Below, one piece after another: positions 1 through 64,000 of a stretch of DNA of 64,000 bases. A program made the translations under genes and the position numbers. The stretch's first letter is position 1; each line of letters starts with the position of its first letter. Below the pieces are notes generated by a model. That model did not search any database and was not told where the DNA came from. It worked only from the letters and a program-made list of their open reading frames with translations. Source of the stretch: Spisula solida (lineage: Eukaryota; Mollusca; Bivalvia; Venerida; Mactridae); assembly GCA_947247005.1 (NCBI GenBank), contig OX365953.1, forward strand, positions 6,701,001 through 6,765,000, read 5' to 3'.

Positions 1-1980
1 CTTATTTCCACTTTATATCTTGTTTGATAGCTTGGTCTTTAGCGACTTTTCCACGTCTCTTTATCTTAACATTTGTTGGAAGTCGTTGTTTGTTGTATAC
101 ATTTTAGAAAAATGGCAATTTTGCCTATCTTTATGCACAGCTTCATTGTAACTGTATAATTGTAAACGTGACATTATACGATATACGTTATGTATTGGCT
201 ATTGGTCATATAAATGAGATTTTGATACTTGAAAAAATCTCAATTTTATATACCGGTATTTCGGACTTAGGTACTCTGTCGGATTTCTAATGTTAAGGGT
301 AGAAATAGCATCGTTACCTTTGATTTTAGTCGTAGAGTGTGTAATCATAATATAGAAAAGTAGACAATCTAATCATGACTTACTCGTATTTATTTCTTGC
401 ACTTTGGGTTATTTTTTAAAAAAAGTACCTTAAATGTTATTCGTGTTTGGTGGTTTCATTCTATGTTCGGTTATTTTTTTTCAAACTGGTAATTAGTCCA
501 TGTCTTATATATAACTATGAGTTTGGCAAGGAACAGTCGTGTGCTGTTGTTGATGACATACCAACCCCGGTAATCTACCGTACATATCCACGTGTAGACT
601 ACCTAGCTTATAAGGCGATTTTCGATATAATTTGCCGATCCATTGTCTGAATGCATCTAATAATCCAGGTCGCTCTATAAGCTAGTATATACGGTATTTT
701 TTAACATCTGCCTCGGTACTACGGAAAACATATAGAACAATAGGGTTAAAACAAAAAAATAAATGATGAAATCAACGACAAAGTTGATGGTCAAGTTTAA
801 CTACATAGAAACATAAGTACATTTTGTACAAGTAACGAAAAACCCTTAGTCTTGAAATGAACGAGGCGTGATGATGACGTGGTACGTCATTTCTGAGCTG
901 CCCCGCGATTGCTAACCATGCCTGCTATTTCATACACTATTTGTACGTTTTTGATGATATTTATGATCGTACCTGAATGATATTTGGTGTACTAGTGGAA
1001 TAAATATCAATGTTACTTTGTCTGCAGATTCGTATCTTGAAGTCTAACGGTGTTTGAATTTGAGCAAAAGAACACGTAATTTTGTATCACCCCGCGTAAT
1101 GCCAACGTTTGTTCATGCTTTGTGTCTCATCTCTGTGGGTTCCTTCTCTATTTTCGTCTCTGTGTTGCTATGAGGCGTTAAACATACATTGTAATAAAAT
1201 GTAGGAAGATGTTCTTTTGTAATAGTACAAATGTAATTCGAATACGAAAAAAAAAGAATGATGTCACGCAAGTGATGTATGTTTTCAAATTGGCTCCAGA
1301 ATAACTGTTTCTGCTCGAGATTAGAGTCGCCCGCGCTATCATTTAAATTACAGAATAGTTTTTCTTTTAAGATTTAATATGTGCGATACGAAGCGCGCTT
1401 GAAATTGCTCTTTATGGCATTTCCCGCGAATGTTTAACCCATTTAATTTAATCCATTAACAATACTTCAAATATCGCGCACTGGAAGCTTCTTTGCCATC
1501 ATAAAACCTGTCTTTGATTGAAGACACTGAGTTGAATAACATTATAATGTCTTTTCCAGACAGCGTGATAGATGCATCCGCTATTTTGTCTATTGAAGTG
1601 TTAATGTTTGCAAACATAATGAACATTTGTGATAAATACTGTTGAATGTTAAGCAGCACAACCACTGTTTCTGGTGGATCCCTTATATTGTACACAGACC
1701 GTTCATATAGTGTTTTATGTGGATTTGTTGGCATTGTGTCTGGATTATGTAAAAGTTTTAGAAATAACAACAAAACCACAGCATATTAAAAATCTATTCA
1801 CAAGCTGTCCAGGAGAAGAAACAAGAGGATTTATATTGCAAACAATATTTTTATTATTGCACCAACATCGTTTAAAGTGTATACATATCAACGGTTTAGA
1901 AAACAACATCAATTTAATGAATTCCGTAACTGCATTTCATTACGGGGGGTGGGGGTATAAAAATGTGAACGAATACACTG
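1..1980. other. Gene-free AT-rich stretch
   Basis: I see no coding exon here that combines an open frame with plausible splice borders. Only short chance reading frames occur. Nothing resembles a known RNA gene or a clear mobile element. Confidence 0.5.
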
Positions 1981-1987
1981 ACATAGG

Positions 1988-2040
1988 TATAATCGAATAT
2001 TCGAATATATTCGAATATGAATTTCGAATATTCGAATACT
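1988..2040. repeat. Short palindromic TTCGAATA-rich tract
   Basis: The decamer ATTCGAATAT and close variants recur back to back (ATATTCGAATAT is self-complementary). The tract can therefore form hairpins or cruciforms. It lies about 100 bp upstream of the 70-bp tandem array. Confidence 0.6.
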
Positions 2041-2140
2041 GATTTTGGTATTCGGTCCCATCTCTATGTAAAACGATACTAAAATCGGACATGAATAGCA
2101 GCACCCAACCTTAATAACCTAGCACAGAAAACATGAAAAC

Positions 2141-2910
2141 AACAACACGTAGTCCTCCATCACACGGTACAATTCTCAACACACAAATTAACGAGAAAAG
2201 GAAATAAAACAACAACACGTAGTCCTCCATCACACGGTACAATTCTCAACACACAAATTAACGAGAAAAGGAAATAAAACAACAACACGTAGACCACCAT
2301 TACACGGTACAATTCTCAACACACAAATTAACGAGAAAAGGAAATAAAACAACAACACGTAGACCACCATTACACGGTACAATTCTCAACACACAAATTA
2401 ACGAGAAAAGGAAATAAAACAACAACACGTAGTCCACCATTACACGGTACAATTCTCAACACACAAATTAACGAGACAAGGAAATAAAACAACAACACGT
2501 AGTCCTCCATCACACGGTACAATTCTCAACACACAAATTAACGAGAAAAGGAAATAAAACAACAACACGTAGTCCTCCATCACACGGTACAATTCTCAAC
2601 ACACAAATTAACGAGAAAAGGAAATAAAACAACAACACGTAGTCCTCCATCACACGGTACAATTCTCAACACACAAATTAACGAGAAAAGGAAATAAAAC
2701 AACAACACGTAGTCCACCATTACACGGTACAATTCTCAACACACAAATTAACGAGAAAAGGAAATAAAACAACAACACGTAGACCACCATCACACGGTAC
2801 AATTCTCAACACACAAATTAACGAGAAAAGGAAATAAAACAACAACACGTAGTCCTCCATCACACGGTACAATTCTCAACACACAAATTAACGAGAAAAG
2901 GAAATAAAAC
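2141..2910. repeat. 11-copy 70-bp tandem repeat (minisatellite)
   Basis: The marker AACAACACGT recurs at 2141, 2211, 2281, 2351, 2421, 2491, 2561, 2631, 2701, 2771 and 2841, exactly 70 bp apart each time. The array is therefore 11 full units with no indels. Units differ only by a few substitutions, for example TCCTCCATC versus ACCACCATT, and these variants alternate along the array. A diverged match to the flank and unit (GGACAGGG, CACGGCACAATGCTAAATCAC) lies at about 3328-3440, so the array may be the core of a larger repeat covering roughly 2080-3440. Confidence 0.95.
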
Positions 2911-4209
2911 GCCGAAAGTTCAAGCTTCGTTTGTCAAAAGGTCGGAAGTCCAAGACCCAGCTGTCAAACTTTCGAAAAGCTGAAAGACCTAGTTCCAGCT
3001 GCATAAAAAATATTGCCAGTCATGACTGTAATGAAGCGCCTAACAATCTACACGTGAAGAAAATGAATACAGAATTGCATTGGAAGAGCCGATGTGTTAT
3101 CATGTAAACCTAGTACTAGGTTGCGTGTTTTGACAGTTGTCTGAAACTGTGGTTTTTATCAAATTGATGTTAAATAATACTTTGTAGACTGTACGTCAAA
3201 TTATTTCATTTTTCAAGTATGTCTGATCGTTGTTTCGTGCTTACGGAAGAGTATAAATTAGAGAGCTAGTGAGTGCTATAATTTCAATGTTGGTACAAGC
3301 AAAATGACAAAGAGATAACAGAAAATCGGACAGGGAAAGCATCACTCAACTTAACCAGCCGAGTACAGAAAACATAAATACATCATATACCACAAGTGCA
3401 CGGCACAATGCTAAATCACTACATTATCGCAAATCTAACAGCTAAAAGATACAGTGTTCTCTGTCAGCATACAGACAGACTGAAAGTCTCCGATATTTGT
3501 ATGCATTAAAACAAAAAGATAATAATATATCAAAGCGGACATTCTACTACTATTTCCGCCAAATAAACACGGGTATGCGCGAACACACCAATTCAGTGAC
3601 ACGATCTATTTCAAAGACAAAACTTACTGCTATTAAGACCATTTATATTACTTCGCTCTTTTACCAACTATATTTTCCTATTCCTTCAGTAGTTTCCTAA
3701 CCCTCAAAATAGAAATGTTTATTAGATTTTAGATACTTTTACAAATTACAGGTAATGGACATATCATTCTATTACAAATAAAAGTCTATCTTCCGATTAC
3801 TGAGTAGTTTTCTGTAGTCTCAAAAAGTAGAATAGAAGATTAGATTTTAAATTCTTTAAAAATTAAAGACGTATAGCTTTTTTATCAAAACAATATTCCA
3901 CTATTATAAACAGCCATCCTCGCTACACTGTGATATACATCTTTCCTTTCAAATGTTTCCTCTTTATTCTTAAATATGTGCTAAACAAGTTTGCAGGATT
4001 AAGAATATTGAGAAAGTATCGCTATGGGAATGCCTTATTTATAAATAATAACTTTCTCACTTAAACTTTTAGTAAAACTCACCTCAACACTGCCTATCAC
4101 ACTAAGCTGTACATCAATCTCAACATTTTATAACCAAAGTCGCTAGATTGTAGTTATCCGTACAAGAGTTAGTGACTTTGTAGCAAAATATGATTTAACA
4201 AGTCATTTT
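2911..4209. other. Gene-free stretch with a diverged relative of the 70-bp unit
   Basis: No exon is supported here. At 3328-3440 there is weak similarity to the sequence at the left edge of the 70-bp array (CCGAGTACAGAAAACAT versus CCTAGCACAGAAAACAT). The rest is AT-rich and not recognisable. Confidence 0.4.
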
Positions 4210-4606
4210 GCAAGTAATACAGAAGCCCCCTACCGGTTTGAAGCCATTTACAATTTTTCCGTTGCCATTGCAACCACAATTTTTGTGTTATCGCAGGATC
4301 CAGATTTTGGCATATTTTCACTCTTTCTGTCGCCATAGCAACCACAATTTTTGTCAGAATCAAATTATTTTTAGACGATCATAATCCCCTTATTGCCCCC
4401 TATCAATATTAAGTTTCATAAACATAGCTTGGAAACTGGTTGAGTTATGGCAGGATCCACATTTGGGCATGTTTTCACTCTTTCTGTCGCCGTAGCAATC
4501 ACAATTCAGTTACGTCAGGATCCAGATTCTTTGACGGACGGACTGACTGACGGACGGACGGAGGGCAAACCTATAGTCCCCTCCGGTCGAAAACCGTCAT
4601 GGGACC
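4210..4606 (+). repeat. (GACG)-bearing repeat, family A, copy 1
   Basis: The element begins with GCAAGTAATACAGAAG and CCCCTACCGGTTTG. It ends with a GACGGACGGACGGAGGGCAA tract and CTATAGTCCCCTCCGGTC, followed by a partly complementary AAACCG...GGGAC. It matches 10649-10961 over most of its length. It also contains an internal duplication: GGATCCA..TTTGGCAT.TTTTCACTCTTTCTGTCGCC occurs twice, around 4296-4335 and 4451-4491. It looks like a non-autonomous element with a hairpin 3' end; no coding capacity is seen. Confidence 0.75.
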
Positions 4607-5018
4607 AAAAAGAAGAGACCATGAGGATAAAAACTAGTTTGATAAGATTAAATATTTGGTGTTTGGGAGTAGGAAGATAACCAACTAAAACTAAAAGAAT
4701 GATGCAAAGTTTAAAAAAACTACTAAAATACTTGTGAGCTGCAACACGTTTAACAGAATAACCATTTCTCAATATGTTATAACAATTCGCATGTTACTTC
4801 CATGGATTTACTCAGTATATTTCTATGCTGAATCTGACCGAAATCACACAACAGGCAGATTAGTTCTTCCTTGTTTTGTGCCGTCAATGGAATAGGCCCA
4901 CCCCTGATATTCTGGTGAAATGAATGCCGTGGTAACGAGAATTGACTGTACACTACATTTTAGTACGTACCCTTTTTATACAAAACTAAAATAATAATCA
5001 CATATACTAACTTTGTAG

Positions 5019-5848
5019 CAAATCATACGAGAATATGGACAGAGGCGGCTGAAAGAAACTGTAGAACACAGGAAAATGGCGAAAAGCGCCCCAAGCTCAC
5101 CGGAATTACCGACATTCAGGGGAAACAAAGGTTCCAATAAAGTTTACACGGAGAACTCGACTCCGGTTAAGTGCCGATCACAAGTAAAATATCTACAAAA
5201 ACTTCCCAATATGTCACCGAAGTTAAAGAAGTTATTCCATCGTAAGAATCGACGCGCTAACAAAGGACAACAAAGAAGAAATTCCGATTCGCCGACTCAT
5301 GAACCATCAAATACAGAAGTAATCAAACCTACAACAGACTTGGAACTGACAAACAATCACTTAAACGACAATCGTATTAAAACCCCTTTGACGAGATTAA
5401 ACATTATTGATGAAAAGGAACGTTCTTTCACTGATTCTGAAGTAGATTCAAAACATGATAACGTAAATAAAGCAAATGGCTCTAACTTAGCTGAATTAGT
5501 TTTAAACTTACTGAAATCTAAGCGTCAGGCCGGGTACAAAAGTGTGCAAAGTGATGATATTGAACTAGATAAACAATTTGAAGATATTCCAATAGCTAAC
5601 ATGAATGACATTACGGTGGAATCTTGTGATAAAAGCAGAACCGGGTGTAATGTGAGGGATGGTTGTGGTAGTGAGCTTGACAAACGTGTTACCTCACCGG
5701 AAACGTATGGACTTAATCGATTACATGCCAAGCATGAAGAAGAACAAGATTCGCGTGAAAGTAATATTGGTCACAACTCTACTTCTTCTTCTAGTACCCT
5801 AATTCCTCCTAAAATTGTACTAACCCACGACGACGATCGTTTATCAAG
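5019..5848 (+). CDS. Gene 1, first exon seen
   Basis: The acceptor is CTTTGTAG and the donor is TCAAG/GTAATG. It starts in phase 0 and ends two bases into a codon (AG, completed by C from the next exon to give Ser). It is open for 276 codons, the longest host exon segment in the window. The sequence is Ser/Asn/Asp-rich with the basic run SPKLKKLFHRKNRR near residue 70 of this exon. A start at ATG 5076 is possible, but the frame stays open for 19 more codons back to the splice site. Confidence 0.75.
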
Positions 5849-8800
5849 GTAATGGTAAATAGTAATATGATTTACTTGTTGATTTGGTGACACAATTTAG
5901 CTATTGACCTTGGTGGTAGCAAGCCTTATTTTAATTTATAACACGGTTTCACATATTAAATTTGATAGAAAGCCTAGGTGTGGCTACCAGACCGCTTAGT
6001 CCAGATGGTTAAACGTGCAGGTAACTATGTATACAATGTTGAATTGATTAATACGTACATTCAAAACTTCTGTGTAGTACTTGGTATTATCTTTCTAACT
6101 GTGTTTCTTCTTATTCTCAAACATACTCCTACTTCGTCAGTAGTTTCCACAGCCTTTTTTAACTAGACATAGTTTTCAATTACTTTGTTTTCTCTTTTAC
6201 ATTCCAAGGAGCTAAAGAATTATTCTTATCCTGTTTATGTATGCCAAATACTAGTAGTTAAAAACTTTATGTACATTATTAATTAATATTTTCTCATGTT
6301 TTAATTTATGTCTCCCGGGACACTGGAGGATTGGTTAAATTAATCTTGATAGACAACATCAGATTGTTCGAAACAAAACAAAAGCATTCATATCATACGA
6401 TAATTACATTTGTAACGTTAGCTTTAGTGAATGCGTACGTTCTGTTTTTATTAAAAGATTATTTGGTTATATTTAAAATAATTTTAAAACTTGTGTTTTT
6501 AAACCAACCAAAATCCTTATTACACGATTCTATAAATTCAGTTTGATATTTGAGTCTATAATAAGACTTTAATGCGTAGAATTATTCGGTTGCTCGTAAA
6601 TATATATATTGTGCATGGCATTGTTTTTTTAGCGCTAATAGTGACGTTGATAGTGACGTAGAATCCTTCAATGAAAAACCAACATTGGTCAATCGTCTTC
6701 CATTCCGTAACCACATTGGGAGAAAAAGTAGTCCTTGTATCCTTCCGCATCCGATAAAAAACGGGTAAGTTCTGATAAGAAAATTTAACAACAGAACTTC
6801 GATAAAGTATTTAACACGGTTTCATATTTATGTGCTTAAGGTCGATTGTGAAACAAGTTCTATTATATTGATTACCGTCGGCTCCTCGTTCTTTCCTGAT
6901 GAAATCTTTATTCATGAGGTTTTGCTAGAAGAGGAACAAGTTTGTCCGCTTTTATGTTGGAAACTATTGGAACTGTGTTTCCGTCTTTAGTATTACGCAG
7001 CCAGTGAACAAGCCCCGTCATCCCGTACTTTTAAACGAACGCTATCTCATTAAATTTTATCGAGGCATAAACAAAGTATAAACGGATACCTTTTCAGAAC
7101 CGCCAGAAAGTACAGCTGTCCCCCACCACTTGATCTACCAATCGAAGTTCCACCTTTTTCCAACTTTAGAGGATTATCTGGAAACTCCACAGAAATATCC
7201 TTATCACTTGACAGATTCAGATCTGAAATCGAACAAAGATTGGTAAGATGTTTTAACAAGGTCCACTCCGTCCAAGGCGGCCATTGGCCGATCATGCGCG
7301 ACCTCCCGAAATATCTTTATCTGAGCTGCATGATCCTATCAAATAATGGCATGTGTCTTCATGTTAATTAACATCAGAGACTCGACACGAATTGTTGGCA
7401 TCACATAACAGAAACATTATTCTGAGTTTATTACAGTACAATTTCATGAACTCGAACTTTAGATTTACATGTTTCTCAAATTCAGACTCTGCTTTGAGAA
7501 AAATCCCAATTTGAGCTGAGATTTCTACTTGGGGTGCTTTTGGAGAAATCGGGGCCTGGTAGGAAAACCCCGAATGACCACTAACTTAAGACTGTCTCAG
7601 TTGAACGCAAGCAAACAGTTACACCAGGTTAACATTCAGACGTCGTTGACATCAACGTCCTCATCAATTTCGTCATTTGTTTGACCCAGAAATCTTAATG
7701 AAGGGAACTTGCATGAATTAATGAGCTTGACCATGGGTCTATAATATAGTATAATATAACATCCCTAACATGCAAATGGTACAACCGTTCATGCATATTG
7801 ATAATGTTATTTGTGATTTTAAAAGACACTCTTGAAGGTTTATATTTTAGGTTTTAGATTTTAGTCTTTTCTAAAAGTTATTGAAGTCGATCTATTTCAT
7901 TATGCTACGTTATAAATGAGTGGAATAATTATAAATCTCAGATACAATTTGACTGAGTTGAAATACTGTCAACTTTTATTCGCAGTGTTTTATGTTCGCC
8001 ACAATATAGGCTATTAACTAACTGCCGCCGATTGAAAACATCACAACTACTCATGCACATTTCTTCAGAGCGAAGTCTCTTCGTTTCACTTTCATTAAGG
8101 TTGATATAAATCTTCAAGACAGTTCTATAAACAAACATGTCCAACTTCCTGTTTCATACTGCTTTCAAGGGAGATAATCCATACAAGACAACAAGAGTTG
8201 CCCTCCTTAGTGATATACCGGTTAACTTTATCAGAGCTACAGATAAGCTGCCTATTGGGGTAATTACCCAATTAATTTTCTTAAAAACCCAATAGACTTG
8301 GAGAGGAGGGAGTAAGAAAAAGCAAAGACAATTTGAAATACCCAAATATAAAAGGATGTCATAGTGAAAAAATAGTACACAAAAGCTTATTTACCCTTGG
8401 CGTTTATTAGATACCCAATTAAAATTCGTCAAACCCAATCAAAATTGAAACTTGGGGGTAAAATACCCAATTGACTAAAACCTTATCTGTAGTTTTGCTT
8501 TATTACCATGTTTATTGCTTATCATGATTAAATATTGTGTTCTTTAAAGGGTACCATGGAAAACTCGTATAAAGAGACCCAGGAGCATTTACATGACGCG
8601 TTGTCCATGCAGGAAAAACTTATCCGAAACATTCTGAAAAAGTTGGTAGTTAGAGAAAAGGTAAGACAAATAATGCGTAAGAGTAAGGATCTCTCTGTTC
8701 TATTTATATCGCCGGATCCCACTTCCATTTCATAATTTGTATTACGTTACTCCCCATGGTACGGTCTTATCAAAGCACTTACGGTAATGTGAAAGTTACG

Positions 8801-9911
8801 CCCAAATTTAAACCTTAAGTACATTAACAGATGCAAATTGTTGCTCAGGGGATCTGTAATATTAATGAGGTTCGGTAAATGCATTCCTTTAAACCATATA
8901 TTATGTTTCTAATGTGTATTGGTACAAGAATTATGAAGAATTAGGATTCGTGCGCAACTTTGCGATTTCCGTAAGTGCTTTGATAAAACAGTATAGTACC
9001 ATATCTAGACGGGAACAGATTGAAAGAAGAGAAGTGAGCAGTCCACGGTGGGATGTTTAATGATGTCATGTCTTGTGTCAATTGCCGTTTCTGTTTGTCA
9101 CTTAAATTGACATGCTCTTGTGGTTCTTGTCTACATTTTGGCACAATGAGTTACACTGTTCTATGTATAGTTTAAGTTTTAGTTCAAAGTTTATTGACAT
9201 ATTCAGTAAAGGACATTGCCGTTGGCCATTTACAAAAAAAAATCTTTACCCTATATGCACTGCTCTCTCCGACCTTTTTAATCATTAAAATTTAACTTAA
9301 TATGTTCTAACTATTACAATACCTTCATTCTGAACCAATAAAAAGCCGATTTGCGCTGGTTAATACTGCATTTAGTCATTACCATTTTACTCTTAATAGA
9401 CGTGACGTCATGTGCTGGCGCCATTATCTATCGGCAAATCAAAATGCAGGGTGTTACATTCCTCGCTCGCTTCGCCCTTTTTAATCATTAGTCAATAGTA
9501 CTTAATATGTTCTAACTATCACATATATTTCAGAGTTTAGAAGAGGTACCTAGTACTGTATCACAACCGGAAGTGACGACAGCTCCGTGTTATGACATGC
9601 TCAGTAAAAGCCATTCAAATACTACATCCGGTTCCGGTTCTAAGTCATATAAACGCTCATATTCTCAGGGTGATGCAAATACTAACTCAAATGTTCAAAC
9701 AAGTCCAAATAAAGGTCACGTGGCTGGTCACGTGACGAGAGAAAGGGAAACTATTGTGGAGGAATTTAACGAGAATTTAACCAAATGTGATGAAAATCTG
9801 AATAACAGAAGTGTAACTGGAGTATGTAGCGAGCCCACCACACCTAGGGAGAGAGAAATCGTTTTACCGGAAGTTGGTGACGACTCTGAATCTCGAATAA
9901 CACATTTATGA
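5019..9911 (+). CDS. Unrecognised multi-exon gene, five 3' exons, C-terminal PDZ-ligand motif
   Basis: Five open segments join with GT-AG borders and matching phases: 5019-5848, 6633-6764, 7098-7242, 8550-8660 and 9534-9911 (stop TGA). The total is 1596 nt, or 532 codons including the stop, with no frame break. Exon 1 is open upstream of the first ATG (5076) back to a TTTGTAG acceptor, so it is probably internal and the N-terminus lies elsewhere. The product is polar and Ser/Asn-rich with a basic patch (KKLFHRKNRR). A predicted amphipathic coiled coil spans the end of the third exon and the fourth (RFRSEIEQRL, MENSYKETQEHLHDALSMQE). The last residues are THL, fitting a class I PDZ ligand (S/T-X-hydrophobic). 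I do not recognise the family. The basic, charged start (QIIREYGQRRLKETVEHRK) plus a PDZ ligand would suit the cytosolic tail of a membrane protein such as an ion channel, but that is a guess. Confidence 0.7.
6633..6764 (+). CDS. Gene 1, second exon
   Basis: A polypyrimidine tract and acceptor (GTTTTTTTAG) precede it, and a consensus donor GTAAGT follows. It is open in the frame demanded by the previous exon and encodes about 44 residues with an acidic start (ANSDVDSDVES) and a basic end. It leaves two bases (GG) for the next exon. The phase fit on both sides is the main support. Confidence 0.75.
7098..7242 (+). CDS. Gene 1, third exon
   Basis: The acceptor is CCTTTTCAG and the donor is TTG/GTAAGA. 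The single base A completes the codon GGA from the previous exon, then 48 codons run open to a phase-0 end. It encodes a Pro-rich stretch (CPPPLDLPIEVPPF) and the start of a helical segment (SLDRFRSEIEQRL). Confidence 0.75.
7300..7556. mobile_element. MITE family GGCCCYGATCTCCC, copy in gene 1 intron
   Basis: The ends are complementary: GACCTCCCGAAATATCT on the left and GAGATTTCTACTTGGGGTGC...ATCGGGGCC on the right. The internal segment TTCTGAGTTTATTACAGT is shared with 38512-38763, 11312-11518 and 50795-50915. It is non-coding and sits about 57 bp after the exon 3 donor of gene 1. Confidence 0.75.
7557..8549. other. Remainder of gene 1 intron 3
   Basis: Intronic sequence with no supported exon. 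It contains a short AT-rich tract (ATAATATAGTATAATATAAC near 7741) and a run of diverged repeats of ACCCAATTAAAATT/ACCCAATCAAAATT around 8413-8445. Confidence 0.45.
8550..8660 (+). CDS. Gene 1, fourth exon (coiled coil)
   Basis: A symmetrical 37-codon phase-0 exon between TCTTTAAAG and GTAAGA. The product is a continuous amphipathic helix with heptad-like spacing of Leu, Met and Ile, typical of a coiled coil. Being phase 0-0 it could be skipped without breaking the frame. Confidence 0.75.
8757..9001. mobile_element. MITE family TATCAAAGCACTTACG, copy 1
   Basis: About 245 bp with long terminal inverted repeats: TCTTATCAAAGCACTTACGG at the left, and CCGTAAGTGCTTTGATAAAA at the right. Six further copies lie at 13083, 15577, 50545, 53944, 54482 and 54791. 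It is non-coding and lies in gene 1 intron 4. I assign no superfamily because no clean target-site duplication is visible. Confidence 0.85.
9276..9518. mobile_element. CRE-bearing repeat element, copy 1
   Basis: It is bounded by two direct copies of TTTTTAATCATTA...CTTAATATGTTCTAACTA. It shares ends, a GCTCGCTTCG tract and a perfect TGACGTCA (9403-9410) with the element at 21661-21926. It is non-coding and stops just before the acceptor of the last gene 1 exon. Confidence 0.75.
9534..9911 (+). CDS. Gene 1, last coding exon
   Basis: The acceptor is ACATATATTTCAG. It is phase 0, with 125 codons and then TGA. The product is Ser/Asn/Thr-rich and disordered-looking, ending ...SESRITHL, a class I PDZ-ligand pattern. 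A 243-bp TIR element (9276-9518) ends only about 12 bp before the acceptor CAG, so it supplies sequence next to the acceptor region. Confidence 0.75.
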   Translation, partial: SLEEVPSTVSQPEVTTAPCYDMLSKSHSNTTSGSGSKSYKRSYSQGDANTNSNVQTSPNKGHVAGHVTRERETIVEEFNENLTKCDENLNNRSVTGVCSEPTTPREREIVLPEVGDDSESRITHL

Positions 9912-10182
9912 CGACGGACATTCCCCAGTGTAACTTTTAACTTTAAACACAACCAGACGGCACAACAACTAGAGCGTTCATAATATATTTTGTGTTTTGT
10001 CAAGTTCTAAGTAAATGGCAAACTATTGTCGTTATTAATGACATGTTATGGTGTATCCTTATAGGCTACCCCAAAACAAGTTACGACAGACACAGGGTAT
10101 CCAGAGAATGTACGTATGCGCATGCGCAAGTCTTCCATTTCTATCGAAATTGTTCAGCATGACATTAAGTTTCAAATTACTT

Positions 10183-10188
10183 ATTAAA
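10183..10188 (+). promoter_or_regulatory. Candidate poly(A) signal ATTAAA for gene 1
   Basis: ATTAAA lies about 270 bp after the stop of gene 1 and is followed by A-rich sequence. It is the only hexamer I would nominate in the first few hundred bases, and it is weak evidence. Confidence 0.3.
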
Positions 10189-10648
10189 ATGTTAATTTAT
10201 GTTATGATTTGAAATTTAAAAAAAAAAATGAATAACATCGTGTCCTTTTTTTAATTTTAATGACTTAGATTAGTGTTAGTTTTAACTAAAGCTTTGAGGA
10301 GCTGGACAACACTTGTTTCATAATCAAGGCTTCACCTGATGTTGCTGACGCTTTTGGATTGGTAGGTGTTCAGTAATATATACTGGGTGTCACAGAAAAG
10401 TTACCACTTATATTTATACCTCTGTATTTTGTATACAATATGACATCTCGGTACAAAAGTTTTATGGTGTGTGTATTTGAATATTGTTAAATAGGATAGC
10501 TGTGACTACACAGTAAGGTCAAAACATGGTCGTGTTCGGCTTTTAACACAGTGTAACGTAACGTGAATTTTAAAACATAAGAGTCAATAGGGTGGTAACT
10601 TTTCGTATACGCTGAGTGTACATGTATTTTAACAAGTAATTAAGAATT

Positions 10649-10961
10649 GCAAGCAATACAGAAGTCCCCTACCGGTTTGCGGCCATTTTCAATGATTATG
10701 TTGCCATAGCAATCAAAATATTTTTAGACGTGCATAATCCCCTTATTGCCCCCTATCTACATACCAAGTTTCATAAGCCTAGCTTGGAAACTGTTTGAGT
10801 TATGTCAGGATCCAGACTGTTTGACAGACGGACGGACGGACGGACGGACGGACGGACGAACGAACGAACGAACGGACGGACGGACGGACGGACGGACGGA
10901 CGGACGGACGGACGGAGGGCAAACCTATAGTCCCCTCCGGTCAAAAACCGGTAGGGGACTA
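10649..10961 (+). repeat. (GACG)-bearing repeat, family A, copy 2
   Basis: It starts GCAAGCAATACAGAAGTCCC and ends in a strong hairpin, TAGTCCCCTCCGGT paired with ACCGGTAGGGGACTA. The left end also carries AGTCCCCTACCGGTTT, so the element has complementary ends plus a terminal hairpin. A (GACG)n/(GAAC)n microsatellite occupies about 10827-10917. Confidence 0.8.
10827..10917 (+). repeat. (GACG)n / (GAAC)n microsatellite
   Basis: An almost uninterrupted run of GACG tetramers with a short GAAC stretch in the middle, followed by GAGGGCAAAC. It is part of family A copy 2. An 83-codon frame across it is a repeat artefact. Confidence 0.95.
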
Positions 10962-11057
10962 AAAAGAATATACCATCAACAACCTGGTAGTTGGTGAACC
11001 AATGTCATTTTATGTCGAAAAAATATATCTATATGCCAAATTATAAGTCACCAGAGC

Positions 11058-11306
11058 TGGTATTCACAAAGCATCTTACAGGAAAGTTAAATATTTTGAC
11101 TTAGAAGTTAAAAAATGAGCTGCACATTTTTCTCAAGAAACGAAGAACAAGCCATGTTTTCCTTGAGGTAAGTGCAGCTCTTTACATAATACTTCTAAAA
11201 TATGTAAAATTATGATATTCTTCATTTTCCTGTTTAGCGGATAAAAAGAAATTTTAAGGTTCTGATAAAATTCTAGGTTTTCCCTTAAGACGCTTTGTGA
11301 ATACCA
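11058..11306. mobile_element. MITE family TGGTATTCACAAAGC, short copy
   Basis: Terminal inverted repeats TGGTATTCACAAAGC and GCTTTGTGAATACCA bound 249 bp. It shares ends with the 1.6-kb element at 15828-17442. An internal palindromic section (AGCTGCAC ... GTGCAGCT) is present. No coding capacity is seen. Confidence 0.85.
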
Positions 11307-11311
11307 TCTCT

Positions 11312-11518
11312 GGCCCTGATCTCTTGAAACATCTCAAATCTGAGCTAAGTTTTATCTCAAATATTGCTGCCCATGTCTGAGATAATTTCCCTGTGAGATC
11401 CGGCCCAAACTTGGTACCTTAAAATGAAAACATTCTGCTGAGTTTATTGCAGCCCATTCGAACAACTTCAATATGCGATTTGTCTTAAACCAAGACTATG
11501 GATTTGAGCAAAATGCCA
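11312..11518. mobile_element. Partial MITE of the GGCCCYGATCTCCC family
   Basis: It starts GGCCCTGATCTCTTGAAACA a few bases after the preceding MITE and contains CTGAGTTTATTGCAG. The right terminal repeat is missing; it is followed by a T9/G13 homopolymer (about 11526-11547). Confidence 0.65.
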
Positions 11519-12126
11519 TTGTGTTTTTTTTTGGGGGGGGGGGGGTTCGGCGCAGCGTTTGCCAGGTTGACACAAATTGACTGGCAAGACACAACGTATT
11601 CATGTGGAAACATTAATTTTAGAACAGACCCCCATTTGATTGTGAATGTAGCATGTGCCACAAAAGACTCCATTTGGACAAACTACCATACACTATTTTT
11701 ACACACGGCTAAATTATCATTTAAGCGAAACTCTTCCATTTCGATTTTGGAAACGGGTAATTTTTGCGCTCTCATTTATCTACACAAAGAACGTCTTTAA
11801 AATATAAATATAGCAGGCTGTCTGGTTGCGGTCGGTCGGGGACAGATTGGCTAGGGGTGGTGGGTAGTTGGTCTAGTGTTGGTTGGTCGGTGCACTGACC
11901 GAACATCCTGTTGGCTTATTGGATTTATATACGTACATGTATGTTTTAACTACGCAGCATTTATTAATTAAGAAGACAAGTTTACCAGGGTTCAACGAGG
12001 ACTTATCGTTGATGTTTTCAGTACTAGTATGCTCCAAGATGATTTTCAAACGTAAGACACTGAACATGTTCTATTAAGTCTAAGCATTACTAGTTACACC
12101 GTGAGATCGCCAGAGACTAGTATGAA

Positions 12127-12384
12127 ACTAGAGCTGTTGCTATTCGGCAGACTAATATACCCCCGCCGGCAAAGGGTCATAATTCTGTCAAAATTCATCG
12201 CAGCGCAAATTCCTTTCTTCATGCACATCTATATGTTGAGGTTGTTCATTTGTGAAAGGTTGAGCGAAATCCTGCCAAAACTGTAGGAGGTGTTGCGTCC
12301 ACAAGAATGCGTCTACGGACAGACAGACAGACGGACAAGCTGAATCCAGTATACCCCCTTTCAACTCGTTGTGTGGGGGTATAA
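12127..12384 (+). repeat. (GACG)-bearing repeat, family B, copy 1
   Basis: It starts ACTAGAGCTGTTGCTATTCG and then AATATACCCCCGCCGG. It ends GACAGACAGACAGACGGACA, ...CAACTCGTTGTGTG, GGGGGTATAAC. TATACCCCC near the start and GGGGGTATA at the end are complementary. It is near-identical to 48716-48974, and its ends are shared by the long element at 27098-28069. Confidence 0.85.
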
Positions 12385-12606
12385 CAAGGCATTATGGTAA
12401 GTCTTTTCGTAGAAAATCGCTTTTAACCAGGAACGAAAGAGCTTAAATCTACTATATGCAATTAACTTAGTATTGAGTATAATATATTGCCTTCTGATAA
12501 TGGCATAAGAAAGGATAGGGCTATGTAACCAGGGGATTGAATCACATAAATATTATATGTACTGCATGTAAAATGTAATTACAAGTATCATCATAGCGCA
12601 TGTTCG
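12385..12606. other. Unassigned spacer
   Basis: AT-rich with no supportable gene or repeat; it separates a family B repeat from a GC-richer minisatellite. Confidence 0.4.
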
Positions 12607-12772
12607 TGAAGTTGGCAGGCTAGCGGCCTAGCGGCCTAACAGCGTGAAGTTGGCGGCCTAGCGGCCTAGCAGCGTGAAGTTGGCGGCCTGGCAGCCTAGC
12701 GGCCTAGCAGCGTGAAGTTGGCGGCCTAGCAGCCTAGCAGCGTGAAGTTGGCGGCCTAACAGCCTAGCGCGC
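12607..12772. repeat. GC-rich minisatellite GTGAAGTTGGCGGCCTAGC
   Basis: Units built from GCGTGAAGTTGGCGGCCTAG plus a variable number of CGGCCTAG or CAGCCTAG modules repeat about five times. The base composition stands out from the AT-rich surroundings. Confidence 0.85.
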
Positions 12773-13082
12773 TTATTCGGTTTGTTCCTGAGGTCAGACA
12801 ATCGTATAATCAGCCAAGGAGTGAATTGGAGAACCGCGACTGAGTCCCAATGGTAAGTGCGCGGGATTTGTTAATTGGAAAAGTAAATCGCCTAACACTA
12901 ATATATAGTATAGTATAAAGTCGAACAACGGACGATTTTACGAAAATGAAATTCGTATCGTACCAATAACTGATGGATATTCGTGAGTTCATGTCAAAAA
13001 GATTAAGGCAGTTACAAAATGAAAATACATGTACACACGGTACAGCTGTTGAAAAATACAGTCGCTAGACACCTTTGGTTTC

Positions 13083-13320
13083 AGGGTACTGTTTTATCAA
13101 AGCACTTACGGAAATCTAAAAGTTACGCTCAAATTTAAATTATTTATAATTCTTTTACAACTCTAAATTGGAGACGGATATGGTTTGTAGGTGTTAATGA
13201 ACTGAATCATTATTAGTATTGCAGCTCCATTTAACACACTTACACTCCATGTAAACAAATTATAACGACTTTAAATATGATCGTAAGTTTACGATTTCCG
13301 TTAGTGCTTTGATAAAACAT
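13083..13320. mobile_element. MITE family TATCAAAGCACTTACG, copy 2
   Basis: Left end AGGGTACTGTTTTATCAAAG, right end AGTGCTTTGATAAAACA. About 238 bp, non-coding. Confidence 0.85.
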
Positions 13321-14079
13321 TTCACTGATGTTTATATTTACCGATGGCACTTCCATCATATTGAGACTACCACTACCCAGCCATATAATCCTATCCATCG
13401 ATCCCCTCATACTGATAGATATTAGTGGGCAGGGCATTTATTGGGGGTTTAATAAGAGTAAAGGTAGGTGGAATAATTTTGTGAAATGTAGATGGAACAG
13501 TTTCGTCCTTTCACTGAATCTGCAAGTCCTACAACTATTGGTGTACCCAGAACACTACAAAGGGGATTTATAACAGCACTGAAACATCTAGACCATGATT
13601 CGGACACACAACCTCGAATTGTGTAAGGCGGACACTTTCACTAAGACCACATACAATGTACCATAATTATGTGCCCGCATACAAAACGATCAGCCTTATT
13701 AACATGCCTACAAAAATCCCGGTACACGCGTCTTATGAAACAGGCCGACTTATAAGCAAGTAAGTACGGTACTATGTGATGCTATTGCTGGATGCAGGGA
13801 TTTCGATCTTGCTGCTGTTGTTGTTTGTGGTCGACTGAGACAATTCTAAGTGCGTGGTTATTCGGGTTTTCCCCGCCAGGCCACAATTCCACCAATCGGC
13901 AAATGACCTACGACCTTTGGGTGATACAGGTAATCCGGTTGCGTTACCCTAGCTCTTTTCAAATAGACTCTTGGTTCTTTAACGTGTCCGATACACCGAT
14001 ACACGAGATATTACCTATGGGTTACCAACCAAATCACAACCAGCTCATCTCTAGTTGGGTGGAAAACTAAAAAACGTTT
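13321..14079. other. Gene-free stretch
   Basis: No exon is supported. A degenerate tRNA-like tract may lie near 13585-13650, but its B-box is poor. The 92-codon frame near 13792 has no family match that I recognise and no splice context. Confidence 0.4.
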
Positions 14080-14165
14080 CTGAAAGGTCCATGCCACGGT
14101 CGAGATTCGAACCAGGGACCTACTGATTGCCAAATACTCGGTCACCGTGCCAACTAAACTGTCTA
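14080..14165 (-). repeat. tRNA-derived SINE head (minus strand)
   Basis: The reverse complement reads TTTAGTTGGCACGGTGACCG (A-box-like TAGTTGGCACGG) and then CCCTGGTTCGAATCTCG, a near-perfect Pol III B-box (GGTTCGAATC). The cloverleaf is incomplete, so I call it the 5' head of a SINE or a tRNA pseudogene rather than a tRNA gene. Confidence 0.6.
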
Positions 14166-14248
14166 AGCTGGGCTTCGTAAAACAAGGGTTTCATCTGTTA
14201 CACATCAAGCTGATAGCCTTTTCAATAGAAAACGTAGTGCAGGATCAG

Positions 14249-14478
14249 TCTTTTCATTGGTCAGTTTAAGCATGGGCTCGAAAACAACCAATCACAGGTC
14301 TATGCTGACTGATTTCGCAGTCTTTTCATTGGTCAGTTTAAGCATGGGCTCGAAAACAACCAATCACAGGTCTGTGCTGACTGATTTCGAAATACTGGTC
14401 TACGTAGTGATCCTTCTTTTCATTGGTCAGTTTAAGCATAAGTCGAAAACAACCAATCACAGGTCTGTGTATTTAGAC
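14249..14478. repeat. Three-copy repeat TCTTTTCATTGGTCAGTTTA
   Basis: The unit begins at 14249, 14321 and 14415. The first two are 72 bp apart and almost identical, and the third is diverged with a longer spacer. Each unit holds CATTGG and an inverted CCAATCACAGG, so each can fold on itself and carries paired CCAAT-box-like motifs. Confidence 0.85.
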
Positions 14479-15576
14479 TGGTTTCGAAACTGAAATTGAT
14501 AACACCACATATACCACGAGTCACAGAAACCATTCATCAAATATCGCCTTATAGAAATTTAATAGGTAAAACTCACATTAATAAAGTTATACATAAGCAT
14601 ACACTTATTTCAAGTGCGGTATTGGTTGAAACCCCGAAAAAAATACATGTATGATAAAACAAAAACTCGTTCATGCACGCAATAAATGAAAACACTGTCC
14701 CCGTCCCCCATTCGGTGATTATAAAGTTTGAGGTTCTACCCTTTTCAACGGGGATTGAATGTATGACCATCAATCGGAACGGTCCGTATCGAATTTTTAC
14801 GGGATAAAATACCTCGGATGTATCAAGCGGGTGAATCCAGAAGCTTCTTTCTTAAATCCTACGCAGAAGAAAATGGGCCGAAGAAAATAGACCGTAACTT
14901 ATCAGCAGCGGAAATATCAAAAGCTTTTTTATTGTTTAAACAATACAATTTCGCTAAACTCCTTGGGCATAACTCGCAGCTACACAACGCTTGCTTGATT
15001 GGCGTGTATTCCATTGAAGCACTGTTTAAATATGTCATGATGACGTCACGGCGAAAGAAGTTCAAAATGGCGACGTTCTATTTACACCCGAGAGATGATT
15101 CATAAGATTGTCCGAGGTGTCCCGATTGTATGACCATAATAAACCGTGAAATGTTTCAGCTTTACTCTTTCATTTCGTTTGTTTCAGGTATTCTGTAAAA
15201 AGTATTAGAAGCCGTCGAAACATTTTTTTAAATATAAAAAAAATATATTTATCTCATTGTATGGTTTAAATGAACTTGGCAAAGTAGTTTTGTTAAATAA
15301 AAACTAAACTAAAAAATAATTAGTGGAAGAAAATTAAATACAATAATAACATGAGTCACAACTTTCGAAATTTAATTATATTACATAATAAAAAGAAATT
15401 TAGAAATGCTAGTAGTCTATATGTAGGTGGAATATTTGGCGAAGTATGTCAGTCAGCAATACATCAATCGATTGTTTAAGGAATGCTTTCCAATCTGTTT
15501 CATTAGACTAACTGCTATTCGAAGACCTAAAATGATGGTGTAAAGTGAAATCCAAGGATCAATCGTAACCAGGATC
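14479..15576. other. Gene-free stretch with a CRE/YY1-like site pair
   Basis: A perfect TGACGTCA (15041-15048) is followed 16 bp later by AAAATGGCG (15064-15072), a YY1-like initiator motif. This could mark a promoter, but the ATG it contains opens only 13 codons and no exon follows convincingly. The 95-codon frame at 14818-15105 resembles nothing I know. Confidence 0.35.
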
Positions 15577-15812
15577 AGGGTACTGTTTTATCAAAGCACT
15601 TACGATAATCTTAAAGTTGCGCTCCAATTTAAATCCTGTATAATGCATTAGCAGTTGCAAATTTTGGGAAAGGACTGAAGTATTACTAACTATGTTTCAG
15701 TTATTGAATTCCTACAAACCATGTATTCCCTAGTGTGTATTTGTTCAAGAATTATAAAGAATTTAAATTTGTGCGTAACTTTACGATAAAAGTGCTTTGA
15801 TAAAAGAGTACT
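15577..15812. mobile_element. MITE family TATCAAAGCACTTACG, copy 3
   Basis: Left end GGGTACTGTTTTATCAAAGC; right end AAAGTGCTTTGATAAAAGAG with decayed internal TIR. It ends 15 bp before the next TIR element. Confidence 0.8.
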
Positions 15813-15827
15813 CAGGAGCGGTACATT

Positions 15828-17442
15828 TGTATTCACGAAGCATCTTAAGGACGTTTGATAGGGTGTTTTTTTTTTAATGTTACCAAAAAATAGGCACAAT
15901 TATAGTTTAATGTATACTGAAGCAATATGTGAAATAAAAAAGATATGTCGCGATACTATTTAAGGGGTCATGGGCCCTTTTGCAACATCACTTTTCAAGA
16001 AAAGGACAAAAATTTCAGATATTTCGCAATGTATTCATTTTTGTATGTAAATCGATATTTTTTTCTTGTTCAAATCATTTCCATGTGTTTGTATGAACAA
16101 ACACATATTACTGAAACATTCCTATAAACTTTTGGTATTGATAAGAAAATTCACAATTTTTTGATAAAAAAAGAATTGTCAAAATTTCCGAAAAATGACT
16201 GCTAAAAAAGACAAAAAATACACAAAATCGGCCGTAGCTCAAAAACGACCTTCATGACCAATATATTTTTTATTGCTAATTTTGTTGATAAAAGTGTACT
16301 CAATCCAAATATTAAATAAAAAAGATAGGTCACGGGACTACTTTTTGCGCTATGACGTCATTATTGTCCCCCTATATCATAAAAATCTTAGTGAAATTGC
16401 GTAAAAACGACGCAATATCTGCGCGTAAAAAATATTCTAATACCAAAAGAGTACTCATATTTTCATATTATGTACATGAAAGTATAGTAAATATAAACTT
16501 AGAAGAAATTGACGTGTAACAAGAATTATTTTAGCTGCAGTTACGTCGTAATTGTGTCTCTTTGCAATGCAAATTGCGGTATAATGGCGGTAAAATGGCG
16601 CAAAAAAGGCCAAATTATTACATTTTGCATATATGTTTTTCTCATGATTTTTAGTCTTGTCATATTTTATTTTTGGCTGATTAAAGTGTACTTTATCTAA
16701 AAATTAAAATAAAACATAAGTTTTCACGCTACACTTTGTGCTATTATGACTGGATTATCTCCCCTTTTTCCCAATTTGTCAGTGACCTCGCATTCCATAT
16801 AGCAAGGGGGCACAGATGGCCCCTTACTCGCTCACTTGAATAATCTTCACAATTTTAGTCAAAAGATCATTAATTCATTTCCTATATATCAGTAATAGCG
16901 GATCTTTGTAGTCCCAGGCAATACAAACACTCATTATAAATTGGTACAGGTAACCCAAGTAATAATTTCTAATTTCACAAAAAATGAATGAAAATGTAAC
17001 CGCTATTTCACGCAGAGTGTTTTCTTATTATTTGCTCAGTGAAATAATATTATACCCCAAAATATCCATATTTTTACTAACCCTAGATAGTATCACGACA
17101 CACATTTTGCCTAATTTTCATGACGATCCAGTGCCAAACACGGCCTCTATTCGCGTTTAAGGTATATGCGCAGAAATGATGCGCATAAACAACTGTATTA
17201 AACGTCATTAAGGGAAAACATGGTTTTGTCTTAAAATCTTAAAATTTCTTTAAGTGTATCAGATAAATAGGGAAATCGAGGTCATCATTTTTTACATAGT
17301 TCAGAAGCATTATGTAAAAAGCTACAAGAATCACAAAGAAACCATGGGTTATTCTTCGTTTCTTGGGAAATATGTGCAGCTCTATGGTTTAACTTAAGTC
17401 AAAATACTTAAGTTTACCCATTAAGATGCTTTGTGAATACCA
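15828..17442. mobile_element. 1.6-kb TIR element related to the TGGTATTCACAAAGC MITEs
   Basis: The left end is TGTATTCACGAAGCATCTTA and the right end is the complementary TAAGATGCTTTGTGAATACC. The subterminal AACTTAAGTCAAAATACTTA near 17390 resembles the 11058-11306 copy. Its interior is AT-rich and has short frames only (63 codons at most), with no transposase motif that I can see. It is either a deletion derivative of an autonomous element or a MITE carrying captured sequence. Confidence 0.7.
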
Positions 17443-18690
17443 GTCAAGTACTACTTGAATACTATGTTGTTTGTAAGTGAATTGACACCAGTGTGTCGTA
17501 AATGAAATATATCTATACATATTTGTCTACCAGAGATGTTGTTTAAGAAATTGGTCCTTTAAGATTTTTTACAGACACATTTATAGACAATTTATACATT
17601 AAGTCGCTTGCTAATGCTTTAAATCACCATTTAGAAAACACATTAGCACCCACTATGATCGCTACGTCTCGACAAAGTGATCGTACTTACGTATAACGAA
17701 CCCTATATTATCCTACAAAGTGTACTTAAGATTCGTACCCTCCAATTAGATGATACATAATGATCATCTTCCTTCCCTAATTTAAATGTCCACATACGCA
17801 ATTTGGACATACCAAGTGGTATGTGACATACTATTTGGCTAACACCGACAAAAGAAATCTGTCAACCAACCAAGGATAGCAGATGAGTCGGTTTCAGGCA
17901 AAAAATGCATTAGCACAGAAATATTTTAAAAGTGACATGGATCAGCGTTGAGGACGCCTCGTTAAAATAGGCATGGTGGTAAAACACTTACGGTTGTGTT
18001 AAGTTTGCGTTAACCAAAACTTTCACCACATACCATGTAGTATATCCACACTGTATATGGTATCTCGAACATTATTTTGATTGTACCTTAAATAACAAAG
18101 TCTAAGAAGAACATAGTTTCTTTCAGCAGCCAGTCATTTAGAAGAAAGGGGCATACCTATGTGTACTTACAAAGGGTCTCCGACAGATTTGCGCATAACT
18201 GACTAAAGCAAAATGCTCCAAGAAGGCTCTTAAAGAAAGTGTATATCATTATTAACAGCATTGATGTTACGTTGACGTCGTATGCATTATTTTTATTACA
18301 TGTACTTCATATCCTGGATACAAGTTTTTAAAATACACCTAAGGGATTAAGTCATTCAATAAGTCTCCATTATTTTTCAGGAATGGAGACTTTATTAACA
18401 ATAACTCTCCATTACTTTGTTTACACATTTGAATGAATGTGTAACAAAATAATGGAGAGGTATCGACTCTGTGTATACACACACATATGTAGTACTAAAT
18501 GTACTTGTTGTGCAATATAACACAACATATTCGTACTGTACAGTACAAGATAAATACAGAAAAAACAAGGTTTCATGAATTCATGCATCGATCTTGCATT
18601 ACACACATTTTTATGCAAAAGAATATAAAATTCCGTTAGATCATGCAGCGCCTTTGAATTTGACTATCTGTAATGAGACACAAGAACATA
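17443..18690. other. Gene-free stretch with an inverted CTCCATTA motif
   Basis: No exon is supported. AATAAGTCTCCATTATTTTT and GGAATGGAGACTTTATT around 18358-18395 are complementary, and a second inverted pair (CTCCATTACTTTGTTTACAC / TAACAAAATAATGGAG) follows at about 18406-18458. Confidence 0.45.
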
Positions 18691-18696
18691 CATGTA

Positions 18697-18860
18697 TATG
18701 ATGACGAAAACGCAATATCTTGAAAGCAGGATGGCGAAAGAACGAACGTGACGGTGTGATGACGAAAACGCGAGCAATAAGTATGATAATATGCTATAAT
18801 AATACCGTACTTAAAATGATCGTGTTTTCGTCTTAGTACATTTGCGTTTTCGTCATCATA
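18697..18860. mobile_element. 164-bp TIR element ATGATGACGAAAACGCAA
   Basis: TATGATGACGAAAACGCAA (18697-18715) and its exact reverse complement TTGCGTTTTCGTCATCATA (18842-18860) bound 164 bp. A third GATGACGAAAACGC lies inside. It is a non-coding, MITE-like structure. Confidence 0.75.
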
Positions 18861-19342
18861 TTCACGAAAATGCATCGTCTTTATGATAAACATAATATAT
18901 GTCCACCATGTTTCATCAAGTTTTAAATATCCTGTTATTGTTTATTCACGGAAATATATTCACTGACACTGAACGTTTAGAACACTAGTTTCATCATAAA
19001 CATTTTAATAAGTCCATCATGTTATTTCATCCAGTGACACTGAATAAGTGACCACATTGTCATGGCTTGATCATGTGACACACAAATAACTACACAATCA
19101 TGCTTCATGGACTACACTCCATTACTAGAGTAATGGAGAGTTATTGTATTATTCCACTGGTTTCACGAAAAAGCATGATCTACTCGGTCTGGCATGGTCA
19201 AGTTTGTGTTTTGATTATCAATAAGAGGTACATGAGGGACGACTTGTTTTAGTTAACATTTATTTTATAACAATTTTGAAATTTACTCCAAATTTACATA
19301 AAATAAAAATAACATTTGACAATATGGTGTATTTTAAGTCAG

Positions 19343-19430
19343 AGAAAGTCCGCGTATCTGTCCATTCCTGAGAAATAATGGAAACTCGTCTCCATTATTT
19401 CTCAGGAATGGACAGATACTTGTACTTTCT
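19343..19430. repeat. Long near-perfect hairpin
   Basis: Two arms of nearly 40 bp with a loop of about 9 nt. The left arm contains GTATCTGTCCATTCCTGAGA and AATAATGG; the right arm contains CCATTATTTCTCAGGAATGG and ACAGATAC. AGAAAGT and ACTTTCT extend the pairing. The same CTCCATTA core is inverted at 19105-19137. Confidence 0.85.
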
Positions 19431-19639
19431 CCCTAACATAATAATAATAATAACGACTTTATTTAAAGAGGCATAACAGTTGGGCAAAACCAGTCTTCCC
19501 TGTGAGCCACTATGACGAATGGTTTGTACATATACATGTTTAAAACATAAAGTATTGATAATACTCCTTAAAAGAAAAAACAAACATGTGACATATTCAC
19601 AAACCGACATAAAACAATATATGTGACATATTTACAAAC
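19431..19639. other. Left flank of the 12-kb inverted structure
   Basis: Contains a short (ATA)n run and a duplicated ATATGTGACATATT.ACAAACCGACATA at about 19585-19645. No clean terminus or target duplication for the following inverted structure is visible here. Confidence 0.4.
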
Positions 19640-21330
19640 CGACATAGGTCGGGGTCGCAGCTCTTAGCTTGTTGGTCGCACCTATTAGCTCGTAGATGTT
19701 TACCTCATAGGTCGCAGCTCGTAGGTCGTTGGTCGCAGTTCTTAGGTCGTTGGTCGCAGCTCCTTACTCGTTGGTGGCAGCTCTTAGCTCGTAGATATTT
19801 ACTCGTTGGTGGCAGCTCTTAGGTCGTTAGTAGAAGCTCTAAGGTAGTAGGTCGCAGCTCTTAGCTAGTAGATGTATACTCGTTGGTCGCAGTACGTAGG
19901 ATGTTGGTCGCATATTTTAGTTGGTTGTTCGCAGCTCATAGCTCGTCGGTGGCAGTTCATAGATGGTTGGTCGCAGCTCTTAGCTTGTAGATGTTTACTT
20001 GTTAGTCGCAGCTGAAATGCCGTTGATCGCAACACGTAGGCAGTTGGTCGCAGTTCGTAGATCGTTGGTCGCAGCTGTTATGTCGTTAGCCGCGGCTATT
20101 AGCTCGTAGATTTTTACTCGTGAGTCGCAGCACGTAGGTCGTTAGTCGCAAGTCGTAGGTCGTTGGTTCCAGCTCGTAGGTCGTTAGTCGCAACTCGAAG
20201 GTCGTGGATGTTTACTCGTTTACAGTTTTTATGTCGTAGGCCGCAGCTCTTAGCTCGTAGAAATTAACTCGTATGTCGCAGCTCGTAGGTCGTTGGTCGC
20301 AACTCTTAGGTCGTTGGTTGCAGCTCGAATGTCGTTGGTCGCAGTTCTTAGGTCTTTGGTCGCAGCTCCTACATCGTTGGTGGCAGCTCTTATCTCGTAG
20401 ATGTTTACTTATTGGTGGCAGTTCGTAGGTCGTAAGTAGAAGCTCTAAAGTCGTAGGTAGCAGCTCTTAGCTCGTAGATATATACTCGTTGGTCGCAGTA
20501 CGTAGGTCGTTGGTCGCATCCTTTAGTTCGTTGTTCGCAGCTCTTAATAGCTCGTCGGTGGCAGTTCATAGATGGTTGGTCGCAGCTCTAAGCTCGTGAA
20601 AATTTACTCGTATGTCGCAGCTCGTAGATCGTTGGTCGTTGGTCGAAGCTCTTAGGTTGTTGGCCGCAGCTATTAGCTCATAGATGTTTACTCGTTGGTT
20701 GCAGCACGTAGGTCATTTGTCGCAGCTAGTAGGTAGTTGGTCGCAGCTCGTAGGTCCCTGGTCGCAGCTCGTAGGTCGTGGATGTTTATTCGTTGGTCGC
20801 ATCACGCCAGTCGTTGGTCGCAGCTCGTAGGTCGTTAGTAGAAGCTCTTAGGTCGTAGATATATAAATACTCGTTGGTCGCAGCACGTAGGTCGTTGGTC
20901 GCATCAGGATAGTTCGTTGTTTTCAGTTCTTAGCTCGTTGGTCGCAGGTCTTAGGTGGTTGGTCGCAGGTCTTAGCTTGTAGATGTTAACTCGCTCGTGG
21001 CAGCTGAAATGTCGTTGGTGTCAGCACGTTGGCCATTGGTCGCAGCTCGTAGATCGTTGGTCGCAGCTCTAAGGTCGTTGACCGCATTTCTTAGCTCGTA
21101 TATGTTTACTCGTTAGTCGCAGCACGTATGTCGTTAGTCGCAGCTCGTAGGTCCCTGGTCGCAGCTCGTATGTCGTTGGTCGCAGCTCGTAGGTCCCTGA
21201 TCGCAGCTCTTAGGTCGATGTTAACTCGTTAGTCGCAGCTAATCGGTCGTTAGTCGCAGGTCCTTGGTAGCAGCTCTTATGTCGTTACACGCAGCTCTTA
21301 GCTCGTAGATGTTTACTCGTAGGTCGCCGC
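19640..21330. repeat. Degenerate 20-21-bp minisatellite GGTCGCAGCTCGTAGGTCGTT, outer left arm
   Basis: About 1.7 kb built from GGTCGCAGCTC(G/T)TAG, GTCGTT and AGATGTTTACTCGTTG modules in variable order, with an approximate period of 19-21 bp. A shorter reverse-complement version (GAGCTGCGACCAACGACCTA) occupies 31376-31692. The two together form the outer arms of a 12-kb inverted-repeat structure. Divergence between units is high, implying an old or fast-mutating array. Confidence 0.9.
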
Positions 21331-21409
21331 ACCTACCTACCTACCTACCTACCTACCTATCTACCTACCTACCTACCTACCTACCTACCTACCTACCTAC
21401 CTACCTACC
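21331..21409. repeat. (CCTA)n microsatellite, left arm
   Basis: About 20 tetramers of ACCT with one TATC interruption, ending at GCGCCATTTTG. At the corresponding place in the right arm the complementary TAGG tract has become a TAGGG pentamer array. Confidence 0.95.
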
Positions 21410-22990
21410 GCGCCATTTTGGCACAAAAGTGACAGTAATTATAAACAGTGCATTTAAGTTAATTTAATTAGAAGATTGGTTTTTTGGAAGTTTGCAGGCA
21501 TAGATCAGCATATTATAAAACTATTTGATTTTTGAATGATTTCTTACAGGAAATCTGAAACTCTTCAAATTAAGTCCCCACGAAATGGTCTTTTTTACCA
21601 AAACTACGAACTTTAGTCCCATTGAAATTAAATGATTTTACAGTATGTCGAAACTTTATGTTATAGTTAGAACATATTAAGTAAATTTTAATGATTAAAA
21701 AGGCCAGAGCGAGCGAAGCGAAGCGAGGCCTTTTTAGTCATTAAAATTTACTTAATATGTTCTAACTAACTTAGAATATAACATTCTGCATTCTGATTGG
21801 CCGATAGAAATTAGCGCCAACGCATGACGTCAAGTCTGTTAAGAGAAAATTTTAATGATTAAATTTTCATTTAACCGCGAAAATGCGGCGTTTTCATTCG
21901 CTCATAATGTAGGTTATATTCTAACAGGTTTTACCTTTTAGACTTTTCGTAGTTTCTTCTGCAGGTAATTATTAAAATATTTAATGTCACTTTCATACTT
22001 ATAAGGACACACTACAATATTTTAAGGGGATCGGACAGGGAGCGTAGCATGACCGTGCGACCACATACACGCGTCAAGGGGGCTTGTTTATCCCTAACAA
22101 GAGACAAACAGAAATAGAAACGTAAGGCGGTGCTGCTGAGTCAAATACGAGCTCCATGGCCACCCCTTCTTATCTAAGAGGGAAGAAGGGGTGTAGGGAA
22201 ACAACCACAGAGCAAGCCAAGCAAAACAGACTACGCCAAACGCTTGAAATTTGGATGACCCATTACGAAACATACACTTTATATATGACTGCTAAGTGAC
22301 TAAACGTGGATTTTATTTCGTGAATGCCTTGATAAATATGTATGTCAGACAATTCGAATCTTGCAATAAATTTCATGAATTTTAATGAGACGATTACGCC
22401 TGAATTAAATACTATATTGTCCAAATTTCGTTACACTTGGCTATGAATTGAATAAGATATATCATAAATTAGAACAGATCAGGTTATGTTTTCATCTTCC
22501 CTTTGTTATATTTCCTACCCCGGGGCATATAACGTAAACTAAACGTAGCCACATAATAAATATAGATTTGCACAACAATTTTCACACCTTTTCACACGTG
22601 ACGATACCTGTCCAAATTAAACCTTGCCAGGACGCAGTGATCTCCCCATACCGAGGTCGGATATGACTGTCTCTACCTTTCCAATTGTTTCACATTCAGG
22701 AGTGTTACAATATTCTACGAGCGACTGCTGTCTATTAATGTGACACAAGCCCGAACAACAGGAAAAAGACATTTTCAGAGACAGGGGCACGATGCAACTC
22801 CAAAGCACTTTCATAGTCTAAAAGCCCGGTAATCTCACCACCCTATATACTATAATGGTGGTTTACGCTCTGTACGCATGCACAAAGATCGATATACATA
22901 CATTTTAATATATGTACAGTACAACCTCTGTAGATCAACGCCCTTTGGCACTACAAATATTGGTCTTTGTTTCGAGGTTGTAACTATACA
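21410..22990. repeat. Inner left arm of the inverted-repeat structure
   Basis: From GCGCCATTTTGGCACAAAAG at 21410, the sequence matches the reverse complement of 30812 leftwards through the TAAGTCCCCACGAAATGGTC, TCAAGGGGGCTTGTTTATCC and CTCCATGGCCACCCCTTC segments, as far as a single copy of the 99-bp motif (about 22917-22990). The match is high, with scattered substitutions. A 65-codon frame (22617-22814, minus) has a counterpart at 29662-29859 on the plus strand. All seven base differences between them change the amino acid, so it is not a conserved protein. Confidence 0.9.
21661..21926. mobile_element. CRE-bearing repeat element, copy 2, inserted in the left arm only
   Basis: The uninterrupted right arm (reverse complement CGAAACTTTATAAGGTTTTG) shows the empty site; the left arm reads CGAAACTTTATG, then about 266 bp of insert, then GGTTTTACC. 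The insert contains a near-perfect palindrome (TTAAGTAAATTTTAATGATT ... and its complement) around a GAGCGAGCGAAGCGAAGCGA loop, plus TGACGTCA at 21825-21832. It is the same family as 9276-9518. Confidence 0.85.
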
Positions 22991-25104
22991 GTGGTTAAAT
23001 GTGTAGTAAATATCAACTTAGGGAAATTTCGAATTGTTATACAGATGTTGTTGTTATACAGTGGGCCGCTCTGGAGAGGTTGTACTGTAGACGCGTCGTA
23101 GATAGCTTTGATTTCTACTACCGTTCAAATACATGTTTTTTGAGTATGAAGGCATTAAAGGGACGAAATGTTATCGACCTAGGAAAAACAGAGTTATAAA
23201 TGTTGAGCCATTTAATGTGTGCACATTGAATTGGGTTGTTGAAATGTCAATGGTGTTATGAATATCACTCATACATACAGTTTCGGTCGCAACATCCAAA
23301 TACATGTCTGTCTACATTTTTATCTTATTTTAAAGACTTATACCCAAATTACAGGAGAGTGAGAATGAGCCGGCTGCCCTGTAGGAAAAGCAATTCGAGG
23401 TACATTCTTACAATTCGAAATGTATTCTGTCTGCAGTCCGAGTGCATTCCATATGTTTGGGCTAATTTGAATGTTTTAACATGCTATAAACCTATTTCGT
23501 TAGAAATAAAATACATACTAAACTAAATCAAAGCACTGAGAGTACTATTGGGAGGCGATCTGGTTGCTGCTACTAAAGCTTAAACCGACTTCACACGTTT
23601 AGTGTTCGTTTTCTTACTGCCGATCGTGTCTTGAATGTCAAAATAGGCATATGTGACTATATAGGCATGTTGTGTATCTAAATAATTGTTAAAAGTTGCA
23701 TATTAATATATATGTAATTCGTGTATTGAATGCGTATATCAAAAGTGGCTTTAAAATAATACTACGCGCCTATTTATCAGATTCTACAGTACCGTCTTGT
23801 ACACTTCCCTCACAGCGGGAGACAGTCTATAGAAAACGGCTAGCTAGTACAGCGACACCATATGAGTGCATAACAGTACTTTGCAGACCGTATACGATTC
23901 ATTGATAAAACCATCACTTGACCGTAGTCTGAAGTTTCTAAAAATAGCTTTACAGCCGGGACATTTGATGAACACGTCATTTTCGTACTATTAAACAAGT
24001 TCGGTATCAGCCGGTGTAGTGATTTTTTGGCCAAAATATCGATTTAACGAACAGTTTCACAATAATTTTTGATCTTAGGATAAACAAATGTTGCTGATTG
24101 GCTTAAATCAGTTAAAAAATTTGGAGAAACATATGTAGCAGTATTGGGAATGTTGACAGTTTCTGGAACAACTTGAATGCGGATTCACATAGCAGCCTAA
24201 AGGCGGTTAATTTTGTATTAAGAAATGGGCAATGGTAGTAATGAGAGGCTTAATCGCCTCCCAAAAACAAATATGCTTTAAACATCTGTATTTATTCGAA
24301 TGGTCTAGATCACAAGGCGTTGGAATGAGACGAAATGTCGTCAGAATAAAATTTCAAGGGGTATTCCTGCATGATCCAAGTGCATTCTTAACATTCTGTC
24401 TGCACTCGGGCATTCGGCATATTCCGGCCCATTATTCTTGCGCCACGTGGAATGTTTTGCGCCTGTTCCAAACTTTCGAGATGCATTCGAGGTAGGATAA
24501 AATATCGAACGGCTTTCGAAGTCTATTCTTCCGACATTCTGGTTACATTGTAAATATTCTTACGGCATGCGAAACATTACTTAAAACCAGTATATCTGTC
24601 AAAACCACCATAATGTTACATTTCTTGATAGGTAATTGTATGTATTGACCAATCAGCGCTCTTATTTTACTCATACCATATTTGACCAAAGCTAAATATG
24701 TATTAAAATAAGCGTCGAATATTTCATTAGCGTTCTTAGCGCAGTGCGGTAAATGCATGGTGTCAGCAAAAATCATTGGCGAAATCCAAGTAAGGGTTCG
24801 AATCCAGCTCTACACGCTGTTACTTTTGTAATGCTTTTTCTAATATTGCTTCTGATGTTCTTAAATACCGTAGTCATTCTTTTTTTGCAATAAAAGTAGC
24901 TGGCTTGATATAGATACGCATTGTTTTTGTTAATATTTACTACATGTAGTACATTGAATGCAGCGATTTCCAGCTTCGAAGGATGAACTCAATCCTGGAG
25001 TGCTGGAATACAAATGCAAATAGATCTAGTTTATTCATTCTATGTATGTAATCACCGGAATGAGCAAAAGCATTAATATACATAATGTAAGCAAAATTAA
25101 CCAC
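22991..25104. other. Left part of the central region between the inverted arms
   Basis: No coding exon or transposase motif is recognised. Frames reach 96 codons at most and have no family features. At about 24740-24812 a tRNA-like tract has an A-box-like TTAGCGCAGTGCGG and a perfect B-box GGTTCGAATCC, probably a SINE head. Confidence 0.4.
24740..24812 (+). repeat. tRNA-like tract (SINE head or tRNA pseudogene)
   Basis: TTAGCGCAGTGCGGTAAATG fits a Pol III A-box and GGGTTCGAATCC is a canonical B-box, about 50 bp apart. The acceptor stem does not pair, so I do not call a functional tRNA. Confidence 0.4.
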
Positions 25105-25360
25105 TCGGCTATACAGTGTAGCAATACCACGTGACATTTGGCTACAGTTACAAGAAGAAATTTGTAAACATTGGAAAATAAAATAGCCATAAGTATTTTA
25201 TTTCTTAATCGATTTCTATGAAATATACGCCACGCTAAGGGGAACATTATTTGTTTTTCATGAAATATAAGATCTTTTTCAGCAGCTTTACCGATTTTTT
25301 CATTACCCTGTGAAACCTATACGTTCCACGGTTTCGCAGGGTAATGGACAAAACGGGACA
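25105..25360. mobile_element. Half copy of the 423-bp palindromic element
   Basis: From GTGTAGCAATACCACGTGAC to the inverted ATTACCCTGTGAAACC ... GGTTTCGCAGGGTAAT it matches the left half and centre of the element at 60738-61160. The right half is missing, leaving one arm plus the central hairpin. Confidence 0.85.
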
Positions 25361-26082
25361 GCCGCAGAATATATAAATTTCCGCGAGCAAATCGTGCAAT
25401 ATCGGTTCTTTAGATTTGTGTTGGTATTACAACTCGAGCGTATTCGTGATACTCTCCGCTTATGAAAACATACAACCGGGGTAATAAATATAGACAATAT
25501 ATCAGCTGTTAAATTATGCTAATTGAAGGTCGAGAGTCGTGTCAAATTCTCTGGACTATAAATGCGAAGTGTATTCTAATTTTATTTGAACTATATTCGA
25601 ATTATCTTCGAAGTATTACAACGGCATTTTGACAAAGCTGTAACAATTTTGGTCAATTCGTGTTTTCATTTGGAATGTATTTCGAATTTTTAGTTTTACT
25701 TTATTCAGACTCATTCCGGCTGATTCGAGATTCGTGTGATTGTGGTACTAGTATTAAGCAAAGCATTCACCAAAGGCAGCAGTTCAAATCAAGTGGATAC
25801 CAGTATAATTATGTTAGAAAGTTTTTTTATGAAAACTCTCTGAGCACTAACAAGTGCTGTACGAGGGGTGATCCAGAAATAATAGGACATTTCTCATATC
25901 TTCTTACACAACACGTAGATGAAATTTATCTCATATGCCTAGTAATTTATGATCTATATACTGACAGCAACATATGTTCTGTGTTGTTGGTGATTCTCAT
26001 ACGAAGCGTTGTCAAAGAAACCATGTCATACTGCTATTTTACATTACTATCAAATATATAAAAATGTGAATATCTTAGTAAC
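25361..26082. other. Unassigned central sequence with a 133-codon frame
   Basis: The frame at 25660-26061 is the longest in the central region, but its product is unrelated to anything I know and has no start or splice context. Part of it (ACGAGGGGTGATCCAGAAAT at 25860) resembles a mariner-type terminus, with no matching second end nearby. Confidence 0.35.
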
Positions 26083-26957
26083 CACTATATATACTTAACA
26101 ACTTTTCTAAGTCCTCATTTTCATTGATTAATAACTTTTTTATTATAAACAGGGACGCAACCAAACTTCACAAGTGACGTTTGTATGCGGCAAACAAACT
26201 AATCCATGTCACAAACTGGCCGTATGTCACGTGGTTTTGCCATTGTTAGACGCACGTGCCTTTTGCGTTTTTCTCCCTCCACGAAGTTACACATCCCCGG
26301 AATTTGTTACAAACACTCACAAATTATGCCCAAAGACTCGCCATGTACGAAAAACATTTAAAAATTAATTTTAATATCACAGTTATGCGTCCGACAATGT
26401 CAGAATAAAGATGACGTGACGTCGGTACGGTGCAGTGTGGCATTTTCTGTCGACAAGTCATAATAATTACCTAAAACATTACTGTCTAATTGATTTACAA
26501 CATATACATGTCTTCGAGTGTTCAGTTAAAGGTAATTTTATTGGTTGTCTATCGTAAAATGCAGGTTGCTAGAGCGTTTGTCAGGTTGAAGTGACGTTAT
26601 GACGTTACATCGGGCTACTCCGGAGACGTGATACCACTTCGAGTTCAGACAGTAAAATTCAACGAGTCTATTCGTTCAGCAATGTATCCGAGTCTCGTCT
26701 GTGGCTGCTAGCAGAAAATCAGACTACATGGTGGTCATCCCAGATATTATGACTTTTACCTTCTTTAGTTGTTATGTTAAGATGGTTTTCATTCTAAAGA
26801 TATAATACGAAATCGACGTGTTAATGTACGATTCTGCACAACGATAACACACGCATATTATAGCCAAATTTCATTGAGATATATACAAGATTGAAAAAGT
26901 TATCATCAAAAATATAAGTGAGGACTTAGAAAAGTTGCTAAAGTATATATTATAGCG
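26083..26957. mobile_element. 0.87-kb TIR element nested in the central region
   Basis: The left end holds ATATATACTTAACAACTTTT and CTAAGTCCTCA, then AATAACTTTTTTA. The right end holds the complementary AAAAAGTTAT, TGAGGACTTAGAAAAGTTGC and TAAAGTATATATTA, giving TIRs of about 55 bp with mismatches. The interior is non-coding apart from a 64-codon frame at 26174-26368 that I do not recognise. The family is unknown. Confidence 0.65.
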
Positions 26958-27097
26958 CCTAATTGTACGGCATTACTTGGATGCCACTGACATGTGCATG
27001 CAATCTAATGAAGCAATAGATCTTTGTCTATGATCATACGTGAGAATACAAGTGTGTGTTTCCAAGAGCGTCATGGGAGAAACTACGTCAACGCCAA

Positions 27098-28069
27098 ACT
27101 AGAGCTGTACCACTTGAGTGATGAATCATACCTCCACAGCACTGCCTTGACACAGGAATATTATTTAAAATTAAAGTCTTGAATGACTACTAGTATATAA
27201 CCTTTGACCTCTTATTGTGACCTTGACCTTTGAACTAGGGGCCTTGTTCTTGTGCATGACACATCGTCTTGATGTGGTGAACGTTTGTACCAGGCCATTT
27301 TAAAATCCAATAGGAAACGACAAAGTTACAGAGAGGACACGACTTGTATGACTATTTAACCTTGGATCTCTAAGTGTGACCTTAACCTTTGAGCTAGAGC
27401 GGTGTATCATGCGCATGGCACACCGTTTTGATGTGGTGAACCTTTGTACCGAGCCATTTTAAAATACAGTAAGAAACGACAAAGTTAAAGAGCGGACACG
27501 ACTTGCATGAATATATAACCGTTGACCTTTGAGCTAGGAACCTAGGTATTGCGCATGACACTCCGTCATGATGTGGTGAACATTTGTACCAAGTAATATA
27601 AACATCCAATATGAAATGACATAGTTACAGAGCGGACACAATTTACATGCCTATGTGAGCCTTTTAAAATTTGACCTCTAAGTGTGACCTTGACCTTGGA
27701 GCTATGGACCTAGGTTGTGCGTATGACACATTGTCTTGATGTGGTGAACATTTATACCAAATATTATAAATATTCAACAAGAAACGACAAAGTTACAGAG
27801 TGGACAAAATTCACATGCCTATTTGAGTCTTTTAACCTTTGACCTCTAAGTGTGACCTTGACCTTTCAGCTAGGGACCTAGGTCTTGCGCATGCCACATT
27901 GTCTTGATGTGTTGAACATTTGTACCAAGCGATTTCAAAATCCAGTTAGAACTGACAAAGTTACAAATATTGCTAACAGACCAACTGACCAACCAACAAA
28001 TGTACCAACGAACCGACCAACATAGTGCCTTCAGTATATCCCCTTCAAACTTTGTTTGCGGGGGTATAA
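27098..28069 (+). repeat. Long (about 1 kb) family B element with an internal array
   Basis: It starts ACTAGAGCTGTACCACTTGA and ends TTCAAACTTTGTTTGCGGGG GTATA, the ends of family B. Inside are about six diverged units of roughly 150 bp containing GACCTCTAAGTGTGACCTTG, GATGTGGTGAACATTTGTAC and GAAACGACAAAGTTACAGAG. Perfect TGACCTTGA motifs (ERR/NR5A half-site type) occur at 27218, 27685 and 27853. There is no coding region. Confidence 0.85.
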
Positions 28070-28654
28070 AAACTAGAGACCGCCAATTGTTAAATAATGG
28101 TAAGAATTGAAAAACTCAACAATGTAATCCCTTTAAATAATTAAATAAGCAGAACGTAGTGACATTAGGTTTTCTGTTGGTTCAAATTGTTTACAGATCG
28201 CGGAGATATGAACTAACAAGTGAACACAGGTCAGGTCACAGAAAAGGTAGTTTGACGTTGATAGACACCGTTCGTACACTGATAGAGGCTTCAATGTTAG
28301 AGGAATTTCTAACGTCACTGTAACCTAATTTTTGGGAACAGTGGTACAGAGACACATTTAAACAATGGGGACTGTAACATCAGATCTATTTTGAAAGTCA
28401 GGGTGCCTATACGTATATTATTAAGTGTGTTTTTCCTTAAAAATAAGGTTGTGTTTAAATATATTATCACATGTTTGACGTCGCGGTAGCGTAATAAAGC
28501 CATTATTTATTTTTGATAATACACTAGTGTAATAAAGTTATCACGCGACGTCATTCAAAGGATAGGCGACGTCGTCAAAGTTGCGCGTTTATTATAGTGA
28601 AAAATAAGTAGCGATTTTATGTTTCGGCCGGAAAAGGCTAACATGTGATAAAAA

Positions 28655-28800
28655 GAATATTACATTTGTGACTTTCCACATTGAATTTATTAAACTCGTT
28701 GAAAAAAAATCGATAAAATGCTCGGCAGAGCCTCGTATTTTATTATTCTATTCAACTCGTTTAATAAATTCAATATGGAAAGACACTCATGTAATATCCT
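28655..28800. mobile_element. Palindromic repeat with GAATTTATTAAACTCGTT arms
   Basis: The left arm (ATTACATTTGTGACTTTCCA, TTGAATTTATTAAACTCGTT) and right arm (AACTCGTTTAATAAATTCAA, GGAAAGACACTCATGTAAT) flank a TGCTCGGCAGAGCCTCG loop. It resembles a short foldback element. Confidence 0.75.
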
Positions 28801-28939
28801 CTATATATTTGCCATTTCCTTTATATTTTGATACAGTATAAACATTCCCTCATTAAAACTGTTGAACAGAAATATCGGTCAACAGTCAATTGCACTACAG
28901 GAATAACCAGAGTAAATATGTTAAGTTTGTAGCATCTAA

Positions 28940-29570
28940 AGGGTTGATCTACAGAAGTTGTACTGTACATTTATTATCAATTAAACCTCTGTATAGTAAC
29001 AACCTCGAAACAATGACCAATATTTGCAGCACCCTAAGGGTGTTGATCTACAGAGGTTGTACTGTACATATATTATAATTTTAATTTTTGTATAGTAACA
29101 ACCTCGAAACAATGACCAATATTGGCAGCACACTAAGGGTGTTGATCTACAGAGGTTGTACTGTACATATATTATAATTTTAATTTTTGTATAGTAACAA
29201 CCTCGAAACAATGACCAATATTGGCAGCACACTAAGGGTGTTGATCTACAGAGGTTGTACTGTACATATATTATAATTTTAATTTTTGTATAGTAACAAC
29301 CTCGAAACAATGACCAATATTTGCAGCACCCTAAGGGTGTTGATCTACAGAGGTTGTACTGTACATATATTATAATTTTAATTTTTGTATAGTAACAACC
29401 TCGAAACAATGACCAATATTTGCAGCACACTAAGGGTGTGGATCTACAGAGGTTGTACTGTACATATATTATAATTTTAATTTTTGTATAGTAACAACCT
29501 CGAAACAATGACCAATATATGTAGCACCCATAGGGTGTTGATCTTCAGAGGTTGTATTGTACATATATTA
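28940..29570. repeat. 99-bp tandem repeat, about 6.4 copies
   Basis: The marker CAGAGGTTGT recurs at 29051, 29150, 29249, 29348, 29447 and 29546 (CAGAAGTTGT at 28952), always 99 bp apart. Because 99 is a multiple of three, an artefactual 175-codon frame runs through it on the minus strand. A single copy of the unit sits at the equivalent position in the left arm (about 22917-22990), so the array is a right-arm expansion of a pre-existing motif. Confidence 0.95.
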
Positions 29571-30812
29571 AAATGTATGTCTCTCGATATTTGTGCATGA
29601 GTCCAGAGCGTAAACCACCAGTAGAGTGTATAGGGTGGTGTGATTACCCGGCTTTTACACTATGACAGTGCTTTGGAGTTGCATGGTGCCCCTGTCTCTG
29701 AAAATGTCTTTTTTCTGTTGTTGGGGCTTGTGTCACATTAATAGACAGCAGTCGATCGTAGAATATTGTAACACTCCTGAATGTGAAACAATTGGAAATG
29801 TAGAGACAGTCATATCCGACCTCGGTATGGGGAGATCACCGCGTCCTGGCAAGGTTTAACTTGGACAGGTATCGTCACGTGTGAAAAGGTGTGAAAATTG
29901 TTGTGCAAATCTATATTTATTATGTGGCTACGTTTAGTTTACGTTATATGCCCCGGGGTAGGAAATATAACAAAGGGGCGATGAAAACTTAACCTGATCA
30001 GTTCTAATTTATGATATATCTAATTCAATTCATAGCCAAGTGTAACGAAATTTTGACAATATAGTATTTAATTCAGGCGTAATCGTCTCATTAAAATTCA
30101 TGAAATTTATTGCAAGATTCGAAATGTCTGACATATATGTTTATCAATGCATTCACGAAATGAAATCCACGTTTAGTCACTTAGCAGTCGTATATAAAGT
30201 GTATGTTTCGTAATGGGTCATCCAAATTTCAAGCATTTGGCGTAGTCTGTTTTGCTTTGCTTGCTCTGTGGTTGTTTCCCTACACCCCTTCTTCCCTCCT
30301 TGATAAGAAGGGGTGGCCATGGAGCTCGTCTTTGTCTCAGCAGCATCGCCTAACGTTTTTATTTCTGTTTGTCTCTTGTTAGGGACAAACACGCCCCCTT
30401 GACGCGTGTATGTGATCGCACGGTCATGCTACGCTCACTGTCCGATCCCCTTAAAATATTGTCGTGTGTCCTTATAAGTATTAAAGTGACATTTAATATT
30501 TCAATAATTACTTATTTATCTAAATGCAGAAGAAACTACGAAAAGTCTAAAAGGCAAAACCTTATAAAGTTTCGACATACTGTACAATCATTTAATTTCA
30601 ATGGGAATAATGTTCGTGGTTTTGGCAAAAAGACCATTTCGTGGGGACATAATTTCAGAGTTTCAGATTTCCTGTAAGAAATCATTCAAAAATCAAATAG
30701 TTTTATTATATACTGAACTATGCCTGTAAACTTCCAAGAAACCAGTCTTCTACTTTATTGAACTTAAATGCACTGTTTATAAATACTGTCACTTTTGTGC
30801 AATAATGGCGCG
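29571..30812. repeat. Inner right arm of the inverted-repeat structure
   Basis: Reverse complement of 21410-22916 without the 266-bp insert. Landmarks are CCCGGGGTAGGAAATATAAC, GTAATGGGTCATCCAAATTT, CTTGTTAGGGACAAACACG and GTCACTTTTGTGCAATAATG. Scattered substitutions and a few small indels separate the arms, so this is not a recent duplication. Confidence 0.9.
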
Positions 30813-31211
30813 GTAGGTAGGTAGGGTAGGGTAGGGTAGGGTAGGGTAGGGTAGGGTAGGGTAGGGTAGGGTAGGGTAGGGTAGGGTAGGGTAGGGTAGG
30901 GTAGGGTAGGGTAGGGTAGGGTAGGGTAGGGTAGGGTAGGGTAGGGTAGGGTAGGGTAGGGTAGGGTAGGGTAGGGTAGGGTAGGGTAGGGTAGGGTAGG
31001 GTAGGGTAGGGTAGGGTAGGGTAGGGTAGGGTAGGGTAGGGTAGGGTAGGGTAGGGTAGGGTAGGGTAGGGTAGGGTAGGGTAGGGTAGGGTAGGGTAGG
31101 GTAGGGTAGGGTAGGGTAGGGTAGGGTAGGGTAGGGTAGGGTAGGGTAGGGTAGGGTAGGGTAGGGTAGGGTAGGGTAGGGTAGGGTAGGGTAGGGTTGG
31201 GGTAGGTAGGT
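30813..31211 (+). repeat. (TAGGG)75 pentamer array flanked by TAGG
   Basis: TAGGG runs from 30822 to 31196, 75 exact copies, with (TAGG)n remnants on both sides (GGTAGGTAGGTAGGG and GGGGTAGGTAGGTAC). The plus strand is strongly G-rich and could form G-quadruplexes. It is not the animal telomere repeat TTAGGG. A 160-codon frame on the minus strand (Pro-Thr-Leu-Pro-Tyr repeats) is an artefact. Confidence 0.97.
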
Positions 31212-31375
31212 ACTGTTTAATTGGTGAAAAAAAATACGGGCCTCATTATGAGAGATGCCTAATGATGACAATGTGGCATCACGCGGTGGATTCGTGAACT
31301 ATGTCTTATCTACGTGAAAATACAAAAATAATCTGTATAAAAGACATCGAGAAGTTTGCTGTTTATCTGCCAGAC
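31212..31375. other. Unique spacer between array and outer arm
   Basis: About 160 bp with no counterpart in the left arm, where the microsatellite directly abuts the minisatellite. It may be an insertion, or sequence lost from the left arm. Confidence 0.5.
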
Positions 31376-31692
31376 CTAAGAGCTGCGACCAACGACCTAT
31401 GAGCGGCGACCTACGAGTAAACATCTACGAGCTAAGATCTGCGTGTAACGACATAAGAGCTGCGACCAATGAGCTAAAGGCTGCTACCAATGACCTACGA
31501 CCTGAGACTAACGACCGACGAGCTGCGACTAACGACATACATGTACGTGCTGCGACGAACGAGTAAACATCTACGAGCTAAGACCGGCGACCAAAGACCT
31601 ACGAGCGGTGACCAATGACTTTCGAGCTGGGACTAACGACCTACGAGCTGCGACCACCGAATGAACATCTTCGAGCTAAGAGCTGCGACCAA
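31376..31692. repeat. Outer right arm minisatellite (reverse complement of 19.6-21.3 kb)
   Basis: AAGAGCTGCGACCAACGACC, GAGTAAACATCTACGAGCTA and related modules repeat for about 315 bp, the reverse complement of the left outer array. It ends at CTGCGACCAAATTCAC. Confidence 0.9.
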
Positions 31693-31795
31693 ATTCACTT
31701 TTGCGATACAAAACTTTTAACATAGCATTGGATTCCTTCCCGATTGAGTCAATTGACTATTTTATTTTAGGTCGATTGTTACTAGTACATCGATT

Positions 31796-32400
31796 GTCGA
31801 TGTCAGGGCTGGGTAGGTATTCGATCCTAGGTCTGTATTCGCCGTCGGTATACATCGATTGCTGATCTCAGAGCTGGATCGGTATTCGACCCTAGGTCTG
31901 TATTCGCCATCGGTAAACGTCGAATGTCGATGTCAGAGCTGGCTCTGTATTCAAACTCAGATCTGTATTCACACATCTTATTTCGCTAATTTTGATCTCA
32001 GAGCTGGATCGGTATTCGATCCTAGGTCTGTATTCGCCGTCGGTGTGCATCGAATCTCGATGTCAGAGCTGGCTCTGTATTCAAATTCAGATATGTAATC
32101 AAATGCCTTATTTTGCGAATGTCGATCTCAGAGCTGGGCGGGTTTTCGATCCAAGGTCTGTATTCGCCGTCGATTTACACGGAATGTTGATGTCAGACCT
32201 GGCTCTGTATTCACCCACCTTATATTGCGAATGTCGATCTCAGAGCTGGGTCGGTATTGGATCCTAGGTTTGTATTCGGCCTCGGTTTACATCGATCGAT
32301 GTCAGATCTGGCTCTGTATTCCACCACTTTATTTTGTGAATGTCGATCTCAGAGCTGGGTCGGTATTCGATCCTATGTCTGTATTCGCCGTCGGTATACT
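31796..32400. repeat. 110-130-bp tandem repeat, about 4.5 copies
   Basis: The marker TCTCAGAGCTGG recurs at 31866, 31996, 32126, 32238 and 32347. Each unit contains TCGGTATTCGATCCTAGGTC, TGTATTCGCCGTCGGT and ATGTCAGAGCTGGCTCTG. Frames of 79-115 codons across it are repeat artefacts. Confidence 0.9.
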
Positions 32401-32565
32401 AGTAAGCAAGTTTTCCCAACTTTTATCAATTACTGTCGACACCTCATTCCTGATGTTATACATCGCCACGAGGGTATTAGATAAGATATTCCAGTTTCCC
32501 CTTTATGCTCAGCATCTAGCAAGGAATATACTGGCACCCTTTTTATTTCGTATTTGGTATGACGC

Positions 32566-32632
32566 GGCCTAGGACCGAAACCGGGACGCCCGCACTCGAA
32601 GCGGATGCGCAACCACTAGGCTACCGAGGAGT
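32566..32632 (-). repeat. tRNA-derived SINE head (minus strand)
   Basis: The reverse complement reads CTCGGTAGCCTAGTGGTTGC (perfect A-box TAGCCTAGTGG) and, about 35 bp on, CCCGGTTTCGGTCC (degenerate B-box). The fold does not close as a tRNA. Confidence 0.55.
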
Positions 32633-32639
32633 CAGACTA

Positions 32640-34880
32640 ATTATGTCCAAAGGGAGATCACTGCGTCTGCGTAAAATATTACATGTACACTGACAGTTAT
32701 CTTTAATTTAGTCCTGCAAAAAATATACACTCAACGCTTGTACATTGATTGAGTATAACGTTACAGACATGTTTCGACAAATGTTGGTATTATATTTTAA
32801 ATTAACACAATGTATAACAGTTTATTTTGGACTACATATACGTGTTTAAAGTGTAAACACACATGACCTACTAATCGAACTTCATTTATACACAGTGTTC
32901 CAGTTTCAAGGTGGACTTCAAACAACAGTATCATACATGTGTACATGTAATGGTGTAGTACATACTTATTCAATTTATCAGCGTTAGATATCAACTCTAA
33001 CCTATCGCAGGATATATGTACAAAATTGGTAATGCGTGTATACGACAGCAAATGAGAAATATTTCAATGGATTGCCGATAATTTAAGGTACGTTGCATTT
33101 ACTGTATAATACTATACTATTAATTATACAGTGTGTAAGAAAATATGAATAACGTGTATGAGTAGTATAGTACGGATAATGTTAAATAATCCTCGACCTT
33201 CTATTAGTATAACACGAAATATATTGTCTATAGTTATAACCCCGGTTATAACGCCCGAGGTGAAATAAAACAAACCCGAAGGACCGTTTTATCACGATTT
33301 GCTCGCGGAAATTGATACATATAACGCAGGAACCATGTAATATATGCATGCATAAAGGTCAGGATCAGGTCAAATAAGTACTATACTCCTGTTTTATTTT
33401 CATAAATTATTATTTGACACTGATACGGTAACCAGGAGATGCGTATGAATACCAAACGAGTTGTATTCACCCGGTTAAACAATCAAATAGTTTTTTTTTA
33501 TAAATTACATAAAATCAAATATTATTATACATTTTTGTATATATTTCAAACAATGCATATGATGTATGAATATACATGCGCATGTACATGTATGTTCATA
33601 CATGTCCGGATCATGGTGTAAACTCGAGTATAAGGCTTTAAACTGGCTTTTTAATCTTACATTATTAATTAGCGAATGCTTTCAAGTTTCTACATCATAG
33701 ATGCATAATTGCAAGCCTACTAGTATATGTATGTATTTGGATTTTATTAATAAGATACACAGAGCATGCGCATATGCAAGTTTTAAATGCCACGGAGGAC
33801 GTGTTTAAGAAATGTGATACCGAATATTCACACTTATAAGTCGGCCATGGTTATAAGACGAGCCCGTACAATGGACCGTAAGATTTTAGCATAGGCAGTC
33901 ATATAAGTCTGATCACTTATGCGTGAGAACATACGGTACCTTAATGTATAAACGAGTACCTGTAAAGGTATTATCAAATTTACACTTTAAACATTTTTAT
34001 GTACTAATATCACAATTAAGATTACAAATGTTCAACGTTTCGTAGGGAAAAGGTTACAAAACGTTTAAATGTCCTTTAAAGTATTTTTGGTAGCTCAACT
34101 TAAAATCATCAATGTGAAACCCTTCAAAATCAGAACACTACTTTATTTTTCAAGTCCATCGCATTTGTTCTGTCAATGCCACATTAAATATGACTTGTAT
34201 GGATGATAATGCTATGCTCTCATAGTGCGGAGAATTTGAAACAATCCCCGGCCTTTTCTATAAGCATTATGTAACAGCTGTGATCTTGTCATTATTCATA
34301 ACCCCGGTTCACAGTACATTTTTATTAGCAGATAGTATCACGAACACGCTCGATGTGTAATTTAAAAACACAAATCTAAAGGACTGATACTGCATGATTT
34401 TCCTACGTAAATGTATATATTCAAAGCAAGAACCTTGTAATTTTTCATGCATGAAGGTCAGGATCAACTCAAATTATCCGTACTATATATCATAATTGTA
34501 TATATGCTATTTGGATAAGTGATACACGGAACAGTTGTCTTGAACTATTTGTATGTTGTGTTTTACGCTATTCTCTATACTGTGTTTCAGCCTGTAAGCC
34601 TAACTGACATGGACACTACGATAACAAGCCTAGCAGTAATAACTTCCGATTTTCCGCCATTCCACTAACAAGTGAACGGTTCTTCACAATTTCATGGCAA
34701 GCGTTTGCTTTTGGTTGTAGAATAGGGGTGAGGTGACTGTGACAGCGAATATATTATCTGAGCTAGCATGATCGACTGATGCACACGATCTGTAGTCTCG
34801 CCTAAAATTTTGTATTAATGGTCAAAATATAAAATTTCCCAATGTCAAAACTGTTCTAAATGTGATGTGTTATTTATAAC
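32640..34880. other. Gene-free stretch upstream of the HSD3B-like gene
   Basis: No exon, TIR element or tandem array is supported. Two short diverged copies of the same sequence are present: ACCCCGGTTATAACGCCCGA at 33239 and ATAACCCCGGTTCACAG at 34298, both followed about 90-120 bp later by a catgCATgaAGGTCAGGATCA-type segment. This suggests an old duplicated repeat. Any promoter of the downstream gene would lie here, but none is recognisable. Confidence 0.4.
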
Positions 34881-34913
34881 TTTTACCTTTACAATAGAAC
34901 ACATTGGTAGATT

Positions 34914-35064
34914 ATGACGGATTCTGGGAAACAGACGTGCGCCATCTTGGTTACTGGTGGCGCTGGATTCCTAGGACAACATCTGATTGGTCTACTACAA
35001 ACACGTGCTGATCACGTGACGGAAATACGGGTACTTGACGTTGTTCCGTTTGAGAATAAACTAG
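34914..35064 (+). CDS. HSD3B: HSD3B-like exon 1
   Basis: Begins with the start codon (context GATTATGA, a weak Kozak match) and holds the NAD-binding beta-alpha-beta fold. The donor is AAACTAG/GTAACT. A pyrimidine-rich TTTACCTTTACAATAG just before (to 34897) could be an acceptor, making this exon follow a non-coding 5' exon. Confidence 0.9.
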
Positions 35065-38000
35065 GTAACTATCAAATACACAGTGTGCTTCTTTTTCTAA
35101 AACATGTATAACTTGTTTAAAGGCCTGAGGATTAAAATCCCACAAATATTTCAGTAACGTAAAAAGTTCCTATGTACCTTTAGTGAATTTCGAACTTCTG
35201 CTAAACGACGCCATCGCATAGCAATGCGATATACGGACGAATAATACCACTCGTCTATCGCAACCACCCGTCACATCCTGACAGTTTGCCAACCCGGCAA
35301 TTGCAACCAATCCTTAACTTGTCACATACGTTGTGTGTAAAGCTAGCCCGAGATTGATGGCAATCCTATTTTGGATGCTAAAACTAACGTTAGTTTATAC
35401 GTACATCTAATTAAGACTTATAATACCGGATAAATGCATTAAACTAGAAACGAAATACATGTACACGGCAATATAGTATTTTACGAATATGCACAGACAA
35501 CGACATGGCTCAAAAGCAACGTCATTGTGCATTAACATGAACTGGATTCAAATGGCTAGTCTGGTTCCCATCATTAAGCTAACAGTAGTCGTAGTGCACT
35601 GGGCTACTGTACGTTTGGGACACGGGAACCAAGCTGAACTGATGGCTGATGCTGTGTTTGATAGCATTTAGTTTCACGGTGTTTGTCAACACTTATTTAG
35701 TCAAATACGGCGGTCTTATGACGTATACAAGTTTCCAATTGTTAAGGAATCTTGAAATTGTTACTTGCTCTTCTACTTGCAACTGACACATAACCCCCAT
35801 GTGGGAAACTTATTGTGGAGAGTACTGCCTTCCCTTTCCGATTTTTCATTATCTTCTACTTGCAACTGACACATAACCATCATGTTGGAAACTTATTGTG
35901 GAGAATGCTGCCTTCCCTTCCCGATTTTTCATTATCTTCTACTTGTAACTGACACATAACTCTCATGTGGGAACTTTATTGTGGAGAGTACTGCCTTCAC
36001 TTTCCGATTTTTCATTATCTTCTACTTGCAACTGACACATAACCCTCATGTGGGAAACTTATTGTGGAGAGTACTGCCTTCCCTTTCCGATTTTTCATTA
36101 TCTTCTACTTGCAACTGACACATAACCCCCATGTGGGAAACTTATTGTGGAGAGTACTGCCTTCCCTTTCCGATTTTTCATTATCTTCTTGGTACGAAAC
36201 AATACTCAGTATATCACAAAACCATTTGTTTCTTTACAGATTATAAGCATACTAAACCAGTGCGTAGCTACGTAGGAAGTACAACAGACGAGGCCATATT
36301 AAAGAAGGCATGTTCGGGTGTTCAGAGTGTGATACATCTAGCCGCCCTTACTGATTCCAGGATGTTCCCAGATACAAAACGCATCAATGATGTCAATGTA
36401 AAAGGTAGTTGAATGGGTATCTCACTTGTCCGGATTTCAAGATATATTGAAAAGGTTTTCTAACGGAATCGATAGGGTATTAGGTAGTATTAGGTAGTGA
36501 ATGCGGCGATGGTTTGGGCAATTGGGTTGGGTCATTTGACAATATTATTTCGTGTCTTTTTAATGACCAGCAGAAATGTGACTAATGTTCGAAAACTAGT
36601 ATTTTGTAGAGAGCGATCATTCCCTTAACAACAATGTAGTTGCATAGCATTAAAATTAACGATCGACTATTGCATAACAGTGAAATATGGAAATAGTGTA
36701 AGTCTTGCATATTTCTGATGTACAGGGTGTTAAAAAAGTTCGTTCTCAATGTTTTACTTTAAACATAGTCCATTTTATTGACGTAAAATTTTCAGTTTAA
36801 ATTCCAGACGGGTCTACCATTGTTCTAATCTTTCTGACATTAAATGAAGCTATTGAAGTAAGAGAATAAATTTGTCTTTTATGTACATAGCTCGAATAAC
36901 ACTTGATATGAATTTAAATTTTGAGAACAAACTTTTTTAACACTCTGTACATTGTATTGTGTTACGTATTTAAGGAACTTTTCTAACTTTGCTGACGGCG
37001 CTGGGTACCCTTGGAGTTCGACGATTCATCTACTGCAGTTCTATGTCGGTTGCTATTGGTAACAATGACGTCACTGAGGACATGTTGGAATCGGATCCTA
37101 TACCTTCACAGAGATTGTTCGAACCCTACGCTTCCTCCAAACTGGCGGGAGAACGTATTGTTCTAGCAGCAAACGGTAACGTTGTCCACAGGAACTTGCA
37201 TTTATGATTTTAAAAAATGGGGAAAAAATGGGAAAAAAACATTTTTCAATGGGCCTACTGTACAGCCTGTATATGTTAAACTTGTGTATAATATGATGCT
37301 ACATGACCTTGAATTATACCCAAATAAGGTATCTTGGGCCAGTAAAGTTAAAGGGATACTTAACAATCTTGGATTTGGTGATATATGGTTTTTCCAAACA
37401 GTTGGAAATAATAAATTATTTTTATCCTTGGTAAAACAGAGACTAATTGATCAATATTTACAAGGTTGGAATAGTGACATAGAAACTTCCAGTAGAGCAA
37501 ATACTTATAAATTATTTTCAAGTTTTCAATTACAGCCTTATTTAGACATAATCCAAGTGAACAAATATAGAAAAGCATTATCAAAATTTAGAGTGTCATC
37601 ACACAGACTACAGATAGAAGTTGGTCGTTGGACTAAACCTAATCCAACACCTGTCCCTCAAAGAAAATGTAAATTTTGTAACTGTTTAGAGGATGAATTC
37701 CATTTCTTATTTGAATGCAACTTATATGACAATCTTAGAAAAAAATATATTCCTCTACATTATAGACAACATCCAAACATTCTTAAGTTTAGAGACTTGT
37801 TACAATCTAGTGATGAAAAGATTTAAAAAATTTAGCTGTCTACCTTTTCAAATGTTTTGAGCTAAGAGAACAGTCTTTATAGAAGCTACATGTATTTGTA
37901 TATATTTACCTTTTGTACATATAGTCATGACATAATTATTGCGATATGTACTTTCCGTATGGTGTGTTTTATATATGCTACATAACCTCAGACTGTATTT

Positions 38001-41000
38001 ATATTAAGTTTGACTGTTAAAGTAAATGGTATTGTAACAATCAATCTCACCACTAATATTTATTTTGTGAGTATTTAATATGTGTATACATGAGGGTGTG
38101 TAGGCGTGTGTGTGCGTGTGTGCGTGTGTGCGTGTGTGCGTGTGTGCGTGTGTGCGTGTGTGTGTGTGTGTGCGGGTATGTGTGTATGCGTGCGTGTGCA
38201 AATGTGTGTGTATGCATGTGTGTGCGTATGCGTGTGTGTCTGTGCGTGTATGCAAGTGTATAGGTGTGTCTGTGTGGATATGATTGTTTTGTTTGCGTAT
38301 TTATATATGTATTTATACATTGTTGTAAACATGATCCATGGGCATTATGCCTTAATTTCGAAAATAAACTGTAAACTGTATTAAAAAATAAATTTTAATA
38401 GTACAGTAGGCCTAGTGAAAAAAACATTTTCTCAAATTATAAATGCAAGTTCCTGTGCGTTGTCCTTGTTTTATGAATACTTGACAAAATATTATAATTG
38501 CGCCGCGACCAGGCTCTGATCTCCCGAAAAATCTCAATTTGAGCTTAATCTCATTTCAAATATTGCCATTCGTCTTTAAAGTAATTTCCTTAATAAGTTG
38601 GACTTAAAATTGGCATCACAAAACAAACACTATCTTCTGAGTTTATTACAGTCAAATATCAAGATCACTTACTTCTGATATATCACAAATTCAGACTCTG
38701 ATTTGAGCAAAATCTCAATTTGAGCTGAGATTTCTACTTGAGATGCTTTGGGAGATCGGGGCCGGAAAGTCGCGGCGCTCTAATGGAATGTATATTGTCA
38801 AAATTAATGCACTTTTTATAAAACAGAAATTACAAATAATACTTATAATGTTTATATAGATTCTAGTTGTTTAATTTCGAGTACGTCCGATCTATGTTGA
38901 GAGACACTAGTCCAATCAGAGCTTGAAGTAGCCTGGTGCACTGACCACTAAGCAGGAGAGCTATACAATTGCGTCGCTTTAAACGATTTCAGTTTATTCA
39001 GTGTATTCAATCGAACCCACAATTCCTCGTTTCCTTGAGGTATGCGTGAATGTATTTGAATGCAGTAACGTTACTAACCTATGTCTATAACTAGTATATA
39101 TCTATATATGAGGGACGAGCAAACATTACGCGGAATTTGGCCATAACTGTTTGATTTTCTTGGTCGTTGTCATCATATTTAATCGAAGGTGATACATAAC
39201 GATATTTTAATAAAAATATCCATTTCAAATGCCTAGATACAGTGCTTAGATAATTTCCATTTCCAGAGTTCGACGTCTATTGTCTACTTCTGAACATACA
39301 AGCGCACACTAACTTAAGCTACCCATGATTATGGTTGGGTTGAGTGGTCTCCCTTATGTGCATACCATTTTTGTCGAGCCCGCTTGCGGTGAGCGAGACT
39401 TCTAAAGTCGCCACTTTTGGTGTTTGTGCGTGCGTAAGTGTGTAAGAGCGTGTGTGCGTAAGTGTGTGCGTCCGTCCGATTTTGTCAGGACCATAACTTT
39501 GTTATGCTTTGACCAATCTCGCTTTCCGTCTTTCTATATATGGTAAACTCAGTTATAGGGTACAATCAGATAATTTGAAATCATGAGCTTATGACCAGAA
39601 ATAAGTAATCAACTATATAGAACGTCTATATAATGTAGTTGACTATCAACATACAATAACATGTATTAGTTCTCAATATATGGAGGGTATACGTCACATG
39701 ACTCTGATGCTACAGACAAAATAGTCACATGACCTTAAAGGCACAGACGAAATAGTCACATGACCCTGATGCCACAGACGAAATAGTCATATGACCCTGA
39801 TGCCACAGACAAAATAGTCACATGACGCTGATGCCACAGACGAAATAGTCACATGACCCTGATGCCACAGACAAAATAGTCACATGAACCTGATGCCATA
39901 GACGAAATAGTCACATGACCCTGATGCCACAGACGAACTAGTCACTTGACATTGATGCCACAGACGAAATAGTCACATGACCTTATAGGCACAGACAAAA
40001 TAGTCATATGACCCTGATGCCACAGACAAAATAGTCACATGACCCTGATGCCACAGACGAAATAGTCACATGACCCTGATGCCACAGACGAAATAGTCAC
40101 ATGACCCTGATGCCATAGACGAAATAGTCACATGACCCTGATGCCACAGACGAAATAGTCACATGACCCTGATGCCACAAACGAAATAGTCACATGACCT
40201 TAAAGGCACAGACGAAATAGTCATATGACCCTGATGCCACAGACAAAATAGTCACATGACCCTGATACCACAGACGAAATAGTCACATGACCCTGATGCC
40301 ATAGACGAAATAGTCACATGACAATGATGCCACAGACGAAATAGTCACATGACCCTGATGCCACAGACGAAATAGTCACATGACCTTAAAGGCACAGACG
40401 AAATAGTCATATGACCCTGATACCACAGACGAAATAGTCACATGACAATGATGCCACAGACGAAATAGTCACATGACCCTGATGTCACTGACGAAATAGT
40501 CACATGAACTGATACCACAGACGAACTAGTCACTTGACATTGATGCCACTGACAAAATAGTCACATGACCCTGATGTCACTGACGAAATAGTCACATGAC
40601 CCTGATGCCACTGACGAAATAGTCACATGACCCTGATGCCACAGACGAAATAGTCACATGACCCTGATACCACAGACGAAATAGTCACATGACCCTGATG
40701 TCACTGACGAAATAGTCACATGACCCTGATGCCACTGACGAAATAGTCACATGACCCTGATGCCACTGACGAAATAGTCACATGACCCTGATGCCACTGA
40801 CGAAATAGTCACATGACCCTGATGCCACTGACGAAATAGTCACATGATCCTGATGCCACTGACGAAAAAGTCACATGACCCTGATGTCACTGACGAAATA
40901 GTCACATGGCCCTAAAGGCACAGACGAAATAGTCATATGACCCTGATGCCACAGACGAAATAGTCACATGACATTGATGCCACAGACGAAATAGTCACAT

Positions 41001-41814
41001 GCCATTGATACAACAGACGAAATAAAAGTGAAACCTGTTTTCGGAATGTTATTCTCCTCTTTCATTATTTCTGGATCATTTTGTAATTTTAGGTCCAAGT
41101 TTCCGGACAGTGTGTCTCCGACCACTGGTCATGTGGGGTGAACTGGATACGATTTTCATTGACCTTTCTCAAAGAATGGCAGCATACATATTCGGATACC
41201 TACCTACAATTGCGTGTGGGGACGTTGTCCAACATAATGCATATGTGGGTAATACAGCATGGGGCTTCGTCTGCGCAGAAAACACACTTCACTCTGAAAT
41301 TGAACAAAAACGCGGGAAAAACAAGCCGCTCGATTCCAAACAAGTTGACCGGTCAAGAGAAGAATTTTGTTCTCAATTACGGAGAAGATCTCAAAAAATG
41401 AGTGACGAGTCGCAGGAAGAAGCGGGGTTCGGTGATTTAACAAAGCCTATCAAGGACTCTTCAACAGATAATGTATTCACAATAGCAGACGATACTCCTC
41501 GTGAAAATCCATTCAAATTTCAAGAACCATTTTTAAAAGAAACTGGGTATGCTTTGACAAAATGGCCATGCCCAAAGCTTATAATCACTTTAGTGTTTGG
41601 TTGCATCTACGTAGTCTTGTTTATTTTGCGATGTTTTGGACTAAAGTCAAATTACCCAGTAGCGTTGGCATGTTTAAATTACTATAAAAAGTCATACACA
41701 TTTGACGACTCAAAAGCTCGGACAGAGCTTGGTTACCAGCCGTTATATACTCCAAAACAAGCGTTTGAAAGATCTATTCGATATTATTCCAAGAATGCAT
41801 ACAAGAAGTCGTGA
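34914..41814 (+). CDS. HSD3B: 3-beta-hydroxysteroid dehydrogenase-like enzyme, complete, four exons
   Basis: Exons 34914-35064, 36240-36404, 36975-37175 and 41093-41814 all use GT-AG borders, keep phase 1 throughout and give 412 residues plus TGA, close to the family's usual 370-410. It belongs to the SDR superfamily's 3-beta-HSD/isomerase branch, which oxidises 3-beta-hydroxysteroids with NAD+ and, in vertebrates, isomerises the double bond in ER or mitochondrial membranes. Visible: the Rossmann motif TGGAGFLG (Gly15, Gly18, Gly21), Asp42 at the end of strand 2, HLAAL, VNVKG, and catalytic S127-Y157-K161 (human type 1: 124/154/158). Also [12 protein letters not shown], a membrane segment (about 334-355) and the family signature [17 protein letters not shown] charged insert of about 48 residues precedes DDTP. 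Substrate is unknown; molluscan members need not make vertebrate steroids. Start ATG 34914 is supported by the position of the Gly motif. Confidence 0.93.
35771..36188. repeat. 83-bp tandem repeat in HSD3B intron 1, five copies
   Basis: TTCTACTTGC recurs at 35771, 35854, 35937, 36020 and 36103, always 83 bp apart. Units contain CTGACACATAACCCCCATGT and GTGGAGAGTACTGCCTTCCC. The array ends about 50 bp before the exon 2 acceptor. Confidence 0.95.
36240..36404 (+). CDS. HSD3B: HSD3B-like exon 2
   Basis: Acceptor TTTCTTTACAG, donor AAAAG/GTAGTT, exactly 55 codons. It encodes the segment ending in [12 protein letters not shown] and INDVNVKG, conserved in the family. Confidence 0.92.
36721..36949. 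mobile_element. mariner-like MITE in HSD3B intron 2
   Basis: TACAGGGTGTTAAAAAAGTT plus CGTTCTCAA at the left and the complementary TTGAGAACAAACTTTTTTAA plus CACTCTGTA at the right give 28-29-bp TIRs around 229 bp. TA at both borders fits the TA target preference of Tc1/mariner elements. A truncated copy lies at 43918-44060. Confidence 0.85.
36975..37175 (+). CDS. HSD3B: HSD3B-like exon 3 (catalytic residues)
   Basis: Acceptor CGTATTTAAG, donor AACG/GTAACG, exactly 67 codons. It encodes [10 protein letters not shown] (catalytic Ser) and [10 protein letters not shown] (Tyr and Lys of YxxxK). A LINE fragment begins about 20 bp after the donor. Confidence 0.92.
37196..38392 (+). mobile_element. 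5'-truncated non-LTR retrotransposon (LINE) 3' end in HSD3B intron 3
   Basis: An open frame of about 200 codons ends at 37826. It encodes the C-terminal region typical of animal LINE ORF2 proteins: [38 protein letters not shown] and a zinc-knuckle-like [17 protein letters not shown] (C-x2-C...H...C). No reverse transcriptase core is present, so it is truncated at its 5' end, as usual for target-primed insertion. A 3' UTR with a GT-rich microsatellite follows, ending AATAAACTGTAAACTGTATT and an A-rich tail. It lies in the same orientation as the host gene. The intact frame suggests a fairly recent insertion. I infer a CR1/L2/jockey-like clade but cannot settle it. Confidence 0.8.
38098..38275 (+). 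repeat. (GTGTGC)n/(GT)n microsatellite in LINE 3' UTR
   Basis: GTGTGTGCGTGT-type repeats with TATG and TGCG variants over about 175 bp. Reading frames across it on both strands are artefacts. Confidence 0.95.
38512..38763. mobile_element. MITE family GGCCCYGATCTCCC, copy in HSD3B intron 3
   Basis: GGCTCTGATCTCCCGAAAAA at the left and TTTGGGAGATCGGGGCC at the right, with AAATCTCAATTTGAGCT inverted subterminal repeats. This is the best-preserved copy of the family in the window (252 bp). Confidence 0.85.
39373..39560 (+). repeat. Interspersed repeat fragment with GTGTGCGTCCGTCCGATTTT
   Basis: TCGAGCCCGCTTGCGGTGAG, a GTGTGCG tract and GTCCGTCCGATTTTGTCAGG followed by ACCATAACTTTGTTATGC look like a mobile repeat fragment. 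There is no second copy in the window, so this rests on its composition and a (GTCC) tract like those in the (GACG) families. Confidence 0.45.
39690..41025 (+). repeat. 31-bp tandem repeat with GTCACATGAC, about 43 copies, HSD3B intron 3
   Basis: The consensus unit contains GAAATAGTCACATGACCCTG and ATGCCACAGAC, period 31 bp (for example AGTCACATG at 40621 and 40652), with sparse variants such as TTAAAGGC for CTGATGCC. Almost every unit keeps the core TCACATGA, a CANNTG E-box of the M-box type bound by MITF/TFE-family bHLH-zip proteins. The array ends about 65 bp before the exon 4 acceptor. Confidence 0.95.
41093..41814 (+). CDS. HSD3B: HSD3B-like exon 4 (substrate region, membrane segment)
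   Basis: Acceptor TGTAATTTTAG; 240 codons and TGA. It contains [11 protein letters not shown] (family RP...YGE), YVGNTAWG, a Lys/Arg/Glu-rich insert from about residue 240 to 298, ADDTP, a hydrophobic segment ([20 protein letters not shown]) and the C-terminal [12 protein letters not shown] signature. Confidence 0.93.
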
Positions 41815-41864
41815 TTTAATCAAAGCACTAACTGTGATAAGCGGTCGCTCGTTACATTTGAAAT

Positions 41865-41870
41865 AATAAA
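41865..41870 (+). promoter_or_regulatory. Poly(A) signal AATAAA of the HSD3B-like gene
   Basis: AATAAA lies 51 bp after the TGA stop, giving a very short 3' UTR. A T- and GT-rich stretch (TTTTGTTGTTTCTGTTGTTG) follows, as expected for the downstream element. Confidence 0.7.
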
Positions 41871-42469
41871 ACAGAGACGCAATTTTGTTGTTTCTGTTGT
41901 TGATTTATTGTCCCATTGGCAGCGTGTTTTAGTCATATGAAGATTTTTATCCCAACACAGGGTCCACCAGTCCAGGAAGTATACCTGTATACAATGAGCC
42001 CCAATGGCAAATAATACCATTTTTAGGTTCACAGGATTTTTTTGTCTGATTTCGCTATATGAAAAAAATAACAAGATGCTCTTTAATAGCCCTGGGTTGC
42101 TCACACATTGACAGGTGAGCGACATATGACCATTTTGACCCCTTGCTATATTTCCATTTCCCTCTCAAAAAAAACAGCAACTTTTCAAATATCTGCGGCC
42201 TTAGGTATACCAGCACTGAATATATTGTACATCGTGAATGTTACATCGAACCTACCGTACGAGAGACACCAACCACTAGATCGCCGTATTGAGCAACTGT
42301 GTAGTTTTTCCAAAACAATACTCCATTGTAGACACCATGCTTTCGTTGTTTTGATGTGTTTATTGACATATCAAATTACATGTAACAGAATTTTCGTTCG
42401 TACACAATATTTTTATGAGATATGTTGTTCAAGAGAGCAGACTGCAAGAGAGTAGACTGCATTTGTTGT

Positions 42470-42790
42470 ACTTGCTTACTTATTCCTCTTCACTCCCATT
42501 GGAACATAGGGCCTTCACTAAAGCTTTCCATCGAGTCCGGTATGTGACCTTCGCTTTGGCTTCTCCCCATAACACCTTTAACTTCCTCAAGTCACTGTCC
42601 GGTTCTTCACCTATACATCTTGGGTCTGCCTCTTCTCCTGGTGTCTTGTGGGCTCCAATCAAGGGCTTGTCGGGCAATGTTATGCAGAGACTGCATTTGT
42701 TTACTGCTCGGAAAAGGAAGCTGTGGATGACTCAGGCGTACGTTTCAAATGTTCAGAAATGGAAATTATTAACAATGCTGTTTGGAGCTT
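42470..42790 (-). pseudogene. Decayed LINE ORF2 C-terminus (minus strand)
   Basis: Read on the minus strand it gives ARQALDWSPQDTRRRGRPK, the Trp...Pro-Gln-RRRGRPK block near the end of many animal LINE ORF2 proteins. After a frameshift comes DLRKLKVLWGEAKAKVTYRT and RWKALVKALCS, the usual last segment. The frame is broken between the two blocks, so it is a remnant. Confidence 0.7.
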
Positions 42791-42829
42791 AAGATTAATC
42801 ATTAAGCGTACTGCAGAAACATTATATTA

Positions 42830-43917
42830 AAACTTGAAATCCATACTCCTAAAAATATGGGTGGAAATAACTAAACTGAAAATACGGTCTTGACAAACCG
42901 AATGCATATGCACAAATGACCTGAAATGAGCATTGTTGTTGATACATTTTGTTGCATAAATAACAATAATCATTTCAGTCATTATAGGGGCATGCCCAGA
43001 AACTGGAGTGTCATGGTTAGCATACAACAATACATTTTGTATTACGTTTATCACTTGTAAAACCAACTCAAAGAAGAATTTGACTTAAAAATTTACTATT
43101 TTGCCTTTTATAGACGACAACGATATTTAGTTATTCTTGAAAAAAAATTAAACTAGCGGAATATTTCGTAACTTTTTACAGGATTTTCATTATTTGACTT
43201 AGGTATTAAAATGATACCAATTTAATTGCTATTTGAGACACTTCAGTTCCAGGACACGCCCCTTTAAATACTGTTTTACGCGGGTAATATACATATATAA
43301 CATAATGTACCATTATCTCTATTAATAGAGACAGTCAACACGTGCTCTTGAACATCAGGAAAATGTTACATCAATTATTTATAAAGCTTCATTGTGAGAT
43401 AGAACAATACTTGCGTGCAATCAATATAAGATCAAAGAAGATTGGCGGGGACAATGGAAAATATGGTAACTTGTTGACCTGAATACAAAGACATGGATTT
43501 CACCGATCAATCAAATAGCGTAAAGTAATTATTTTTTCGAGGGTGTTAATTTTTCGTTGATTTGATAGTTGAAATCAACCACGAAATATAGTCCCCTACG
43601 ATAAATCGGACTGCCAAATAGTGAATATGGGTTATCCGTATGTGTTTTGTAATCCAAACAATTGCAACCCCACGAAACTGCAATTACTCAAAATCCACGA
43701 AATTAAATCCCCACGAACATAAGATCTTTTACCGTATTGATAAGTCTGTGTTTGCCCATTGATTGATCATTGAAAGCGGTTTAGAGTGCTTTAATTGATA
43801 AATGATAATAGTCGTATATAATAATTGGTCAAGTTTTGATAAATGGTTATACTTTCAGGTCTCGATACAACGATGTGTGTTCTCATGCAAAATATCGTTG
43901 TAACGAATAGATCAGTA
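42830..43917. other. Gene-free stretch downstream of the HSD3B-like gene
   Basis: No exon is supported. Around 43580-43735 runs of CCACGAAA... followed by TTTTACCGTATT resemble part of an interspersed repeat of the ACTGTAAACC type seen at 55215-55449, but no paired terminus is visible. Confidence 0.4.
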
Positions 43918-44060
43918 TAAAGGGTGTTAAAAAAGTTTGTTCTCAAAATTTTATTTCATACTAACTTTTATCAGAGCTTCATACGCAGTGTGCAATATTA
44001 ATTTATAACACTAATAACTTCATTTAATGCTCGAAATATTAGGACAATGGTAGATCCCCC
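43918..44060. mobile_element. Truncated copy of the GGTGTTAAAAAAGTT MITE
   Basis: AGGGTGTTAAAAAAGTTTGT and TCTCAAAATTTTA match one end of 36721-36949; ACTTCATTTAATGC and ACAATGGTAGA match its interior in inverse orientation. The opposite terminus is missing. Confidence 0.7.
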
Positions 44061-44150
44061 TGGAATAAACTTGACTGCGATCATGCCCTTCACGTCTGAA
44101 GGAAGAGTTAGTCACTTAATTAATAAGAGTAGGCTTATGTTAGTGCTGTT

Positions 44151-44875
44151 TTTAGCTCACCTGTCACAAAGTGACAGAGTAAGCTTTTGTGATCACTCTT
44201 CGTCCGTCGTCCGTCCGTCGTCCGTCCGTCAACAATTTGCTTGTGTAGACACTAGAGGTCACACTTTTGGCCTAATCATTATGAAACTTGGTCACAATGA
44301 TCATCACACCAAAATCTAGGTCAAGTTCGATATTGGGTCATCCGGGGTCAAAAACTAGGTCACAAGGTCAAATCATAGAAAAACCTTGTGTAGTCACTAG
44401 AGGTCACAATTTTGACCTTATATTTATGAAACATGGTCACAATGATCATTATAACAAAATCTAGGCCAAGTTCGATATTGGGTCATCTGGGGTCAAAAAC
44501 TAGGTCACAAGGTCAAATCATAGAAAAACCTTGTTTAGTCACTAGAGGTCACAATTTTGACCTTATATTTATGAAACATGGTCACAATGATCATTATAAC
44601 AAAATCTAGGCCAAGTTCGATATTGGGTCATTCGGGGTCAAAAATTAGGTCACAAGGTCAAACCATAGAAAAACCTTGTATAGATACTAGAGGTAACAAT
44701 TTTAGCCTTATCCTTATGAAACTAGATCAGAGTGATCATCTCAACAAAATCTAGGTCAAGTGCGATATTGCGTCATATGGGGCCAAAACTAGGTCACTAG
44801 GTCAAATCACAGGTCTTGCATGTACTGCTACAACAGGTGAGCGACCTAGGGCCCTAAATTTGGACCCTCTTGTTT
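44151..44875 (+). repeat. (GTCC)-bearing family D repeat, copy 1, rich in AGGTCA motifs
   Basis: It begins TTTAGCTCACCTGTCACAAA GTGACAGAG, followed by CGTCCGTCGTCCGTCCGTC, and ends ACAGGTGAGCGACCTAGGGC with CCTCTTGTTT. Inside are about four units of 145-150 bp with CTAGAGGTCACAATTTTGAC, TCGATATTGGGTCATC and ACTAGGTCACAAGGTCAAAT. The ends are complementary (AGCTCACCTGT versus ACAGGTGAGC). It is the reverse-strand counterpart of 51002-52150. Confidence 0.9.
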
Positions 44876-45218
44876 ATTTAATTCCAAATCATTCTACTCA
44901 TTATTGTGATAATATACAATTCAACGTGTACTCCTTATTGTGATTGAAACATCCGGTGATTTTCCATCACTGTACTCATTATTGCGATACAATACAATTC
45001 AACGTGTACTCATTATTGCGATAACCGGAAGTTAACTCGATTATACACTGTGATGTTTAGTCTAATAAATTTATAATTGCCCTTAAATAGGCCTAGAAAT
45101 GTGTGAAATCCCAGCATCTGTTAGCAAACCCCATAGTGCTAAGAACATGGCCATTTCTATACTAAATACGTACATCTGTAACACGGTTACCTGTTTTCAA
45201 CAGCCATATTTGAATTAA

Positions 45219-45575
45219 GCGGATTTAGCTCAGTGGTAACGCACTGGGTTGTCAATCCAGAGGTCGTGGGTTCAATCCCTGGTATCGGAACTTGACATTT
45301 CTGAATAATTTATAATATTTCCCGCTATATCTGGCCGTGTGGTCTGCAAAGTATCTGGAAGTGATATACACCGGGCACATTAAAGAACCAGGCTGTCTAT
45401 TCGAAATAAGAGCTAGTCTGTCACTCTGGTCAGATCACGCTGTATCTGCACTGGTAGAGGATGCACTTACGCCCTTGTTGCTGCAACAAAATAATGTAAA
45501 GTGCCATTGAACGTGCGTTCGCATGAAAAGGTCGCTATATAAATCTGGTATAGTTTTCATTTATTTATTTAAGTT
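45219..45575 (+). repeat. tRNA-Asp-like SINE
   Basis: The head (45219-45290) has a perfect A-box TAGCTCAGTGG and B-box GGTTCAATCCC, and its anticodon arm (CTGGG TTGTCAA TCCAG) would read GTC, Asp. The acceptor ends do not pair, so it is not a functional tRNA. A body of about 280 bp follows (CCGGGCACATTAAAGAACCA, AAGTGCCATTGAACGTGCG, GTCGCTATATAAATCTGG) and ends in TTTATTTATTT. This is the layout of a SINE; the body resembles sequence common in marine invertebrate SINEs. Confidence 0.75.
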
Positions 45576-46986
45576 CTCGACCTTAAAGACAGGTTAGACT
45601 GTTCACGCGTCTAGATACACAGATGAGGTATGGCAAATACTAGTAAGCTGGCACGTGAGTCTACGAGTATAGTCTGATTACCTCGGCCTTATGCATTGCA
45701 CATTTTACCGGAGACAAACGGAAATGGCCGAGGTTTCACGATTGCGTACGAGTATACCCGTTACTGATTACAGAATGCAGTCTATATATCTTACTCAACA
45801 ATTTAAATATTTAATGCCCATGTTTTTCACACGCTATGTAAGCATTTACATCTTATCTATGCGGAATATGCCATGCTTAATAAATATTTCTCTTTAAATA
45901 ACTCTTGATACTTAAAAGAAAGTACATATACTTGACCCACAGGTATGGGACAGGTTTCTTATTAAAGTTACTTTCGGAAAAAAATCGTATAGTTATACGA
46001 AACGCACTCCACAGGTTACTTTCTCCGAGCAAGAAACTTAAATACCTTCAAAATCTCTATTTAGCCCAGATGTATGGCTAGAATGGGTACCTGAGAGGGT
46101 CAAAACGCGAAGTGATTGGCTGCCATCTGCGCTGGGTGTTACAGTCTACTCGACGATCAGGGGCCGTCAAATCGGCTAAGCGAACGCATGTCTAGAAGTA
46201 GAGTTTAACTTGCACTTTAACACACTTTCATAGTCTGTATAGGGCATTTTCTTGTCCAAAAGAAACGTGTACGTGTTTTTTCCAGTGTCAATTAATATAT
46301 CGCTTGCTTAGATCGAGAAGGTCGTAAGTGCAGACATTGCACACAAGTCTTACTGAATTGTTGAAATTACTGGTTCCTGTGGAAAATCATCTCTGCGTCT
46401 GAATGCTGATATTTTTACTGTACCATCATTAAAATTAGCCTCCTATACTGCATGCACGAGGGGCGTTCAAATATAAACAGGACTGGGTCAGCGTTAATAA
46501 TCCTGTTTAGTCACCTGTAATTCTACAAAGACCTAAATATACAAAGATTGGAAAAATCTACCAAATCTCGCAATATCTCGCGGCAGTCTTCTGAAATCTC
46601 GCCAAATCTCGTTTGTTTTTAATTCCTTATATCACCTGTTTTCGTATCAAAGCACTGAAAGTACTCGTATGTGGCGTACTGATGCCATTAAATCCAATAT
46701 CGAATCCAGGTTGTATCATAATTTTATGTCACAGTTCTGATAAGCCCACCCTTACTCAAACATTTGTGCTGCTAAAGACACCAAGAGAACCAGCAGTTAC
46801 CTGGAACTTACTTAAGTAACTGCTGAGCATCAATGAAGGGATATTTACAAATACCATTTTGAACGACTTGGAGAATTCGACCAGTGTCAAGATAACTGAC
46901 TGTTTATTCTCCGTATGACCACGCATGTTAATTAAATGACACTCTATATTAACGTATGTAAAAGGGGTAAACATGGCGTCGCTCCC
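45576..46986. other. Gene-free stretch
   Basis: No exon is supported. Fragments of elements occur: TCGCTTGCTTAGATCGAGAA GGTCGTAAG at 46301 resembles one end of the TCGCTGGCTTAGAAT MITE, and CGAGGGGCGTTCAAATATAA at 46457 resembles a mariner-type terminus. Tandem TCTCGC-type repeats lie at 46562-46612. Confidence 0.4.
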
Positions 46987-47378
46987 ACATATCGATCGGC
47001 CGATTAATGCTTTAAAAACAAGTTTTACATTTTATAAAACCTTTAAGTATTAGCTTTTAAAACAAGCTTTAACGAACAAAATCGATCGAATATTAAATTA
47101 ATAATTGATCATTTTCGACCGTTTATTTGGTATAAAACGGGATATTTTAAACTTACTTTTACGCGGAACGGATTCTTACTCGTCGCCGTGGATTAACTAA
47201 TTAGGGTATCGTGTTGTCTAAAAGAGAGACATATATCTCTGCTTCATTACAAGCTTTAAATATTCAAAATCGGATAATAGATACGAAAATTATGAGTTCT
47301 TTTATAAAGCACGGTAGAAATTGACTAGTGCGTTTAACGCTTACCGCGATAACATCGTTAATCGGCCGATCGATATGT
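46987..47378. mobile_element. 392-bp element with perfect 21-bp TIRs
   Basis: ACATATCGATCGGCCGATTA plus A (46987-47007) is exactly complementary to TTAATCGGCCGATCGATATG plus T (47358-47378). The TIR itself contains the palindrome ATCGGCCGAT. The interior is AT-rich and non-coding. The superfamily is not recognised. Confidence 0.75.
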
Positions 47379-48715
47379 ATGTAGAACTATTTCAGTTCCC
47401 CCCACCAGCTATATATAGCATCAATGTTTGTATACAACATAATTAGGTCATCGTCTGCAATGTGCAGCGGCGGAGTGATTTACATGCGTTACAGTATACG
47501 ATTGAAAACCGTGGGAACTATTAGATTCCCGCCACCAGTGAGAACATTCGTTGGTAGTAAAAATATAGTCCGTTGCGGAATGATTTGCTATAAAAATCCT
47601 CTAAAAATAAAAGTCTGATAAAATTGTTGGTCTTAATATAAGTAAATGTTGGTAATGTAAACAAATCAGGTCCAATGATACGTGTAACCTGTGTTGCATG
47701 CTTGTAATATTGTTCAAATCATAGAACTATTTATTTGCCGAGGCCTAATGCGTTAAATTGGTCGTAAGCTGAAAAGTGGTAATAACATTGTGTGGCGTTT
47801 ACGCCACACAAAAACTAATTAGTTTATGCAATAGATTTATTATACTGCTTTAAAATTAAACCTAATTTATTGAAATCAGTCAAGAAATAAAACATAAGAC
47901 CTGAAAGAGCCAGACCTACTCTCATTTTAATGGAAATTGCAATTTTATCGGAAAATACCTAATTTGCCTCATTCAAACATTAATTTTCTGAATTCTGTAA
48001 GATACAGAAAAATATAAGTTACATCATGCAGTAGAAGAAACCTAGCTCTTCAAAATGAGATATTGGTCATTAAAAAAGGATGACAAACAAAAGCGTTCAT
48101 GCAAAATATCAGCATCTGCTGCATGTCATTTTGCATTTTCTCCCCCTTTTCAATTAAGTGTCCAATCTGTTTATATTTAGGTCTTTGAATTCTAGAACCG
48201 CGTAATTGTTTTTGTTCATAATTGTACTGAATGTAGAAAAAAGCATTCCGATATCTGATGGTATATAATTTTATTTATGTTGTTTAACCATTCGGGTTTT
48301 GTAACAATAGCCCTGTTTATTTTTGAACGTCCCACGTACATGCATTACACGTTCTTATTGCACATTTTAAGAAGTACGTGTATAAGCATATCTGATAAGA
48401 AAGTTGACCTTAAATAAAGTTGATATTAACTTTCCATGTTTGACAAACATGCTCAATTAGCACCTGCTTAGAATACAAAGAATACATTATACAAGTCTTT
48501 GAATGAAAACATGTGTTCAGTTTGAATAGAACTTTAAATAATGCTCAAAAATAAAGCATTTGAAATAGTTAACCAGGTTTTTTTCAAACAGGATTGGCAA
48601 ATTAGGAAGTGATCTTAACCTGGGAAAAAAATGTAAGCCATGGTCCCAGATTCTAACAAAAATGTTAATGGCCAACGTACATTTTCAACTGGCACTACCA
48701 TCTCGGACAACACTA
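47379..48715. other. Gene-free stretch
   Basis: No exon, TIR element or tandem repeat is supported. Frames reach about 64 codons. Confidence 0.4.
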
Positions 48716-48974
48716 ACTAGAGCTGTCGCCATTCGGCAGACTAATATACCCCCGCCGACAAAGGGCCATAATTCTGCAAAAAATCATTGCAGCGCAAATT
48801 CCCGTCTTCATGCACATCTATATGTTGAGGTTGTTCATCTGTGAAAGTTTGAGCGAAATCCTGTTAAAACTGAAGGAGGAGTTGCGTCCACAAGAATGCG
48901 TCTACGGACAGACAGACAGACAGACAAGCTGAATCCATTATACCCCCCTTACAACTCGTTGTGCGGGTGTATAA
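48716..48974 (+). repeat. (GACG)-bearing repeat, family B, copy 2
   Basis: ACTAGAGCTGTCGCCATTCG, AATATACCCCCGCCGAC, CATGCACATCTATATGTTGA, GACAGACAGACAGACAGACA and ACAACTCGTTGTGCGGGTGT match 12127-12384 over the full length in the same orientation. Confidence 0.9.
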
Positions 48975-50544
48975 TTACACGTTGGCAACAACAGTTACAC
49001 ACTGGCAGCATTAATTACAAACTTACGATATTCACAACATACTGACTGTTTTACCCCTTGACCGAGATTTTATAGACATAATCAGCTTGACTAGGCCTAT
49101 TTTATAAAGATTAATTTAGGCAGACATTCTGCACTATACTGTGTTCAAAAGCAATGGTTAATTCTAAGACATTGCCAGCTTAATGTCGACAAAGAGTGAC
49201 CTAATTAAAGGCTCGCCCCATGACACTTGCGTGCTAAAATGATGAATTCTTTTCTGTCCATATCTGTAATGTAAGTACATGCATACATGATGTCGACAGT
49301 TTCCATGTTGTTTTCCAGGTACATTTGACCAAAATCAAAGACGTACCCTCCTTGACTATTCTAGACACTACACATAGTGTGTTAGTCTAACATGTCTGTG
49401 AAGTAGGTCTTATAAGCACAATAGAGAGGTTGCGAAAGTCTACGTGTAACGTTTACGTGAATACTATTTTTGGGTATTTTGTAATCCAGGCATGTGTAGT
49501 TTCTACAAGTAACGGACGTGTGACAGACGATAATATAATGTGTACTACGTCACACAGGTCGGCGTATGCATGGGAAACAAAAAGAATAAACAAAATACTC
49601 TGTTAATTGTTGATGATTTATTTTGTTAATGATCACATGCAAAATATACAGTACAAACTATGAGTTTCTCTAAACTAGACTTTAACAAGTACAATAAACA
49701 AATATAAACTACAACTTGAACCTAACATGTCTTTAACAAGAAACGAGTGAGGTAGACAACAAAATATAACTTACATTTACACATAAATTTACCATTTCAA
49801 ACTTTTCAAGAACATACTGGAAAATCATTTTATTCATCAAGAGATTTTTTTATGGATAAGCTCGACCAAGAAAATAAAATTTGACACAATTAATTACTTT
49901 TTTCCCCCAACTTTTTCCTGTGTAATTTGAAATCTGCACATTTGTGACCCTACAAAATTGCCTTCTCTTTCAAATTCATTTTTTTAAATCGCATTTCAAT
50001 TGGCTGACAACTTTTGCTCAATATAAATCACTTGGTCAATGTTTTTGTAAAACATATTTCATTGGCTGACAACTTTTGCTCAAGGTCAATGTTTGTTTGT
50101 AAAACATGTTCTCATTGGCTTATCACTTGTGCTTAATACAAATCAATTGGTAACTGTTTTTGTAAAACATGTTCTCATTGGCCTACAACATTTTACTCTA
50201 CCAATCACATTAATTGACATTAATTTGAATTCTGATGACCTGATGACATATTTAATGAAACATAAAGGCTTAACAAGAACACTGAACATATATCTTTTAT
50301 GCAAAAATATGTTTATCTTTGCATGCACAAAAAGTTTATCTTAGCAAGCATAAATATGCTCATCCTAGCATGCACAAACATATACTAACATGCACAAAAT
50401 GTTTATCTTAGCAAGCACAAACATGTTTATCCTAACATACAACAACAAAAGGCAATTGTACAATGTCTGACAGGTTAACATTTAACAGATGAAATAAATA
50501 ATTTCATTCAGTGTAAATATCACAAAGCATACTGCAATCAGGCC
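48975..50544. other. Gene-free stretch with short repeats
   Basis: No exon is supported. At 49985-50190, TGTTTTTGTAAAACAT, CATTGGCTGACAACTTTTGC and related pieces repeat about four times with a 55-70-bp spacing. At 50320-50440 AGCATGCACAAA.ATG and GTTTATCTTAGCAAGCA repeat irregularly. Confidence 0.5.
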
Positions 50545-50794
50545 CTGGGAAACTGTTTTATCAAAGCACTTACGAAAATCTTAAACTTCTGTGACTTCAC
50601 TCAAATTTAAATTTGTTATATTGCTTTAATAACCACAAATTTGGGACTGGTGTGATTTTGTAGAAGTTGATTACCAGAATCATTGTTGATATTGCTGATT
50701 TATTTACCACTATGTGTATTTGTTAAAGAATAATAAAGAATTTAAATTTGGACGTAAATTTAAGATTTTCATAAGTGCTTTGATAAAACAGAAC
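50545..50794. mobile_element. MITE family TATCAAAGCACTTACG, copy 4
   Basis: AAACTGTTTTATCAAAGCAC at the left, AAGTGCTTTGATAAAACAGA at the right. The next element begins immediately after it. Confidence 0.85.
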
Positions 50795-50915
50795 CCTGAT
50801 CTCCAGAAGCATCTCAAGTAGAAATCTCAGCTCAAATTGAGATTTATCTCAAATCAGAGTCTGAATTTTAGATACATCAGAAGTTTGTGATCCTGACATT
50901 TTACTGTAATAAACT
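50795..50915. mobile_element. Partial MITE of the GGCCCYGATCTCCC family
   Basis: CCTGATCTCCAGAAGCATCT, AGTAGAAATCTCAGCTCAAA and ACTGTAATAAACTCAG match one half of 38512-38763 in the opposite orientation. It abuts copy 4 of the previous family, suggesting insertion into or beside it. Confidence 0.65.
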
Positions 50916-51001
50916 CAGAACTTGTTTTTAAGGATTATAAATACCCATCCCTCCACTGAAGTAGAACAGCATAATTTAAGTATAATGTAATAAACAGTTA
51001 A

Positions 51002-52150
51002 ACAAGAGGGCCCAAAGGGCCCTAGGTCGCTCACCTGTTATAGCAGTACATGCAAGTCCTCTGATTTGACCTAGTGACCTAGTTTTGGCCCCTAACGACG
51101 AAATATCACACTTGACCTAGATTTTAGTGAGATGATCACTCTGACCAAGTTTCATAAGGATTATGCTAAAATTTTGACCTCTAGTGACTACACAAGGTTT
51201 TTCAATGATTTGACATTGTGACCTAGTTTTTGACCCCGAATGACCCAATATCGAATTTAACCTAGATTTTGTTGAGATGATCATTGTGACCAAGTTTCAT
51301 AAAGATTAAGTCAAAATTGTGACCTCTAGTGACTACACATGCTTTTTCTATGATTTGACCTTGTGACCTAGTTTTTGACCCCGAATGACCCAATATCGAA
51401 CTTGACCTAAATTTTGTTGTGATGATCATTGTGACCAAGTTTCATAAAGATTAGGTCAAAATTGTGACCTCAAGTGACTACACAAGGTTTTTCTACGTTT
51501 TGACCTTGTGACCTAGTTTTTGACCCCGGATGACCCAATATCGACCTTGGCCTAGATTTTGTTGAGATGATCATTGTGACCAAGTTTCATAAAGATTAAG
51601 TCAAAATTGTGACCTCTAGTGTCTACACAAGGTTTTTCTATGATTTGACCTTGTGACCTACTTTTTGACCCCGGATGACCCAATATCAAACATGACCTAG
51701 ATTTTGTTGTGATGATCATTGTGACCAAGTTTCATAAAGATTAGGTCAAAATTGTGACCTCTAGTGTCTACACAAGGTTTTTCTATGATTTGTCTTGTGA
51801 CCTAGTTTTTGACCCCGGATGACCCAATATTAAACTTGACCTAGAATTTGTTGTGATGATCATTGTGACCAAGTTTCATAAAGATTAGGTCAAAATTGTG
51901 ACCTCTAGGGACTACAAAAGGTTTTTCTATGATTTGACCTTATGACCTAGTTTTTGACCCCGGATGACCCAATATCGAACTTTACCTAGATTTTGTTGAG
52001 ATGATCATTGTGATCAAGTTTCATAAAGATTAAGTCAAAATTGTGACCTCTAGTGTCTACACAAGCAAATTGTTGACGGACGACGGACGGATGACGGACG
52101 AGAGTGATCACAAAAGCTCACTCTGTCACTTCGTGACAGGTGAGCTAAAA
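51002..52150 (-). repeat. (GACG)-bearing family D repeat, copy 2 (minus strand), about seven 145-bp units
   Basis: The reverse complement starts TTAGCTCACCTGTCACGAAG, then CGTCCGTCATCCGTCCGTCG, and ends ACAGGTGAGCGACCTAGGGC and CCTCTTGTT. The unit marker TGACCCCG recurs at 51231, 51376, 51521 and 51666 (145 bp apart). Units carry TGACCTTGTGACCT (AGGTCA direct repeat, 2-bp spacer) and AGGTCAAAATTGTGACCT (inverted repeat, 6-bp spacer). Confidence 0.9.
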
Positions 52151-53157
52151 AATAGCAGCTTTTGCATTTCAAAGTTTTGGTGATTGTATATCTGCATATC
52201 CTTTCTGCTACCACGATTTTTTGGGGGGTTAAGAGAAATTCATATGGTCCCTATACCCCGTCCCTGAGACACTATTGACTTGCAGCACTGATAAAAACTT
52301 GATACATCCGGATGCTACACACCTACCCCAAACCGAAAGTAGAAAAAAATATCAACATTTCGACTAAAGGTCACCGGAAATGACGATGTGACGTGACCCT
52401 TGCGCGAAAAACTTTTCTTTAGGGCATTGGTCCTGACCCCTTTGTCTAGCCTTATATTCCTGCTATAGAAAAATAAAAACTTTTTGGCGCTAAATGTTAA
52501 TGCAATTCCACAGGGAATCGTACCGCAATGGTGGGTAGGACCAGTAATTTCAGTTTTGTAAAATATACGTTCAAAGCCCTCTTTAAAGGGGTCTAGCGGG
52601 CCCAAAAACCTGTGCACAACCCTGGGCCCGTAATATCCTGTAGTCTTGGATGCCTGCGTACCCATGACAGCAAAATTCTCGAATTTGGGCATTTAGGTCG
52701 AAAACTACGGAAGGCCGAAATGGCCATCCCGGCGAGTCTGCATTAGTACGCTATGGTAGTGGAAAGGATATAAGTGAACTAAGCACCTCTCAATACTAAA
52801 CAATTTTGCACCTTGTCTTAGGTATACATGCACTGCATTAATTTTGAAAATAAATCTGCAGATTTTGCACGTCGAAATGTTCAGCGCAAAACTGACGTAA
52901 CAGGATCATAAGAAAGTACATGTACCAGCCACAACAGTCTTGCATTGAACTTGTGATACGGGGGGGGGGGGGGGGGGGGGGGGCTTACTTATGGCCAAAT
53001 CTGTCCAGCAAACTGTATTCATGTCAGTTTTTTTCACAGACGTTTTTAATGAGGATTTAAATTATGGTGTATTTAGATATACTTGGTTAAACTTTACTTT
53101 ACCCTAAGGTTGATTATCGGCCATTAGGTATTAAGTCTGATCATAGAGTAAGACTTA
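52151..53157. other. Gene-free stretch with an unexplained 125-codon frame and a poly-G run
   Basis: The minus-strand frame at 52315-52692 has no recognisable domain, splice context or homologue that I know, and I leave it uncalled. A poly-G run of about 25 lies at 52959-52983, a G-quadruplex candidate and an assembly risk. Confidence 0.4.
52959..52983 (+). repeat. Poly-G tract
   Basis: About 25 consecutive G residues after GTGATAC. Length estimates of such runs are unreliable in most sequencing chemistries. Confidence 0.9.
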
Positions 53158-53570
53158 CACTGCCCACCAAAAATAAGTATACACAGGTTATTTCAACCAT
53201 TCACTTACCTGTTCGAACACTTTTTGGCGAACGTGAAAAACGAATTTTATGAAGATAAGTAATATTTTTAGTTTATTCAATGTTAGACCATACATTGATT
53301 GGTACCCTAAGTGCAAAATAAAAAGTTTTACCGCCCGTAGTGAAAGGAAACTTTGTCATGAAAAGATGGAATAATTCATCACTTCGAATCACAAAATTAT
53401 TTTAATTCAAAACATCTTCATTTTTCCTGGGTACTTCTATCTCTTTTTAACACACTTAGATATTGTTATTTTCAGGAACTGGTATAATTGTGACTATCTG
53501 ATCAAATATATTTAATAATTTAACAAAGTATAAAATTTTGCAACTGTATACCTATTTTTGGTGGGCACTG
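53158..53570. mobile_element. Tc1/mariner-like MITE, CACTGCCCACCAAAAATA ends
   Basis: CACTGCCCACCAAAAATAAG TATAC at the left, and the complementary GTATACCTATTTTTGGTGGG CACTG at the right, bound 413 bp and are flanked by TA on both sides. The TIR sequence and TA target are typical of mariner-family elements. No transposase frame remains. Confidence 0.9.
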
Positions 53571-53670
53571 TATATACTCGTCAACATCATGAACTCTGTG
53601 AAACCCAGTGACGTAGTATTTAAACTACATACAACACATGAGAGTGAACTGTCTGCCTAATACATACAAG

Positions 53671-53918
53671 TCGCTGGCTTAGAATTAGAAGGTCGTAAAT
53701 ACAAAGTCAACAGCTTGAAAAAACAAGAAAACTGTCTAAAACTGGCAACTCTTTACCTATGGGAAAACAAGCTCTTTAAACTTCACTAAAAAAAATAGGT
53801 CAATATGACAACTTTCTATTTTCATGAAAATAGGCTTATAAGAAGCACCTTGAGGTGCAGATTTCAAATATGCATGAGTCTTATCATAAGGTACGACCTT
53901 CTTATTCTAAGCCAGCGA
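53671..53918. mobile_element. MITE family TCGCTGGCTTAGAATTAGAA, copy 1
   Basis: Left TIR TCGCTGGCTTAGAATTAGAA and right TIR TTCTTATTCTAAGCCAGCGA match at 19 of 20 bases when folded, with GGTCGTA / TACGACC extending them. A second copy lies at 56927-57163. Non-coding. Confidence 0.9.
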
Positions 53919-53943
53919 AGTGACCATATGGACTTTATTCAAT

Positions 53944-54184
53944 AGGGTACTGTTTTATCAAAGCACTTAAGGAAATCGTAAACTTACGTTCAAATTTAAA
54001 TTCTATATAATTCTTAAACAACTGCAAATTTGAGATGGATATTGTTTGCAGATGTTCAATAACAAAATCTTGGTTATTATTGCAGCTCCATTTACCACAA
54101 TTCATAGTTCTAAAATTATTAGAAATAATTTAAATTTGATCGTAAGTTTAAGATTTCCGTAAGTGCTTTGATAAAACAGTACCC
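53944..54184. mobile_element. MITE family TATCAAAGCACTTACG, copy 5
   Basis: GGGTACTGTTTTATCAAAGC and the complementary GCTTTGATAAAACAGTACCC. With subterminal GGAAATCGTAAACTTACG pairing to CGTAAGTTTAAGATTTCC, this is the most symmetrical copy. Confidence 0.9.
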
Positions 54185-54481
54185 AGTTGTGGTAATGGGT
54201 TCAAGTTTGGTTTGATTGGGAAAATTTTTGCAACACAAAATTTAAATGTCTAAATTTGAAAAAAAAGTAGCATTTTTTTGGATGCAGCCTCAATGAAACA
54301 ATTTCTTAACAACTTACAGTCTAGGTTTATTCATTGGAATTAGTTTTTCTAGAGATTCATTGTACGGTATGTACATTGTATCCCAAGAATATTTCTGTTG
54401 CCCATTTTTATGCCGTTTCTTAATAATTTTTTACTTAGTATATACATATCATAAATTGGCCAATTCATTTAACCAGTTTTC

Positions 54482-54726
54482 CAGGGAATTGTTTTATCAA
54501 AGCACTTACGAAAATCTTAAAGTTAGGCTCAAATTTAACTATTATAAATCTTTAACAACAGTAACTGCAAATTGATGACGGACATGGTTTGTAGGAATTC
54601 ATTAAATCAATCATTATTAGTACTACAGGCTCCATTTACCATACTTAATAATTGTAAACAAATTATACACAATTTAAATTTCATAAGTTACAATTTCCGT
54701 AAGTGCTTTGATAAAACAGAACCCTG
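54482..54726. mobile_element. MITE family TATCAAAGCACTTACG, copy 6
   Basis: CAGGGAATTGTTTTATCAAA at the left, GCTTTGATAAAACAGAACCC at the right. Non-coding. Confidence 0.85.
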
Positions 54727-54790
54727 GACTCTCAGATCTCAACTAGTACTAACTTACTCTTCCACAAGGAACCAGCAACTTCTACACGCA

Positions 54791-55014
54791 AGAGTACTGT
54801 TTTATCGCAGCACTTGCGGACACCGTAAATTTACATCCAAATTTAATTCTTTGTATAACTCTTTAACTGCTACAAATTGTAGGAAAAGGATATTGAATAT
54901 TAACAAATTGAGTTAATCTCTGTCCCCTATTTGTGGTTGTAAAAGCATTATAAAGAATTAAATTTTAATGTAAGTTTAAGATTTTCATGAGAGCATTTAT
55001 AAAACAGTACCCTG
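54791..55014. mobile_element. MITE family TATCAAAGCACTTACG, copy 7 (diverged)
   Basis: GAGTACTGTTTTATCGCAGC at the left and ATTTATAAAACAGTACCCTG at the right. The TIRs have several mismatches, so it is older than copies 5 and 6. Confidence 0.75.
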
Positions 55015-55017
55015 GGC

Positions 55018-55157
55018 TGGTATTCATTATTGATCTTACTTGACTTAAGGATAAGGACAACCAATCAGATCACACCATATAAAACTCTTGGTCAGTAACA
55101 GGCGACGTGATTGGCTATCCTTATTCTCCAACCAAATAAGATAAATATTGAATACCA
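55018..55157. mobile_element. 140-bp MITE, TGGTATTC ends
   Basis: TGGTATTCATTATTGATCTT with GGATAAGGACAACCAATCAG at the left, and CTATCCTTATTCTCCAACCA with ATAAATATTGAATACCA at the right. The 8-bp ends equal those of the 11058 and 15828 elements, but the interior differs. Confidence 0.75.
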
Positions 55158-55214
55158 CCCCTTGTCACACAATGTGCCATATGCTATCAGTGCAAGGTGC
55201 TAAATCTTGCAGCA

Positions 55215-55449
55215 TACTGTAAACCTAGAAATTATTTGGTGTGATTTAATTTCGCGGAGTTTGCGAGTGGTAGTATTTCGCGAAATTAAATCGCCGCAAA
55301 ATTGTCAAAAGCATTAATATAGACATTTTGGGAAACTTAAAAAACGCGAAAATTTGTAATCGCGAATATGCTGACACATTTGTAATCGCGAATATGCTGA
55401 CAATATCAGCAAAAGTTAGTATTTGCGAAAGTAAATTGGTTTACAGTAT
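55215..55449. mobile_element. 235-bp MITE, TACTGTAAACC ends
   Basis: TACTGTAAACC and the exact complement GGTTTACAGTA bound 235 bp. Inside are TTTCGCGAAATTAAATCGC and a tandem pair of TTTGTAATCGCGAATATGCT. Non-coding. Confidence 0.8.
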
Positions 55450-56196
55450 ATGCTTTAAAAAAACCATTTGACATAAAATTCACACAAATCTTGACTTCAA
55501 TACATGCTATATTTATTCTTAAATCCTAAAAATACCAGCTGTATTGAAAATTCAACCTTATCTTGCTTCACTATATACAATACATCTACAAACTAATGAT
55601 ATATAAATAGGTCTTTATATTTAAAGATTGCGACAAGTTGTGATAATTAGTGTTTAACATATTGTGAGGAGCGGTAATGAAGTAAGCAGACGTCGAGGGG
55701 TGGTTGTAAAGTAAATCTCTCATCATGATTATAGAAGAATTATTCATCATAATAAAGAATATCAATCAATAAGAGTTGACTGGATATATGCTTCTAAGTT
55801 TGAACTTTGAAATTTGACTAAAAACTAGAAAACTTGTGCATGTAATAATATTTTGTTGTTGGATTGAACACGCAAACTGCATATATATTTATTATAAAAG
55901 AAGTGCATTACAATGAATGGCAGTCATATTGGGAATTAATTAATGCTCATTTTGTGTGTTCAATTAAGTACCACTTAATAGAACATTTTAAACCACAAGA
56001 TATCAACGTTTAGCTATTAACTAGGAAGAGTACTTGTACAATGTATAAGACTCGGACCCACAGACAAAAAAATGTCATAAAACATTTTTGTTTGAAAATA
56101 ATATTATTCTATTAAAAAAAATTCACAACAGACAAAAAAATGTCATAAAACATTAATAATTTTTTGTTTGAAAATAATATTATTCTATTAAAAATA
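55450..56196. other. Gene-free stretch with a local duplication
   Basis: CACAGACAAAAAAATGTCAT AAAACAT..., TTTTTGTTTGAAAATAATAT and TATTCTATTAAAA occur twice at about 56060-56115 and 56130-56190, a tandem duplication of roughly 65 bp. No exon is supported. Confidence 0.55.
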
Positions 56197-56475
56197 CAAG
56201 ACTGCGTTCAATAAACGCTTATGCCCCCTGTGGAAGCCTTGTCCATAAATAAGTCTAAGTCCAAAATAAGGTCAAGGTGAAGGTCAAAATGGGGTTAGGT
56301 GGTACAGGCGTGTGGAGAGTGTTCATACACAACATCCATGCAAGTATGAAAGCTTTGTAGCAAGCCATATTAATGCTAGAAGAAACGGTCAATTTGGGTT
56401 AACCAGGACGGACGGACGAACGGACGGACAGGTGAATCACTATATGCCTCCCGATCTATCGATATGGGGGCATAA
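56197..56475 (+). repeat. (GACG)-bearing repeat, family C, copy 1
   Basis: It begins ACAAGACTGCGTTCAATAAA CGCTTATGCCCCC and ends GACGGACGAACGGACGGACA, GGTGAATCACTATATGCCTC, CGATATGGGGGCATAA. TTATGCCCCC and GGGGGCATAA are exact complements. The block AGGTCAAGGTGAAGGTCA (56270-56287) carries three tandem nuclear-receptor-type half-sites. Non-coding. Confidence 0.9.
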
Positions 56476-56926
56476 AAATAATTCACAGTCATATAACTGA
56501 CAAAATAATTACGGACTTACTGATCAAATGAATGACAATATCAAGTGACAACAAAAGTTTCATACACAAATATTTGTGAAATGGCGACAAAAGTCATACA
56601 ACATTGAAAATATTTTTTTTTTAGGCAGACAGCAAACTTACAGTTCCTTTAGAGACCTAAAAGAGACATGCTATAATTATATTTTGTAACAAAGAAAACC
56701 TTAATTATGTAATTTATTCGAGAAATTCTTCAAATTCATTTAAAATTTCTGTTGAGATAAAACTTAAAATTTGACACAAAACACCTATCAGTCCATCCAA
56801 AGTAAACAAACAACAATGGCCATGTATTACAGGTACATCAAAAGGCAAGCAAGTGTTATAATATCTTGAGGAACAACAGCATATAATCAGCGGACCTTGT
56901 GTCACTCAGATATACTTCGCTGGCTA

Positions 56927-57163
56927 AGAATGAGAATTCAGGTCGTAAGTACAAACTTAAATCAATATTTTGATAAAACAAGAAAAAACGTCTGAAAACT
57001 ACTCTTTATTTATGGATAAACAAGCTTTTTCAACTTCAGTTTGGTCAACATAACCCGAGATTGGATATTAATGAAAATAGGCTTATTATAGAAGCGCCTT
57101 GTGATGCACATTTCAAACATGCATGAGTCTTATAAGGTCGACCTCCTCATTCTAAGCCAGTGA
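56927..57163. mobile_element. MITE family TCGCTGGCTTAGAATTAGAA, copy 2
   Basis: TCGCTGGCTAAGAATGAGAA with GGTCGTA at the left, and TCGACCTCCTCATTCTAAGC CAGTGA at the right. The interior AAAATAGGCTTAT and GCATGAGTCTTAT match copy 1. Confidence 0.85.
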
Positions 57164-57180
57164 CTTGTACACAGAACTAA

Positions 57181-57472
57181 AACAAGACTGCGTTCAATAA
57201 ACGCTTATGCCCCCTTAGGAAGCCTTGTCTATAAATAAGTCCAAAATTAGGTCAAGGTGAAGGTCAAAATGGGGTTAGGTGATACAGGTGTGTGGAGAGT
57301 GTTCATATACAACATCCATGCAAGTTTAAAAGCTTTGTAGCAAGCCATATTAATGCTAGAAGAAACGGTCAATTTGGGTTAACCAGGACGGACGGACGAA
57401 TGAATGAACGAACGAACGGACGGACAGGTGCATCACTATATGCCTCCCGATCTATCGATACGGGGGCATAAA
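57181..57472 (+). repeat. (GACG)-bearing repeat, family C, copy 2
   Basis: Same start and end as copy 1, with a longer (GAAC/GAAT/GACG) tract (GACGAATGAATGAACGAACG). It ends GATACGGGGGCATAA. It begins about 18 bp after the preceding MITE. Confidence 0.9.
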
Positions 57473-57724
57473 AATATTCTTGTTCGCAGAAATGAAAGAC
57501 CAAATGAACTGCTGAAGCAATATAGGCAGGCAGGCAGTGGACACGCAAGATTGAGTACACAAAATAAATTAACAGCCTGTTCAATGTTGTTCAAGCCACA
57601 CATTTAGTGACAACTGACCTGAAACATTTAGTGAGTTCAGACCTAACGTATAGCTCGTACATATTAACGTAATCCCCTTGATCTCTAATAGCATAAGTTT
57701 AGGGTGGAATCTACGCCTAAATTA

Positions 57725-57730
57725 TTTATT
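57725..57730 (-). promoter_or_regulatory. Candidate poly(A) signal for the minus-strand gene
   Basis: TTTATT on the plus strand reads AATAAA on the minus strand, about 257 bp after the stop codon of the 57987-58813 exon. Confidence 0.5.
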
Positions 57731-57893
57731 TGTAGCTAAGCATGAATATATGCATGAAGATCCAAAGGACCGTCTCGCCGAAACTGAAATACCAGTATGC
57801 GTAAAAAGGATTGAATATATATTTATGCATAAACATCGGCATCAAGCTAATATGTACAAGCCATACAGAAGAGAGATGGGGCCGCTTGCATCT

Positions 57894-57980
57894 GTCACAT
57901 GACCTCATATTAGTCACATGACATCACAGTTGTCACATGACATCACATTAGTCACATGACCTCAAATTCAGTCACATGAC
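57894..57980 (-). repeat. Five GTCACATGAC motifs at 19-20-bp spacing in the 3' UTR
   Basis: GTCACATGAC occurs at 57894, 57913, 57932, 57951 and 57971, separated by variable 9-10-bp linkers (CTCATATTA, ATCACAGTT). The array ends seven bases before the stop codon of the minus-strand gene. The core decamer is the one repeated about 43 times at 39690-41025, though the linkers are unrelated. Confidence 0.9.
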
Positions 57981-57986
57981 CACACG

Positions 57987-58813
57987 TTAACAAGTGATTT
58001 CACCAGCGATATTCATTGGAGTTCCTCTTTGACTAGCAATAATGCTTCTAACGGGACTAAAGTCTGTCACAGAAGCGTGTAGTGATTCCCTATCACGCAC
58101 GTCAGTCAAAGAATCATCCGCTATTGGCGAACCGTTATTTCCATAGTTCATAACCCAGCCGAGACCTTTTTGTTGAGCTGCGGCTAGGTAGCGCTTTCTA
58201 CGATTGATTTTATATATCCTAATTCTCTCCAATTCCTGTTCTTCATCTTCCAGCGCAAACTCCCATCGCAGACTCTCCTCGCTGCGTATTCGCGCCGCCA
58301 TCTCCGCGGCTCTATTTATAGCACTTTTCTGAGCATCCACCCTCAAAGTTCTTTCTCGTTCACGTTTAGGAGCACCATTTGAGCCTCCTTTGGAGGAGGA
58401 TTTAGTTTTTCCCTTTTGTGAAGGGTTTTTCGTTTTTACGGACATGTTTGATACACTAGAAGTTATAGTCTGAAGGTCTTCTAAATTTGAGAAGGATACA
58501 GTCGCTTTTTTGAGAACGGTTTCAGAAACTTGTAAAAGACCTGCTGACTGTGTATGTTTTAATGTTACTGTTTCAACTTTGTTATTCTCCGGCGGTTGTT
58601 TACATGCTGACACTGGTTTCGGTTTTGTTCGAGCTTTAAGTAATTCATTGTCTTTATTCTTCACAGGTTCAGTCGTGACAGAGGTTACACTTTCCGTATC
58701 ATTGAAAATGGAAGACTTCACTGAAGGGGCTGGTGAATCACTTACTAGCAGTGTTCCTCTTGAAGATGCACTGGGAATCGTTGGTCGAGTCACTGAGCTG
58801 TCTGATTCATTTT
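57987..58813 (-). CDS. Unrecognised basic protein, last coding exon
   Basis: The minus strand is open for about 275 codons from an acceptor (CCCTTTTATCATTTCAG, exon starts at 58813) to TAA at 57987-57989. The first in-frame codons (ENESDSS) precede any ATG, so this is an internal-to-terminal exon; upstream exons were not found within the window. The product is Ser/Thr/Lys-rich and disordered in its first half, with a KGKTKSSSKGG linker. It then has a charged helical region (APKRERERTLRVDAQKSAIN, AAEMAARIRSEESLRWEFAL, EDEEQELERIRIYKINRRKR) that looks like a coiled coil with a possible nuclear-localisation cluster NRRKR. The helical block is probably the conserved domain. I do not recognise the family. 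Confidence 0.75.
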
Positions 58814-59427
58814 CTGAAATGATAAAAGGGGTCGGATTATAAATTTGTTTCCAGGTATTTTAACGAGATGATAGTTAAGCCCAACTTGCTTATCGCTATT
58901 TTCAGAACAGTAGACCGTCTTTGGGATAGTATTCGTTTGATTTGCCCTAGCTGATCGAGCTGCGCAAGATGGCAATGGAACAACCCAGGTGTTTCTCTGG
59001 AGACAATATCAAAGGTCAATATAGTGCAGGGGTGTCAATTTTCCGGTGTCTTGATTTCGGGTAAACATGCAGCCTCTACGGCGAAATTAAAACCTTGTTG
59101 GTGGAGTGAGTGTGGAAATGGAAGCTCAATCTTACATAAGTCATCCCTGTGAAGTATACCCGCTATACAGTATAACAGAATTTCACACATGATAGAAAAT
59201 ATTGACATAATTTAGAAGCCTTCCACTATATCTATCTTAGATATCTACCTGATCATGATTCACTATTAAAAGGACCCTGGTAAGTTTATGCAAACATGAA
59301 TCATAGTATTAAACATTTGGGGGATTTTTTTTTCAAGTACAGTCAAACCTGTGGGGGACTGGGACTGTGGCCCTAAGGTAGGGGGAATTTCACATTGTTT
59401 GAAGGTCTACGGGGAATTATATATTAT
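58814..59427. other. Intron or upstream region of the minus-strand gene
   Basis: No further exon could be identified with confidence. Open stretches on the minus strand are short and lack paired splice signals. Confidence 0.4.
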
Positions 59428-59733
59428 AACAAGACTGCGTTCACTAAACGCTTATGCCCCCTGTGGAAGCCTTGTCCATAAATAAGTCTAAGTCCAAAAT
59501 TAGGTCAAGGTGAAGGTCAAAATGGGGTTAGGTGGTACAGGCGTGTGGAGAGTGTTCATACACAACATCCATGCAAGTATGAAAGCTTTGTAGCAAGCCA
59601 TATTAATGCTAGAAGAAACGGTCAATTTGGGTTAACCAGGACGGACGGATGAACGGACGAACAGACGAACGGACGAACGGACGGACAGGTGAATCACTAT
59701 ATGCCTCCCCATCTATCGATAGGGGGGCATAAT
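59428..59733 (+). repeat. (GACG)-bearing repeat, family C, copy 3
   Basis: AACAAGACTGCGTTCACTAA to GATAGGGGGGCATAA, with a longer (GACGAACG) tract. Contains AGGTCAAGGTGAAGGTCA. Flanks are TATATTATA and TAAAAATAA, so insertion was into AT-rich sequence. Confidence 0.9.
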
Positions 59734-60380
59734 AAAAATAATGATGTTGTTTTGTTTTCATTTATAGGCTCAGTTTAAAAGTGGTACAATTGACATTATT
59801 GTATCAGTGATTTTTCTTACTTCTTTGGGAAAGGGTCTGGGTCCGTTCAGATTGGGAATTTTTGCATCGTGACAACTTGAAATTGGGAATTTTCATGAAG
59901 TAGAGAGGCCAAATAAAACAGAAAAAGAGATAACATGTGACTGTTTACTGGTTTCTGTAAACTTTTATGCTTGACCTCTTGTCAAAAATAACTTGGTCAT
60001 TTTATGTCAGAAATATGTTTGAAATATTTTTTTTTAAATTATGTTCATTGGGAATTTCTCTCTTCCAATTTGGGAAAATTATAGCCTTTTCAAATTGGGA
60101 AGGTACCGTTTACCGGTAGCAAACAAAGAAGGAAAAAAATCACTGTGTTTACATCTAAAAAGCATTGGGATTTAGATCTATATGTATGAGGTGAGAAAAA
60201 AAACAAATTAACAGACATCAGTCCTGCTTTTAACAAACATATATAGACGGATTCCTTAACATCATCATTTTCCTTAACATGCTGCTTAAGACAGGTCAGA
60301 CTGTGAAGTTTAAAATATTTGTTGAGTTTTCAGTTAGAATGCATATCTTAAAATTTAATGTAGAACAAACATACAGTTGT
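59734..60380. other. Gene-free stretch
   Basis: No exon or element with two ends is supported. TTGGGAATTT recurs four times between about 59860 and 60080, probably a diverged minor repeat. Confidence 0.4.
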
Positions 60381-60382
60381 GG

Positions 60383-60450
60383 TCCAGTGGTATAAGTGTG
60401 CTAAATTTGTAACGCAGGCATCTAAGTTTGATTCCTGGGCGTGGCAGGTC
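60383..60450 (+). repeat. tRNA-like tract (SINE head)
   Basis: GTGGTCCAGTGGTATAAGTG fits a Pol III A-box (TGGTCCAGTGG), and AAGTTTGATTCCTGG fits a decayed B-box about 40 bp on. The stems do not close as a functional tRNA. Confidence 0.45.
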
Positions 60451-60737
60451 ATACCCCTCCTTCAAAATTTGACAACAATGTTGATTATCCTCCACATGTG
60501 GAGAAGTTGCAGGTTCTATGTGGAAGAGTTAAATTATAAGTTTAAGTACTCAGGTTAGGATAAAATCCAGGAAAACTGGTTAGGCGAATCTGCCATAGAA
60601 TATATTAACTCACAAATTGTTGAGAAATGGCGTCTTAAACCCAAATATATGTAAGCAATGCCATATGCTTGTCGCTCAGTGTATTAAACGGGAAGAGAAA
60701 ATTTCACCAAGAGTCAGCATAATTATATGTTACAATG

Positions 60738-61160
60738 TCAGTGTAGCAATACCACGTGACTTTTGGCTACAGTTACAAGAAGAAATTTGTAAACATTGGA
60801 AAATAAAATAGCCATTAGTATTTTATTTCTTCATCGATTTCTATGAAATATACGCCACGCTAAGGGGGACATTATTTGCTTTCCATGAAAGATAAGATCT
60901 TTTTCAGCAGCTTTACCGATTTGTCCATTACCCTGTGAAACCTACACGTTCCATGGTTTCACAGGGTAATGTACAAAACGGCACATCCGCTGAAAAATAC
61001 TTTATATTTCATTGAAAGCAAATAATGTTCCCCTTAGCGTGGCGTATATTTCATAGAAATTGATGAAGAAATAAAATACTTATGGCTACATTTGCGTTCC
61101 AATGTTTACACATTTCTACTTGGAACTGTAGTAAAAAACCACGTGGTATTGCTACACTGA
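60738..61160. mobile_element. 423-bp near-complete palindrome (foldback element)
   Basis: It runs from TCAGTGTAGCAATACCACGT G to CACGTGGTATTGCTACACTG A. The two halves of about 200 bp are reverse complements (for example ATTTCTATGAAATATACGCC at the left, GGCGTATATTTCATAGAAAT at the right), with a small central hairpin ATTACCCTGTGAAACC / GGTTTCACAGGGTAAT. The left half plus centre also occurs at 25105-25360. Non-coding. Confidence 0.9.
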
Positions 61161-61317
61161 ATGTAGCTGGTTTAAGTCTTCTTTAATCACTGTAATTTAA
61201 TTGTTCCAAGAATGATAAAATGATTACAAAAGGGTATTTTATAAAGGAAATCGTGTCAGTTGAATAGTCTGTTTCATTCGGTAGATATTACCATATTATA
61301 CCGATACTATAATTCTG

Positions 61318-61824
61318 TAGGGGTGACTATAATTGAGTCCAAATTATTTGACTATTGCAATACTATTGCTATTGCTGAAAGTACTATTGCGATACCATTG
61401 TATTGCTAGAAACTATTGCAATACTTTTGCAATTGTTATTGCCAAGATTTGAAAAACAGAAATTTAACTTGTAAATGCAAATTTGCACTGTGTAAGATAT
61501 CACTTTGTTGTACTAATGTACTATTTGTGGAAATGATTTAAAATGAATCAGACAGAAATAGATTAATAAAATTTAACTATTGAATGATTGCGATGTTGGT
61601 CCTTTAAAGCGTGGGGTTATTTCAAATTAGTTTTTTTAACGAGAACAAATGTTGTTTTGAATAAATAATAAACTTTATTTATAAAAAGGAAACTATCGTA
61701 ACTATCGATGGTTGAGCTAACTATCGGCGATAGTTATTGGATCGAGACTTTTACTATCGATCCATACAATTGGGACTCTCGGGATCGCAATGCATCGATA
61801 TTTCGATGCATCGGCCCACCCCTA
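61318..61824. mobile_element. hAT-like non-autonomous element with 8-bp target duplication
   Basis: Ends TAGGGGTG and CACCCCTA are complementary and hAT-like. The flanks TAATTCTG (61310-61317) and TAATACTG (61825-61832) agree at 7 of 8 positions, as expected for an 8-bp target-site duplication. The interior has tandem ACTATTGCAATACTATTGC, ACTATCG repeats and the subterminal palindrome TGCATCGATATTTCGATGCA. No transposase. Confidence 0.8.
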
Positions 61825-61832
61825 TAATACTG

Positions 61833-63595
61833 TGTGTTCCACCTATCCTATACTGTACTCTTTGATTTAATAATTGTTAGAACAAAAAGTACATTTTTCT
61901 TCCATCGCATTAAATTTTCATTCATAAATTTTGATGGACTACCAAAGTTTTTTGTACTATTATGTTAACCACACATCAAATATTTACTTAACATGACAAT
62001 ACTTAAATATAACACTACCGGTCGTTAAAATAAAGTATCGTTATTCCGATAACAGTATTGGATGACAAAGTCAATGAAAGATCAATGTGGTATATCATTC
62101 AATAAATCGTTACACTCTACAATTTCTGGCATTCAAAACTGTCAGGGTAGAATTTCCGAGCGTTAATTACATGTAATATCAGTAGACAAATTATGAATAG
62201 TAAAAAATCCCCCATTTATCTTAAAAAGTCAATTGAGTAACCAAATACATGTATTTATATACAATGTATAATTATATCCGTGTATGCTATATCGGTATCT
62301 AATATTACTTACAAATGCGGCACTTGATTATTTTGTTAAATTGCTATCGCTAAGGCTTATCAAAACAACAAATAGTTCCGCAATCCCAAATATCAGCATT
62401 CTTTGTTACTTGCAAACAGTCAACATTAACCTTAAAATGCTTATCAATTGATAATATGAAAATAAACCCAAACTCTAAAGGAGCGTCCTGATCTTTATAA
62501 GTGTCATTCAGTTCACATTGGTCTAGTTCCTTAATTGATTCTAGTTTTATTTATTTACTCAATCTGCTTAAGGATTGATCTTGACCGGGCTGAGGCTGTT
62601 TCCTAGATGAGAACCAAGGAGTCTTAGTTTTCAGAATGAGCTAAGGCAGCACGCCCAGATTCCTTGTATCACACAAACTTTCTGTCTCATTGACCAAAAG
62701 GCACGGATAAAACCGAATGGCCACACACTATGACAGTCCATGTTGAACGCAAAATTTTTTTATGCCTTACAATAAACAATACGAAAGTTGTAGTTGCTTA
62801 CATCATTAACCTTTTAGAAGTATCGACTTTTGATAGAATCTTGAAGATTTTAATCTTAATTAAGATCAGAATTACCCTGTTGTGAATAGACCAAGAACTT
62901 CCTAATTGAACAACTAATGTTATCTTTGCACACTTCTTATAGAATGTGTTAAATTGGTTTGAAGTTTTCAATTTAAGTCAACTGGTTTTATTTAGTAACT
63001 GTCATATATTGTGTCTGTAAAAAGTTTCTGGACAGTCAACTGTCAATTTCGCAGCCTTTTCATTCTGACTGGATTTAATAATAATACTTGAAGACTTAAA
63101 ATAAAAGTAACTTTAATTTGGACTCTTGTTTTTATCTTGGTTATTAATTTGTTTATATAAAAAATGATTTTACAGTCTCCATATAATGAAGGCCTACATA
63201 AACCGTTTTGTTTCCTTTGGCATTGCAAATAATAGGGTAGTTTATTTAACGGTAGGTCAAAGGGCCATACCTCATTACCATAAATTATAATTAAGGTATG
63301 CTATTGTTTCTAAGTATTGGTGAAAAATTATAGTAAGTATTTTTGAGTTAGTCTTGAATTTAGTTTAATAAAGCTGTAGCATTGATAGCAATCCATATAT
63401 TCGACAAACAGAAGACGGGAGTTCTTTCTCGAGTGACAAGTTGTGTTTTTTTGTTCCCGCTCTTTAAAAAATGTTTTCAACGCACCCAATTACCCACTTA
63501 AAGCATAGGAATAATGGAGTAGTCTAAAAAGTGTCTATTTGTTCTCAAAACTGTGTCTTAGCATAGGAACTTGCATAATTTTTAAAAAAAATGAA
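61833..63595. other. Gene-free AT-rich stretch
   Basis: No exon, TIR pair or tandem array is supported. If the minus-strand gene at 57987-58813 extends rightward, its exons here are too short for me to distinguish. Confidence 0.4.
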
Positions 63596-63873
63596 ACAAG
63601 ACTGCGTTCAATAAACGCTTATGCCCCCTGTGGAAGCCTTGTCCATAAAGTCTAAGTCCAAAATTAGGTCAAGGTGAAGGTCAAAATGGGGTTAGGTGAT
63701 ACTGGCGTGTGGACAGTGTTCATACACAACATCCATGCAAGTATGAAAGCTTTGTAGCAAGCCATATTAATGCTAGAAGAAACGGTCAATTTGGGTTAAC
63801 CAGGACGGACGGACGAACGGACGGACAGGTGAATCACTATATGCCTCCCCATCTATCGATAGGGGGGCATAAA
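63596..63873 (+). repeat. (GACG)-bearing repeat, family C, copy 4
   Basis: AACAAGACTGCGTTCAATAA to ATCGATAGGGGGGCATAA. It has the shortest (GACG) tract of the four copies and lacks the TAAG before TCTAAGTCC. Contains AGGTCAAGGTGAAGGTCA. Confidence 0.9.
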
Positions 63874-64000
63874 AAAATATGAATAAAGGCTGTATAAAAA
63901 TATACATTTTAATACAGGCTCTATACTAGTGAATTTTTTTTTTTTTTATAATTTTTTTTTTAATTATAATGCAAGTTCCTGTGGTCTTAGCCTCTAAAGC

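What the first reader, a model, noticed from the sequence alone, without database searches (positions are those of the whole stretch)
19640..31692. A 12-kb foldback-like structure with mosaic inverted arms
Two arms in inverse orientation each contain, from outside in, the same four blocks: a degenerate GGTCGCAGCTCGTAG minisatellite, a TAGG-type microsatellite, a 1.2-1.5-kb unique block and a 99-bp motif. They enclose about 6 kb without a recognisable gene. Long inverted repeats with internal tandem arrays are the hallmark of foldback (FB/Galileo-type) transposons, but this one is far larger than typical MITEs and I recognise no transposase. It could be a new foldback family, or an inverted segmental duplication.
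Basis: partly seen in the sequence, partly recalled or inferred. Interest (0 to 1): 0.85.

Follow-up and report, generated by a model that had tools for sequence, protein, structure and literature searches.

The report
Inverted duplicate of a repeat-rich segment
In what appears to be a clam genome, a roughly three-kilobase stretch of repeat-rich DNA occurs twice in opposite directions about six kilobases apart; it resembles a foldback jumping gene, but the marks that would prove one were not found, so it is most likely an ordinary old inverted duplication.

Summary
Two inverted arms share, in the same order, a 21-bp minisatellite, a short-unit microsatellite, a 1.3-kb unique block and part of a small inverted-repeat element. 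The block (with the first 76 bp of that element) is 93.9% identical between arms: 80 mismatches of 1314 aligned positions. The arms descend from one composite segment: the minisatellite next to the microsatellite matches at 64 of 66 bases, against at most 58 of 66 for 1553 overlapping stretches further out. The foldback reading is not established. No target-site duplication exceeds chance, nothing is shared beyond the arrays, and no transposase domain reaches a curated cut-off in any frame. The best reading is an old inverted duplication with a truncated right copy. Two inverted insertions of a dispersed repeat, or a decayed foldback element, remain real rivals; the window has another inverted pair of tandem-repeat elements (HINE-like). 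The decisive genome-wide copy search did not complete (12 attempts).

The parts
19645..21330 (+). Left-arm minisatellite, degenerate 21-bp unit (GGTCGCAGCTCTTAGCTCGTT type), with higher-order periods such as 77, 98 and 119 bp
   Evidence: all 62 consensus matches in the window (up to 4 substitutions) lie in this array or the right one
21331..21409 (+). Left-arm microsatellite, ACCT x 19.8
21410..22914 (+). Left-arm unique block, including the nested MITE
   Evidence: outside the arms its only matches in the window (5 rows, E up to 1e-3) fall in the nested MITE
21657..21925 (+). Palindromic MITE nested in the left arm only; related sequence at 9262-9525
22915..23089 (+). pogo/Tigger-like MITE with both ends (CAGTACAACCTCT inverted repeats, TA at each side); arm homology ends inside it near 23011
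   Evidence: the superfamily name is recalled, not tested against a repeat library
23090..28935 (.). Centre: no coding match, piled-up repeats, no shared inverted homology found between its two halves
26087..26950 (.). Element in the centre with inverted ends (32-base alignment, 94%)
27194..27965 (+). Tandem repeats of 159-168 bp in the centre
28936..29574 (-). Right-arm 99-bp tandem array, 6.5 copies; each unit is about 75 bp of one MITE end plus 24 bp of flank
29575..30811 (-). Right-arm unique block
   Evidence: no match in the window outside the arms at E up to 1e-3
30812..31210 (+). Right-arm microsatellite, GGTAG x 80.2
31211..31372 (+). 162-bp spacer found only in the right arm
31373..31692 (-). 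Right-arm minisatellite, same 21-bp family, inverted

Best explanation
An old inverted duplication. A segment of about 3 kb (minisatellite, microsatellite, 1.3-kb unique block and the near end of a pogo/Tigger-like MITE) was copied in the opposite orientation about 6 kb away. The left arm looks like the source: it has the longer minisatellite and the MITE with both ends. The right arm looks like a copy cut off inside the minisatellite on its outer side and inside the MITE on its inner side. Both breakpoints fall in repeats, which suggests repeat-mediated breakage or template switching. Afterwards the arms diverged by about 6%, the tandem arrays changed length independently, a palindromic MITE entered the left arm and the 99-bp array grew in the right. 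Shown: common descent of the arms, where homology ends, and the arm-specific differences. Inferred: the direction of copying, the mechanism and the order of later events. No function as a 12-kb unit is proposed.
For: Arms 93.9% identical over 1314 aligned positions and collinear block by block. The minisatellite next to the microsatellite is positionally homologous: 64 of 66 bases match between arms, while the best of 1553 overlapping left-array stretches starting before 21198 reaches 58 of 66 (the stretch was picked after the repeat search had shown it). Homology stops inside the MITE: both inverted ends are present on the left (22917-22936 and 23068-23087), while all 7 right-arm matches have one orientation (9 matches in all). 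No inverted homology found beyond the outer ends or between the inner flanks. No target-site duplication above chance. Neither unique block has a further copy in the 64-kb window.
Against: Homology ends at the outer edge of the minisatellite in both arms, as a transposon arm ending in its array would also do. The right arm has a 162-bp spacer that the presumed source lacks, so the left must have lost it or the right gained it. Copy number in the genome is unknown. Known foldback copies can lack target duplications: the Cg-1 element of Meloidogyne javanica has none and a truncated arm (PMC3169594, passage).
Confidence: 0.42

Rival explanations
1. Two independent insertions, in opposite orientation, of one dispersed composite repeat that carries a tandem array and a microsatellite, in the manner of the Helentron-derived HINE elements of bivalves.
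For: The window holds a second inverted pair of that kind: 44149-44876 and 50999-52151, about 90% identical, 145-bp tandem units (3.9 and 6.9 copies), each copy with 10-base subterminal inverted repeats that 0 and 4 of 500 random region pairs reach. The order left flank, short-unit microsatellite, variable spacer of 10-500 bp, tandem array is that described for oyster HINEs (PMC7492417, passages).
Against: No subterminal inverted repeat common to both arms: the longest exact inverted match is 9 bases in the right arm (reached by 198 of 500 random pairs) and a different 10 bases in the left (28 of 500). No shared sequence follows the arrays. The left arm has no spacer between microsatellite and array. 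No third copy of the unique block in the 64-kb window.
Confidence: 0.25
2. A foldback (FB/TU/Tm1/Tetris-like) transposon, moved as a unit by a transposase supplied in trans, with decayed or truncated ends and a centre enlarged by nested insertions.
For: Long composite inverted arms, tandem arrays outermost and unequal in length, centre without coding match. Arm identity of 93.9% is close to the mean of 93.15% reported for the two TIRs of Tm1 elements, whose TIRs are mostly 13-15 bp tandem repeats, have asymmetric outer motifs and may differ in length; one Tm1 copy lacks target duplications (PMC3169594, passages). Tetris has three-domain TIRs with tandem repeats and no known autonomous copy (PMC4079207, sections 10 and 17).
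Against: Best 9-base match between the outer flanks has 2 mismatches, reached by 167 of 300 random pairs; the microsatellite edges taken as ends do no better (162 of 300). The two outer ends start at different points of the array, with nothing shared outside. No transposase domain reaches a curated cut-off in six frames of 19640-31700 or of about 4.7 kb on each side.
Confidence: 0.27
3. Assembly artefact (inverted mis-join of haplotypes).
For: Bivalves are often highly heterozygous (recalled); no reads were available.
Against: Allelic copies would stay alike beyond the arms, but outer and inner flanks share nothing found, and the arms differ by a nested MITE, a spacer and three array lengths.
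Confidence: 0.05

Closest known systems
Tm1 Mutator/Foldback elements of root-knot nematodes (PMC3169594; passages seen)
   Same: Composite inverted arms dominated by short tandem repeats, unequal in length; about 93% identity between the two arms
   Different: Complete Tm1 elements mostly carry 8-10 bp target duplications (45 of 53 in the paper) and some encode a putative transposase; neither was found here. The repeat unit here is 21 bp and a microsatellite and a 1.3-kb unique block are part of the arm
Tetris foldback element of Drosophila virilis (PMC4079207; abstract and sections 10 and 17 seen)
   Same: Modular long arms (up to 1,735 bp) with a tandem-repeat domain, centre without apparent coding capacity, no transposase
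   Different: Tetris has 8-10 bp target duplications and an outermost flanking domain outside its tandem repeats; here the array is outermost and no target duplication was found
TU elements of sea urchin (recalled only; the one literature search naming them returned nothing)
   Same: Inverted arms with an outer domain of short tandem repeats and a unique inner domain (recalled)
   Different: Target-site duplication (recalled as 8 bp) not found here
HINE / Pearl (non-autonomous Helentron) elements of bivalves (PMC7492417; passages seen)
   Same: Microsatellite, variable spacer and tandem array in one element
   Different: No subterminal inverted repeat common to both arms and no shared 3' end found; the arms' unique block is 1.3 kb

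Membership tests
Foldback transposon (FB, TU, Tm1, Tetris type) | Long inverted arms containing tandem repeats | tested here: met
Foldback transposon (FB, TU, Tm1, Tetris type) | Target-site duplication of about 8-10 bp at the outer ends | tested here: not met
   best matches of 8, 9 and 10 bases equalled or bettered by 72, 167 and 236 of 300 random pairs; microsatellite edges instead: 85, 162 and 75 of 300
Foldback transposon (FB, TU, Tm1, Tetris type) | Defined outer ends shared by both arms | tested here: not met
   arrays start at different points, no homology found outside; note that Tm1 ends are asymmetric too
Foldback transposon (FB, TU, Tm1, Tetris type) | Several copies at different loci | not tested
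   The genome search 'own' gave no answer in 12 attempts; no further copy in the 64-kb window
Foldback transposon (FB, TU, Tm1, Tetris type) | Related transposase in some copies | tested here: inconclusive
   none in this copy or about 4.7 kb either side; other copies could not be seen
HINE / Pearl element | 5' and 3' subterminal inverted repeats | tested here: inconclusive
   none common to both arms; a 10-base match in the left arm is reached by 28 of 500 random pairs, a 9-base match in the right by 198 of 500; the HINE-like pair at 44 and 51 kb served as positive control (0 and 4 of 500)
HINE / Pearl element | Short-unit microsatellite followed by a tandem array | tested here: met
   the spacer between them is absent in the left arm
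Inverted duplication | Collinear homology between arms, ending at points that are not transposon ends | tested here: met
   (inner end inside a MITE; the outer end, at the array edge, does not discriminate)
Inverted duplication | Arm sequence confined to this locus | not tested
   genome search unanswered (12 attempts); within the 64-kb window the unique blocks occur only in the two arms

The most novel reading that the evidence does not exclude
A new bivalve foldback family whose arms end in a 21-bp minisatellite and whose target duplications have decayed; the arms would be mobilised by an unknown transposase, and would act as seeds for three kinds of tandem array.
Probability: 0.2. Interest if true: 0.5.

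Novelty: new member of a known kind. Interest (0 to 1): 0.22.

Why it matters
As an inverted duplication it is one more example of repeat-associated rearrangement in a bivalve genome. If other copies with common ends exist, it would be a bivalve foldback family carrying three kinds of tandem array, useful for asking how transposon arms seed satellite DNA, as proposed for Tetris (PMC4079207).

Tried and rejected
Transposase in the structure or its flanks: Pfam matches at the thresholds used (E up to 1, or 0.1 for the flanks) were all below their curated cut-offs. The strongest were RlmN_N (E 1.2e-4, 22.1 bits against 24) in the 99-bp array, I_LWEQ (E 0.0011) and an ice-binding repeat (E 0.0017), which I regard as chance matches; one weak helix-turn-helix match of a transposase-associated family in the right arm (HTH_OrfB_IS605, E 0.15) is dismissed likewise. 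The flank matches to 3-beta-HSD are also below cut-off singly and are kept as a gene because they continue in profile order to a fragment above cut-off.

Structured RNA: no Rfam match in the whole window at gathering thresholds. Relatives in viral contigs by exact DNA patterns, one from the minisatellite and one from the unique block: 0 matches each. Relatives through a spurious reading frame of the right arm (30354-30674): 1 candidate, none at E 0.001 or better.

A 6-base match between the outer flanks (TACAAA at 19633 and 31707) was considered as a target duplication and rejected: it would leave unmatched ends, and such matches are common by chance. A 10-base match with 2 mismatches at the microsatellite edges (21310 and 31214) is reached by 75 of 300 random pairs. 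In one search the comparison of the proximal minisatellite missed its partner because the left array was cut at 21331; one search replaced it. The first Pfam scans had left out the outward strand of both arms and the inward strand of the arrays; filled this in.

Full report
What is there. The window is eukaryotic. The best protein match of a gene fragment at 41032-41811 is a Mactra antiquata protein (66% identity, E 1.3e-101); Mercenaria and Ruditapes proteins are also among the 7 hits, so the source is most likely a heterodont bivalve (inference). BLAST of the window against itself gives 21926-22990 against 29485-30562 (93.3%, 1623 bits) and 21332-21659 against 30564-30900 (88.6%, 382 bits), both inverted. 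The unique block plus the first 76 bp of the adjoining MITE aligns over 1314 positions with 80 mismatches (29 transitions, 51 transversions), K2P 0.063; the left arm's nested MITE was left out. Mismatches per full 100 columns range from 2 to 12 and are highest at the two ends.

The arms are homologous, not just alike in composition. Two minisatellites of one family could arise separately, so I compared the arrays position by position. The 66 bases of the left array next to its microsatellite match the right array at 64 of 66; the best of 1553 overlapping left stretches that start before 21198 reaches 58 of 66. The stretch had first been seen in the repeat search (pair I22), so this is a measurement of a noticed feature, not a blind test. 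In the right arm 30 further bases of minisatellite and a 162-bp spacer follow before the microsatellite; the left arm goes straight into it. Consensus matches to the minisatellite (up to 4 substitutions) number 62 in the window, none outside the two arrays.

The 99-bp motif explained. The left arm has, at 22915-23089, a small element with inverted ends CAGTACAACCTCT and TA at each side. I call it pogo/Tigger-like from recall of such ends; no repeat library was available. The right arm's 6.5 tandem copies (28936-29574) are each made of about 75 bp of one end of this element plus 24 bp of its flank. All 7 right-arm matches to the end pattern have the same orientation, whereas the left element has both ends (9 matches in all). 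Homology between the arms therefore stops inside this element, near 23011 on the left and 28969 on the right.

Tests of the transposon reading. Outer flanks: the best 8-, 9- and 10-base matches have 1, 2 and 3 mismatches, equalled or bettered by 72, 167 and 236 of 300 random pairs of the same size. If the microsatellite edges are taken as the ends instead, the figures are 1, 2 and 2 mismatches and 85, 162 and 75 of 300. Inverted matches between 15000-19645 and 31693-36500 (12 best shown) and between 23090-25900 and 26100-28935 (1 found) were of 11-19 bases with E 0.098 or more. Six-frame Pfam scans of 19640-31700 and of 15000-19646 and 31693-36502 gave no transposase and no match at its curated cut-off; the weak matches are listed under Tried and rejected. 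The longest listed stop-to-stop frame in the centre is 142 aa and has no Pfam match.

An internal yardstick. At a cut-off of 200 aligned bases, 80% identity and 1 kb separation, the window's self-matches comprise 19 rows: 11 inverted rows that fall into three pairs, and 8 direct rows. One of the other inverted pairs, 44149-44876 with 50999-52151, is two copies of a HINE-like element with 145-bp tandem repeats and 10-base subterminal repeats, lengths that 0 and 4 of 500 random region pairs reach. Inverted pairs of tandem-repeat elements can thus arise here from what look like separate insertions. The arms of the finding do not show a comparable feature in common: the longest inverted matches are 9 bases on the right (198 of 500 random pairs) and a different 10 bases on the left (28 of 500). 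The unique blocks have no further copy in the window.

Choice between explanations. The foldback reading is attractive: Tm1 elements have arms made mostly of 13-15 bp repeats with a mean identity of 93.15% between the two arms, asymmetric outer motifs, and at least one copy without target duplications (PMC3169594, passages); Tetris has modular arms and no known autonomous copy (PMC4079207). Divergence of the arms therefore does not rule it out. But at about 6% divergence a 9-bp target duplication would on average carry about half a mismatch and should still be visible (inference), and none is. The right arm is truncated inside a MITE that has both ends in the left arm, and its minisatellite is a fifth as long. 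A truncated inverted copy explains this without a transposase. I put 0.42 on inverted duplication, 0.27 on a decayed foldback element, 0.25 on two insertions of a dispersed repeat and 0.05 on artefact; the checks did not change these odds.

Limits. The test that would settle the matter, the number and ends of other copies in the genome, could not be run: the tool did not answer in 12 attempts. Literature searches for foldback, fold-back or Mutator elements with bivalve, clam or mollusc terms (listings only, 10, 1 and 2 papers) returned no paper whose title or displayed abstract start describes a bivalve foldback family; the library lacks most subscription journals.

Noticed in passing
44149-44876 and 50999-52151: Two inverted copies of a HINE-like (non-autonomous Helentron) element with AGCTCACCTG / CAGGTGAGC subterminal repeats, a CGTC-type microsatellite and 145-bp tandem units (3.9 and 6.9 copies).
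   Followed up: partly
34947-41316: Fragments of a 3-beta-hydroxysteroid dehydrogenase-like gene on the + strand in profile order (about 34947, 36272 and 41098; the first two just below Pfam's cut-off, the third above), starting about 3.3 kb beyond the right arm.
   Followed up: partly
39693-41024: 31-bp tandem array of 43 copies (89% matches) ending just before the third 3-beta-HSD fragment.
   Followed up: no
2136-2910: 70-bp tandem array of 11 copies, 98% matches.
   Followed up: no
31786-32399: Degenerate tandem arrays of 65/130 and 109 bp about 90 bp outside the right arm; no such array was listed just outside the left arm, where there is a 35-bp duplication (19577-19646).
   Followed up: no
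19356-19417: Near-perfect short palindrome just outside the left arm, seen by eye.
   Followed up: no
25111-25369, 60739-60994, 60903-61162: Repeat family with one copy in the centre of the structure and two overlapping, oppositely oriented matches near 61 kb.
   Followed up: no
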